From Mesodorylaimus sp. YZB2_4 (taxonomy: Eukaryota; Nematoda; Enoplea; Dorylaimida; Dorylaimidae), in assembly GCA_030248295.1 (NCBI GenBank), contig JASANH010000053.1, positions 186,001-250,000 on the forward strand: a DNA stretch of 64,000 nt, read 5' to 3'. Shown here piece after piece: positions 1 through 64,000 of this stretch; the first letter of the stretch is position 1, and each line of letters opens with the position of its first letter. Under the pieces are notes generated by a model. It searched no databases and had not been told where the DNA came from. It saw only the letters and a program-made list of their open reading frames with translations. The translations under genes and the position numbers were made by a program.

Positions 1-309
1 CCCTTTCTGTACTGTAAGTGCGCAGAGGAAGTCGCCTAGACGACCCAGGTCTAAGACGAATTGCACTCCAGAATCGCTGTCGAAATATTGAAAATAGAGT
101 ATGATATTCAGATTTAGCACTCGTGTTTTAGTGGGGTGGCCAAAATTCTGGACCTCCAAATATACAACAACCAGTCGAAATTATTGATTGCCAAGGGGCA
201 CCATTTCGACTTGAATAATTGAGATGGCGGTCCAAAACTTTGGCTACCCCCAATAAAACGCGAGCGCTGAATCTGGATACCTCCTTTTCCGATATTTTCT
301 AATCGATTC

Positions 310-650
310 TACAGTGCACTTTGTGTTTGAGCGGGATTCGAACTTATATCTCCAGATCACCAGGCGTTTACAAAACCATCAACAAATCGACGAACCAGCA
401 CGTCGAAAAGTGCGAGCGTATTACTATTTTGAATGGCCACCTTGTTAGTGTAACGTTACAATGGAAAGAGCCTTGTCATTTCAGGCAGTAGACAAGTATC
501 CGTACAAAAATTTAAGCCTTGAGCGGGATTCGAACCCCAGGCGCGAGAGGTACCCTTCCAGCGTGGGATTACAGGCCCAGCGCTCGCACTTGTACACAAT
601 CAATAAGCTGTGGTGCTGGGAGTTTTAATGGTGCGACCAGCAATTGAATC
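310..650 (-). repeat. tRNA-like SINE remnants
   Basis: Two places (about 330-350 and 520-545) carry the reverse complement of a tRNA T-arm/B-box (TTCGAATCCCGCTCAA). The second is followed, in plus orientation, by a tRNA-like stretch to about 600. They read as decayed tRNA-derived retroposons rather than functional tRNAs because no acceptor stem can be formed. The rest of 1-950 shows nothing else I can support. Confidence 0.45.
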
Positions 651-951
651 CCGCTTCTGATCAAAGTTTTTGTAGATCTTGAAGCTAAAGTTTTTGATTT
701 TTCACTCCATGACATCGTAAGATCCAGGCACTTTCTAAAAGTTGGTCGCCTTATTTCACTTCTCTCACAACTCCTAGGCAGGGTTCTCCATGCAATGGGT
801 GCCCTGCCAAGCGAGCCCCTTCAGCACAAACCAGGCAGCTGTAGTCAAGAATTCGAACTTAGTTTGGGTGAAGGGAGTTCTGGATCTTTTTAATTTCATG
901 CTGCGATGCTGATAAGGTCAGGGGTCTGTAAGTTATTTACGTCAATCAACA

Positions 952-1628
952 TCACAAGGTGTAACTAGAAAGATCCAGAGGATCCTTTAGCCAAAGTGAC
1001 TCCAGAATCTCAGCCGCAGTTGTCTCTCCTGTCGTGTAGAACTAGCGCACCCAGGTGGACGGAGATATGACAGACCGAATCTGTGGGGCGAAAACTAAAA
1101 ATAGCAGAACAAGTCTCGAGACTATGTATACGTACCTGCGGCTGAAACATCACCCAGCGTGGTTTAGGTCTCTCAGACAGGGAATAGTATCGATCTCTTG
1201 ACTGCCAGGAAGGCTGGTTCCCATTTCGCAGAGAACACCAGCTGGAAGCCACGTCACTTATCAGGCTAAAGTTTCATTCACTAGCTCATGTCAGTCCGGC
1301 GAAAGGCAATATCCATTAACATGGATATTGCCTTTCGCCACGGCGCAAAATACCACTCTTCATTCCCTCTCGCTAAACGCCCCACAAAGGCCACCTAGGC
1401 TCTTCATACCTTGACAATTTCCCGGGGTTCTTTGTATCGGACTGTGATCGTACTCCCATCCGGATAGACCAGCAATGTGGGATAAAGACGCAAGTACTGT
1501 CGCCCACGCACTCTAGAATAACCCGCTCGGGTGCAATCGCATCTGATCGATGTCGTCGATACTGGCGCCAATCGAATCGATAACTCGAGAAGCGCCCTCG
1601 GGACCGTTTTACTCACCGCTAACATCAT
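952..1628 (-). CDS. mrpl-55: Mitochondrial ribosomal protein L55-like (3' end uncertain)
   Basis: The main exon is 1410-1628 (73 codons), opening with two consecutive ATGs. The N-terminus is rich in Arg, Ser and Leu with no acidic residues until mid-exon, as expected for mitochondrial import. The second half holds the L55 core RQYLRLYPTLLVYPDGSTI followed by VRYKEPREIVK, which matches the family pattern (RxxYxRLYPxLLVxxDGSTIxxRYxEPR). The protein is a metazoan-specific part of the mitochondrial large ribosomal subunit. The exon ends in a good donor (AAG|GTATGAAG). The family normally continues with a short PLDL-containing tail; a possible last exon at 986 downward reads DPLDL, but its acceptor is weak, so the 3' end is tentative. 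It lies 269 bp downstream of the TASOR-like gene on the same strand. Family assignment is confident; the full gene model is not. Confidence 0.72.
1298..1339. repeat. Perfect inverted repeat (hairpin), 19-bp arms
   Basis: Arms at 1298-1316 and 1321-1339 are exact reverse complements (GGCGAAAGGCAATATCCAT and its complement) around a 4-nt loop TAAC. It lies just beyond the donor of the L55-like main exon, so it would be transcribed as part of that intron or 3' region. No function is evident. It could be a foldback remnant or a small structured RNA. Confidence 0.9.
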
Positions 1629-1897
1629 GTCTAAAATTTTTCTGAAAACATAACCCATTATAACACTTGTCAACTTCAAAAATTACACCATGAAGATATT
1701 CCAGTCCAATAACTTCAGTATTTTCAAAAACCTCGCACCACTTTTATCCGACTTTTACTCACCATCAGACCATACCCATTCCAAACTTCTTTGGAGAAAA
1801 CCATGAAAATTTATAGCAACCCTTCCCGAACTCTAACTTCTAAACAGCACACACATTGTGTACATAATAGCAAACATGGGCAGGTTTTCTACTAGCA

Positions 1898-4800
1898 CTA
1901 CACATTCTGTAACTTGAGATAATCTCGCGCTAGAGTTTGCATATTCTGCACCAAGATGTCCGAGTCCAAAAACCGCTTGGCCGCCGCATTTTCTGGGTTC
2001 ATGTCTAAAATGGTCAATAAATCTGAATTACTGGAGAACATTACTGTAGATCCCTGTTGGATCGATATACAGAGACCTCGATAACTTCGATTCTGGCATA
2101 CACCAATACCAGTATCAGTCAAAAAAAGACAAATGAAGCAACCATCGAGCGCTACTTCAGTTACACTAGCTAAATTGGCTGTGGGAATCAATCGTGGTCA
2201 AATTTGTAAATTTCAGTGGCCTTATCCATAACAGGTGACCAAGTGCGCTTCAACGGAATGAATGCCATGCCAGCTCATTGGACTGAAGCTGCAAAATTGA
2301 GGCACCACAGACATAAAATCTCAAGAAGGGTCCAGACGAAGGGGCCTTTCGAGTAAAAACTGTATCCTTGGTTACTTGTTTCAATTACTCATAACAGCGC
2401 TCGTCCAAGGGGTAGTTCTATGAAACTTCCGCCGGCTAGGGGTGGGAGAGAAAATCAAGTAGCGCATGGGGGTTTTCCTGGCTAAAAAGCTGACAAGGCC
2501 CACTCCAAATGCTGTATCCCTACCCTGGGGTCTCAAAAAATTCCTCCTACCGCTGGAGTCATGAGACAAAACCCGTGTTCGCCTCAGGAAAGCATTTTCA
2601 CCGCGATCTTTAAGGCGATAAAGACAGCAAAAACGAGTATTCTTTGCAGGTGCGACTAACGAAACATCTTTATAAAGGCGACTAGAGGAGGGCTCGTGAA
2701 ACTGAGGAGTTTCAGAGGTTATTTAGGACTATCAATGTTGCTGGGAGCCCCATCACGAGACCAGGCTGTCCCTATTCTGTGTAGGCGGTACCTGTTACCT
2801 GCTCGTACTCGTATTTGCTTCCCCAAGCTTCAGACCTTTCCAGCCACGGAGGAGAAATTCAACCGTACGTTTAAATAACACTCCAATTCTGATGACTTAA
2901 TCTACTCAATAACCTGCCATCCTGGCGCAAAAACTGCTCACCAATACCGATACTGATATCGATCGGTATACAGTCAATCCATCGATGGATGTATAAAATG
3001 AATGCTAATAAGTCCCTGTCGACAGGCCCCGACTGTCTACAGCATACTTACTAGTCAGGAATATGAACGTGACATCGCCTTTCTCTCGACTTCTCAATTG
3101 TTGAATGCACGGCAAGTAATCGGCCGCAGCTCGACTTTCCTTATCGCAATCGTGTTCCTCCAATAGTTCCACCACGCCAGCCTTACGATAGTGGTTGAAC
3201 AGTTTCAACAGATTCGTCACTTCTTGATGCTTCGGTTCTGACGCAGGCAGTCTCCTCCTAAAAACAAAACTAATAGTTTTCAGAATCCACCCAGCATCGA
3301 CTGACCGGGGTGCGAGGCCACCGAACAGACCCGACCCGACCCAAGGCCCGGATCGATCCACCCGGCCCAACGTTGTATTGCGCGCCTGCCCACTTATTTT
3401 CTGAAATGTTGTATTTTCTTTCATTGATGAAGGCTATCGATAAAGGACATCCGCAGTCAGGAAGGGGCTGAAGGATTTTGGACGAAAACAAACAGAGGAG
3501 GAGAATTTCATGAACGAGTGAACGTGATCGTCCCTGATTTTGCCTCATGCTGCCTGAGATGGTAGCGTAGACTTTCACAACCTTTTACCAGTCCAACTTC
3601 ACCTGCAATATCGCGCTTCGTTTGTGGATTTCACTTTGTGGAGTAAAAGGGTGGCCGGTATGAGGACAGCTTTTTGAAATATATTGGGGCTGGGCCCCAC
3701 ACCCACACCGCCCCAGTTCCCCGAGGGACCCGACCAGCTGAACGTTTTGCCTATTGCCAGCCAGAAGTCATGACATGACGAGTGAGGCCGTGGAGTGACC
3801 AACTCTCACAGCAGGATCCCTCTGGCGGCTCCACTAGGAGCATCATCGCTGGAGCATCACTGCCGGATGGCGCATCAGCGTCCCTAGATGATAGCGGACG
3901 AGAAGGGAGGGACCCCACTGGCGTAAGAGGACCAGTTTCCTCACTCTGATAGTTCTGCTGACATTTTGTTCCCCCCCCCCCCGCCAGGCTCTTACATCGC
4001 AACACTGACATGTTCATACTGATTGACACATTTCACTGCGACATTGACACTCATCAGTTTCCTAGCGTTAAGTACCGCTTTTTAGCAGAGGCTGCCCTTT
4101 CGCATTTTGTCTAATCTGCTGCGTCTCTCGGATTCACGTTCACGTTCCTCGTGACTTTTTTAAATATATCCAGCAATCGCTGTTTTGGTCTGCCAAGCGG
4201 TCCCGTCTGCAGACCGAAAAATGCAACAGACACCATCATAAAAAAATTTTATGCGCCTAGTCGGTAGCCTATCCGCTTTCCAGCATTCCCAAACACCCTG
4301 GTCCAAGTCTGCTACGAGACGCCTTACTAACCTAGCCTCACACAGGTAGGTGCCACTTACTTGATATCAGCCAACTTCAACACGACCTGCGAATGTAACT
4401 TCAAAAGCCAATATCCCACTTTGGTCTCCTCTAAAAAGCAAAACCATCCATTTCTACAACTCTTGCACATCCGTTACCATCAATAACTTACGCCACACTT
4501 GAAACACTTTTAACATATTCTCCATTATTTCTGGAGTAATACGCGTCAAAACGAGATCATCGGGCACTACGACGCCACGACAAATTGCGTGATCACTTTC
4601 GGCCCCATATGCAACTGATTGATCGACGCCGCTGATGCTCGTCGAAGGTTGATCATCCTCAGATTCCATCAGCTTCTACAAGAAAAAACTTCAAAGATGC
4701 AACATCTGCTGCATAAGCTTCATGTGCTCACCTCAGTTTCGGCGCAAGATTTCTTGACTTGAGCATCGTCGTCGGACTCGAGCGACTGACTTCGTTTTTT

Positions 4801-7800
4801 CAGTAAACTTCCATATATTATACCCAAAAGCCCTTTGTCCAGACGACCTTGATTGTCATCGCTCAAACCAGTGCTCGTTTCACTAGCCATGTTTTGCCTA
4901 AGATAAGAGCATGAAAGTTTCCTCCAACATCTCACAAGAAATTTATGTGCGTCTATACTGTCCTTAACATTATTGAAGCACCAGTATGCATCTGCACTGC
5001 ACGGTTCACACAAAGAGCGGAAAGTAATTTCCAAGGTTTGCCAACAAAAATGTGATATTTTCCCTGATTAATTTTACATGTCCCACGACTATAAACCCAT
5101 TTCAGATGATTAAATGTCTTTCAGCATGATCAAAAGGCAAACACAAAAGGAGGGGACTCAAAATTTTAAACCTCAAAAAGCCATCTCCCAGTTTTCCTGA
5201 TTTTGGCTCAAAAATGTCTGTTTTCACAGGTTTTCCAGACATTTTCCAGATCTAGACGCATACGCGACAATGTCTGAACTTTCAGTACCCTACCCTACCT
5301 GCTCGTTGCACTGGTCTCCTCTCCATCATTTCCACGCTCTGCCGTACTCTCTAATGGCATGATCGTTGGCTCGGGCTGCGCTACTTCGAATTCCATGGTT
5401 ATGCCGGACTCTAAAACACTAGAACTCACCATCACACTAAATTCCACTTCCCTCCTCCACTTACCATCTATGGTCGGTTCTTCCAAATCCACAGGCTGTT
5501 TTTCCAACACCAGCAACGTCTTCCTTCGACTACCCGTATTTGCCCCATTCGAACTCGCTCCCATGCCTTGACTGGCTACTGGTGTCGACTGTCCCATAGA
5601 CTCATTATTGGTCGGAGTCGAATCCAGTCGCCGTTGAATTCGCGGATCACGCAGTAAAGCTTTCGTGGCAGGGTCGCCTACCATAGGCAACGCGTTGGGG
5701 GTCATCTGCGGTGGCTGAGCTGGTTCAGACTCGTTTTTTTGAACAGAGGTTGCTGGCAGTCGTTTGATCACTTGATCACCCGACGGCGTATATTTCTCCA
5801 CATACTCTCGAGTAATATCCAACAATCGTTTCGGATTGAGCACATTCCCATCGCTAGGAGTTGTGTCCAGCCTCGGTTGACTATCGTACGGGTCACGAAT
5901 GTAATCTGCATGGATAAAAATTCAAATCAGATGTGCATTTCAGGCCGAGATGATAAACTTACGCATTCCGGTTACAAATGAACGGAAACCGAACGTCATG
6001 CAATACAAAGAGCCAGGCGACTCTCGAAACGAAGGGATGCCCAGTTGACAAGAAAAGTGAGACGGAGGAAAGACCAAAATCGACGTGGCATCGTGCAAGG
6101 CCGCCAAACCTACCTAAATCATAAAACAACACAATTAATCCACAAGCCATGTTCTAAGTAGCGTTCGTTCGGGATCCCAATTCCGGTAAAAAAATGCTGT
6201 GGTTCAGATGTTTCAGAGACACGAGATGTTCCTGAAGCGGGAGGGGAGAGGAAGGAGATGTTTCAGAAGGGAAAGCTGGAGAAAATTTAGCGAATGATTA
6301 AACTGATAAAGAGGAAGGAAGGCATTTGTTTGCTGATTGTTGACTGATTTGCGCTGATTAGCGCACTTTTTGCTCGCCTGATCTTGAATGCAATGATAAA
6401 TACTGCACTAAAAATTGTTCAAGGAAATAGCTCTTTTTGGCTCTTTATTCGGTGGCTAATAAGGATTGGTTTGAGGTCATCTACAGCGAATATAAAAAAG
6501 TAAGAAACCAAGTTTTTAAAAACCCTGATACTGAAAGAGCGCTGGGTACTGGGAACATCATTACTACCCAGGCGGCTTCGAAAACTGAGGGTCATTTGCG
6601 TCCTCAAGGCGAGGAGACCAAGCGCTTTGTGCGTGTGGCTTCATAATCTAGACCAATTTCGAAATAAGTTCTGACTCACTTGGTTTATCAGGATTCATAA
6701 AAGAGAGGAAAATTGCTTTCCCTAAGTTTTTAAGGTTTCCCGGACAAAAACTCGACACTTCCCCTACTTATTTTCATACTTTCCCACGACTACTCCAAAT
6801 TCGAATGATTTAATGACTTCCAGCATAGTCAAAAGACATCTAGAAAAGTCTAGTAATGCGAGATTTGGAGCCTCGCAATGCAATCTCTCACAAGTTTTTT
6901 CTAGGTTTTCTAGATACTTCTCGCATTTCCCGACTTTTTTTAGTATTCCAATCTTGTACAAACCCTGCTGATAATCTAAAAATGGCTTCGGCAGCTTTTA
7001 AAAAGTTTTCCAACAAACTTCAAATTTTAGCAGAAAATTTTAAAAAAGCTCGTTGATGTCCTATCCCGTTCAAAATTGATTTTTACAAAAATGGCAAGTT
7101 GGTGAGAACCGTTTTTGGAAACTGCCCACTTCGACACACGTCCAGCGTATACAGTATTTCTACATTCTGGTTTTGGCCATCAATACTAGACTGTTTGACT
7201 GCAAGCCGTTTTTCCAGCCAGCAGTCGAAGATTCCAAGCAAGGCACAGCAGCGTCCTTCTGTGCGTCTCCACATGAGGTTGTCCTGGACTGGACACAGAC
7301 TTCCTAGGACAATAGTGGTGGGCTTGTGGACCTATCGGACAGCCTGACTCCTCGTTTGGCTTCCGTCTCTCCACTCGGAGCACCTCGACGGTGCCGCAGG
7401 TCACCCACAGCCTGGCATGCAAGGTCGGCGAGGGTGTATGGTTTTCAAAGCGACCTCTATCACCGGGGATCGAATTCGGGACGAGCCCAGTCTTTCGCTG
7501 CTCTGCAATACGGTCAAACCAACGTCTAACCGCGGAACCACCGCTCCTGTTATGCAGGTACTCTCAGACAGACTTAGGGATAAGTCCAAGTATGGGCAAG
7601 GTCAGCTGGGTTAGAGGGAGGAGGGGTAGAGATCAGATCAGATCGCCTAAGCCTGATCTGATTGCGTGTGAGAAAGGTCAGGCCAGGTCAGGTTTGGGTC
7701 GAGTCGAGTGAGCGAGTTGTATGACTGTTTACGTACAGCACTGTAGGCTGGCTGGACAATTGGCCTGTGCTGGGAGGCAAGGGCTTGGTCAAGCCCACAT

Positions 7801-10787
7801 ACAATTTGATCGCTTTTGCTTCCTTCATTTTCCTTCTTCCTGCTGGACCTGGGGGGGAGGGGGTTTCGAGAGGAAGGGTTTAATGTCCTGGCCTGCCCAA
7901 CAGGGGGGTTTAACCCCCCCCCCCTTTGCCCATACTTGGATAGGTCGGGATCACTTTTTCTGCTTTTATCCTTGAGCCTATTTTCCTCACTAAAGCACAT
8001 TTTTTAGTCATCCAGGTTTTTTAAGATTTTTTAGGCCGATTTTCAATCATTATACATGAGCTGAAATTAATGAGTACATTTGCAGTTTCGATACGCGTTC
8101 AAGCAAGGTCAACCTAGGCTTACGCAAAATCAGTTTTGCTACCGTTATTATCGATTTGAGTTGATGTTGCTGTTACCTCTTCATCGCTACTGCTTCATCG
8201 CAAATATGATGGATCAGAAAGCACCTTGCGTGCTTCTGCCTGTACTGTATATGCGGAATCCCGATGCCGCGAAATCGGGATCCCGATCCCTATTTTTAGT
8301 TGCCTGCGGTCTCTCGGGTAGTTTGTTCAACTATGTTAGGAATAATCTGTCACCCGCAGCGAATTTCTTGCTTATCTCCTACAGTAAGACTGTTTATCAG
8401 CACACATGAACAATATCTGTTTGTAGGCACACATCACTGTTGCATGCTTATTACAGCGGGATGGATTTTTATTGCCAAAAACCATATAAAATGGGCAGCA
8501 GCAAAGTCCCCTCAACACCCGAATCCTTCCCAGAGAAATTCCCAACCACCAAAGAAATCTGACTTACGGCATTGTTTTTGTACATCGCCGCCACCAATGC
8601 CGCAAATTTCTCTGACCGAACCTTTGGTGGTGCCAATCGATAAACGCTGACGAAATGACCCGTGCTCAATCGGCAGTCGCGTCTTTGTTTGAATAGCAAA
8701 CCCTGCGTGCCCTCGCTTCGTAATTCTTTAACTGGTGCCCACTCAATACACGACTCGGTAGTGACCAATTTCTTAATCAGCAAATGCTCTCCCCTAAAAC
8801 GCTCGAAATGTTATTTAGAGGGGGGGGGCTTTGGTAAGATAAAAAGTTGCCGAGAGAGCTATGTGCCATTTATTTTCCACCCGTACGATGACGGATTCAG
8901 GGAAAAATTAAACCAATCACAGCAACAAAATTCCGTCATCGCATTTTTGTTCGCGTTTGCTTCACCAAGTGGCAATTTAGAAAACCGCCAGGAAAAATTT
9001 AAAATTTAGCGAATCTCCCACCCCCAGCATGTTTGCCAATACGTAGTCATACTGTTGGCATACACAGCCCTGCCCACCCACAAGGTTTGTTGGAGTTACT
9101 TACAAATAAGGCGGCTTCATTTTAGCCAAATGACTAAACAATCGAAAACCACTTTCGAAATCCTTCTCCGAATCGGCGAAGCGTAGACCACCACCCCACA
9201 AACACTGTTCATTCTTCAACCAGTGGGGCATATTGGCCTTGTCCTCGTACACGTACTCGATCAGAGCGATCGGGCATACGTTCCTCGGAGGCGTGTTGAT
9301 GTCGACGTCAACGTAGTCGTACAGATACAACTGAAAATAAAATTGTTCCAAGCAACCAGCGATGCATATGTGATTGATTTTAAAATTTGCCAGCGGCCAG
9401 TAAATTTACAAAAATGTATATTTAATAACGATGGATTAAAATCCGACGAAATTTCATGGGGGTTGTAAAATACATGAATTTCTGAGTGCTTCTGATCTCG
9501 TGGCTTTATTATCACACAGGGCCCCATGAGGTGAAAATAGTTGCCCTAGCCAAGCACGTACAAGACTCGATTCGAACAGTCTCAACGGACTCATATCCAC
9601 ACCAGTCGATGTCGTTGGCTCCAACTTCGGTGCGTGACAATCGTAATTCGGCGACGGCTCCAAATGAGCTGACACAAATGCTGGTACTTGTTTCACTCGA
9701 CCCTGAAATAGGAAACTGTTATTTCATAGAGCACAAAACGGAAATAGAAATACTTATTTCACCTTCAAAATTTTGAAAATGATTAACGTTCCGTGTGCAC
9801 CTTCTAGAAGTGGCGCACCAGTTAGTACGTCGGAACTTTTGCTGACGTAAGCACCTAAGTAAAAAAATGTTGTTTCGAGAAATGGTTTTAATTTCGTCAA
9901 AATAAAAACTTCACGCACCCAAACTTGGCTTTCCTAGGGTACCCAAGGAATAATTCGATGACAGACCAAGTTTGCAAACTGTATCCACCTGAAAAATCCA
10001 AAACATATTTTAATTTTTAACTGATCGTGAGAGATGTCTGAGCATTTACTTCATCTCCGTTGAACGCATGCCAGAAACCGTACGAGATCGTAACATCCAG
10101 TTTCGCAGCTCGCATTTCCCGCCGCTTTTCTTCAAACTGCAAAAGACCCACAAGTGAAATTTTACAATTTACATCAGATAATACGAAAGAAGTTTCAGAG
10201 TCTGTAATAGAACAACGTCAAACATTTTACCTTCATTTCCAAATCGTCATTATTGACTTTAGTACATTTCAAGAACCGTACATTTGAATGCGGACGTCGA
10301 AAGAGACTCCGTTTTGTTATAGGCAAAATTTCCTGCTCGAATTCTCGGGATTTGAAATCGATAGTTTCATAAAAACCTGAGAATCAATAAAACGCCTTCA
10401 ATCTTATGCAAAAATTTAGGCGCCTTCCGAACAAAGCAGTGCAGGCTGTTTAAAACAGACACGAAAAGTAGGCTACACTGTAGGCCTATATGAAGACCTA
10501 AATTATCAAGAGCAGATGAAAATACTGAGGGTATCGTAAAAGATTTTTAAAAAAACGTCAAAATTTTTACCGATTTAGCTAGCAATCATCGAAACACATG
10601 ATGAGCATACCGACAAATCACAGAAACGACAGGGAAACATTAACTTACTCTTTTCGTCTTTCTTTTTCGGAATTTTGAAATCGGAAGTCCCAGTCGATGC
10701 CGTCATCGATGAAACGTGCGCGGGTTTTTCCTCAGAAGAATCTGCGCTTCCGCTACTTTTCTTCTTAATTAGAGAGGTCTTCTTCAT
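1898..10787 (-). CDS. TASOR-family protein (DUF3715 pseudo-PARP; HUSH-type silencing)
   Basis: Fourteen exons join in phase: 10649-10787, 10231-10376, 10050-10136, 9919-9988, 9763-9854, 9562-9702, 9104-9330, 8568-8793, 5963-6113, 5299-5905, 4732-4897, 4488-4675, 3052-3257 and 1898-2043; 2,592 nt, 863 residues. The N-terminus is Lys/Ser-rich. Exons 2-7 follow the TASOR/TEX15 order: SREFEQEI; FEEKRREMR; KLGLSSNYSLGTLGKPSLG; AYVSKSSDVL; GTLIIFKILKGRVK; LEPSPNYDCHAPK; then CPIALIEYVYE. Exons 8-9 carry a later segment (VFPPSHFSCQLGI, then GSLYCMTFGF) resembling the SPOC-like region. Exon 10 is a Pro/Ser-rich linker, and exons 13-14 resemble the C-terminal helical region (NHYRKAGVVELL, REKGDVTFIF). 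In vertebrates TASOR is the scaffold of the HUSH complex, which silences transgenes and LINE-1 through H3K9me3. At 863 residues this is about half the human length. No stop or frameshift interrupts it. Family: high confidence; individual exon edges: moderate. Confidence 0.83.
2044..3051 (-). other. Last intron of the TASOR-like gene
   Basis: I see no additional in-phase exon here. A Pro-rich antisense stretch near 2381-2569 and an open stretch near 2240-2290 could not be joined to the flanking exons without stops. An additional 3' exon or an alternative end cannot be excluded. Confidence 0.5.
3580..4040. other. TASOR intron segment with C-tract and GC-rich insert
   Basis: Within the intron 3258-4487 lies a GC-rich segment with a C-homopolymer at about 3970-3982. 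Part of it (GGACCAG-containing, about 3780-3950) resembles 11480-11530, which hints at a dispersed repeat. No coding potential can be supported. Confidence 0.35.
7195..7560 (-). repeat. tRNA-derived SINE, copy 1 (in TASOR intron)
   Basis: Read on the minus strand, it starts with a tRNA-like head (GGTGGTTCCGC near 7540) and a B-box region near 7465-7482 (complement of ATCGAATTCGGGAC). A unique body follows that contains the complement of CTCCACTCGGAGCACCTCG (about 7368). The body and head are clearly shared with 12720-13125, and partly with 37080-37330 and 55395-55600. Promoter boxes plus dispersed copies define a SINE. This copy sits in the 2.45-kb intron between TASOR-like exons 8 and 9. Confidence 0.75.
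7585..7940. mobile_element. MITE-like element with 12-bp terminal inverted repeats, copy 1
   Basis: The ends are TCCAAGTATGGG (7585-7596) and CCCATACTTGGA (7929-7940), an exact 12-bp inverted pair enclosing 356 bp with no transposase. The interior has a GATCAGATCAGATC run, a poly-G/poly-C stretch and the phrase GCTGGACCTGGG. A second copy lies in reverse orientation at 54205-54611 with matching interior landmarks. These are the hallmarks of a non-autonomous DNA transposon. Target-site duplication is not obvious. It lies next to SINE copy 1 in the same TASOR intron. Confidence 0.75.
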
Positions 10788-12089
10788 GTTTGAAGCGGAT
10801 TTTAGGATTTACTTTAAAAAATGCAGATGTGAGAAAAATGAGAAGACCGTGAGAAACAAAACAAGAAAACAAAATTACCAAAAGAACGCTTTCGAGCCGA
10901 CCTCACGGATCTACTGTACGTTCTCTCTCTCGAGAGACTGACACTATTATAGCGCTTCTAGCAGACAGTTTTGTAAAACCATATCAGAAAGAGCGCGGTT
11001 TTTGAATTATTCTCTGCTTAGCACTCATCGCGTCCTATCGGCTTTCTCTGAATTGTGCAATAAACAGTATACGTATGCCCTCTTGCTTCCCGCGGCTAAT
11101 ATATTATACACCGTCTTGATAAACCGTGATTTTTCAAAATTTGCAAGCGCAATGCAAAACAAAAATCCCATTCAGTCATGCTGTACCTTTTGCATACTGA
11201 TTGCATGCACCGTCTGCTACGGTTATACAGCCAGCCATAGCCTATCAGCTTTCGGTTTTCTGGGGAAGCACATTTTTTACTGGAATCTTTATTTTATTCT
11301 GACATGAAATTCGCTGCTCATATATATTAGCCATACTGTTCGAAGTGTGGCTAACCAGCAATCATGATGATAAGCGAGCCCGTGCCGTGAGGCGATTAAT
11401 TCAACAGTAGGCTCCCTCTGATGTCTCAATACGAGCACCCGAGCGAGGGCATCCTTTGCCCACTAGCGCCCAGGGTATAGCGGCGAGGGTGTCGCCCGCC
11501 TGCTGTTAAAGGACCAGATTCCTGATTTTCGACTCGTTCAGCGTCCGCATCTCGATGGTACTGGATAAAGCGCCCAGAGCAGGTGTGCAGTGCCAGCAAC
11601 GGACTTCTAAACTGCAACTCCCAGCAGCAGAGCTGCGACCTCCAGGTCAGGGTTGATGGCCTAAGCGATGCGGGACCAACGCCTTACAACCAAACTGGCA
11701 ATGAGACACCGCAGCACCAACGAGGAACGATTTTGTGAGTTTTTTCTTTTGATTCTTGGTTATCGGGCTTACATGGCCAGATGGTCGGTTCAGTGGTGCC
11801 AGTGGCGTGCTGTGTGGTGTCGATGATCGCCGAGACCTTGGCGTTTTGAGCGTGAATAAGCCTGGTTTTGCTGTGCTGTTGCGTGCTCTACTGTAGGACT
11901 CTAGGTTCATTTTTGGTCATAGGCTCTCCCAGTCCCCTCTGTTGGTGCGTGTGTCATCTCAGCTTTTTGGTTGAGTTGTAACCGGACCAGGGTTTTTGGG
12001 TCGTGTCTTCTTTCGAAGAGCTTTCGGGTGAGTCTGTTTCAAATTTTTTTTCGTGAAACTCGCTAGGATTTTTCTTGCGACACTCACAC
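10788..12089. other. Intergenic, likely retroelement 5' region in its right half
   Basis: There is no gene I can support. The segment from about 11400 to 12089 leads directly into the BEL-like gag fragment and may be its LTR/leader. The first 600 bp, upstream of the TASOR-like start codon, is presumably that gene's promoter side, but no clear core motif stands out. Confidence 0.4.
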
Positions 12090-12720
12090 CATGTCTGGGT
12101 CTATTCGTATAGCTTTGAGTCCTACTCGCACATTTCTTTCTGATTTACTTGGATTCTCCGTCCGACTGGACTGTTAATTTTGCTACTGCCCAGGAGCGCG
12201 ATGCGCACTTTCCAGTTCTTCGCACCTATCGAGAGAATCTGGAAAGATGGGGTTAGTGGTTTGCATGCTCAGTTGGTTGCGGGCGGCTGAGGAAGAGGCG
12301 ACAGAGGGGGCTCAGAAAATCGTTGATGATCTGCTTATGTCTTGCGGGGCTATCTTGAATCGGCTGGATAAAACGAAGGCTCCGATGGATGCTGCTATGC
12401 AGGATATTCGCGATCGCAGCAGACGGAGCGCGACGATCATCATCGGATGCAGGAGGTTCGCGTGCTGGCGGAGCAGGCTCGGGAGGTTCCAGTGGTGGGC
12501 TGGAGCTTTGGGTGGTGATGGTCAGGCGACAGTGAAGTTGTCTCGTCTCGAACTCGCTAAATTTGATGGGAATCTCATGCGATGGCGGGAATTCTGGGAT
12601 TCATTTGAGGCCTCTGCGCGAGTCTTCAATCGATCGACAAGTTTAATTATTTATTGCATGGGCCACTCGGACAGTGTTAGCAAGGGTGGTCATTTTTTTA
12701 CTTAGAAACTTTTGTGGGTT
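12090..12720 (+). pseudogene. BEL/Pao-type retrotransposon gag fragment (broken)
   Basis: An ATG at 12090 opens a short frame ended by a stop. A second frame then contains LELAKFDGNLMRWREFWDSF, the signature of the BEL/Pao gag domain DUF1759 (Leu-x-Leu-x-Lys-Phe-x-Gly ... Trp-x-x-Phe-Trp-Asp-x-Phe). Just after it, at about 12630-12660, the family's KFNYLL motif appears in a different frame, so there is a frameshift. No protease, reverse transcriptase or integrase follows; a SINE abuts the broken end. This is a decayed insertion. Confidence 0.7.
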
Positions 12721-13125
12721 TTGCCTTTAGCCAGCAAGCGGCCAAACCTTTTAAGCAAGGCTGTGCGGGGACTAGTAGCACACACAGAAGCGTCCCTCTG
12801 TGCGTCTACACTAGGAGCACCTGGACATCCTGGACAGGACACCGACTTCTTCGGACGATGGCGGGTAGCCTATGCCCTGTCGGTGATCGCCGATGCAGCC
12901 GAGACTGCCTCCTCGTTTGGCTTCCGTCTCTCCACTCGGAGCACCTCGGCAGTACTTGGTGAGTCACCCACGGCCTAGCGTGCAAGGTCAGCGAGGGTTT
13001 ATGGTTCGCAAACCGTCCTCCATCACCGAGGATCGAACCCGGGACGAGACAGCCACTCGCTTCCGAGCAATACGGAAAGAAGAATGCCGAACCCCTGCAC
13101 CACCGCGGTCGCACCAGGGTTATCA
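12720..13125 (-). repeat. tRNA-derived SINE, copy 2
   Basis: The minus strand reads GCGGTGGTGCAGGGGTTCGG near 13110-13090 (tRNA head/A-box side), then a consensus B-box GGGTTCGATCC (complement at about 13028-13040), then the same body as copy 1, including the complement of CTTCCGTCTCTCCACTCGGA (about 12920). It is longer than the other copies and inserted at the end of the broken gag. The B-box is intact, so this copy is the best guide to the family consensus. Confidence 0.8.
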
Positions 13126-14690
13126 TACCACCTATTTGGCTGGCACTGGAATCCGCAAGAGTTATAAAGCGGGCATCGGGTCTGCAACCACTCTGGGCGC
13201 TAAAAAGTTGCAGTTATTTTCCACCAAAAAGTTGCAGTTCTCAAAATTTAGGTATAATTTAGTTAGAGTAATAACTGTGCAGTGTTGCATGACTGGTTTT
13301 GTTTAGCTGGCCTGATTTCGTCTTTGTCTGTGACTTGCTTCAACGAAACAGTCAAGACTGCAGGAAGAATGTGGGACCGGATACGAAACCATGACACGAT
13401 TTCTATGCTCATTCATCACCCACTTTCGCAACTCCCACGCCATCACCCTGGTCAAGGTGTTGACAGCTGACGTTGTAATCCGTACTTGCCAAATATAATA
13501 TAGGCTACCATTTCGAAATAAGACATTGTAAAGAGGCGCCCGCGCGAATCAAAGTCCACGAATAGGCCAAGGCAGGGAAAAACTAACTGGGACCACCAAA
13601 TAAAGGTTACTTCTCGGCACCCCAATTTCAGGCAGGGCGTGAAGAGGAAAGGGGTTGAGAAAAGAAGTCACGATTCTGTTGCCGCAGGAAGGTGGTTAAT
13701 CGTAAGTGGGACTGGGACTCGACACCATGAAAACCTTAACGAGAAAGATCGGATTTATGTTGCGCATTATTGGGATATTCGTGCTGAGTAAGTGAGTATT
13801 ATGGAATTTCTACACGCCGAATATAGGCACTCGAAGACCTTATCTTACCATATCTTCATTTTCATCCTCTCATTCATATCTCTAGTCGCCTCTTTAAAAT
13901 CCCATTCACTGATTCCGAAAAGTAGGGAAGTGCAGGCAGAGCTAGTGGTTATGTCAGCACACAGGTTTCCACTGTCGTATTGCCTAACATGGATGCAAAG
14001 TGCGGGGAGACGGCTTCCAGGATAGGAAAGAGATTATGGTACAGTATGACGTCACGAGGGTCAGACACGGGGTCTAAGAGAGAGGTGGCTAATACAATGT
14101 CAATGGTCATTTCTGACACCTGCATCAGGAAACTTGAATATAATTAAGAAATACCTTATATTATCTAAAATGACTTTATCTGATCTCAAACGTCAAGTCA
14201 TTCAGAATATAAAAGACGACTGCGCATCCCACGTTTTTTTCCCGATAATGCACAACACTGGACTAAAATTAGAGGGGCCTACAGTACAATGGCAGCACGG
14301 ATGTGGCATTACTGATCGTGAGTTTGCAGAGGTCACGCAGGGCCAACTTTAAACGTGTTCTTGCCCTGGCGACGATGAGGCTGAAAATTACTCATCTACT
14401 GTATTCCTACGCAGAAACGTATTTTTGTATGTTTTCATGTGTGACTAGGTTGATACGACTGCGCACTCTTATCATCATTAAAACTTGCTAGGTAGGTACT
14501 GTTTTCACATCGCGTTAGCGCAAGAGCGCGCACTGACATCAAGGGATACACAATGCGGGGAAATCCGAGACCATGCGCAGTGTGATCTCAAGGGATGTCA
14601 TGAATCAGTGTAGAGTAAAGCGTGATGTGCAGTGTACCATATACAGTGTAGTGTAAAGAGTGATGTGCTTGACAAACACTTACAGCTTTA
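13126..14690. other. Intergenic region without supported gene
   Basis: Open frames here are short and lack family motifs or consistent splice structure. Near 14585-14665 a phrase (GTGTAGAGTAAAGCGTGATGTGC) is imperfectly repeated just before the galaxin-like promoter. Nothing else can be supported. Confidence 0.5.
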
Positions 14691-14697
14691 GCTACCG

Positions 14698-14705
14698 TAT
14701 AAATA
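14698..14705 (+). promoter_or_regulatory. TATA box of the galaxin-like gene
   Basis: TATAAATA lies 98 bp upstream of the first in-frame ATG (14796) and 113 bp upstream of 14811. It is the canonical core element at a plausible distance for an intronless gene with a short leader. Confidence 0.6.
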
Positions 14706-14795
14706 ATGATCTCGTGCTAAAATGTGACCACGGCGGTGTTGCGCGGTAAGCCGTTCACATTTCAATAGCCATCTGTGATCACCCTGTCACTGTCG

Positions 14796-15332
14796 ATGCA
14801 GCCTTGCACAATGCGAATCCTCACTTTTGAATCCTTTTCTTTAGCCTGGCTGGCAATGGCTTGCATGTCGGCCAAATGCGGGGTCTACGACTACGACCCG
14901 AAAGACCTTGATTGCTGCAACAATTTCCTCCTGTGCGATCGTGATCAACGAGCTTGTTGCGGCAAATTCTGCCATACCCTTTCCACTACAGTGTGTTGCG
15001 GCGGAACAGTGGTGGATAAATGCAGCACGAATAACAGCTCGTGCTGCAACAAGAAATGTTACGACACTCGATGGCATTTGTGCTGCGGCAACAAACTGCT
15101 GAGTCGTGATCAATGCTTTTGGTACGACGGCGATTGTTGCGGCGACCAGTGCTACAATAAACGTGAGAATATATGTTGCAATGGGAAGATCATACCGAGT
15201 TGCGGATGGCCGAGTGATTGCTGCTACAACAAATGCTACAATAATGCAACGCAGACGTGCTGCGGGGGTGTGGTGCTGCCGAAATGCGAAAGTGGACTGT
15301 GCTGTGGAACGAAATGCTGTCCATTGCAATAA
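14796..15332 (+). CDS. Secreted galaxin-like Cys-Cys repeat protein
   Basis: This intronless frame has possible starts at 14796 (178 residues) or 14811 (173 residues). From 14811 a signal peptide is plain (MRILTFESFSLAWLAMACMS). The mature part is built from about seven imperfect units centred on CC pairs, of the form C-Y-N-x5-CC-G/N-G-x2-hydrophobic, for example YNNATQTCCGGVVLPKC, ending in CCGTKCCPLQ. This di-cysteine spacing is that of galaxin and related invertebrate matrix proteins, first known from coral skeletons and also found in other secreted proteins. An extracellular matrix, cuticle or egg-covering role is inferred. Two N-glycosylation sites (NNSS, NNAT) are visible. It has its own TATA box and poly(A) signal. 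It could equally be an unrelated Cys-rich secreted protein with convergent spacing. Confidence 0.75.
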   Translation: MQPCTMRILTFESFSLAWLAMACMSAKCGVYDYDPKDLDCCNNFLLCDRDQRACCGKFCHTLSTTVCCGGTVVDKCSTNNSSCCNKKCYDTRWHLCCGNKLLSRDQCFWYDGDCCGDQCYNKRENICCNGKIIPSCGWPSDCCYNKCYNNATQTCCGGVVLPKCESGLCCGTKCCPLQ

Positions 15333-15470
15333 TGTCCATATTCACGTATTGTGTGGTGGATCATCAGATTGAACGTGCACTGCAGCCACAGCGCCGCTAT
15401 CGATTACCTACTGCACAGTATATATATCTGTGGCCGTGTAAAGCGTTTTTAGTTGTGTACCTAAGCATAA

Positions 15471-15476
15471 AATAAA
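15471..15476 (+). terminator. Poly(A) signal of the galaxin-like gene
   Basis: AATAAA lies 139 nt after the stop codon in an A-rich context, the expected position for 3'-end formation of this transcript. Confidence 0.6.
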
Positions 15477-15942
15477 AATCATATCACTTCATTGCACTCG
15501 CCTTTGACCAATGTGTGACATTTTGAATGTATAAGCGCTGAAGATGCCACACGCTGTCAGCTGGCGACCAAAAAGATGAAGCCAGGTGGCATTCTTTGCG
15601 GCACACCCACACAACAATGGGAGCTGACGTCAAAGACACTGCGCTTCCTTACCATCCTTCCACAACTTTCTTGAAGTCACATCGGTACTGTATGTTTACA
15701 CCTTCACCGCCGCCGTATACCCCTTCGCGAAAATCGAACATTGCTGACAAACCAGTTTATGCGCACTGGTTGGCGAGGATGACTCTCATGACTCCTGCGC
15801 ACACACTGCAGATGGGAGAGAGTAACAATTTTTGCATAGGCGCTCAAATATTTTCACCTGATTCGTATTATTTATAATTAATAAAATTGAAAAATTGCTT
15901 TCGAAACGGAGTTGAAAAAGGCAACCCTGCACAACCAAACCA

Positions 15943-18900
15943 ATGAAATTTTCAGTCAGGGCTGCTTGCAGTGGTTTGTGCGGTTATACATTCGGATACG
16001 GCACACCCAAGATTGTGCATGTTCGGAGTTTTAAAGTTGGCTTGGTTAATCGATTAGTTCAATTATCAGTCATTGGTTATGTTATCGGGTAAGCCAGAGA
16101 CTACTGCTTATTGCAGATTCCTGGACACCCCGGGGTCAATATCGTGCAATTTCAAACGGTTTGCTGTTAGTGAGCTGGGACTTATAAACGAGCAGGGCTC
16201 GTATATAGAACTTTGCGAACTAGCTTGCATGAAGGCATAAGTAGTAATAGTTCAGATCTAAACGAGCAGATAACGTGAACTTATTTGAATTCAATATATT
16301 CGCACAAATTTTTATTTGATTTTATCGGCATTTGCATCGAATATATTTTTTTTAGCTAAAAATCCAAACTCGCAATTTTTATTTTAAGACTTACTTTGTT
16401 TCCTCAAGCCAAACAAGAGAGAAGATTTTAGATGGGACATATTTGACAGAGGATCAAAGTGGGTCTTGGGCATTTAACCAGCATGATCTCCACAAAAAGT
16501 GTCCTCAATTTGTTTCCAGAAAAATTTTTAAAGATGTCAGACCAAAAAATCAACTAAATGATCATCAGCTTCAGCCAAGCGACCACTTAACCCAACATGA
16601 TAATATCTGCATGGTCTAACGCACATTTGATTTTACAGCACATGTCCTGAACCGAAATGACTTTGGTTCATTTCTGTAATATTTCCCTCTTTAAGCCTTG
16701 ATTTTGAAGTGAAGCCCACCGCGATAAAATTGCACTTGAGGGAGATATCCAGGTCAACAAAGTGGTATATGCTGGCAATTTGTATCTTTATAGGCGCAGC
16801 TACTCGAATGGGTTTTTTTGATTTCAATTCATTCAATTTTTGTATTTGAAGAAAAACTGCTTGTATTAATTTTGGTTTTGTAGTCCTTCACTTTTTCTCG
16901 AAAGTGTGTAAAGTGTTAGTAGGGAAATAGAGGGCTTGAAACATTCACGCGTGATGGAAGATGAGAAACCATACTGTAACTTTGTTAAAATTATACACGA
17001 TAGCGGATTAAATTGGGCCATTCTCATTCCCAAAGATCTTACAATAGTTTCTGTTTTCCTTGCGTTCAGACCGAATGCCACACTTATCTGGCAATTTTAG
17101 CTATGCCATTATTTACAAAAAAGGATATCAGGAAAAAGACGTCGCTGAAAGTGGCGTGACTACCAAAGTGAAAGGTATCGCATCGACTGTTGACAACTTA
17201 TCATTGCCATTAGAATATCGTCGGGTATGGGATACTCCAGAATATGTGCCGGGCCAGGTAAACTCCTAGCTTTCTCCACTATTCTGATGGGTCGTAAATA
17301 GGTAACGGTCAGAACTAGCATTCCTGATGCAAAAACAAAAACTTGAGCCTCGAGAGGAAATCGAACTCGCGCCTTAGATACAGAGAACCACAATTGCTGT
17401 AACAGTACACCCTCAAGAGTCCAGCCACATCGACAATACTGTAGTTATTGCACGTCGACAAATCCGAGCAGTGAACATCCTAGTCCTCTTCAACACTTAT
17501 CGCTAGCTTTATGTTTCTTTCGTAGGAAAACAATGCCTTTTTCGTTATGACAAATGCCATTATTACTGTGAACCAGTCGGTTGGATTATGCCCAGAGGTA
17601 CAGTATTTGTAAAACCAGCACTTCTACGCTCTCACTTTTTCAAACAAACCTGTTTTCAGGATCCAAATCTGCGATCATGCAGTCCAGCTGAAAGGAGACC
17701 TTGTATTAAAGGCGTAGTGGTCGAGAATGGGCATGGTATGGGCAGCAATGTTCAGCCAGCCTGCCTGTAGTCAGTCTTATGTACATATTTCAGGTGTTAT
17801 GACTGGCCAGTGCGTGCAATCCAATTTGGTATCAGGGCAGTACGGCTGTGAAGTACGGGGCTGGTGTCCATTTGAGAAAGATCACCTACTGTAGGTTCTG
17901 CAGCAAATCTACCTGCCCGCAGAATATTCTCTTTCCTGAATTTTAGAATCTCTGACAGACCACTAATTCCAGAGGCGATTGATTTCACTGTATTTATTAA
18001 AAATAATATTGAATTTCCTAAATTTAATGTTCGACGGTAAGATCTGTCTTATTTCAATCCGAGTCAAGTAAATATGAGAACTTTTCAGGAGCAACGTGCT
18101 TAAAGAATTGAATAATGAAACGTATTTAAAACGTTGTCGATATAGTGCGCATAATTCAACTTCAAAATACTGTCCAGTATTTAGACTAGGTGATATAATA
18201 AAGTCCACGCAAACTGCTGGTAAACCCACAAATTTTTATGAATTGGCTACAAAAGTGAGAGAAACAATCGTGGGCCTATCGCATCGCTCAGATTCTGTTA
18301 TGGTAGTTTCAGGGTGGGGTGATCAATATTTTGATCAAATGGAATTGCGATTTAGATTTTGGCGAACATGCTTGTGTGCCCACCTACGATTTCCATCGAC
18401 TGGATGACCCACCTGTTCCAATATCAAATGGATACAACTTCAGGTTTGTGTATTTGATGCAGACCAACCTGTGAGTTCCGCGAGCGCGGGTAGGCGTGGC
18501 CTAAAGTCAGCGGACCAATCAAAAGGCACGACGCAAAATTTAGTCGGCACGAGTTGAAATTAAAGACTAATATAAGCAGTGTCAGAAGGGTCAAAAAATA
18601 AATTAAACTTTTAGGTATTTGTATTAATATTTTTTCGATTTTAGGTACGCAAAATATTATTACCTACCAGGAAACGTTCAAGCCAGAGATTTAATCAAAG
18701 CTTATGGAATTTTATTCATAATCACAGTAGAAGGAAAAGCAGGGAAATTCAACATCGTTCCACTTGCTTTTAACATCGGTGCTGGATTGGGTTTGTTTGG
18801 TTTGGTAAGAGATTTTTAATATTTTCCGTGAAGTTTATCGGAGTAGAATTTTTATAGGCAAAAATCCTGACCGATTTTGTTCTTCTAAATTTCACTTCTC

Positions 18901-19085
18901 GCCGAAAAGAATATAAGCAACATAAATACACTAGAATTGTGGCAGACGATTTCGCAAAGTTAACGCAAGGAATCGCACGTAAACCACGTCCACTGACTAA
19001 TGGAAAGACCCGAAACAGTTCGACAGCGGATGGTCAGAAAGCTCAAGATCCAGTGCAGGAAACGAGTTTTCCCGAAATAACTTAG
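15943..19085 (+). CDS. P2X ATP-gated cation channel subunit, copy A
   Basis: Ten exons join in phase: 15943-16088, 17101-17257, 17526-17597, 17660-17735, 17794-17890, 17959-18036, 18089-18254, 18313-18443, 18645-18804 and 18858-19085; 436 residues. Family features in order: N-terminal TPK phosphorylation site; first membrane helix ending YVIG; YKKGYQEKD; the ATP-binding lysines in TTKVKG; ENNAFFVMTN; ten ectodomain cysteines in the standard P2X order (one, two, three, two, two per exon); RGWCP; NETYLKRCRY; YCPVFRLGDI; GGVINILIKW; the GYNFR motif with the following AKYY lysine; GKAGKF before the second helix; and a YxxxK trafficking motif (YKQHK). P2X subunits form trimers opened by extracellular ATP. 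All key residues are present, so it should be functional. Copy B follows 428 bp downstream with identical exon boundaries. Confidence 0.93.
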
Positions 19086-19513
19086 ATAACATTAGATGTC
19101 GTTATGTGCTGCACAAAACGGCTATGTGCGTGTGTGCGTGTGTGTTTGTGAATAAGTAAGCCTATCCTGACCAGGTATTTTCAAAATATTATTTGATCTG
19201 ATCTGTTTGCTTGCGCAATATTTCAAGTTTCGTATGCGTAGTTTTGAATAGGGAATGTAAGAAATGTTGCCAGGGACCTAGTGCTTATCTAGAAGTAAGA
19301 AAACGTCAATGGCAACGCATGTAGCCCCCTTTCTACTCTCCATCGATCGTTTGAAGAGAGCTTCGTACACCGTGTATTGAGTGAACTCGAGTTGACGGAC
19401 GGCTATCCTATCGACTCGGCAAGAACGCAGCGTTGTTTGAGTTTCCTTAGCGGCACTGTTATGTTTGCACTGGTGCGTAGAGGTGGCTTCTTCAGTGCAG
19501 AAGCAGGGTCCAA

Positions 19514-22500
19514 ATGAAACTCTCTCTCAGGGCGTGTTGTAGTGGTATTTTCGGATTGACATTTGTTTATAGCACACCTAAAATATTACATGTGCATAGT
19601 GTAGCCATTGGATTAGCCAATCGATTAATTCAGATATCGATTTTATCCTATGTTATTGGGTAAGTTGGGTTTTACACATACGCCTACTTAATAATCGTTC
19701 GGTCAATGATTGGTAGATATGCCATTATTTACAAGAAGGGATATCAGATCACGGATTCTGTTCAGAGTAGTGTCACATCAAAGGTAAAGGGTATTGCATC
19801 GACTCTAGATTACACAAATCTGCCACAGGAGTATCGACGAGTCTGGGATACACCCGAGTTCGTGCCTCATATTGTAAGCCGATGTCTTTGCGGCACCTTG
19901 TAGGCCATATACCGCGCTTTCATTTAGGAGAATGGAGCATTTTTCGTTTTGACGAACGGTATTATTACACCGAACCAGAGAATGGGATTATGCGCTGAGG
20001 TATATTCGTTTTTACGGAAGGTTAAAAAAGATTCAACCTTGAAGGGCCTAGGGATCTAAAATTTTAAGAAGATGCCACGAAACTACACCTATATACACTA
20101 ATTTGCGAAAGAAGAATTTCGTCAGGCTCTTTCAGAGCCTATTAGCAAGCCAAAAATTTGAAATCGCGCGGATTCCTCATTGCTGAGTAGATTTAACCTG
20201 CTTAACACAAATAGGCCGGATGTCGGTGCTCTTGCGAGGATAATTTTCGCTAAAACATCTTTGTTATTTCAAAAATATATTTATCTAAAACAGAGAGAAG
20301 TTTGATCCTAAAAAAGTAAATTTTCGGATATTCTAAGACGACTGGCTCAGACAGAAACCACAAAGACCACATTTTCCAGCCTGTTTTGGAGCAAGCAGCT
20401 TGAACGCCCTCAGCAATCAGAAATCAGCGCGGATTCCAACTTTTGACTTTTTAATGCCTTTTCGCGGACTTTAGAGGAGCCTGGTGAAAAATATCTTTAC
20501 CGCAAAGTTGGCATCTTCATGTGCAGTTGGCAGTATGGCATCTTTCAAACATTTTGGCTGCAGGAGCTCTACTAACATGACATCAAAATCCATAATTATG
20601 TTCATCAAAAACATTGTCATGGTGATTTTTCGTATTTCGTATGACGGTTGGTCATGAAAAAGAGAAAGTGCCTTAATCCTTAGCTTGAAACTACCCCATT
20701 CCCAACTGTGTACTTTGTCGTAGGAATAAAAATTATCTGCACACGAAGCATGGCTAACATATCAGGGCCAGTCAGACCGGTGCGATGCCGCTTATCAATA
20801 CGGTGTTTCGAGTGCACAGTCATGTATTTGGATAGCACAAGCAAAAGACTGAGAACTCGCAATCCCTGAGGAGAATTTGCTGCAGTTTAATTCTCTTTTT
20901 TATGGGTGCAATGATTAATTGACAGTGAAGCGGTCCAGGATTTCAGGAACAACTTCCCGTGAGACTGGTCGATTGGTTTGGCTGGATCTCAGTAATTTTA
21001 TGTTTAGGACCCTGCAGTCAAGCCTTGCGAAGTCAAACAGCCATGGTCGTGCACCGCAGGTGGCATAGTCGAAAACGGAAACGGTAATATTTTTCGATAA
21101 AGCTTGTCCTTCATCAGAAAACAACTTTTTTTTTAGGTGTAATGACTGGCGCTTGCATCTCGAACACTCCAGGCAATACAAGTGGTTCATGTGAAATTCG
21201 AGCTTGGTGCCCAATTGAACGAAAAGAACTGCCGTATGTACAGTGACTCAGTGTTTTTGCGAGTCCCCTCGAAATATGCCCCATTGTGGTGTAATTAACA
21301 GTAAGCACGTATGAGTGCCGCTAGAAACTGTCAATCTTCAGACAATCGGAATGAAGAATGCAAATTTTAGGCCTTATGCCCCCCCCCCCCCAGCTGCGGG
21401 CTGTGGGTTGGCTGGGAGCCGACGGGAACTGAAGCTAGTCCAGTTCCACAAATTTTATCACGGTAGGCACGGCTAGCCGAATGCTCGTTTCAGACATGTA
21501 TTGGAGCCTGGTAGGAGGGTGAATGAAAGAGTGAACAAGGACCACTCGTTGCTGATGCAGAGATCTGAAAATTGCACTAGGAACATGGCATTTTGGGCGG
21601 TGCTTTTAACATTCGACCATTATTGAATGGAACAAATTAAGTGCTGAATTGGCGTGGACATACACATACAGCGTTTTTAGACAGAGTCTTTCGAGTGTCG
21701 CTTTGTAGTATTCTTTGACTGATCTGCGTGTCCCACGATCTTAGTGCGTTGAGCCTTTACATGAGGAATAAACAGTACCAGTACCCTCTCCCCCCTCCCC
21801 CCCCCAAATGCAAATGTAATGCAAATGTACAGCATATGTGCAGCAAATATTCAACACTGCATGGGCACATCGGTTCATGTAGGTGCAGGGTATTTTATAA
21901 GCACATGTAATAAGTAACAATTTCGTTGCAGGTTACAAAATCGGGCATTGCTACCACAAGCCGCAAATTTTACTGTGTTTATTAAAAATAATGTCGAATT
22001 TCCTAAATTTGATATGAAATTGTAAGCTGAAACTATTTACATGCGGTGCTACTGTACACACAGGGCTACTTTATTTTCAGGAGCAATATCAAATACGAAA
22101 TGAATAATGAATATTACCTCAAGACATGTCGATATAACCCGTCAAATGCCAAATATTGCCCAGTTTTTAGGCTGGGCGATATTGTATATCTTGCCGATCA
22201 AAGACGCAGCAGGACTGCTTTTGATGATATCGCAGTGTTGGTAAGCGCATTCCTTGTGTGGAATGTTCAGAGTGATTGTTACGATCACGGGTATGTGGTC
22301 ATGCATAATAGACGCCCACCCAAGACTGTTTTTGTTGACACCCTTAACTTCTGTCCACTTTTCATTCATTCCCCTTCCCCCCCCCCCCCCTCCGCTCCTG
22401 TCTGGTCTCAGCTGAAAGCATCATTCTTGAAGCACCAGTTTAAGTCGGAATCAATGTTAAGATGAGCCGATGATGATTAAACGCTGACCCTGCAAATATT

Positions 22501-24755
22501 TTTATGCACTGATCCTCCAACATGTTAGCAAAGTTGGTTTGCACATTTTTAGTCTGTGCAGTGCATGTGAGTTTGCACACCTGGTTAATTTCCAGTTTCC
22601 TTTTCACGATCAGCCATCAGCTTCCTTTCCATGCTGTGCAAGGTGACCAAGTATGAGCTGACCGATGGGGCCAGGTGGGGCCATTGGCGAAAGCTAGTTA
22701 GTATGCAGGCGTAGGGATTCTGTTGATGCAAGCGCGCACCTGATCCTCCCGAGGCTACTCATGCACGGTCGGATCGGATGGGGGTTTGTCGGGTCGGATC
22801 GGATCATGTAAAATACTTGCAAATTTTTTCAGCAATGAATAACGCATCATTTTTTTCGAAAGGTTGCTCCTTATGATAATCAGTATTTATTACTATTGGG
22901 CCATGGCACAAGCAGCGCCTCTCAAGGGTTTGCCACATTGCTCATCGTCAATCTAGGTACTGTACCTTACAAGCTGATAAAGTAAAGAAGATCCATGTTG
23001 CTCATCGATGAGTCAACCGTTGCCTCAAATTCAACAAAATCAAAAAATGGTAATTTGTTTCTAGACGCAAAAGAAAGCACTTTGAAAAATATCGGGGGCG
23101 TCTGGCCAACTGGTCAGCAGTAGTCAGCGCCTAAAGTCCTAGGATTTTTAAAAATTCTTTTTTACTTTTTGGGTTTTTCGAGAAGACCCGAAAACCAGTG
23201 TGTTGGAAGTTTGAACCCAAAGCCCAAAAATGAGTTTGCATGTTTTTCTCAACGCTTGGCAAAGATGACTTTGTAACCCTAATTATGCACAGAAAAAGGG
23301 AAGAATCAATGCAGAATATTGATCTCATCTAATCCATTGCACTAGAAGTTGGAGAAAAATTGCGCAATAGGCTGTTTGCCTGCAATCATTGCACACACCG
23401 TCGCTTAGAGCGGATGGGATCCGATCCGATCTGGCCGTGCCATGGCAGCTTACAAACTGCGGCACGTATCTCTTATCTTCTCTCGTTCTCTCGCCTTGAT
23501 TTTGAAAGACTTGTCTGAAGATACTATGTTTGTGTAGCCCGGAGCAGATCTGCCGTATATAGTTCGTCAATTATACTTCGTCAATATGGATGGCCCTAAG
23601 TTTACTAATCGAAAGTTGCATAAAGTGATACCCGCAAGCACACTAGTCCTGACTTGACCTGACCTGACCTGACACAGATATGAGAGAGCACCTCGTGCAA
23701 TGCGCCTGTGCTCTCTCATCTCCAGTACTGTACTGTATATCGACAGGCAGTAAAATATGCCCGAACAAATTTTAAATGTATGAAGTTAAATTGAAATTTT
23801 ATTCTTGAAAGTATAAACTACAGTATTATGCAACTTTTCTAGTTTCCTGGATCAGCATGATAGCAAAATGTTGTGTGTGAATAATGTAAGTTTTAATTTT
23901 CAGGGTGGTGTTATTGACATAACCATTAAATGGGATTGTAACTTCGATTTGGATCAGGACAAGTGCTTTCCAAAATATGAATTCAACAGACTCGATTATC
24001 CAACAGTGCCTACCTCACCCGGATATAATTTCAGGTATGTATAATGAGCGTCCATCACGCGCATGGTTATCACTTGGTATTATCTCAAATTTAAAAAGAC
24101 TTCAGATTGAAGACATTAAAAACTTATGATGCGAGTATATTCAAACAAATACTGACGTTTCTGAATATTACTTTACCACGAATATTTTTCAGATTTGCCA
24201 AATATTTTCAACTGGCTGATAAAACAGAGTCCAGACATTTGATTAAAGCTTATGGTATTCTGTTCATAATTTCCGTGGAAGGAAAGGCTGGGAAATTTAG
24301 CATCATTCCGTTGGCCTTCAATATTGGCGCAGGAATCGGTTTATTTGGTTTGGTACGTCTTGATTTTTGGTTCATTTTTGTTAGGATTTGCCGCAACGGT
24401 TCGGTTGACATGGTCAGAAAATCGCCTCGCGTTTACTCGAGCCACAGCTCACAGTCAGTGTACAATTAAGCAATGTGGTTGTGGGGCGATCTGCAGTATG
24501 TCTTCCTTGGCCTCATTGAAACCTATAAAAGTTTTTTAGGCCTACGTTTTCACTGATTTTATTATGATCTACATCAGCAGCAACAGAAATCAATTTAAAA
24601 GTGAAAAGTTCTCGATGATTGTTGGAAAACGTTATGAAAAAATAAAACGAAGGATTGCAAAATTGCCATCATTACCCACAACCGAAAGGGACGAGGTCTT
24701 GATGGAGAGATTGGACGAAAGAGATAAGGTGATTATAGACAAAGAGACTGTGTGA
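19514..24755 (+). CDS. P2X ATP-gated cation channel subunit, copy B
   Basis: Ten exons match copy A in phase and order: 19514-19659, 19717-19873, 19928-19999, 21008-21083, 21137-21233, 21932-22021, 22081-22240, 23904-24034, 24193-24352 and 24540-24755; 434 residues. It keeps TPK, TSKVKG, ten ectodomain cysteines, RAWCP, YCPVFRLGDI, GGVIDITIKWDC, GYNFR followed by FAKYF, and GKAGKF. Differences from copy A: introns are much longer (up to 1.7 kb), exon 6 is four codons longer, the trafficking motif after the second helix reads FKSEK (Phe for Tyr), and the C-terminal tail is unrelated, highly charged and probably helical. The pair is a tandem duplication that is old enough for the tails to have diverged. 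The subunits may form mixed trimers; that is inference. Confidence 0.93.
22241..23903 (+). other. Intron 7 of P2X copy B
   Basis: A 1.66-kb intron holding a C-homopolymer (about 22378-22390), short runs of GACCTGACCT (about 23650-23672) and a GGATCGGATC-type segment (about 22770-22805, 23410-23430). No coding sequence can be supported inside. Confidence 0.6.
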
Positions 24756-27700
24756 ACGTGATTTAGTGCTTGTTTCTGTTAAATCGATTCGTCGTCGTGA
24801 AGTTTTGTTTTCAAAGTTTCGAAATTGTCCGAGATTTTCACATGGCGTAATAACTGGGATACAATATAACAGTGCGCACAATTGAGCCAAGACTGGATCG
24901 GATCAGAATTGCAGTGATCTAAAACATTTTCCTTAACGACTAAAATAATCGCGCACTATTGTGAACATATCTTGCTGAGATACATCCAAACCACCCTAAC
25001 CACCCTGGCTGAGATTCACGTGGTAATAGTCTGAAATGCAGATTCTAGGTACGATAAGAAGTGTAACATGGTGGTCAATGGCGAGTGGGAAAGAATTATT
25101 TGTCTCCGAGGCAGCCGTTTCAGCTGTAGGCATAGGCGTAAGATTTACTGCAGCCGGAGACTTTGACCCACTGACATTCTTTCCTCGCTTGCCTGGCATG
25201 GTTGATCAGCCACATTCCTCATGACTATGTATACAAATATATCGATACTTGTACAGCAATCTTCTCGTCATGTGTAGGCCCTGTATATCCGATCGTATGC
25301 ATCTGGATCAAGAAACAAAAATTCGAATTCGATTATACGATTCGAACGGATTGTTTGATCTGATCTGAGCCGAAGGGAGACCATGCTCACCTCGGGCTTG
25401 TATGATCAAATGGGAAATGCATATTGATTTGGTCGGGAGTGGGGCCTCAGCATGAGGGCTATACGAAACTAATAAATTGCGGAAAAGAGACAGCAAATAA
25501 AAAGATTCAGCGAAAGGGTTCTTTTTTCTTTGCAGCCATCGTTATCTAATCACTACAAGTTTTTATAGCGATTTCCCAAGGCTGTGATTGTGCATAGGTA
25601 TTTGGTGTCTCTTTCCTCCCCGCTTCCCTCCCACTGACTGTGAGAGGTGATTCCCCGCCGTGTCTGGTGAAAACATTGCCGACGAGTCTTTAATGCATCC
25701 CCACTGATAAAACCTAGTTTTACGCGCGCTTTATCGAGTAAAATCAAAACATCGATATCGTCAGTGATCTCCAGGGGCGCAATGTGAGTGTCTTTATCCC
25801 TCAGTGGTTCAGTAACATCAAATTAGCTCAGAATATCACAGGTCGTGAGTCACGGAAGATGTCACTGCATAGTTGTGAAAGCTAAGCCGCCCTAAACAAC
25901 GGATATATGCGGATATACTTGTATAGATTTACAAGTATATCCGTATTTTCAAGTCCAAGTCGAACTCTTGGTCTTCTCGAAACCTCAAGGTATTACTGCA
26001 GTGTCCAAGCGGATTTCACCTCAGTTCCTCTCTGACTCTTTCTACTCGTATCATGAACAGTTGGGATTCATCACATTTCAAAGCTGGCTTTCACTGACGG
26101 CCATTTTCCGGTGAAGCGAAAAATAGTCGCGACTGCGGAACCGGAGAAACTCACATGCAGACAGGGCAGCTGTCTGTCTTTATCCCATGCAGACCACGGG
26201 ATTTATCCTGTCCATGGCCTGCTGGGTTCTGGCTCTCAAGCTGGATGGGCTGACTGTACTTGTGTAACTTCAGTCTCGAGTCCGCATCCCTATTACCGGG
26301 TGCGAAAACACATGACTGAACATGACATAGGACGACGAACAACATCCGGTGGAATGTTTTAGCGGCACTCCAATCACCCACCTCATTCGACCTACTTCGA
26401 TATTGGACATGAACAGCAGACCTTTCCTTGGCTTGAAAACAAATCCTGACGTATTCGTGGGGTCCTTCAACGCGGATGTTATTTCGAGATAAAAACAAAA
26501 GCGAGTCAGCAGCTCTCGTCTTATCAGTCTTTGAAACCACAATTTCACAAGCCATCGCCATTGACGTTAGCCTCGGCTACTCCTAAACTCACGTCGGCGT
26601 CTGACGTCATCGCATTGCAGGTACCGTGGCGCGTGGATGCCCATCGATGTATGATGTCACCTGGCGCACTTTGCATGGCTACGATGTTATTTCCACTGAG
26701 TCTTCCACTTTGAAGTAACAGAAAATGGTCTCCCAAAATCCAGCGGAATCAACATTGCTCAAAATCAGAGCGGAGGGATTGTTGAGATAACCTCACACAC
26801 ACGGCATTATTGATAAGCACTTTGACAGTAAACGTCTTCATGCAGTCCGTCCACTACATTTCCTGACTGGCTCCATCGGCTACAATTGAATTACTGTAGC
26901 TGAACAACAGCGGGTCAGTATGGCTTCTAGGATGGAGCCAAAAGAAGTTTTCGTTATCCTACTGTGCGAAACTTATCCGCAACAGCTTTTGTCTGTTTCC
27001 TTCTCATGAGTGTTAGGGTAGCTAAGCTTATATGCAGTGATCCTTCTTGACCCTCGGTGCGTGATATTTTGAACTAATTTGATGTTGCTGCCAATATAGC
27101 ATAAAAAATGCTCTAAAGACGCCCGTGTAGGTCACGGACGAGATGTTTTGACTTATTTGATAAACCGTGCGTTAAAATAAAGCATGACCTCAGAAGCATA
27201 TAAAGCCTCTTCAGAAAATGTTTTTCACCACAGTATATGGCCACGGGCTACTCTTCTAATATCTTCAAAATCGTTATCTTTTTAGTGTGCTTTTCGCAAA
27301 CGTCGCTCCAAATTTTATCGTATCAGTCCAAATTGCTCGTCTACTTTGCATCGTTTTCCAAAAGCCAAAGAGCAGGTATGCTGCAGGTTCTCGTTTGAAG
27401 TGATTCGGAATCTCTTTGAGTGGGAATCGCAGTACAAATCTCAAGCTGAGGTATTTCTTAAGCAAGATGAATTTTACCAAATTCGCAGTTTCTGCCATCA
27501 TCTGACACCGACAGCTAATTAGCATGCATACGTCTGAACTAGCCCATCCCTTCTGGCATATCTTATGTTTATACGGCATCAAAAAGTATCCTGGGTTTCC
27601 GATTTATTGTCCATCGGCTAGCTTGATGATGCTGACGCGACTTTTTTTTGAGTCGCCGTCTCGAGATCTTCTATATCAGTGCGCCATCAATGGCATGGCT

Positions 27701-28640
27701 TCTCTACTGAATCTGATTGACTTCTCTGATCTGTGGCGCAGAGGGCGACTTGACTGCTCAAGCTTAAAATAGTGGAGTTTAAAGTGCTTCCAGGGTTGCA
27801 TAACTCAAAAAAATACTGTAGCTTAACGCCGTGGTGTCATGAAAACATTAGGTTCCAAAGTGCCCCCAAACCCAAAGCTTCAACTCAAAGTAGGTATATC
27901 CAAAAGTGTGTCAAGCAGTTTCGCATTTTCTATATGGACTTCCCATTCTATGAGGACTCATGTCATGTCATACTTTATCCATAGCCAAGCAATGTACAGC
28001 GCACTCGAGGCCTAAGGAACACATATTTGACAATCATTTTGGACCGAGGCGGGAGTCGAACCCTCCCCTCAAGTGCGCACCCAGCGTGAGAGGCAGGCGC
28101 CTTAACCCGCTAGGCCACGACCCCGGTGGACTTCCCATTATGAATCTTTCTTATGCTCCAGATTTCTCAAATTACCGCATGTACTGGGAAGTCTTTACCA
28201 TTGACTTTACCTCGTTCCCGTAGGCTTCGGCTAAAACTTGGTCGTACTGCCTCGCGGGGCTCACTAATCACTAAGTTTCGGTCTGAGGGATCTCTGAATA
28301 GGTTTCTAAGGTAAATGGAAGATTGCGATTTCGCCATGTGGGTTACTAAAAATGCTGAGAAAATGTACTATTTAAATCAACCTTGAAATAGTCTAATGCA
28401 AAACAGCTAATGTCCCCGAATTAGTTGTCCTCTTACGCATCAGGTCGAGGTCGAGTGATTCCATGTGAAATTCATGCAAATGTTTTTTTAACCTGGAGAA
28501 TCGACCACTTCTCGTGTTTGGGAGCCCCCATCAAACAGTGTTCGAATCCCTTCAAAGAAGAGACCCGTTTGGTTTTTTTGGAAATTACTGCAGTCGGAGT
28601 CGTAGAGGAGCACTTTTGAGCAAACTTGATCGAATTCAGA
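24756..28640. other. 3.9-kb intergenic region without supported gene
   Basis: I found no family motif in either strand. One minus-strand stretch, about 26270-26736, is open over most of its length in two overlapping frames, but I could not join it to flanking exons or recognise it. A 14-bp inverted repeat lies at 25910-25943 and a tRNA-like SINE at 28025-28135. Confidence 0.45.
28025..28135 (-). repeat. tRNA-like sequence (SINE head or pseudo-tRNA)
   Basis: On the minus strand GTCGTGGCCTAGCGGGTTAA is a good A-box/D-arm, CCTCTCACG a plausible anticodon arm and GGGTTCGACTCCC a perfect T-arm. The ends do not pair into a 7-bp acceptor stem, so it is probably a tRNA-derived retroposon head or a decayed tRNA rather than a working tRNA gene. 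Confidence 0.55.
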
Positions 28641-28752
28641 GAGTTTGAGAAAAACGCAGCGGAAGGACAACGGTTGCTATGATATTTGTTTGATTACAGG
28701 CAGACAAGAGCGGAAGATTGATCACTCAACAGTCGCCTATTCTTTCACGAGA

Positions 28753-29643
28753 ATGTATTACTTCCAAAGCCACGACGTGTCGCATCCAGCTTTTTACATC
28801 ACAGCCATTTCGTATGGTATTATTGGAGCACTCGGTTTGCCAGGAAACCTTTGTCTAATGTACATAATTTTGTCCAACTGGAGGACAAGGAAATCACACG
28901 AGTGGCTGATATTTGTTCTGAATCTAAGCGATTTTCTGTTCTGCCTTACCAACGTGGCTATCGAGGGGCCGTTCAATATAAATTTTTTAACTGCGGAGTG
29001 TAAAGTGGCGGGGGCAATCTGTTATTTTTTGGGTGGACTATCACTTTATATTCCGCCAGTGATAGCCTATAATCGATATTTGTCCATGTACAAGTATAAA
29101 AGGAGTCTGAAAGTATTCACAAATCGGAAGGTATTTTTAATCTGCTTGTCGATCATAGCTTTTAATTTTTGCTGGCTGGCACCATTTATCGCGCGCGATA
29201 GCCTTGGTCTGGATGACCTAGGCGTGTGTGGTGTACGAGTCACAGATCAGCTACTGGCCATCGTCATGTGTCTCGTGCTTACTACAAACGTCATCGTGTG
29301 TTTACTACTTGTATATTTCTCTATTTGTGTGGTTATCAAGATCAGAAATCACAAAAAACGAATTACATCAAATATGCTGACTCGCTTGGTTTCAGATTCG
29401 AAAGAAATTATATCGGTTATAATATTAATTTCGATCATACCATTATTCACTCAAATACCATCCATTGCATTAAAATTTCTGCACATGTTTATTCCTCCTT
29501 CGAGTCCCTGGCTAACTTGCTCATTAAGTGCTGCATTTCCCATGACCGCTGCGCTCAATGCTTATATAACAATGTATGGGATCAAAGCGTATCGGAAGAA
29601 AATTAGCAAGCTTTTTCGAAGTTCTCGTGAAAATTGGCACTAA
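28753..29643 (+). CDS. Rhodopsin-class G protein-coupled receptor (orphan)
   Basis: A single-exon frame; the start at 28753 gives 296 residues (the frame is open 36 codons further up). Seven hydrophobic segments are visible. TM1 has LGLPGNLCLM (Asn 1.50), TM2 has LNLSDFLF (Asp 2.50), TM3 starts after a conserved Cys (TAECKVAG) and ends IAYNRYLSMY, an NRY version of DRY. TM4 has FNFCWLAPF, and TM7 has ALNAYITMYG in place of NPxxY. A short basic tail (KAYRKKISKLF) follows and probably forms helix 8. Intronless or intron-poor receptors with degenerate DRY and NPxxY are common among nematode chemoreceptor-like families such as srsx. The ligand is unknown. Its neighbours give no functional hint. 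Confidence 0.85.
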   Translation: MYYFQSHDVSHPAFYITAISYGIIGALGLPGNLCLMYIILSNWRTRKSHEWLIFVLNLSDFLFCLTNVAIEGPFNINFLTAECKVAGAICYFLGGLSLYIPPVIAYNRYLSMYKYKRSLKVFTNRKVFLICLSIIAFNFCWLAPFIARDSLGLDDLGVCGVRVTDQLLAIVMCLVLTTNVIVCLLLVYFSICVVIKIRNHKKRITSNMLTRLVSDSKEIISVIILISIIPLFTQIPSIALKFLHMFIPPSSPWLTCSLSAAFPMTAALNAYITMYGIKAYRKKISKLFRSSRENWH

Positions 29644-30344
29644 AATTGGTTTTGTTGACAGAGTGTCGATGTTGAATGAAATATGGGAATGTGTTTTGCT
29701 TTAAAAATTGGCATTGAAAAATTTGTGAAGGTGAAAATTATGTCTGAATAGATCGGTATAATGAGCAAACTGTTTGGGAAATGTTTTAAGCAAAATTCGG
29801 GACTCAACAATATGGTTTACGCAATCACTTCAGGGAAAGCGATGATATGGAACTATGGTTGGTAGAAATACTTGATTTGAATGCGTATGCGTATACGCAA
29901 AGTTTCTTGGATGCGTACGCGTATTGCGTAATACGCACATTGCGTACTCCACGAAGTATGCGTACAAGTTTGCGTATCGCTTATTTTTCTCACAATGGCT
30001 AATGATATATCTTGTCCTAAACTGCAACTAGCTGTAAGTCCATAACTTAAATGTGAGCCACCACAACAGTACTACAGACATTAAACATCGCAGAACTTGT
30101 CGCTGCAGCTTATGGTCAGCTTAAAAACGTCTTTGGGGAGAAATTTCTATTAGGTTCGATCATGGATTATTTCTCAGGGGCCCATCCAGGTTCAGCCAGC
30201 TACCCGTTTAGGTAAGAATCCCTTTCTGGCCAGTGTCCCTTTTAAGCAAACGAGTCTGAGAACTAAAACTGAAGGTGATTCTACAAAACGGCCATGGGGA
30301 AACCCTTCTGTGTTCTTCGCAGACTGATTTGCGAGCTCTAAAAA
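29644..30344. other. Intergenic; cluster of TGCGTA/TACGCA words at 29880-29985
   Basis: Around 29880-29985 the six-letter word TGCGTA or its complement TACGCA occurs more than ten times within about 100 bp. There are no supported genes. Confidence 0.6.
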
Positions 30345-30892
30345 AATCAGACAACTTATCTAGCAAATGTGCAGTTCGGGCAAATTGCATGCAAAGGTTC
30401 AACTAAATGTTCCAACATGGAGTATGAGAATCACACTCGTACCTCCGCGCCAAAGCTATTAAAGCTACCTGCTATTTGCACCCACCCATACTGCATCAAA
30501 ACCAATGCCCATCTGTACTGGCTACGAAGCCGGGCGTCTTCTGACCATGAGTCCAAGACACGTGTGTACCATCCCCACGGGAGCTCATAGCTCATTCGTC
30601 TCCTCATGGGCGGGAGCTACCACATTCCAGCCCGGGTCCCTAACTCCAAATGGTTGTCGCGCAAATTGATTTCAAAATAGGTTCTTTCTTTATGAAAAAC
30701 TCGGTAGTTTGAGGCAAAAGACAAATACCAGGAACCAAAAACAGTCATTTTCAAAGGAAAGAGATGGCAGGCGAAACCCTTTTCGGTCAGCCAATGAGCA
30801 CTGCGAATAGCAATTGCAGATATACAGTATACCTAGCCACTGCAAATGGAAAACAACTGTGCGTTAAATGAAGATCAATCAGGCTGAGGCTC
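30345..30892 (+). repeat. Left arm of long inverted repeat (LTR-like)
   Basis: This segment is the reverse complement of 31697-32245, with small differences. Both arms share, for example, TGTGTACCATCCCCACGGGA and its complement. Arm length is about 545 bp, with a spacer of about 800 bp holding a gag fragment. The arm resembles an LTR, but true LTRs of one element are direct repeats, so this locus has been rearranged. Confidence 0.8.
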
Positions 30893-31322
30893 TCCCTCTT
30901 CCTCCAATGCTTTCTCCATCAACTTGGCGCCGCTGGTAGAATATTTGACGCTCAGCAACGACCAAAGTTCTAGTTTCAAAATGCTCCTGCAGTGCGGTAA
31001 TCAAATTATTCAACTGCATCGTCGAAGGCTCATTAGGAGCAACGAGATTGGTAAGCAGCTGATAATGCGCATCGCCCAAGGCAAAGAGCAACGCAGGGAC
31101 GTGCTTTGCAGCAGGCACGTCGTACAGAAGCAGAGACTGCCGAAATCGTTGAACGTAGACTGAAAATCGACAGACAGTCGCATCAAAAGGCGAAAACGAT
31201 TGTAAGTAAGTAGCAGGATTAGCATTAGCCATGGCAAGCCACCAGACGGAAGTGGCAGCGGGCGAAAAGAAATCCCACAAGACGTCGCCAAATATGTTGT
31301 GTTTTCCGTGAGATCGGGGCAC
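30879..31322 (-). pseudogene. LTR-retrotransposon gag fragment
   Basis: An open frame on the minus strand of 147 residues. The portion FSPFDATVCRFSVYVQRFRQ, then KHVPALLFALGDAHYQLLTN, and near the end EHFETRTLVVAERQIFYQRR has the spacing of Ty3/gypsy-like gag N-terminal domains. The C-terminus runs into the left inverted arm and stops there; no zinc knuckle or pol follows. The right arm lies upstream of it in minus orientation, as a 5' LTR would. Confidence 0.65.
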
Positions 31323-31696
31323 GTAGGTACTTACATATTTTAATCGAAGCGACTACTCTTTATGACAGCAGTGCACGAGCAATGACTCAAAGCTAAACAA
31401 GCTGAAAAGGAGGGGTGGAGCTGCCGCCATAGCGTCGGTGCATTCCAAAAGCAAAGACTGAAAAGGCTGCATACATAACGCGAATCAGACAGCAGACACA
31501 ACAAGTCTCGCAACCTAGCCCCTACCATTGTATTAGATCTGAAAAATGTCATGACATGGATGTTATTGAGCAGCCTTAAAGACAACTTTCATGTTCCTTT
31601 TCAAATGTATGATAATGTGATAATTTTCTATCCCTTAACGCGCCTCTCACACGCTCAATCGTCACAACGTCAGTCAGGCCGCTGATATTCGTAGAA

Positions 31697-32245
31697 GAGC
31701 CTCAGCCTGATTGATCTTCATCCAACGTACAGTTGTTTTCCATTTGCAGTGGCTGGGTATACTGTATATCAGCAATTGCTATTCGCAGTGCTCATTGGCT
31801 GGCCGAAAAGGGTTTCGCCAGCCATTTCTTTCCTTTGAAAATGACTGTTTTCGGTTCCTGGTGTGTGTCTTTTGCCTCAAACTACCGAGTTTTTCATAAA
31901 GAAAGAACCTGTTTTAAAATCGATTTGCGCGGGAACCATTTGGAGTTAGAGACCCCGGGTCGGAATGTGGTAGCTCACGCCCATGAGGAGACAAATGAGC
32001 TATGAGCTCCCGTGGGGATGGTACACACGTGTCTTGGACTCATCGTCAGAAGACGCCCGGCTTCGTAGCCAGTACAGATGGGCATTGGTCTGGATGGAGT
32101 ATGGGTATGGGTGCAAATAGCAGGTAGCTTATAGCTTGGGCACGGAGGTACGAGTGTGATTCTCATACTCCATGTTGGAACATTTAGTTGACCCTTTGCA
32201 TGCAATTCGCCCGAACTGCACATTTGCCAGATAAGTTGTCTGTTT
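31697..32245 (-). repeat. Right arm of long inverted repeat (LTR-like)
   Basis: This is the partner of 30345-30892. Relative to the gag fragment it is in the position and orientation of a 5' LTR, about 370 bp before the gag start codon. It ends about 120 bp before the CDPF1-like start codon, so it may contribute to that gene's promoter side. Confidence 0.8.
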
Positions 32246-32366
32246 TAAGCGGGAGCTGGGGGCCCTCCACTGTACATGTAGAATAAGACAAGGCGTGTGT
32301 ACGCACATGGTTAACCACCAGTTTAAGATAAAGATTCTGTCTGTTCTACAAATTTAGTTGAGTGCG

Positions 32367-32839
32367 ATGACCGAGGAGAGCAAGGAAGAGCCTTTGAAAT
32401 TTTTCACTTGTAGTATTTGCCACTTGAAGGAAAAATATCACTTTTTTGGTTCTGATCCTCCATTTGCAAAAGATATAAAGTGCGTTGACTTTTAAACTTT
32501 TTTCCTGGCGTTCACCTTTGTCATCGACCCATAATCGTATCGTTTCAGATTTTCCGAAGACTTTTACACGATGAAAGATCCATTTCAACCGCGATCCTCA
32601 AATGCACCAATGAATTTTCTGATTTTGGGTTCAAATTGTTCGCTTTGCGGAAATTCCGTTTGTTCTGATACCGTAAGATACACTTTTTCTGGGGGAAATT
32701 TTTTCTGTCGAAAACATCTGTTTCGTATTAGACTTGCAGCATATTTTACGCAAAAAGATTTTGCCGAACCTGCGCGATGGAAAAAATTTGTCGATTTCCG
32801 GAAGAGATTGAAAAAGTAGGCATCAAATGCACAAATTGA
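32367..32839 (+). CDS. cdpf1: CDPF1-like cysteine-rich DPF motif protein
   Basis: Three exons join in phase: 32367-32479, 32549-32672 and 32732-32839 (introns of 69 and 59 bp); 114 residues. An N-terminal CSICHL pair is followed by the family's defining YTMKDPF motif, LGSNCSLCGNSVC, then after the last intron CSIFYAKRFCRTC and a short FPEEIEK tail. These match CDPF1 (cysteine-rich DPF motif domain-containing protein 1), a conserved eukaryotic protein of unknown function that presumably binds zinc through its four Cys pairs. Reading through the second intron instead stays open but destroys the CSxFYxKRFCxxC motif, so the spliced model is preferred. The length is close to that of vertebrate CDPF1. 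A poly(A) signal lies 87 nt after the stop. Confidence 0.9.
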
Positions 32840-32925
32840 GTGGGGCCCTACTTATGGTCAGTTTGATACATTTCAGGAGGCGAAAAAATTGGCCAACATG
32901 AAACCGAATGGGTGAAGAAATGAAC

Positions 32926-32931
32926 AATAAA
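32926..32931 (+). terminator. Poly(A) signal of the CDPF1-like gene
   Basis: AATAAA in the context GAACAATAAACTGAG, 87 nt downstream of the stop codon. Confidence 0.55.
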
Positions 32932-33375
32932 CTGAGATTGTGCTCGTAAATACTTGTAATCCCTAGTTGGAAAATGGGAGAAAAAGATTTGTGCATTTGT
33001 GTCGACTTCTTCTTTTGGATGAATCAGAGCGCAAAAATAAAATTTTCTCACGTTGGCGCGGGAGTTCCGATTTCAATGGCTTACTTTCTCCGAACTCGAC
33101 CTTCGCCTAGTTTTTCGTGCAATTTGTCTCCATTTCATGGAATTGCCCTGGGCGCAATAAGATCACGGCCAAAGTCATTACAAGGCAACTGGATTTTTTC
33201 GAGAACCTTCGAAACGGAAGCAGGGCGTTTGAAAAAAAGCGTCTCTTCGACAGGATTAGCAGGTTTTAGTTGTCGTAAAAATTATGGTGAAGCGTTTAGT
33301 GAGGACTACAAAGGAAATAGATTGCAAAATTTATCCATGTGTGAAACGATTCTTGTAGAATCCACTTTTCAGTAA

Positions 33376-33384
33376 TATATAAGG
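33376..33384 (+). promoter_or_regulatory. TATA-like element before the collagen gene
   Basis: ATATATAAG lies about 120 bp upstream of the collagen ATG. The sequence GTTTTTCAG immediately before the ATG also looks like a splice acceptor, so the mRNA 5' end may instead be formed by splicing a leader. Confidence 0.4.
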
Positions 33385-33496
33385 AGGAGTGAGATGAGTA
33401 GAGAACATGCAGCGAGCAAGTGTGCTCAGAAAGTAAATGTTCGTTATTCTAGAAGACTCTTCAAAGTCTTCTAATGCCTCGTGTTTTTCAGCGAAA

Positions 33497-34682
33497 ATGG
33501 CCGTGAAAATCGCCGCTGGTGTCGCCACCATCTTCAGCATCTTCACTTTGTTGGGGTGCCTGATCTTCGTGCCCATGCTATGGAACAAAGTGTCGGACAT
33601 CCAATCCATGGTTCAAAATGATATCGACGAGTTCAATGTCAGTCGATATAGTCTTGAGATAACGTTTTGGACCACCTGAAGTTTTGATTCTTATAGGTGA
33701 TCGCTGAAGACGCATGGAAGGAAATTTTGGTTATCAAAACTACCGGAACACCAGTCGCTCCTAAACCAAGGCAAGCTAGGCAAGCGGCAGCTACTTGCAG
33801 TAAGTTATATGTTTGAGTGACCGAACAAGAACAATTATTTGTACTCCATGTTTTTCAGACTGCAATGCCAACAACAAATGTCCTCCAGGCCCGGCTGGTC
33901 CACCTGGAGAGCCTGGTGTTGAAGGGTAAATGTTTTAGTGACCTGTATTCGAGACAAGCCTCCATAGACGCTTCTCTGTTTTAGTATTCCTGGCGATGCT
34001 GGCTCGCCTGGTCTCCCTGGTCTGCCTGGCAATTACCCGCCGGTGCATTTGACCGCTGATGGAAAATGTCTCTGGTGCCCTTATGGCCCTCCAGGCCCGC
34101 CTGGCCCACCTGGACCAGCTGGACCAACTGTATGTTTCGCCCTTCATCCCCCAGACTGTTTGCTTTACTCATGTGGCCTCGCGTTTCAGGGACCAAAGGG
34201 CGCTGCGGGAACTCCAGGGAGCCCTGGGAAGCCTGGCGTTGGAGGACCACCCGGACCGCCTGGTGCCAAGGGCAACGACGGAGCCCCCGGCAAACAAGGT
34301 CCAGCTGGCGACCCTGGAGCGAGCGCTGTTGGCGGACAAAAGGGCGATCCTGGCCCCGCTGGTACCAAGGGCGAACCAGGCCCACCTGGACCAAACGCCG
34401 AGAAGGGACCACCAGGAAAGAATGGTGCTCCAGGCCCAGCTGGCCCACCCGGCCTTGCTGGTCCGCCAGGTGAGCTCGATTCAACAGCTATGGTGTTTTG
34501 GGGTTTATCACCTAATTTTTGCAGGCCAACCTGGAGGGAAAGGTACTCCCGGCCCAGTCGGCCCCGCTGGTCCTCCTGGCAAGGACGCTCAATACTGCTC
34601 ATGCCCCAAGCGCACCAAGGCGGCCAAAGCCAAAGCCAAAGCCAAGGCCAAGGCAAAGGCCAAGGCCAAAGCCAAGGCGTAA
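33497..34682 (+). CDS. Nematode-type cuticle collagen with Lys-Ala tail
   Basis: Six exons join in phase: 33497-33637, 33697-33799, 33859-33925, 33985-34129, 34190-34469 and 34525-34682; 297 residues, the usual size for the family. Residues 1-34 include a hydrophobic membrane/signal stretch ([20 protein letters not shown]) followed by the Trp/Val/Asp-rich N-terminal domain of nematode cuticle collagens. RQAR at about residues 71-74 fits the subtilisin-like processing site. Next come a CNCNANNKC cluster, a short Gly-X-Y block, a Cys-containing interruption (GKCLWCPYG), a main Gly-X-Y domain of about 40 triplets rich in GPPGPP, and a final CSC pair. The last 20 or so residues are a near-perfect Lys-Ala alternation. 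Such collagens are secreted, crosslinked and form the cuticle. The tail is unusual and could serve crosslinking. Confidence 0.93.
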
Positions 34683-37079
34683 GAAGTACACAAAACTCGA
34701 TTATCTGGTCGACACCATTCGTTTATCCTTCCCTTTTGTTATCACTGTTATTGCATCTTGTTATCCCTGCTCCTGCCCACCGCCAAAAATGATAAGTCAA
34801 GAATTTTTTCCTTTTTCTGTTGGTTTAGTGCTTTCCTGAAAACAAGTAAACGCTTTTGTTATTGTTGTGAGTATCGTCTTTACACATCGTTGGCACCGGA
34901 AATCGATGGGCGGAACCATTCTTTAAATCATTACCTCGCGGAGGTAAAGCAGTGAAGCTAGATCGCGAGGATTTCAGTCATCTTGTCTTAGTCTTTTCCA
35001 GGGTGCATTTAAGTTGAACATCCAGACGTCGCTGAAAACTATGGGCTCTCGCAGCTACTAGGTTTTCCATTTCCACTCGCTTATTGCTAGGTCAAAAGTA
35101 ATCGGCAAAAACAACCCATGTTTACTCGAGTCCCTGGACGCTAAATTTTCGAGGACAAAGTCGAGTGATCTTACATTTCAAACTAAGAGAAACTTTGAAT
35201 AGATTCTCCAAAAACTAATTTTTTTAAAACAAGCTCTAGGGATCCCTCAGAAGGGAACAACTCGAATACGAACAATGTTATCGCCGCACGGTTGCTACGT
35301 TAGGCAGCGATCTATAAGGCGTTTAAAAAAGTATTATTTTGTGTCAACTCTTTGCTGTTTCTGGGGAACTTTGTGTCAACATAGCCGACAATTTTCAAAT
35401 TCCCGCGTACTTTCGAGTGTGCCTATGGCAAGAGTGCGCGAAGCCTATGCGTTAATCTACCTAGTGTTAACGGGTTCAAAAATAAGACCAAGAAACCCTT
35501 CCATCCATCAATGTATGATTATGATCAGCGTTTGCTTTGCAAAGCGAAACATCAGCGAGCTTGAGCCAGAGTTGGTTCAGGCTCTCTAAAAACTGTCTCG
35601 TGGTTTGTTCTGGTCCTGGCTCAGCAACGAAAGCTTCTTCGGCCTGGCCTACAAGGCATGAGGCGTGAGTAACGTTAAATGCTACGATCAGAAGTCGTTA
35701 GAGGAGTCACTGGCCAAGTTTTTAATGTTGGGGTTACAGAGAAGGAACCTAGCAAGTTTATGTTGTTTTTTATTCGAACCCCCATTCCAAATCACTAACG
35801 TGAGCTCGCCCCCCCCCCCCGTGACGCACCATACCCAAAAGTAGCGGAGAACATGGTGTCGCAAGAGAGGCCGTGGCGAAGCCGAGCCCTTTTTGCAGTG
35901 GGAATGATTGTGAGATCACAAGAGGAAACCATCATACATTTCGCCTCTCCAAGTCTCTTTGTGATAATCGGTTCATTTGTTTTTTGATCGTCTTTTGGTT
36001 TCTCTCATGTTTGTTCGTTTTGTCCTGCATGGCCATGTACTCTTTTTTTATACATGCCGTAATGGTGCAGACCTAAGTTCGCAACGCTACTGCGCTCGGC
36101 AGACGGTGGTACAGTATGCGTCAGGTGGTTGTTTCGTATGAATACGCTTGATCTCTTGGCTCTCGATTACTTCTTCTGGGCATACTTTAAAGCTAAAGTA
36201 CAAAAGAAATCCATTTGCTTTGAACAATGCGTGGTGAAACCCAGATATCATCTATTGATGGGAAAGCATTGTTGAAGCGGTTGGCGAAAAGCATCGCTTA
36301 TCGCTTTTTGGTGAAAAAGTCCCAGATAAAAGAGGTTTACATCCAATTTGCTATTCAGCAAACCAACAAACGACAGTTTCACCGCCAAGTTAGAAATGCC
36401 TTGAAGAGCAGTCGTAGCTCGCTATCATCGTGACATCGTGATCGTGCTCGGATCACGATGTCCATGACTGAGCACAAAGTTATTGATTGATCACCACTTT
36501 AAGGGTTGATCACAATTTTTTTCAATAACTAATTGGGGGTCGATCACAGAATTCTTGTGATGGTGGGCTGATGACGTGATGATGGACGGATCACATGGGC
36601 ATGGTTTCATCACATTGTCCATGACTGATCACCTGATGGGGCCAATCACAATATCTGTGACTGACCGCCTAAACCATAATCGATCACAAGATCGTGGGCT
36701 GATCACATAACCGCCCTTTGATCACGATGTCCGTGTCTGTTTACCTGACCTAATTGAGCGATCAAACTTTAGTCAAATATGTAGTCTGATCACAGCGTTT
36801 CTGGCTACACGCACGAATAAGGAACTAATAGCTGTTTAGGGTCTGATCACCAAGATCTCAGCTGGACAGCCCCATCCAAGACTTATCACTCATCTGTTAT
36901 GCTTCTCTTCCTATGCGTAGGTAGCGCGGTTCTGTGAAAAAAGGCTGATTTTCAGCATTTTTTTGAAGCTCCCGGCTGGTTTCTGTGTACCTGCGCATCA
37001 CGGCACGGTTTCGAGGCGCGTTGAAAAAAGTTCAGGCTGACTTCTGATAGTGTTGAACATTATAACTTGCGCTTACCAT
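34683..37079. other. Intergenic region with GATCAC-rich repeat block
   Basis: No supported gene. A C-homopolymer lies at about 35810-35820. A 68-codon basic open frame at 36227-36433 has no recognisable homology. The block 36430-36870 is described separately. Confidence 0.5.
36430..36870. repeat. Degenerate tandem block of TGATCAC words
   Basis: The word GATCAC occurs about eleven times in about 420 bp, mostly as TGATCAC or CGATCAC. Between occurrences there are recurring phrases such as GATGTCC and CATGACTGA. Spacing varies from about 18 to 60 bp. It looks like an old satellite or an array of binding sites. Confidence 0.7.
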
Positions 37080-37330
37080 TACTGTAGGACACAAACCATG
37101 ATTCTAACTGTGCAAACTGCTTCCTGGACCAGACGCCGACCTCCTCGGACGATGCTGGGTGGGCTGTTAAGGCTGTCCCTTTAATGCTCGACAGCCGATA
37201 CCGCCTGCAATACTCTTTTGGGCTCCATTTCTGCACTCAAAGCACATCGACTGTACCGGGTGCCGGCTTGCAATGTCAGCGAGTTGACATTATGACGACT
37301 TCCAAGATCGTTCTGCGTAGATATTGCGAA
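37080..37330. repeat. Decayed SINE-related segment (copy 3)
   Basis: It shares with SINE copies 1 and 2 the order CTGGACCAGA...GACCTCCTCGGACGATG, CTCCATTTCTGCACTC and CTTGCAATGTCAGCGAG. No intact tRNA boxes remain. The rest of 37330-38390 holds a poly-C tract of about 25 bp (about 37616-37640) and no supported gene. Confidence 0.5.
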
Positions 37331-38392
37331 TCCAACTTTTAGACATTCGTGTCTTTGGGAGACAAGTTAGGTGAAGTGCAAAATATGATTCTATTCCCCG
37401 CTGTACAGTATAACTAACAATTGTACATTTTTTTGGTGCTAACCTGCTTTCATTGGTTACCAACTACAGTAGACATATACGTGCAGTATTTCAACGGCTC
37501 GATCAGCAAGACTGTCACAATAGAGAGAAATAACTGAAAAAGGTCTGACAATAAGCAACATGCGGAGCAACCTCGAAAACGTGGGCAGCTTCTTTGAATG
37601 ATTTTCGACTGCCCCTACCCCCCCCCCCCCCCCCCCCCCCAATTTTTTATTCAATAGCTCTAGACTATGATCAATTTTTCCATGTCTTTTGGCTGGGCGA
37701 TTCAGTCGCAAATAGCCACCTATTGTGTTGTGGAAGCGCTCGAGGCCCCTGCCCACTGCAATTTGTACCTACAGGTGGTAATTTGTTACCTACAGTCACA
37801 CTTTTGACGAAGATGGTAGCATCGATCTTGGCATCTTTGAAATGTGTAGCAATTTCACAAAAAGATCTGTTTCAGCTGAAAATTCAGCGACGCGCGCTCG
37901 AAAAAGATACACAAGACCAGCAGAGAATGCCCATAGCTGGAAAATGGCCGTGTCCTACTTGCTAGCACTCTGGACCACTCGGCTCTGTTGTAGACTGTAC
38001 CAATCAATGGGCGATTTATACGCAGTTCACTCGTTAGTCCACTACGCTGTACTCGTGGGACTCAAGGAGGCACTCTCGCCCTAGGCAGGAGAACGGGGCA
38101 TTATACCGGCAATTGTCTGGTCCAGGATTTAGCCATGCATACCTCGCGTAAGAGGAAAACCAGCCGACCTCAACCTCTTGCCCCCTTGTCTTCCTTCCTG
38201 GTCTTGCTCCCGCCCCTATTAAGAAGGATGACAAATACATAGCAGCGCGGACTGCGCGAAACAGTGTGCGCCCACCAAACAGTAGTTATAATTAGCGGCT
38301 ATGCATAATGTATTACCTGTACTCTTATGTACTTGACCTTTGTGTACAATAACAGAAGCCTTTTGGTGACCTTGTCTTACTTCTAGCCTCGA

Positions 38393-38440
38393 CGCCATGC
38401 TGTCATAGTTACTGCCCTAAGTAACTATGACAGCATGGCG
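38393..38440. repeat. Perfect inverted repeat (hairpin), 21-bp arms
   Basis: Arms 38393-38413 and 38420-38440 are exact reverse complements around the 6-nt loop GCCCTA. It ends 90 bp upstream of the start codon of the channel-mucin gene and could sit in its promoter or 5' leader. Confidence 0.9.
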
Positions 38441-38530
38441 TAGTGTGGGCGTAGGCTGTATCCCCCACTGAGCTATGAAAGAGAAGGGAAAGCCTACAGT
38501 AGTACAGTCAGCTGAATATGTTGTAGAGAA

Positions 38531-39152
38531 ATGGAGAGTCTGAAGGAAGACTTGTCATATTCCTCCTATCGAACACTTTTTTCTGCGATCTCATCGAAAA
38601 ATGTTTCTTCGAGAATCTTAGGGGCGCTAGTCATTTTGGGTTGCGTGGCTGCTTTGGCTGGTTTCGTAGTTCAGTCGGTCCTATTCTTCCTGACGTATCC
38701 TGTTGGAACAGCCATAAAAGTAACGAGTTTTTGGGACTTTTGATTATTCGTGCGCTATCTGAAAAGGACAAGATAAATTGCCGCTTTATCTCTCATTTCA
38801 TATGCCGTTTTATACAGGGCACAGCAAGCCATCATCCCCAAGGGGAACTCGGGCCTTGCTTATACATATATGGGCGTAGACAAGCACAGTAATCCATTTT
38901 AGACAAGGCCTATAATCTGCGAACCTAAAGTTTTTCACCCCAACTGTTGACTCTTGCACAGTACAAGCATGCCGGGGGAGTTGAGCGCAGTTGGGTCTTT
39001 TGCACATGTGCCCATCCTACAAGATATTCACAACGCCTTTACATCTTTAGCTCAAGCCTGGACCGATCGAATTCCCGTCTGTCTCGGCATGCAATTTGAA
39101 TCCATACAAGGTCTCCGCTCTGAAAGAAAAGGCGCCTGAAATTTATCACGCT
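38531..39152 (+). CDS. Exons 1-2: DEG/ENaC N-terminus, TM1 and post-TM1 motif
   Basis: Exon 1 (38531-38719) encodes a short cytosolic segment, a hydrophobic helix (about GALVILGCVAALAGFVVQSV) and LFFLTYPVGTAIK, the family's TM1 ending. Exon 2 (39051-39152) opens directly with LKPGPIEFPSVSACNLNPYK, the counterpart of the family's FPAVTICNxNPYK, then VSALKEKAPEIYHA. Both exons are phase 0. Where most members have His-Gly in the cytosolic gating motif, this protein has SSYRTLFSAI. Confidence 0.85.
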
Positions 39153-42100
39153 GTAAGTCTGTATAATCGACCGTTTGCGAATAAGGTTCCCCTTCGAATA
39201 CCCCTATCTAACCTGCATTGAAAAGTTTGGGGTTGTCGCTCTTGAAAACTGGTTCTGGGTAAGCCAACGATAGAGGAATATTCGAGTGGGAACCCAAATA
39301 GACAGTAGGTCCTAAATGAGGGCATCTTCGACGGCAACGCTGGAGGCAATGCAGTCTGGTGACATGTAGAGCGCGGAAAGACATTATTCTCCGCGAAAGC
39401 TATTTCTATTTGAAACACGTAGAGACCCTGTGCTGTCGGGCTGAGGGCCTCACGTAGGGATTATACGCTTAGTAAATTGCTGAAAAATTTGGCCTCCAAA
39501 AAATACGAGCGAAAAAGCGCAGGATTTGTACGAGTATAAGTCCGGTGAGGTTTTATACCAAGAATCTGCCTTGAGGGGAGGTATTATTTTTCTTCCTATA
39601 TAGACACTGCTCTTTAGATGTAGGGGTCGTATACAGGTCCTTTTTACTTTATCCAGTGTGGCCTGGGTCCGTCTGGATATGGAAAAGTCACCCTGAGAAC
39701 CTGACGCGAACAAGAACCGCTTTTTTCAGAAATTGGCAGTGAAAACAGGGTCAATTTCGGAGACACGTTTGTAGACAAGAATATCCTCAATCAGACTGCC
39801 ACTTTTTTGCCCTTACTGCATGTTGACAATTTTTCAAGAAGTTTTCGGCTTACATCCTAAGAGTGCGAAAATTTTATGAAAATATGGAAACACAATAAAA
39901 GGTAGAAACTGTACCATGCGATGCGGCACAGTGGTCTCTACAAAGTACTATAGCCATTATCGATCAATAATCACGGGGAATTTCGAAAACATGCGTTTTT
40001 CATGGGGGGCCCTCTCGTGCGACAGGGTGGGTTCCTGATATAAGCTCAGTCATGGAAGGGCTTCCCAAAAACTACTAGCTTCGGGCTCACTTTCCCACCA
40101 TGTTACTCGCCCCTTAGATCGTGTAACAACTGTATGCGTATGCTGGTCATGGTCGCCGGAGTGCGTTTTCTGCTTCAGCTTAAACAGTACAGCAAATACC
40201 TAATCGATGAACACACTGGCGACGGGAAGAAGCGAGCGACTCCGGAAATAGGAAACAAGCTTGGCTTCATACATGGGTCCACGGTCGGTACCCAGGTCGA
40301 TCAATCGGACGCCTCACTACGCAGTAGAATGCGCAGAAATGTTATCAGACGTATGGACAGGGTCTTATTCTATTTTAAAATATTGCATTTTAAAAAATTT
40401 TAGCTCCTGTCCCAGACCACATCGGCACGACTTTCTATACCACCTTCCCTCAGAACGACGCTTCTACGGGTACTTTGAAGCTGATGATTGCAACGACACA
40501 TGCTACGCCATTCACTGTGGCCATCACCACACGAGACAACAGCGTAACACAGAACTTGGTAATCGATAACACGATGGTCTATACGGTAAACTTTCCAAAA
40601 GAGTCTGTGGGAATCAAGTTGACGGCTCCCTATGACTTCATGGTCTACAATATGAATTACAAAATTGGCTCTGCAGAAGGGTTTCTCGTGTTACCATTGG
40701 ATGTGCTAGGCACGGATTACATTGTAATGGGCATCGAAGATCCCCAAGGAAGGAATCAAATACATATTGTTGCCACTGCCGACGGCACGTCTATTACTGT
40801 CTCCCTGAGTGGTGGGGTCACTCAGTCATTCTTGATGAATGAGACGGACATCATCAAGTTGATGAATAGGACTGAGTACACTGGAACACAGATAACTTCA
40901 GACAAGCCAGTAGCTGTAATCTCAAGCAGTATAACCACAACATATCCTTATGGTTGCTCTTATCGCGATCACATGGTTGAGCAAGTGAGTTGGTGCAAGG
41001 TAGCCAGCCATAAAGTACACTTTTCTTTTTTTTTCTCGCTGTTAGCTAACATCGACAGATAAGTGGGGTATGCGCTTCGCCCTGGTTCCGATCGATCACA
41101 CGTGTACGGCCGTGCCGTCCTGCTGCCACAATAAAACGTTCTGCTCCGGTTGTTACGAAATGTTCAAAGTAGTCGCTTATGCGGATGGCACAGTCGTGAC
41201 TCGAACTGGGAGCGTGTCAAACGAAACATTCACATTAAATGCCAGAGAGTGGAGAACAGTTCTTACTATGCAGGATGAATTTTCATATCTGCAATCGAGC
41301 AAACCCTTGCAAGTGGCCCAGTTCATGACAGGAACGGAGTACCAAGACCAAGGTGAGCTAGAACTGTTTGGGTTTGTTCCGAAAGCACAGTTAGGGATTT
41401 TCCCCAAGGAGCGATGCGGAGTATGTCGGTATTTTGGCCAGTTCAGCCAAAATTAGTACATTCGTCCAGATCGATTCTCAATGAGTTGGGCAACAGACAG
41501 CAGCAGGCCGCGGAATATACTCGTATATGTTTTGCTACCCTTGAGTTTCGTTTGGAGCAAACCTGCTGCAGGCTCCAATTGCAGCCGGGAAAAAGCTAAC
41601 AAAACATTCGAAACCGTGTTTCTTAGCGCTCCTCAAATTCTTGATAGTGCTACGGCGAGTCGGTGGCTTTACCAGCACAAGAAACCTGGTTTGGAAAAGT
41701 TAGCAGTAAAGGTTATAAAGACGCGATGTTCAAATGAGAGATAAAGCAATTTATTACATATTGCACATACAGTACTCTAAATATAGCCCTAGTTAGAGTA
41801 GCACCCAGACATAACGGCTAGCAGAAACAGCGGGGTTGGTTTTCAGCATGGGTATTTTGTCAGTCTTTTCTGAGCAGCCAGCGCAGCGGCTATCTGTACT
41901 GCGATCTCCAGGGCTAAGAATAGCACAGGACAGAATCTTGCGAGCAAGGATTTACAGCCTGATTTTTGAACCTTTTTCAGTTTCAGATGAGCTTAAGAAC
42001 CCCTGCCATTAAAACTGTCCCGATCGCGGCATATGACTTAACACGGATATGGATGAGAGTTGGGGTCTTTGATGCCCCACCCAACAGTAGTTCATGGCTG

Positions 42101-45100
42101 CAGTATGACAGCTCTATGTCGCATAAGTGGGGCTGGGCGGTATTTCAAAAAATTGGTTAAATTTGTAGTTGAAAATTCAGGCGCCTAAACAAAAACGTTG
42201 GTTTCTCCATAAATACACAAGATAGCATGACGTTTTTAAAAAAACCTCGAAAAGAGAATGCGCTAAAACTCCTTTTTTTAAATTACGAAATTACGAAAAC
42301 TCGACTTTTGCCGGGAATTTTAAAAAATTCAAAAATTGGTCAAGTTTGTCAGGATGGCGTTCCTGTGTCGCTGCAGATAGTGTAATGAGACTTTAATCAG
42401 AGGTAGCACATCATGTCCTGTACACGCGATAAAATTTTCAGCCTTGGAATCGAACTCTAAGGAGAGTTATAGCTCCTGAAATTGACCCCACTTTTCGAAA
42501 TTTTGCCATTTTCACGCATGTTCAGGAAAGTGTAAAGAAGTGCCAATGTAAAGCTAATTTGAAAATATGTGTGGTTTGTGACGATGAGTAGAATTTTATC
42601 CCATCATTTATACGATATTGGCTCTGCTGGCCTATTTTTAGCATTAGCGATACATTCTTGTGCCAACAACAAGTAGCCGATGACAGTCAGATCAAATATG
42701 ATTTTCTAGCCCGTTCTAACCATTGTAAAGAGGGCCTCAGAGAAGCTACAATATATTGTTAGTCCAATGATGCTATATTGCGGCAGATTTCTCATGCTAA
42801 ATCAAGCCGCATGCGCGGGTAAATGATAATATGCGTACTGACAAAATAGTACTAACAAAACTGTTTGTCGTCTGCTAATTGGGATTTGTGAATCTGGTGA
42901 GTGGCTTGAGCAGCGAGTAGGCGAGTGATATTTCATGGATTTATTGCATTAAAAGACAATAATTTGGTATTATTTTCTTGGAACTCATCAGCGCGAAATT
43001 TATGATGTTGCTATGATAATGCAAGCAAAGTTGCGGAAGCATCGCCGTGCAAAGGAAAGGGTGCACAGGATCCCAGAGGCAGAATTATAGGCTGAGGCTG
43101 ATCGAGCATATGACGAGCGCAAGAGAATGGAACATGTTCAACTCAGGCTAGATAGTTGGTTGAAGATTGACCCCTTTCCTGCAGCGAGCCAAGCCACTGA
43201 AGCCGGCGGTAAGAAAGACTCACGATCAGTGACACCAACGGAGACAGATGGCTTGCTCATGAGGATTATGACAACGCTAAACTAGCAAGGCGTGCAGCGA
43301 TTTCAGAGAAGAGCTGCGCATAAAGCGAATAATGATTATGGGTCGATCAGTTCCATTGGCTGCTCGACAATCGCATTGGCAGTCATGGTGTGCACAGATC
43401 GTCCTCATGCGCAGGTAACGCGGAAATTTGTACAATCACATCTGTGAAACACATCGAGGATCGCACACTGGAGCAGCGCCGATTTTGCGACCCAGAAGAG
43501 AAAAATTTTTCTGAAAGGCAGCTTCGCGTCTCGCCTAGCGCTAGACAAAATTCCCATACAGAGCGTCAGCGTTGGAGGGCACCCAGCCACCATCCACTTA
43601 TGCAGTAGGTAGCCTATCTGTTTTCTTCGGTGAAGTACACGCGGCACTATGCGGAGCATGGAGGGCGTGTATATTTTCAAAGAAAACAGGTTACACACGT
43701 ACTCGACCGCACTTATGAATTATGCAATCGACTACTGCCAACTATCGTGCTGCAGCCCCCCCCCCCCGAACGACAAGAGCATGAAATTGTGATGGGGCTC
43801 GGTAATGAGGTGCCGCATTTATCACGATTTGAGCCTGGGAGGTGCAAACATTTTGAAGGAGTAATTCTTCTAACTCATGGCTGTAATCAGATGATCATAA
43901 CTTCGCACACATGTTCCAGTACCTTTCCCGATTGTAAAAAAATTTGAAATTCCTCCGCATACAAAAATATATAATTATAATATATATATATATATATAAT
44001 ATAATAATATGAGTCTAAGCTTTCAAAAATTTTTCGAATCTCTGGAGTATTTTTTGCAGTTTTAGCCCCCTTTTAGCGCTCTTTGTGTTCTTTGGGGGTG
44101 CGCCAAAAAAATTGATTTTTCAAAAAGCGAGGCGACTTTAGGGAGCTGCAACTCCCTACAAGCGTGTATACTGTAGCTGATGGTAAAAAAGGCCAGCAGA
44201 GCGAATATGGCATAGCTGATGAGATAAAGTTCTACTCGTCGTCACAAGCCATACATATTTTCAAATTAGCTTTACATTGGCACTTCTTTACACTTTTCTG
44301 AACATGCGTGAAAATAGCAAAATTGCGAAAAGTGGGGTCAATTTCATGAGCTATAACTCTCCTTAGAGTCCGATTCCAAGGCTGAAAATTTTATCGCGTG
44401 TACAGGACATGATGTGCTACCTCTGGTTGAAGTCTCATTGAAATATCTGGAGCGACACAGGAACGCCATCCTACCAAACTTGACCAATTTTTGAATTTTT
44501 AAAATTCTCGCCAAAATTTGAGTTTTTGTGATTTCGTAATTTTAAAAAATAGAGTTTGTAGCGCATTCTCTTCTCGACGTTTTAAAAACTAGAAAGTCGT
44601 GTTATCTTGAGTATTTATGGAGAAACCAACGTTTTTGTTTAGGCGCCTGAATTTTAAACTACAAATTTAGCCAATTTTTTGAAATTCCGCCCAGCCCCAC
44701 TTATGCGACATTGAGCTGTCATACTGCAGCCATGGACTACTGTTGGGTGGGGCATCGAATACCCCAACTTTCATCCATATCCGAGAGAAGTCATATGCCG
44801 CGATCATGACAATTTTGACGGCAGGGGTTCTTAAAATAATCACTTCACGCTTAATTTTCTCCTTAAGCTTTTTTAAAACGAACGACAAAGCCTCGATCAT
44901 AGCATTGACTTTGAATTAAATCAGAAACAGATCTTTCAGAGCCAACTTGCTATATATGTGAAACCTTCTTTTTTCAGCAAGCTACTCGATTCCCGGCGAC
45001 CCTTCATTACTAATGATTCCTCCAACCGATAGCTTCAGAAATTTATTTTCTTTCGTATCTTGTGATCCGGCCTTCAGTTCACACTACATGACCATTGTGA

Positions 45101-48100
45101 TCAATGGAAATCAATCTGCGGGTTTACTCCTCGACAATCAGACCTTCCTCGGTTCAACCCAAGGCCACTTGATCCCAAATACATCACTCACAGCCTACCG
45201 CCACAAGTTGAACTGCTCCGCTGCTGTTAAATCCTTCGTGATATCGCATGTGGATGTCAGCGCACTGTTCAGCGTTTTAGCTTACGGCATAAAAAAAGCC
45301 GCGTCATACGCATACATGACTGGCGGCTACTTCGGCAAGGGCTCGTTTTTTTGCAGTGCAACGCCTGATTCTGCCCCTCCCAACGGCTTAGACAATGACT
45401 GTGATGGGTGGGTTGATGAAGAACTTCGCAATTTTATCGATGACGACAATGATGGTCTCATTGACGAGGATCTTGCCGCAATGATCCCACTAATCAAAGC
45501 CCTCGATTATGAAATAACGTCTTGCAACTTGTCGACAGCACCAACACCCGTCAACAACTCTGAGCCAGATTTCCCCCAGACCTTTGTAGATCCGAGATGC
45601 ACCCCTTACAACCTGACTTATGTCGATGTTAGCAATGACAGAACCAACTGCAAAATGGCAGTCAGCCGTCTCTGGCACCTCAGAGATGTGTGTGGGAATA
45701 TCGGAGATAATGTCACTCAATTCATCATCATAGCAGTGCCTCCCGACACTTACGCAGCGCCACCGACAGCATACCTTAAAACGTCTGCTGACCTAACAAA
45801 TCTGAAGTTGACTGGAGCTCCCAGCATTGTACCATCTTGTGACACGACAGCTCCGTGGACGTGGACATACACTGATCAGTTTGTCAATCAGACATACGTC
45901 AATCGAACCTGGGAAGTTGTGTCTGCATGCGTAAATGCGAGCACATTGCTACATCAAGATATTATTATAGGTAGGGCAATGCTTTTGTGGACATCTATTC
46001 ATGCAGATTCAAAAAAAGTTTTCTTCTCAGAGATTTATACAACGACGACTAGCTCTACCACTTCTGCATCTACAACAGTTTCAGCCTCAACAATTAACAC
46101 AACCACCACTTCAGCAGCCGCAACAGCTGCCACAGGTGCTGTCAGTATAATACCAACCACCACTCCCATTTCAACGACAACAACAGTCCCTGCAACACTT
46201 TTAACAACTACCATCTCTAATAATAGTGTTTCAACTGATGGTACCACTTCATCAGCACAAACAATAATTACCCTTCCTACCAGTTCCCTTTCAACCAGCT
46301 TTCCTAGTTCAGCATCCACAACAGCTGTCATTACAGCCGCAGGTACAATATCAACCAACAGTCCGATTTCATCTACCACAGCGGCCACAACGATGCTCGC
46401 GACAACTGTGGTCCCTGTCAGTAGTGCTTCAATCAGCATCACTACCACGGCATCCAAAGCAATGATCTCAACAGCTGCTACCCTTCCCTTAATCACGGCT
46501 TCAGCCAGCATTGCCAGCTCAGCAGTCACAACAAGCGTAAGAGCAACAACTGGTACAAGTACTATTGCAACGACCGGTCCCATTTCGACTACTGCAGCGG
46601 CTAAAACAATGCTCGCATCAACTGCTCCCCCTATCAGTAGTGCTTCAACCGGTATCACTACTTCAACAATGGTCTCAAAAACTGCTACCCTTCTCACCGG
46701 TACTGCTTCAACCAGCACTTCCAGCTCAGCATCCACAGCAGCTGCCATTACAGCCGCATATACAGTTTCAACAAGAGGTCCAATTTCAACAACTGCACCG
46801 GCCACAACGACGTCCGCGACAACTGTCGTCCCTGTCAGTAGTGCTTCAATCAGCATCACTGCCACGGCATTCAAAGCAATGATCTCAACAACTGCTCCCC
46901 CTATCAGTAATGCTTCAACCAGTATCACTACTTCAGTAACGGTTTCACCAGCTACTATCCTTCCCACCGGTACCGCTTCAACCAGCACTCCCAGTTCAGC
47001 AACCACAGCAGTGAGCACAGCGACCACCATCCCTGCCACTATTCTTTCAACAAGCACCATTGTCCTTGCCCCAGCACCAGTCACTTCTGCAGGCTCTACG
47101 TCGTCCATTGCTTCGAGTTCTAGCAACAGCCCAACTTCAAGCAGCACAGCTGCTCTGACCTATTCATCCACAAGTGCTACCAGCACAGACGCGATCGCAT
47201 CTTCAGCCCTAAGGCCATCAGTGTCTCCGGCGATCGCTATTCCCACACTCATATCTATAACAAATAACCCAAAGCCAACCGTTTCAGAGGTCTCCAGCGC
47301 CTCTAGCGCAGTCGTCCCCTCGACTGCTCTTTCTGCTAGGCCCAATGGCTCCAGTGCGGGGGCTACTTCTCTTCTAATCATGTCATCGTCGCCATTTCCA
47401 TCCGCCGCCATCAGCACCCTCATCTCACAGTCAGCTATTCCAACGAACTTGACATCAATGGTTACTCAATTTCCGACGTCAGAACATTCTCTCAGGTCAG
47501 CAAGTTCTGTAACAGCAACAACATATAACCCCTCCTCATCGTCGAACGCTAGAGTGACAACGCCATTGGCAGCAAGCACCAGCACAATGCCCGTTTCAAC
47601 TTTTGTCCTGAAACAGGCCTCGATCAATCCAACATCAAGCCCACTCATAGCAACATTATTTCTAGCTGCGTCACAACTGTCACCGTATGGGGCACCATTG
47701 ACAGCAGCTTTAACGACCACCGCACCTATTGGCTTAATGCCCAGCCCATCCATCTCCACACCTATCGCGACGGCTATTGCCGCCTCTGCACCAACTGCAA
47801 CCGTGGATAGAACAGCTAACACAGAGCCGGTACTCGCAAGTTCGATATCCAGTGCCGCTGCAAACAGCATAGCATCTACAGCCCTTGCGTCACCTTCTCG
47901 TTCAATCCCTGTCTTATCTCTGGCTGCAATTGCGTCTACTGACGCCACAACTGACGTGTCGGAAAAGACCACTAGCGCTACCCCTAGCGCTGCTTTCAGC
48001 CCAACAAGCACCGCTCTACCGTCTATCAAAATGTCAAGCAGTGTTGCTGTGGCTACAGAATCCGCAACAAGTACCATTGCTTCAGTTTTATCCTCAGTGG

Positions 48101-51100
48101 TCACCCCTGTCATCGCGCACACAAATAAATTATTGCTGGGCACTACCGCCAACATAGCCTCTTCTCCTGATTTGGTCATAAGCACCCCGAATACCAACGC
48201 CGCCACCTCAGGCACAGTTGCTGTTTCAGATTCATCAGCACCTTCAAGCACAAGTCAGCAAGAAACGACTAAAACGGGCTATGAACCCACCTCAAACAGT
48301 TCAGCTCCTGTACTTCCCGCTTCCTCATCCGCAGCGCTGTCGTCTTCAGGCATGTCAGAGGCACAAACAACTACACCCATGCCAGGGTCTGCGCTAACAG
48401 CATCTGTGACGGCATCATCATCCTCTACTGTTGCCGCTGCAGCCAGTACGACGAGCACTGCCCTCCCGCCACCAACAGTAACTAACACCACGGAATCACT
48501 GTTACAGCCACAAAACCCATCAACAGTCCACCCACAACAGCAACAACCCAGTACCGGGGAAACCATACCCGCTCCAAGTACTATCAGTCCAGATACGACC
48601 ATCCATAAGGCAGGCACAATGGGGATCCTAGCAGGCAACACATCCATCGGAGCCGCAACATCAACAAGCGCAAATGCAATAAGTGCCCAAAATGTGCAGA
48701 CGTTAGAGACCAGTAGGTCGACAGGGAGCCCTTGGACTGACCAAAACGAGCATACCTTGGCTCCACATGCAACAATGTCTGTAATGTCTAGTCCTTGGGG
48801 ACTACTGACCCCCAATCCTGCACTGACCCAGAGCGGCATTGATATGACCACTCGAGAACTTGGCACGTGGAGAAAGCGAACGCATGGGCCAATAGGAAAG
48901 TTGCAGGTAAAACCAGGAGTGGCCCAAACTTCAGCCACGATTCCCAATAGTTCGCAGCAAGCAAGCCTGGTGACCAGCCCTGAGACTAATTCGACGGAAG
49001 TGCCGACTGACGGGTACGATGAGACCAACAATGCTTCTACTCGTGCATTCATTGGAAAAGAATCTGGTCAGACCCTCCCGCTTCCAGACTCGGTAGAGCA
49101 TGCTTTCAAAAGCTCGTCATTAGCACATAACGAAGGTTCTCTCAGCACAGCAGCAACAAGCCTGAGAGTTGGTACAAAGCTCATATCAACACCAGGGAAA
49201 ATAAAATTGCAAGTCTTCGCTGGAACCGTCTCGACCATTGGCCAATCATCTCCTTACCCGCTGACAATGCGGGAAGTGACGAATCCCAGATCGACCCCAG
49301 CAGAACTATCCACAGACCCTTCTTCGGAATCACCAAAACCTGACTCTAAATTTTCTGCCACAAGCCAAACGGATAGGAAACATAAGCCGACCTCAATGAT
49401 TCTAAATTTGCAAGTGACTGATGGCATAGCTTCAGTTGCACAAGAAACGTTGCCAGGCATGCAAACCCTGTTTTCTAATGTTGCAGAGGAACTAGGCTTC
49501 CAACAACTTACCGTAAGTTCAGCGTCGTTTAGCATAGAACATTTCGCCACAGAAACAAAGGCAGTACTTACTACAGACACCCCTCAAATGGCAAAGAGAC
49601 ATAGAGCAACCTCAGATGCAGTATATTTGCAAATCCAAGCTGGAATGGTGGCAGCAAATGACTCATCATCTACCACTGATATGACAACGAGCAAACCAGC
49701 TGCAGCGGGCTTCACTGAAACCACAGCAACAAAGTCACAGATTGAAAAATCACCCACACCAAGGATGCCGCACGAATTGCTTTTCAGTGCAGCCCTTCAA
49801 GGTTCGTCGCAAGGCGCCGAGCCAGTGCAGCTAGCAGCTCCCGTGAGGACTAGCTCACCATCCAGGCGACTCGAGCAAACTGATGAACCGTCTGCTACAA
49901 GCATTCTGGCTGCGATAGAGAAAAGAACTGAAACAAATAAAAGGGTGGCCGTTTCAAAACCTCCAACTGAAGGTTTTCGGAATCCTCGTTCAACACCGGC
50001 ATCAGTCGCATCGTGGCTGCCCCTGGATAGCTTCCTCGGCTCAGCCTCACCAGAATCCGCAACCAAGACATCTTTAAAATCGATACGAAAGCGAACAAAG
50101 CCCACGCGCCCACAGATCGATCCAAATAAAGGCACTGCACTGGCTCACAAAGCTAGTGCGTACACAACGGCAACGGCAGCGCTAGAGGACAACTTTCCCC
50201 CCGACCTTGCAACTGCGTCTGATACGCCCCTAGGACAACTGTTGGGAATGGAGACACCTGAGGCTGTAGTCACTAGACCTAGCGTAAGGGCGTATGCTGC
50301 ATCCGCCCAGAGGCCCGATGATGCAAAATCTGATGCATCAGGATTTGGAGGCAATGCCATTTCGGACCCCACTGCTTCTTCTATTAAGCGTTCAACAGGA
50401 ATTAGTCAGAAAGTCAAACGTGTGTCAGGCGAGGCAGACCTGATGTCAACTACATATTCGACCGATCAGTTCCCTGCACCAGAAACACCCAACGCTGTGA
50501 CATCAAGGCGGCAATCAGGAGTCCCTAACCAAGCCACGAGCTTATTGACAGCAGACATGTTCTCTGTTAGCACCAATCCCTCACACGAAAATCTTGCAGC
50601 TCAAGGAGAGGCTCTGGACTACTTTACAACTGCCAAACGAGGCCTTCAAAATCGAATGACAAAGCGGCCACTGACAATAAGTTCTTCGAATGCGGATTCA
50701 GGCCTTGGGCAACTTTTGGGAACAGGGATGCCAGAGACTACAGTCACTACGCCAAGCATAACGGCCTATGTTGCATCTGCGCAGAGACCTGATGGCGGAA
50801 AATCTGATGCACCAAAGTCAGGAAGCAATGCCATTTCGGACGGCCAAGCACCGCTGACCGTACCCTCTGCCATTAGCTTATCGGTAGCACCGCACGCACC
50901 AGATGATCCAAATGCAGACGCAACAGATCCTCTTACAGATGGATCATACATAAATCGTACCACAAAAAGCCCAGACCTAGAATTCCTGAGCGCTAACAAG
51001 CAGCTATCAACCAGGCCTAACGACACCCCTGACGAATCTCAAGCCAGTGCAATAGATGGAACTGGTCGAGACATGACATCCACTGATGATGCCCCTGAAT

Positions 51101-52827
51101 CTGGAGAAATCAGCAATAGTCAGAGTGCGTGCAAGAATAGTTTCGACGATCGCATAGGTGACGTCCTGAACGAGATCACGATGGAGGTGACTCATCTAGG
51201 AATTGGCAACGACTCTATTCCTGTGGTAAGTTAGGATAGATCATTTCCAACCTTGCAGACACGATCATATGCTCATCATGAAGAGACCAGCCTGCAGCAG
51301 CGAAGATTCCCATTTTAGCCCCCACAAGGCCAAGATCTCTTGGTATGGTCGAGTCAAATGCAAGATGCCCTTGCTTATTTGATGAAACAGTACGACCCTG
51401 ATGGATCAATAGTCTCTTCACTTGGCTATACAGCAGACGAATTCATATTTTGGTGTCGATATGCTGGTCAGAAATGCTCTCTTGCTCAGTATGCATTTTT
51501 GTTGGCTGTTCAGCCTCGTCACATCGCTAAACATGTTATTTCTAGGCAAGTGAAGATGTTTCATGATCCAAATTATGGAAACTGTTTCACATTCAATTGG
51601 AACCCGGGCTCCCATTTCGCCACTCGATCTGGACAAAGATTGGGGCTGCAGGTCATTTTCAACGCACCTTCCGATGACTACTTGCCGTTCACTCTGCCAG
51701 GCGGCTTCGTGTTGGCCTTTCATCGACCGGACGAAGAACCCATGATGCAGTCCATCGGCATCACAGGCTCTACAGGTGTGCACTACATTTATGGTGTTTC
51801 GAAGGTAAGCTGAATTAGATTCCTGACAACGCACAAAGACGTCGATTAGTTTTAAGCTGGAAACCTCAAAATTGGGCGAGCCCTATTCTCCGTGCGCACC
51901 AAAACAAGTAGACAGCGTCGAGAATTTTTATGTGAACAAGTCCTACACAGTTGAGGTAAGCTTTTGTGCTCCTAAATACCTGACTAAATTTCTCACATAG
52001 CGAAACCGATTTTAGACCTGCCTGGCGACTTATTATCAAAAATTGATCCTGAACCGATGCAAATGCGGAGATCCTCGATACCAATTGCCCGCTGAATCCA
52101 GTTACTGCAATATAACTCAAAGTAGACCATTTTTCTTTTCTACATCCTCCGCTCTATGACCTCATTCGTCCTAGAACCATGTGTGGACAAGGCAGCTACG
52201 GATGTTTTCGATCAAGTATCAATTGAAGCTTCAAACTGTAAAGCTGCATGCCGGTAAGTTGTGTTATAATGCAAAAAAAAAACTAGGGTTCTGTTCTACT
52301 TCTTTAGCGCGACTGATTTTCAAATTGGGGAAACAAAAGCAAAATGGCCCGCTGACAGTTTTTCAGTGAGTGTAATGAGTTTAGAAAAACTAAGCTGCTC
52401 AAAAGACTTTGCTAGCTAATAATATACTGTTCAATCCTTCACTGCAGCCTCCAAAATGTGATCAGATGACAGGAAACGAGTTGGAAATTTGCAGAAAAAA
52501 ATTCAGGCAAGACCCCGCATCGTGATTCAGGACACCTTACGAGCTGTAGCGAAATACTATCTTTGTAGAACCAGCTACAGCCGGGTGGACGTTTATTTCA
52601 ATTCAATGCTTGAAATTATCTTGGAGGAATATGCGGAGTTTTCGGTATGATGACAGACCTGTCACTGCAGGATTGCTCAGGCAGTGATGAGCGTTTTGTT
52701 TTAGCTTCTGCAACTTCTGTCGGATATATTCGCCAATGTGGGGTTATGGCTGGGTTGCTGCACCATTTCAGTCTTCGAATTGATTGTATTCCCCGTGTTG
52801 GCGATAATGCAGGGCGTACGAGTATGA
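38531..52827 (+). CDS. DEG/ENaC-family channel with IgGFc-like and giant mucin insert
   Basis: Thirteen exons can be joined in phase: 38531-38719, 39051-39152, 40179-40287 (or -40350), 40404-40984, 41046-41352, 44978-51225, 51319-51804, 51857-51955, 52016-52121, 52175-52253, 52308-52365, 52495-52644 (or 52448-52644) and 52705-52827; about 2,878 residues. Domains: TM1 at about 29-52 with LTYPVGTAIK; post-TM1 FPSVSACNLNPYK; an IgGFc-binding-like domain at about 134-560; acidic metal-binding-like loops at about 568-596; mucin-like Ser/Thr/Ala-rich region at about 783-2440; then the DEG/ENaC ectodomain (LGYTADEF, YGNCFTFN, KWPADSF, RVDVYF) and TM2 (SDIFANVGLWLGCC). The cytosolic tail is about ten residues. 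DEG/ENaC subunits form trimeric sodium or acid/mechano-gated channels. The usual N-terminal His-Gly gating motif and GxS filter are altered. Evidence for a single gene: no start codon or signal peptide at the IgGFc or second channel parts, and phase continuity throughout. Not proven without RNA. Confidence 0.78.
40179..41352 (+). CDS. Exons 3-5: IgGFc-binding-protein-like domain
   Basis: Exon 3 (40179-40287 or 40350) is a charged linker; the longer form adds an RSRMRR furin-like site. Exon 4 (40404-40984) contains GTTFYTTFPQND, GTLKLMIATTHATPFTVAI, VLPLDVLGTDYIV and ending DHMVEQ. Exon 5 (41046-41352) continues LTSTDKWGMRFALVPI and ends MTGTEYQDQ before a phase-1 donor. EQLxxxxxWGxxFxxxP and the closing GDPSLLMIPP at the start of exon 6 are diagnostic of the domain at the N-terminus of vertebrate IgGFc-binding protein (FCGBP), usually found in secreted mucus and adhesion proteins. 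Confidence 0.82.
41353..44977 (+). other. 3.6-kb intron holding a long inverted-repeat element
   Basis: Arms at about 41990-42645 and 44178-44838 are reverse complements. Shared landmarks include AACCCCTGCC/GGCAGGGGTT, GCCCCACCCAACAGTAG and ACGTTGGTTTCTCCATAAAT and their complements. The roughly 1.5-kb centre includes an AT palindrome (about 43968-44010), a C-tract (about 43757) and a decayed coding-like stretch at 43010-43320 (DRAYDERKRMEHVQ). No transposase can be recognised. Confidence 0.75.
44978..51225 (+). CDS. Exon 6: end of IgGFc-like domain, acidic loops and giant mucin region
   Basis: This is a single 6,248-nt exon. It starts in phase 1 (acceptor TTTTTTCAG) with SYSIPGDPSLLMIPPTDSF, closing the IgGFc-like domain. 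Next come two acidic loops, DNDCDGWVDEE and DDDNDGLIDED, of the kind that bind calcium, and two segments with W-x-D/S-x-C-x-N-x...Q-x-I spacing that recall HYR-type repeats. From about 46038 the sequence is mostly Ser, Thr, Ala, Pro and Val with loose Thr/Ser-rich repeats, a mucin-type O-glycosylation substrate. From about 48800 it becomes less repetitive with internally repeated phrases near 50210-50360 and 50690-50850. It ends GNDSIPV at a strong donor (GTG|GTAAGT), phase 0. A possible 60-nt intron (45971-46030) would not change the frame. Confidence 0.85.
51319..52827 (+). CDS. Exons 7-13: DEG/ENaC ectodomain and TM2
   Basis: In order: LGYTADEFIFWCRYAGQKCS and DPNYGNCFTFN (51319-51804); GEPYSPCAPK...FYVNKSYTVE (51857-51955); CLATYYQKLILNRCKCGDPR (52016-52121); PCVDKAATDVFD (52175-52253); ATDFQIGETKAKWPADSFS (52308-52365); RVDVYFNSM (ends 52644); LLQLLSDIFANVGLWLGCC and the rest of TM2 (52705-52827). 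The Cys pattern and motif order are those of DEG/ENaC channels. The selectivity filter, normally Gly-x-Ser, reads Gly-Cys-Cys, and the usual Gly-Gly before GLWLG is Phe-Ala. Exon 12 has two possible acceptors: 52495 keeps the frame; 52448 adds CDQMTGNELEIC, which suits the family, but needs one more A in an A7 run at about 52495-52501. Confidence 0.85.
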
Positions 52828-54204
52828 GCGGCTTTTTGTTGGTATTGCCCCTGCGCCAGCAGCTGCAGTATATACCAAAAAGAGTTTCTATTCCAGGAAA
52901 GGATGGCATATATATAAGAGGGGATAATTATGGCTTAATGTGACAACAGAGATCAGAATTTGAAAAATATATTACTTGCAGTATGTTCAGCACAGTCAGC
53001 AGTTAAGAGTGAGAAAAAACCACCGTACACCTTTAGTGCATGCACATACTGTGTATATTTGCTTGGGTGTGAGTAGAGTACGAGCATGTGTACGAATACT
53101 TATTCGAGCACATCATTACCAATATGCTTCTGGTGGCTGGCCAGGGGCACTAGAGCTTATGTAAAGTGCTAAAAAGCTGAAATTAAGTAGTCCAAGACAC
53201 TTACCCGCTCAGACACACGTTGGTTACATGTGATTATGCATATTCTAAACCTCAACCTGACGAAAAAAGCAGTTTTGTTGGTCTTTATTATTCCCTTTAA
53301 GACATTCTTTGTGAGCCGATCTGACAGAGGGTTAGTAAAAAAACGTGACCCCCAAATTTCCAGATAGGAAAAAGTTCGTCCCCGCATTTTGTCCCTTAGT
53401 TCCCGCACAGTTCGTTCAGAGCAGCTCCGTCCCCGCAGTTTCGTTTCGTCTCCCAGGTACTGTTTCACCACAGCTTTCGCAATACTAAAATGCGTGTGTG
53501 CGTCCGTCCAACTGTCCAACTCCAATCACACGAGCACATGAGTATACTAGCACACGGGGGGGGGGGGGGGGGGGCAAGTAGCATAAAAAAGCGGAAACTT
53601 AAACGTACCCTTATTAAATCTGAAACGTCTAAAGAATCAGTGATCTTTTTCACGGAATATCTTTGATCTAGACACTGCAAGCGACCCGAAAGAAACTATA
53701 AATAAGAAACTCCTCAATGATGCGGTTGTTGTGGCGACTCTTCCCGCATAAGCAACCCGACCGGTCACGAACTCTTTTACTGCGAACTATACACTACACT
53801 TTTTCCATTAACTTACGCAAAGTAAAGGTTACTCCCTAACACTATGGAATAGTTCATACGGTCGGGCCTATCGCCCTAAAGCTTCTAGTGCTAGTAATTC
53901 AGACAGATCGTAAACATTCGTCACTAATCTAAACACTAAGCTAACAGTTCGCGATGACGCGACACTCCCACGCCAACGATCCTCATAAATTGTCGGCCGT
54001 GGTCGCTTTCACAATGTCCGCCAACATGATGAGGCGTGGACGCCCTTCGACTGGAGGTTCGGTGGCTCCTTTGACGCGGAAGCGCCGACGCATGTACTTG
54101 ACAGCGCACGACCCAATTAATTGCAAGGGCACTAGAGTGCAGCAAGTGTAGACCCAAGCAAGTGTTTTCATCGATGCTAACATTTGTTTTACAAAATTCG
54201 ACAT
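52828..54204. other. Intergenic region with long G-tract
   Basis: It includes a G-homopolymer of about 20 bp near 53556-53575 and no supported gene. An antisense stretch at about 53936-54358 is shadowed by the MITE and is not coding. Confidence 0.5.
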
Positions 54205-54611
54205 CAAGTATGGGCAGTGGATAGGCGGGGTAACCCCCTCCTGTTGGGCCGGCCAGGACATTGAACCCTTCTTCTCGAACCCCCCCCCCCCCAGGTCCAG
54301 CAGGAAGAAAGAAAAGGAGGGAAGCAAACGCGATCAAATTGCATGTGGGCAGGACCAAGACCTGACCTGACTGACCAAGCCCTGGCCTCCGACACAGGCC
54401 AATTGCCCAACCAGCACACTGTACAGTACTGTTTCTAAACAGTCACAACTCACTCACTTACTTGACACAGACACAACTCACTCACTTGACTCGACCCGAT
54501 CCTGACCTATCTCACACGCGATTAGATCAGGCTTGGGCGATCTGATCTGATCTGCTCTCTACCCCTTTCCCAAAACCCCTCACCTAACCCAGCCGACCTT
54601 CCCCATACTTG
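54205..54611. mobile_element. MITE-like element, copy 2 (reverse orientation)
   Basis: It is bounded by CAAGTATGGG (54205-54214) and CCCATACTTG (54602-54611). The interior is the reverse complement of the 7585-7940 element, including the C-tract, CCAGGTCCAGCAGGAAG, the GATCTGATCTGATCTG run and AACCCAGC. It is longer by about 50 bp, mainly through a duplicated CACTCACTTGACxC phrase (about 54440-54500). Confidence 0.75.
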
Positions 54612-55440
54612 TTCGACGCTTTAGTGAAATACGCAGTACAGCTTTATCACGGAGCCAACTCGATGGGCCAAGAGAGAAGCGAGAAACTGGCGCCACTGAT
54701 GGAGTTGCCATGCGTCTTCAAGCCCTCGAAATACGCCGTGATAGCCTTTTCCGCGAATCCCTCAATCATGTCTACAGCACCGTGTGCCAGACAATCAAGG
54801 AACTCCAAGAAATTGATTTGGTCCTCGCCCACGCGGAGCCAACCTTGATCGCCAGACGACTTCTCAACAACAGTCAAATTATGGCGCGGATGTTCTGCCA
54901 GTTTCTTGAAGTGTGGCTGTGCAGCCCAGTTGACCAGTTCGAGTTCTGCAAGATGGGAAATCGATGCACGGAATGGATCCCTGTGAACTGTACAGTACGA
55001 GGCACATCTTCAATTGGATACATGAATCCCAAAACATCCATTATTTATGCAAATTGTGCCCCCTTTAATTGTGATTTAGCCCATGAAAACTACATCAGTG
55101 ATCCCAACCGACTTATTGGTTTACATCGCACACAACGGGATCGTCAAGCCGTTTGCCGGACAATTAATCAAGCATGCACTGCACTCTTCCAAGACAACAG
55201 AATACGTTGACTTTACATCAGTTATTCACAAGCCGATACAGTTGTATACCCAGAGAGAGCTACGAGCACATAGCAGTCTAAATGACCTGTTCGCCACACT
55301 GAATCGGCGAGCAGAAATCTTACAACAGTTGGCACAAATAGCACATGATGTTCCTGAATTCAAGGACGCACAGGCCATTATCGACGCTGTCAGCTGCCTG
55401 ACACCGTGGGACCTCAACAGCCATTGGACCAGCAAGGTCT
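54612..55440 (+). pseudogene. Degenerate coding-like segment, retroelement-associated
   Basis: Two overlapping frames (54710-55210 and 55083-55440) together look like one decayed protein: a Cys-containing, possibly extracellular part with several Cys and Asn-x-Ser/Thr sites, followed in the other frame by a heptad-like helical part. The layout is loosely reminiscent of an envelope-like retroelement product, but no fusion peptide or membrane anchor is visible and I do not recognise the family. It is interrupted by at least one frameshift and truncated by a SINE. Treat it as unassigned. Confidence 0.3.
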
Positions 55441-55600
55441 ACAAGGCCTCGAGTGCAAAGTTAGCGAGGGTTTATGGTTCGCAAACCGACCTCCGTCACC
55501 GGGGATCGAACCTGGGATGAGTCCAACAACTCGCACCCAAGCAATGCAGAGACGAATGCCGAATCGCTGCAGCACCGCGGCCGCCGAATTCGCCTAATAT
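55395..55600 (-). repeat. tRNA-derived SINE fragment (copy 4)
   Basis: The minus strand carries GCGGTGCTGCAGCGATTCGG (tRNA head), a B-box AGGTTCGATCCCC (complement at about 55501-55513) and the body phrase complementary to GAGGGTTTATGGTTCGCAAACC, shared with copy 2. It ends near 55595 on the head side. The body is shorter than in copies 1 and 2. Confidence 0.7.
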
Positions 55601-57407
55601 GCATGCATGCATTAAGCCAAACATTCCTGAATTTTTATCCTGCGTAACTTACACAAATGTCAGATTAATCGTAAGATTTGATAATTACCAAACTTTCTGC
55701 ATAAGGATCCATATTTGAGTGAGTTCTCATCCACATTATTGGCAACTCTGATCAATGGATGACTCTAGCCAGGTCGGTGTAGGACTTGATAATTTCACAC
55801 AGGTCTAATATCAGGAGCACAGTTACATTTAATTCATAAATATGAAGAAGTAAATTTTTGGGTATTCCAGGCTGGAAAAGCCAAGCATTTATTCTGTTCA
55901 CCAATAATAACTCCCTTGACCACCATTGGTGATACATTGCAGAACAGTTTAGTGCCTTTAAATGTCAAAGGTACCCACATTCCTCCATCAGTAGTAAAGG
56001 ATACTCAATCGCTTCTGGTAGGAGCTAGTTTCCAGCAAAAAACATTTTAAGTATCTTTTGTAAGACTACATGCATGCTATAGCGTGGATTTTTTGAATGT
56101 CTTTGTACAATGAGTATAGCCTCTCCATGACTCCAATACTTCTGCGAGTAGTCTTTATTATTCAGATTGCTGATCTTCACACCTAACCTGAGTCACAACA
56201 TGTTCGAGGGAAGTTGTGCAAAGTTTTTGAACTCCGGCTGCTTATTCGGAACTTATAGGTTGGTTGAAGTGTCTAGATGAAAGCTATCCGTGATGGTAAA
56301 AACACATATCACTGATTCTTGAGGCGTTTCACATTACTAAATTTCCTGTTGACGAGAGAAATTTTTAAAGTCCAGCAAGTGCGGGCAGTGGTGGATAAAA
56401 ACGAAATATCATTCGACGATGTCAGTACTAACGATAAAACTAAATTTGCTAGAGAATTACATACTTGACGACACGCCCCCCCCCCCCCCCCCCCAATTAG
56501 CTGTGGCAGTGGCAATTGAGACTGTCTGGTATCCATGCTCTGACCAAAAGCCAGAGTGAAGCTAGCAGTCGTGTATCCATTTCTCGCAAATTTAGAATTT
56601 AGTGTTAGTAGGCTGATCGCAAATTTAGTGTTAGCACGCTGACAGACCAAATAACTTTGGGGTTTTATTTTTGCGGATATCGGGTCCCAAACCCCAGTTA
56701 GGCCATTCTTGGGTTTTGTCGTGTTTGGTGCTTTCGAGTTTCGGAGGTTGACCTTTTTTAGAGTGACCTTTAAAACCACATCTATTTTGGGTCTGCCATC
56801 AGTGTGCAGTTAGCAGCACATTGCGAAAGCGGAAACGTATTTTTAAGCCTCCCAGTTTAATATCATCCGTCATTTTTTATTGATAGATACAGGCAGAATA
56901 ATGTGGCAGAATAATGAATGCAGGCATGATCGCACACACGCAGTCTGGCCCTCGAGCTTTTTGCAGATACATCGGCGGTTATGACTGAATCATCTAAATG
57001 CAATGATTCACTAGAAAAGTTACTTTTTGGCCAGCTGGGCTTGGTCTCGCTAGCGGGGCTAGGTCGAACTTTGAACCCGTTATCTGACCTGGCCCGCGGA
57101 AAAATTACACACATGTACTGCAGGTATCTTACATACAGAAGCGTGCACTGCAGCAGATGTCTCTTGCTGACCTAAAGACCCTATTGTATATGGCGACTAA
57201 AAAACCAAATACAAGCCTAGGTTGTTACGCTTTCTTTACGGCCACGAAAAAATGTAATAGCTCCGAGTATCAGAAAACAATGGTGCAATTATAGTGCTTC
57301 TGCATAACGGCAAACAATCTGGATAAACACGCAGTGTTCTTATCCGTTTAGCGAAAAATATCCGGAAGGTTTCAGATGCAGCAATCAAAGCTCGCTAAGA
57401 TAAGCGA
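55601..57407. other. Intergenic region without supported gene
   Basis: It contains a C-tract of about 18 bp (56477-56494) and imperfect local duplication of CGCAAATTTAGTGTTAG (about 56583-56640). Open frames lack motifs and splice support. Confidence 0.5.
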
Positions 57408-59578
57408 TCACATCTTAGTTATTCCACCATCGACCAAAAAATTGACTCCGGTAATAAACTTAGCCTTGTCAGATGCAATAAAGATAATAGCATCCGCAAT
57501 TTCTTCCACTTTTCCTCCACGTTGCAACGCAACAAATGTCAGGGGCGCCTAGAACAAAATTTTTACAGATGTTTATCTTGCAAGTATGATAACTGCGGCC
57601 TGACATCGGCATTACTAATCGATACTCCTCCACTCCCTCCTTGACGCTCGTGAAATGCAGTTTGGGGCACGAATCCGGGACTAAAATTAGCAACCACTCA
57701 AATTTGACCAAACAGAACAATACAGTATGCTTACTTGACTGAATTGACACGCACTCCTTCCGGGCCCATGTCCAGGGCCAAGCATTTTGTAAACTGATCA
57801 ACAGCCGCCTTGGAACACGAGTAGAAGGGCATGATGGCAACAGGCTTTGTGGACAGACCGGATGAGATATTGACCACATTGCCCTTAGTTCTGATCAGAT
57901 GCGGCAGTGCCAATTGGGTCAGTGCTATCAATGAGCGAACGTTGATGTTGAATACTTTGTCAAAATCGTCCATCGAAGCCTCGGCCAATCGACCCGTCAT
58001 TCCGACACCCGCATTGTTCACCTACGCACAGACCTCAGGAGAGTAATACTGGAGTAAGTGTACTGCTGGCACTGTACATACCAGAACGTCCAAGCGTCCA
58101 AAGTGTACTATGGCACTGTTTATGAGGTCTTGCCGAACGGATTCCTCAGTTATGTCACCAGTGCAGATATGAACCTAGAAAAAAAACAAAGAAACTTTGA
58201 GAATAACTTAGGTCCCTTTGGGTCCCAAACCCAAAGGCAGTGGGTTTTTGTGTTGTGTCCGTGGGTGTGGGCTGGGGTCGGGTTGGGTCAAATGGCCGAA
58301 TTTAGGTCGACTCTGCTTTGTTAAAATACCGCCAAATTATGACTACTGCGGATCCTAAAATTGTCTACTGAAACTGTTTGAAATATTTTAATGATTTACT
58401 ATAATAATGAGGAAAAATGAAACTTGTTTGGTTGGCTTTTTATCATGATAAATACAACTATTCATTTAAGTGTTGATAAAATTGGGTTTTTATGGTTTAA
58501 AAATGGTGTTATCGAACTTTGACTTGAAATTTTTTTGAAACTTTGAAGATATAAATAGTAACAAAGTCGGGTTTGGGTCGGGTCCAATTTAAAAAATGAC
58601 ATGGGTTCAGGTTTTGGGTTGGGCGTGGCCTCCGTAATTCTGGGTTTGGGCTACGTGGGGTTGGATGGAGGATAAAGTAACTTGGATTGGGCTAGCTCAA
58701 ATTTTAGACCTACCACAGGACCTAGAAAATTGAAAATTTGATAGGCCTCCTCGTACTTTAGTTAAGCAGCGCCCAGCATTTTCACTTTGCTTTTTTATAT
58801 CTTGCAATGCCGCTACGTTTCGTCCATGCAAGACAATTCCACTGGCTCCTTCGCGCGCGAATTTGAGAGCGGTTGCTGCCCCGATGCCCGAACTTGATCC
58901 TGAAAAATAGGACTGCTGCCCATAGATCAGAGATTAGTGTCAATTTGAAGAAAGAGCTCAAATAAATTACTTCTACAGTCTACAACCCGAATTTTGGATC
59001 ATCATAGACGAATGCTAGGATTCTGGCAAGAGGCTATCCAAAAAAGAATGGCTGACCTAAGATTTCTCATATACAAAGCAGCAGACAAAAATGGTGCGTG
59101 GTTAGCTGACAAGTGTTGGTCTAGGGCTAGAGATGAGGGCTCCGTTTAATGTCGCTACCCTCTGTGATCTGCGGCGACTGCCATTGAAATTTCAGTGTGA
59201 TTCTGAAAAACCATTTACGCTGTGGCCATAGTAGAGAAATCTTTGCGATTTCGGCCTCTCATGTAAACTGATAATTAACGAAGCAGCTTATCAAGGACCC
59301 ATAATAATAATGTTGAGATGAATCGTTGTTGTGTTCCGAGCGCATTAGCGTCAAATTTGGAGTTTGAATTTTGGTGGGATTATCTCAGGTGACTATACTG
59401 AAATTATTCCGGTTTTTTTCTGCTTAAGAGATATTACTGATAAGTGATCTGCAATCGACATCACATTTCTTTGTGCGTTTACACAAATAGAAGGTCGGAA
59501 AGATTTCTTACCAGTAATAATTACGACTTTGGATTTAAATGATTTCGAATTCCCTCGAGTTGGAAATGAACAGAACAT
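57408..59578 (-). CDS. Short-chain dehydrogenase/reductase (classical SDR)
   Basis: Six exons join in phase: 59512-59578, 58757-58899, 58082-58174, 57735-58021, 57626-57680 and 57408-57548; 261 residues, typical for the classical SDR family. The Rossmann cofactor loop is TGSSSGIG (about 22-29), followed by the adenine-side GDIT, VNNAG, the NIS serine segment, and the catalytic YSCSK (YxxxK). VNSVNPG and, near the end, FITGVNFLVDGG complete the family signature. It should be a soluble NAD(P)-dependent oxidoreductase with unknown substrate. HGRN after strand 2 has Arg rather than Asp, favouring NADP(H). The loop after NPG, where substrate-binding helices usually lie, is shorter than in most members. 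The fifth intron (77 bp) is inferred from a GTATCG donor and could be drawn differently. Confidence 0.88.
58175..58756 (-). other. Intron 2 of the SDR gene with GGGTT-rich segments
   Basis: The plus strand has repeated GGGTTTGGGTCGGGT-like phrases at about 58195-58295 and 58565-58670. No exon is seen inside. Confidence 0.5.
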
Positions 59579-60991
59579 TGTAATTTGGCCCAAAGTACAA
59601 CGATTTTCAGACTTTATTCTTTTCGTGTAAGAACGACCAAAGCAGCAACTCTTGTCCGTCTCTGCTCTTCTAGCGAAACTTGCAGAGAAAGGGGTTTAGC
59701 ATCATGATCAATATTTACTATAGTAACTACATAGAAACTGTCACCATGTGGGAATTACCACGGCCTTGAATGGGCAGGTAGAATGGGATAGAATGGACAA
59801 ATTTCCACACATACGATACTCTCTTTGTTCCAACTCAGTAGTCAGAGTAACTGAATGCTGGGTATTCAAGGCTACAATTTGAATCAATTTGAGGCACTTT
59901 CCAAGATGAGATAATCTGTTCTCTATATTCTCGAATTGGGCCATCCAGCCCCGAGGGCTAATCTCTGGGTCCTTATCTAGCTCGCTGGCGTCTGAAAGTA
60001 AAAGAGGGACCAAGGCGCCTGTCTAATATTCGACTTTTGCTTTCATGCAAGGTGTAAAACGGCTCGAAGAACAGACGAGTCAATGCAGTCAATATCAGCT
60101 AATCAGGCGAGTCAATGCCCTAATCAAAAGTAGAACATCGGGAAGTCGACGATACAAGTTCCAAAAAGCTCAGGTCAGTCAAGAAAGCACGTTGAGATTG
60201 TCGCGAACGCGGGTTGAGGACATTTAGACACCCCACCCCCTCTAGGGCGCTTCGAGCCCTCGGTTCGCGCGTTCGGCGCTCACTGTCAAAGTACCCACTT
60301 GGACTTCCATTTTTGCTTCTGGCCCCCTCCGTCATCTGACTCCTGCGTAAGCCCCCCGCAAATGTTTGGGTTATCACGGGGGTGTAAGTTCGGGGTGGGG
60401 AAGTAATGAAGGACCAGTTCAGCTGTCCTGCTCATCAAAATCATTTTAGCTCTCTTTTCAGCCCCCTTTTGCTCTTTTGTTGCTTCTTTCTGTGTCGAAG
60501 GCTAATTCTCTAATTCTGTAGTGGTTAGGCTCTACCTGGTGGCTGTGGGGCAAGTGGTGATGGCACAGCGGCAGTGGCGCATGTGAAGTAAATGCATCCC
60601 ATCAATGAGTCATACGGGATTTTGAGTGAGTCCTTATCAAATACGGCCTCTACACTTCAGAGGCTTCTTGCTGGGGTCTTGCTGAACGACGGATGGCTGG
60701 CTGGTCCCTTTTTTTACAAAGGAGAGATCAATCATAAACCGTTTCCAGCCTACTTACGGTTTGACTGACTTTGAGAGCTGTCCCCTTCCGTTTTAAAGAA
60801 CCCCCATTTGGCTGTACTGTGCATACACAACATGGACTGTCGTCATTCTTGGCCAGCTGCAGCTTTTACCAGCGGTTTGTTTGTTTGTCAAATCTTTAGC
60901 GTTATCCATACAACGTACAGCACAAATACTGTAATCGTGTGGTTGCTCGCCTGTTTCAGGTTCGTTTTCAACGTACACGGATGGATGTGGG
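59579..60991. other. Intergenic region without supported gene
   Basis: A short direct repeat of AGTCAATGC occurs near 60079 and 60111. Otherwise I see nothing I can support. Confidence 0.5.
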
Positions 60992-62930
60992 ATGAGAATT
61001 CACCAAACGTCGACCTATCAATTTGAATTCGGTTCAGCCCGAAGTTTGGACACAACCATCGTGCTCGGATTTTGCCAAACATCTAGCCAATTTTGGGCGA
61101 ATTTGCGTCGGCTTGATTCAAATGATCGTTCTGTGCCAACATTAATTAATGAGTACAACGAAATTCTTATTGGCTCTGGGGAAAAAGCTAATGAACTTAA
61201 TAATCGGTTCGCAAAAAATTTTAATGCTCATGATTTTGGCTCTTTTGCTCCACCTGCCAGCGACTCTGATGACCTATCTGATTATAAAGTGACTGCCAAA
61301 TTTGTTTCCAAGCAAATTCGACTCATTCGGAATAATTGTGCCCCTGACGACGATGGTCTCCCTGTATCGATCTTGAAAGGTATTTCCGAATCGATTTGTG
61401 GTCCTGTTGCTGTGCTAATTAACAGGTCAATGGAATGTGGCCAGTTCCCGTCTGCCTGGAAATCTGCCAATATTGTCCCGATTCCAAAAGCAGGCGACAA
61501 AAGCTCAGTGGATTCATATCGTCCGATTTCACTTTTGCCAATTTTATCGAAAATATATGAGCGCCACATCGAAGCATTATCCGCCCGTATCTGCGACTGT
61601 CTCCTAATCAGTTCGGTTTCGTTAAACGACGAAAAACAAATTCGGCTCTCATTGCAACTTCCCAATTCATTCATAAAAGCCTCGACGATTCAAAATTTGG
61701 AAATGTAGTTGGTATTTTTCTGGATGTCAAAAAAGCTTTTGATAGAGTTCCTCACACACCATTATTGCGAAATTTGGAGCGTTACCATTTATTGCCAGCG
61801 AAATTATTGCGCATTCTATTCTCATACATAACGAATCGTCGCCAAGTTGTCATAGTCAATGCCGCTAGGTCCAGCCATACCCTTATTTCATCCGGCGTTC
61901 CGCAAGGCTCGATTCTTGGTCCAACTTTGTTTGTGAGCTTTATTGACCCGTTATTAGAAGAATTTTCGAAATCTTTTCCATTTGCCAAGTTATTTGCGTA
62001 TGCTGATGATTTAGTTATTCTTATTCCGACCAAGCTTGCTGGAAACGCCTCGCAGATCTGTCAGTGGATGCTTGATTTCGTCAACGAATGGCTTCAAACT
62101 ATTGGTTTGGAATTGAGCGCGTCAAAGACTAGTGCTATTCATTTCCGATACAACTACAAACGAACTGATCAGCTGCCCATTTTATTTCTTAACGGTCAAG
62201 GAATTATCTTTTTTGACAACATCAACTATCTTGGAGTAACTTTTTCATTCGACATGAAATTTACTGAGCATACTCGCACAATTTCGAGAAAAACGCGTTC
62301 AATGTTATGTGCCCTGAAACGAAAATTAGGCCGTCACGTCGACCGAGAAATTATGGGAACTGTTTACAAATCTTGTATTCGTGCTGTTTTCGATTATGGA
62401 GCCTGCACGTATGACCCAATCCTCGAAAAGGACATCGATGACCTCGAGAAGTCTCAACTATTTGCAGCTCGCATATATGTCAATGATTGGAAACTCAGTT
62501 CATCGGACGTTGCCTCGAAATGCGGATGGCCACTGCTGTCAGATCGGAGGAGACATTTGAAGCTTTCCCAATTCTACAAATTTTACCATGGCCACCACGA
62601 CTACCCAAACATCAATTTTGTTCACAAGCAAAATACTGGTCAACGCTGCAGCACCCGTCTTACTGGCAGTCATCATTTGGTTTTACAGAAACATCGTACG
62701 GTGTCTTTTACGCAGTCTTTCGAATATTCGACTATGTATTATGGAATTCGTTATCTGAGGATGTTGTTTTTTCTTCTCTCAGTAATTTTAATTCGACTGT
62801 TCGTTCGATGACATTTAACGCATGATTCTCTTTTCTCTTTTTTTTATCCAGCTTGTGTCTGCCCCAGTAAGTGCGCTCTTGCTGCTTTGGGTCGCAGTAA
62901 AGCTTGAACTTGAACTTGAACTTGATTGGA
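60992..62930 (+). mobile_element. Non-LTR retrotransposon (LINE), 5'-truncated and frameshifted
   Basis: From about 61180 to 62580 the translation follows a LINE reverse transcriptase: KANELNNRFA, NNCAPDDDGLPVSILK, FPSAWKSANIVPIPKAGDK, YRPISLLPILSKIYER; then a one-base frameshift near 61605; then GIFLDVKKAFDRVPH, SGVPQGSILGP and the catalytic FAYADD, followed by NYLGVTF and the thumb region ending near 62580. No endonuclease domain precedes it. The 3' end carries a short tandem repeat of TTGAAC units at about 62906-62925, as in CR1/L2/Jockey-type elements. The frame is otherwise open for 348 codons, so the insertion is fairly young but not functional. Clade is not determined. Confidence 0.85.
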
Positions 62931-64000
62931 TTGCAGTGGAATTCAGATGCGCGCATTTGCTCGCGTTGGCCTCGTAGTCAGTCAACGCTACATAAAAGCG
63001 TGGCTCCCAGTGTACCATATGTGACGGCCTGGTAAGGTAAAAGCTGAAACTGATTTTTAAGTGACTGAGCCTGATGATTGCCATTTTCAGACAAAGCGCA
63101 TGGACGAGGGTCGAACCAAGTACATGGTCTTATAACAAAATCCTTCGCATGCCATCGGAGACTTCGTAGTTGACGTGCGGCTGTGTCTGAAGCGATCTAG
63201 GCATGCCATTCATGCCACAGGTGGTTTCTTGAGGCTTGTCAGAGGAAACTTATAGTTATTTGACTCATCCTGGAGAGCTTGGAACGTAGCAGTGCTGCGC
63301 ACTGCACTTTCGCACGATCAAATTTACATGGGCTTACCGTACGTATACGTACTGTACATAGGGATGGGGTAGTGGGCAATGGTCACCTTGTCTTGGTCAG
63401 TGGTTACTTGTCGAGGATGCCCTGCATATCTGGGGTTCATGCAAGCATGTTCTACTCCTGTCCCATCTTAGGGCTTCACAAAAAATGCATGAATAATTGC
63501 TAGCATGTTGCATGTTTATTGGCCCAGTCGATTTCTTGCCCACAGTAAATATTCACAGGTAAGTTGACTGATTTTTGTTGTTATGTTGTTGTCTCTTGGA
63601 TTAAAAATCAAGCGTCGAAGTCGGTTTCGGTCGACTCCGTAAGCGATTTATGGCTAATTAGGTCCGAAAATCGAAAAATCGACCAAGAGTCGCCTGCGAC
63701 CAGTCGCACGTGTGCGCACACTTCCAAGTCAGACTGATCCCACTGGAGTTCGATGCACACGTCTCCGAGGCAGATGTTGTATGCACAGTCAAGGCATGCT
63801 CCATTCGAGCGAATTCCATCCCGCGACCAGCAGACATCATGAAAGGATTGTTGTGACTCGCCTTGAGCCATCTGGTGCCTCGCTGTGCGCGGCTGTCATT
63901 CGACATAATGTACGGAATGCCCGGCCCTTCCTGGGCAGTAGGTACTTCGGAGCAATATATCGCATCGCGACTTACGATTAGTCTCGATGGAATAAATAAG
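62931..64000. other. Terminal stretch without supported gene
   Basis: A weak tRNA-like T-arm (complement of GAGGGTCGAACCAAG, about 63107) suggests another decayed SINE. Open frames at 63608-63981 on both strands lack recognisable motifs. Confidence 0.4.

Follow-up and report, generated by a model that had tools for sequence, protein, structure and literature searches.

A predicted nematode DEG/ENaC subunit with an IgGFc-binding domain and a mucin-type stalk inserted into its ectodomain

Does a locus in which the two halves of a DEG/ENaC channel flank an IgGFc-binding domain and a giant mucin encode one fused protein or separate ones? We addressed this in a 64,000-nt stretch (the window, whose numbering is used throughout) of contig JASANH010000053.1 from the nematode Mesodorylaimus sp. 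YZB2_4. The initial annotation had placed TM1 and the FPSVSACNLNPYK motif at the 5′ end, the remaining DEG/ENaC ectodomain and TM2 12 kb away at the 3′ end, and an IgGFc-binding domain between the channel halves. Our analysis bears out all three placements, with exons 1 and 2 at 38531-39152, the distal channel exons at 51319-52827, and an IgGFc-binding profile match (PF17517) in between.

The final gene model comprises 15 exons encoding 2,874 amino acids in a single unbroken frame (38531-52827, plus strand; Table 1). The predicted order is TM1, finger helix 1, IgGFc-binding domain, a metal-loop/HYR-like module, mucin, the remaining DEG/ENaC ectodomain and TM2. A sister copy, the closest in the genome, is open through the same 15 exons and would encode 2,830 amino acids.

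Table 1. Exons and associated features of the gene model (window numbering).
Feature	Position	Strand	Evidence
Exon 1: ATG, cytosolic N-terminus, TM1; out phase 0	38531..38719	+	ASC profile; aligned at 12 loci
Exon 2: FPSVSACNLNPYK motif; in/out phase 0	39051..39152	+	97% amino acid identity to sister copy
Exon 2b: rest of finger helix 1, GKKR, RMRR; in phase 0, out phase 1	40179..40350	+	Acceptor score, ASC gain, sister copy
Exon 3: first part of IgGFc-binding domain; in phase 1	40404..40984	+	PF17517
Exon 4: middle of IgGFc-binding domain; in phase 0, out phase 1	41046..41352	+	PF17517
Transposon-like insertion with long inverted terminal repeats, intron 4	41986..44841		Missing from sister copy
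Exon 5a: end of IgGFc-binding domain, Asp-rich MopE-like loop, HYR-like 4-Cys module; in/out phase 1	44978..45970	+	Profile matches
Exon 5b (5,195 nt): giant mucin-type stalk rich in Ser and Thr; in phase 1, out phase 0	46031..51225	+	
Exon 6: finger helix 2 onward, palm; in/out phase 0	51319..51804	+	ASC 143-455 starts here; paralogues
Exon 7	51857..51955	+	
Exon 8: Cys-rich thumb region	52016..52121	+	
Exon 9	52175..52253	+	
Exon 10	52308..52365	+	
Exon 11a, followed by GC-AG intron	52448..52506	+	
Exon 11b: pre-TM2	52569..52644	+	Same phase-2 acceptor readable in paralogues P114, P387 and P79
Exon 12: TM2, G-C-C at filter position, stop codon	52705..52827	+	

The model departs from the initial annotation at several junctions. 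Phase agreement, claimed for all of them, was found at 51225 to 51319 (0/0) and 41352 to 44978 (1/1) but not at 39152 to 40404, where a phase-0 end of exon 2 faces a phase-1 entry of the IgGFc exon and a direct splice meets a stop 24 codons into the latter. This break is repaired by an additional exon, 2b. Its acceptor scores 12.1 bits; 0.24% of the window's AGs reach 12 or more. With the exon's first 35 codons included, the ASC score rises from 191.7 to 197.0 bits. The exon is conserved without indels in the sister copy, which keeps the phase-1 donor, and a similar exon is found at ten further loci. Its codon usage is only suggestive, as 5.6% of random stretches reach the same value, and its donor at 40350 is weak (2.2 bits). 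We rejected donors at 40287, 40295 and 40323, the last at first favoured on codon usage, as the GT of each is missing in the sister copy.

The mucin-type exon described as 6.2 kb long is indeed giant and rich in Ser and Thr, but it resolves into two exons, 5a and 5b; the 60-nt intron between them is open in the window and contains a stop in the sister copy. A single exon 11 at 52495-52644 was likewise dropped because the sister copy has a stop there, and was replaced by two exons around a GC-AG intron (52507-52568). The rejected version scored slightly higher on Pfam (154.5 vs 152.0 bits, with queries that also differ by one leading residue). An Rfam scan of the window returned nothing at gathering scores, and a search for SL1 RNA gave no match, an absence that is uninformative.

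With the insert left out, the channel part matches PF00858 (ASC) over positions 13-455 of 455, including both TM segments, at 191.7-197.0 bits, and so belongs to the DEG/ENaC family over the whole subunit. On the joined protein, the profile check proposed in the initial annotation splits this match into 13-108 and 143-455. The insert itself measures 2,358 residues, in line with the roughly 2,400 first estimated. Its PF17517 match scores 168.9 bits against a gathering score of 25.6 (E 2e-49); the IgGFc region had no match in the PDB at E 0.1. Exon 5a gives weak matches to HYR_4C (6e-4) and MopE (0.009), both below the Pfam cut-offs. The stalk of 1,729 residues contains 17.6% S, 17.0% T, 8.0% P and 0.1% C. 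By this long, Ser/Thr/Pro-rich and Cys-poor composition it is mucin-type, and it may be O-glycosylated.

We then compared the locus with the rest of the 145-Mb genome, in which 42 IgGFc matches were grouped by us into 20 clusters. At 13 of these, the window included, the IgGFc matches are flanked on the same strand by E2-like exons upstream and by ASC exons further down; at one of the 13, C233:64k, placed by its exon matches, the downstream match is only a TM2 exon. In all six loci fetched whole, E1 to E8 are colinear. The insert is entered at E3 in phase 1 in 12/12 loci read and left at the E5b-E6 junction in phase 0 in 7/7. Exon 1 could be aligned at 12 loci, again counting the window, and begins with ATG in 11. 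The copies vary in detail: exon 2b was not found in C233e and its donor is ambiguous in C233d, and neither a start codon nor a TM2 exon was found in P11. In one paralogue the mucin is replaced by an array of 143-aa repeats, with 26 repeat motifs, and in P1b the stalk is only about 1 kb. One ASC gene, with E1/E2 at C233:49k and E6 at C233:40.9k, is an exception in having no IgGFc match.

Together these loci show that the nematode has a conserved family of genes with this arrangement, with about a dozen predicted members. We regard the comparative evidence, namely domain order at 13 clusters and conserved boundary phases, as decisive for the core claim that the IgGFc-mucin part lies inside the ectodomain of one channel product, as originally proposed; on sequence grounds a single fused gene is very likely. 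Relative to the sister copy, dN/dS is 0.28 for the ASC exons (exon 11 left out), 0.30 for E2b, 0.32 for IgGFc and 0.72 for the mucin. By this measure the channel, exon 2b and the IgGFc domain are under purifying selection (dN/dS around 0.3), and conservation is highest in the channel part (87% amino acid identity). The last 35 residues of exon 5b were also tried as a test of fusion; with them the ASC score moved by +2.3 when exon 2b was absent and by -1.5 when it was present, a mixed result which says nothing on fusion.

The ASC split at 108|143 places the insert between finger helix 1 and helix 2; the alignment to gammaENaC across helix 1 is weak. By this profile placement, which is new here, the insert sits at the position of the protease-gated GRIP domain of ENaC. 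The position and its gating by double cleavage are described in PMC6197857 and PMC8791634, where GRIP is called unique to ENaC. An RxRR site lies just ahead of the insert in 11 of the 12 loci examined, and a first basic site precedes it by 21-48 residues in 8/11 loci under a loose pattern; in the window these are RMRR and GKKR, the latter not a full furin motif. Cleavage at this RxRR may release the N-terminal side of the insert, so that the apparent loop may instead be an N-terminally free arm, a leash.

The best explanation, and in our view a probable one, is that one gene encodes a DEG/ENaC subunit of about 2,874 residues carrying the insert within its ectodomain. A proprotein convertase would cut at RxRR, a step that the conserved motif makes somewhat likely. 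This would leave the IgGFc head at the loose tip of a long, glycosylated arm anchored at its base on finger helix 2, and head and stalk would attach to mucus, glycocalyx or cuticle matrix. Pull on the arm, or its occupancy, would alter the finger-thumb contact and hence the gate, in the manner of GRIP-tract removal in ENaC. A role as tether or matrix-sensing gate is put forward tentatively. The full scheme, a convertase-freed arm of about 2,400 residues at the GRIP position with an IgGFc head, a finger helix 2 anchor and a pore gated by tension or binding, is more speculative still. Since the stalk can be mucin or 143-aa repeats, evolution may have retained its reach and not any one sequence.

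Can such a subunit conduct? A G/S-x-S filter and an HG motif before TM1 are common, though not universal, in DEG/ENaC channels. Here the filter position in TM2 reads GCC in the window and GCC, GCC, GFC, GIC and GLG in five paralogues, that is, G-x-C in 5/6 loci and GLG in the sixth; among eight other DEG/ENaC loci of the same genome, the pattern found the filter in three, which read GAS, GAS and GAG. HG is absent from all 12 aligned E1 exons, the window having RT against the HG of ASIC5. As the family is defined by homology, the altered filter leaves DEG/ENaC membership standing. Both features nevertheless cast doubt on conduction by the subunit in question, and because of them it probably works in heterotrimers.

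The same two features would suit a fused but non-conducting, membrane-anchored mucin that displays the stalk and IgGFc head and so builds glycocalyx, with the channel part as its anchor, and the C. elegans EGAS proteins, with EGF plus ASC domains, alone gave no current above controls in oocytes according to PMC10424705. This alternative is unlikely, as the conservation of the channel part exceeds the needs of an anchor and TM2 is intact. Somewhat less likely again is a fused precursor giving two products, in which the RxRR cut and a second cut near the stalk end would release a soluble IgGFc-mucin and leave an activated channel; activation would resemble that of ENaC, with the freed tract being a secreted mucin in its own right. 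The RxRR ahead of the insert fits this, but no R-x-K/R-R occurs in the three stalk frames read to the end (window, P79 and P11), so the same protease would have no evident second site.

Alternative splicing could yield a plain channel of 498 aa alongside the fused form, by joining a phase-0 donor at 40283 within exon 2b to exon 6. This GT is also present in the sister copy, its phase fits exon 6, and at 3.9 bits it outscores the donor at 40350. The comparison of this donor covered the window and sister copy. However, it reads GTC (GTCGGT) where the other donors of the model are GTA, GTG or GC, and the length of E3-E5 is not divisible by three, which means that simple skipping breaks the frame; we consider this route improbable. 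Like the two preceding readings it is a variant within a fused gene and does not exclude fusion.

Fusion would be contradicted only by nested genes, in which the 11-kb intron of an ordinary DEG/ENaC gene houses a separate gene for a secreted IgGFc-mucin, in the same orientation. This is highly improbable: the channel exons alone do form a complete 498-aa DEG/ENaC (197.0 bits, profile 13-455), no channel exons were found near 7/20 IgGFc clusters and the mucin frame stops right past its donor, but diverged loci have kept the entry and exit phases and the donor sites, that stop is common only to the window and its sister, and RxRR is conserved immediately ahead of the boundary. The stop, a TAG at 51232-51234, qualifies the original claim that the insert lacks a start, signal peptide and stop of its own. 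Beyond the mucin donor, the frames of P79 and P11 continue for another 9 and 13 codons before they reach different stops, and that of P387 stays open into E6; not being conserved beyond the closest copy, the stop is taken as intronic. It lies 84 nt from the next channel exon with no AATAAA or ATTAAA between; neither signal occurs on the plus strand between 50126 and 53612, and the channel's own 3′ end likewise has none for 785 nt. The absence of an own start was upheld: a search of 36500-40352 for a signal-peptide-like first exon ending at a phase-1 donor gave none. As 14 of 32 control stretches also have no such exon, this is mild evidence.

How does the predicted fused subunit compare with known systems? 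The C. elegans EGAS proteins, named as precedent in the initial annotation, are apt in being nematode DEG/ENaC subunits with an adhesion-type extra part. They differ in that this part is EGF; here there are an IgGFc head, RxRR sites and a stalk made of giant mucin or of repeats, and the present gene, for which Pfam scans of parts of the window returned no EGF family, falls outside the EGAS class of EGF repeats plus ASC. Vertebrate ENaC alpha and gamma also carry extra sequence between helix 1 and helix 2, with polybasic cleavage sites to which the basic sites seen here may correspond, but GRIP is a short tract, whereas the insert includes folded domains, any GRIP-like fold or cleavage in it being putative. 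FCGBP and related IgGFc-binding proteins have PF17517 in common with it, and Fc binding here would be putative. FCGBP proper continues after its N-terminal domain with VWD-TIL repeats; here the context is a membrane channel, and no VWD or TIL family appeared in a Pfam scan at E up to 1. The MEC-4/MEC-10 degenerin touch channels are thought to be gated via extracellular links and matrix tethers, but there the link is a separate protein and not, as proposed here, a part of the subunit. A literature search covering few subscription journals found nothing joining IgGFc with ENaC in nematodes, nothing on IgGFc with a sodium channel domain architecture and nothing on ENaC, EGF repeats, nematode and degenerin together; judged by the results listed, it also gave nothing related on ENaC/degenerin with mucin in nematodes or on IgGFc with amiloride-sensitive.

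It has long been asked how matrix pulls on DEG/ENaC channels, and the tether has been hard to identify. The candidate proposed here is part of the subunit itself, at the site of known proteolytic gating in ENaC, and candidate polybasic sites between helix 1 and helix 2 are now seen in an invertebrate DEG/ENaC. The natural stalk variants (a mucin of about 1,700 aa, a stalk of about 1 kb and an array of 26 motifs) offer a test of tether length and stiffness against gating. If our reading is true, a mechanical tether would be genetically built into a DEG/ENaC subunit, and the channel may feel or hold the surrounding mucus or cuticle through its arm.

The two channel half-genes and the insert between them, as claimed in the initial annotation of 38531-52827, are borne out by translation of the proposed exons and by profile matches. 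Joined without the insert, the channel exons score 191.7 bits (E 3e-56) against the Pfam DEG/ENaC channel profile ASC, covering its positions 13-455 of 455; the insert itself has a Pfam match to IgGFc_binding (E 2e-49). The claim that the junctions agree in phase holds at the exit from exon 5b into exon 6 (phase 0) but not at 39152 to 40404, where phase 0 meets phase 1 and direct joining of exon 2 to 40404 gives a stop 24 codons inside the IgGFc exon. This frame break is resolved by a missed exon, exon 2b (40179-40350), whose acceptor at 40179 scores 12.1 bits, in a range (12 and above) that 0.24% of AG sites reach. With the exon 2b frame, which starts LKQYSKYLIDEH, the 5' exons match ASC as far as profile position 107 instead of 86, and the full-channel score rises to 197.0 bits; gammaENaC aligns weakly over the exon 2/2b boundary, through helix 1. 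Phase-1 donors for this exon at 40287 and 40323 were rejected, their GT being absent in the closest paralogous copy (the sister, P1); a phase-0 GT at 40283 is preserved there. The 6.2-kb mucin exon is not a single exon, since the sister reveals a 60-nt intron inside it, and exon 11 holds a GC-AG intron, a correction likewise derived from the sister. The final model has 15 exons in one frame (8,625 coding bases including the stop; 2,874 aa), with the insert at residues 156-2513.

Since exon 2 also joins exon 6 (39152 to 51319) in frame without the insert, the first rival worth weighing was an ordinary channel gene with an independent IgGFc-mucin gene nested in its intron. The fused order channel-IgGFc-stalk-channel was decided, at the level of sequence, by comparison within the window's own genome. 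The 145-Mb assembly (1,067 contigs) contains at least 114 ASC exon matches, a large DEG/ENaC expansion, and its 133 matches to the N-terminal part of nematode cuticle collagen mark it as nematode DNA. We grouped its 42 IgGFc matches into 20 clusters, and 13 of these have exon 2-like sequence upstream and later channel exons downstream on the same strand, namely the window, two on contig C1 (1.97 and 2.50 Mb), one each on C114, C387, C79 and C11, with a further six on C233, among which C233:64k has the TM2 exon as its sole downstream match. The remaining seven (C14, C175, C151, C41, C18, C257 and C49) have no nearby channel exons among the matches listed. In all six paralogues compared across the full locus, exons 1 to 4, the start of exon 5 and exons 6 to 8 are colinear with the window, at 29% to 97% amino acid identity by exon. 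Exons 9-12 are complete in the sister and only partly located in the other whole loci; the TM2 exon of P11 was not found in its locus. Contig C233 carries about six to seven such channel genes in a tandem array, and one channel gene there (exons 1 and 2 at 49k, exon 6 at 40.9k) lacks an IgGFc match. Searches of the literature on IgGFc, ENaC/DEG, EGAS and mucin, mostly in nematodes, turned up no description of this architecture.

The insert boundaries argue against a nested gene, because entry and exit phases are constant over loci and the stop at the mucin end is not. All 12 loci whose sequence was read enter exon 3 in phase 1 (the window, six paralogues and five C233 copies, of which three are shorter stretches and two lie inside IgGFc-match loci). 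In the window and all six paralogues, exon 2b is entered in phase 0 and left through a phase-1 donor that follows an RxRR motif by 4-6 residues, and the exit from exon 5b is phase 0 in the same seven. C233 copies a, b and f share the exon 2b arrangement, with donor GTAAGT; the donor of d is ambiguous, and no such exon was found in e. A TAG in the third intron codon past the mucin exon is common to the window and its close sister only. Elsewhere the post-stalk frame meets TAA one codon later (P114) or stops after 7 (P1b), 9 (P79) or 13 (P11) codons, and in P387 it is open into exon 6; as the position varies, these stops would be intron sequence rather than a conserved gene end. Further points each count mildly against nesting. 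A start exon combining a signal-peptide-like segment with a phase-1 donor is absent from 36500-40352, but the same is true of 14 of 32 control stretches; the plus strand of 50126-53612 lacks AATAAA and ATTAAA, although neither lies near the channel's own 3' end either; and a phase-0 donor matching the quality of exon 5's ends 10 of 699 other frames, while 55 of 1,722 points have an acceptor matching exon 6's within 50-100 nt.

Donor sites of the paralogous loci and other features (coordinates without a contig are those of the window)
Feature	Position	Exon 2b donor	Exit donor	Remark
Window gene	40350 (exon 2b donor)	TCAGAC/GTATGG	GTAAGT	
P1 (sister)	C1:1.96-1.98 Mb	TCGGGG/GTAGGG	GTGAGT	
P114		GTCAAG/GTATGA	GTAAGT	
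P387		TACAGA/GTAAGT	GTGAGA	
P79		TTCAAG/GTATGA	GTAAGT	
P1b		CGTCAG/GTATTC	GTAAGT	
P11		AAGCGA/GTAAGT	GTAAGT	
P11 stalk frame	C11:1109941-1121988			single open frame, 4,016 aa
Intron 4 insertion	41986-44841			long inverted terminal repeats, arms 320 and 249 nt, 92% and 91% complementary
Cys-rich frame	14769-15329			Galaxin_repeat, 7e-15
GPCR exon	28630-29640			rhodopsin family, 5e-13
Collagen	33968-34789			3e-14
Fusion glycoprotein-like frame	54551-55207			Monjiviricetes family, weak, 9e-5, below cut-off
Reverse transcriptase frame	61561-62808			RVT_1, E 9e-28; perhaps LINE-like

The sister has the same 15 exons, open throughout (2,830 aa), at 75-87% DNA identity to the window in the main blocks. 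Between the two, dN/dS is near 0.3 in three parts (tested channel exons without exon 11, 0.28; exon 2b, 0.30; IgGFc, 0.32) and 0.72 in the mucin, indicating protein-level constraint on all parts, weakest on the mucin. The mucin exon has a dS of 0.13, lower than in the other parts and far below the 0.39 of the IgGFc exons, as if the two copies had swapped sequence there. The intron 4 insertion is absent from the sister, whose intron is 376 nt.

Within the insert, the IgGFc domain (residues 247-554, Pfam) is followed by an Asp-rich loop, GLDNDCDGWVDEELRNFIDDDNDGLIDEDL, with a MopE-like match (0.009), then by an HYR-like module (6e-4), both below the Pfam cut-off. The mucin stalk comprises 1,729 residues (S 17.6%, T 17.0%, A 13.5%, P 8.0%), with Cys nearly absent. 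The P11 stalk is not a mucin; its frame holds 26 DxDCDG motifs, mostly at a 143-aa period, and the 3,332 aa scanned include an HYR_4C match (1.7e-8). In P1b about 1 kb separates the IgGFc-side match from exon 6.

Outside the channel gene, the Cys-rich frame is a match in nematode DNA to a family named after coral skeleton proteins, and the frame directly downstream of the channel gene is possibly an endogenous viral remnant.

The HG motif is absent in 12 of 12 exon 1 sequences aligned, and the TM2 filter is G-x-C, not G/S-x-S, in five of the six loci read. Among eight other DEG/ENaC loci scanned, three have GAS, GAS and GAG, and the pattern located no filter in the remaining five. Given the missing HG motif and the G-x-C filter, the window subunit may require partners, or may conduct nothing at all. 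Beside this possibility stand the C. elegans EGAS proteins, which likewise gave no current when expressed alone (PMC10424705).

The insert lies between finger helix 1 and helix 2 (Pfam ASC split 108/143). This is the position of the ENaC protease-gated (GRIP) domain, which two papers place between alpha1 and alpha2 and describe as ENaC-unique, double cleavage gating the channel (PMC6197857, PMC8791634). An RxRR motif is found near the exon 2b end in 11 of 12 loci examined, as against 1-9% each for shuffled sequences; exon 2b of C233 a, b, d and f was chosen by the motif itself, so these four are not independent, whereas P1, P114, P387 and P79 were chosen by window similarity and P1b and P11 by position. 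In 8 of 11 loci a loose pattern places a first basic site 21-48 residues before RxRR. Convertases recognise RxRR, and ENaC-type channels are gated by proteolysis. Cleavage at RxRR would free the N-terminus of the insert, and the IgGFc head would then be suspended from a stalk anchored at helix 2. Reaching out into mucus or cuticle matrix, the stalk would by our own estimate measure several tenths of a micrometre when extended.
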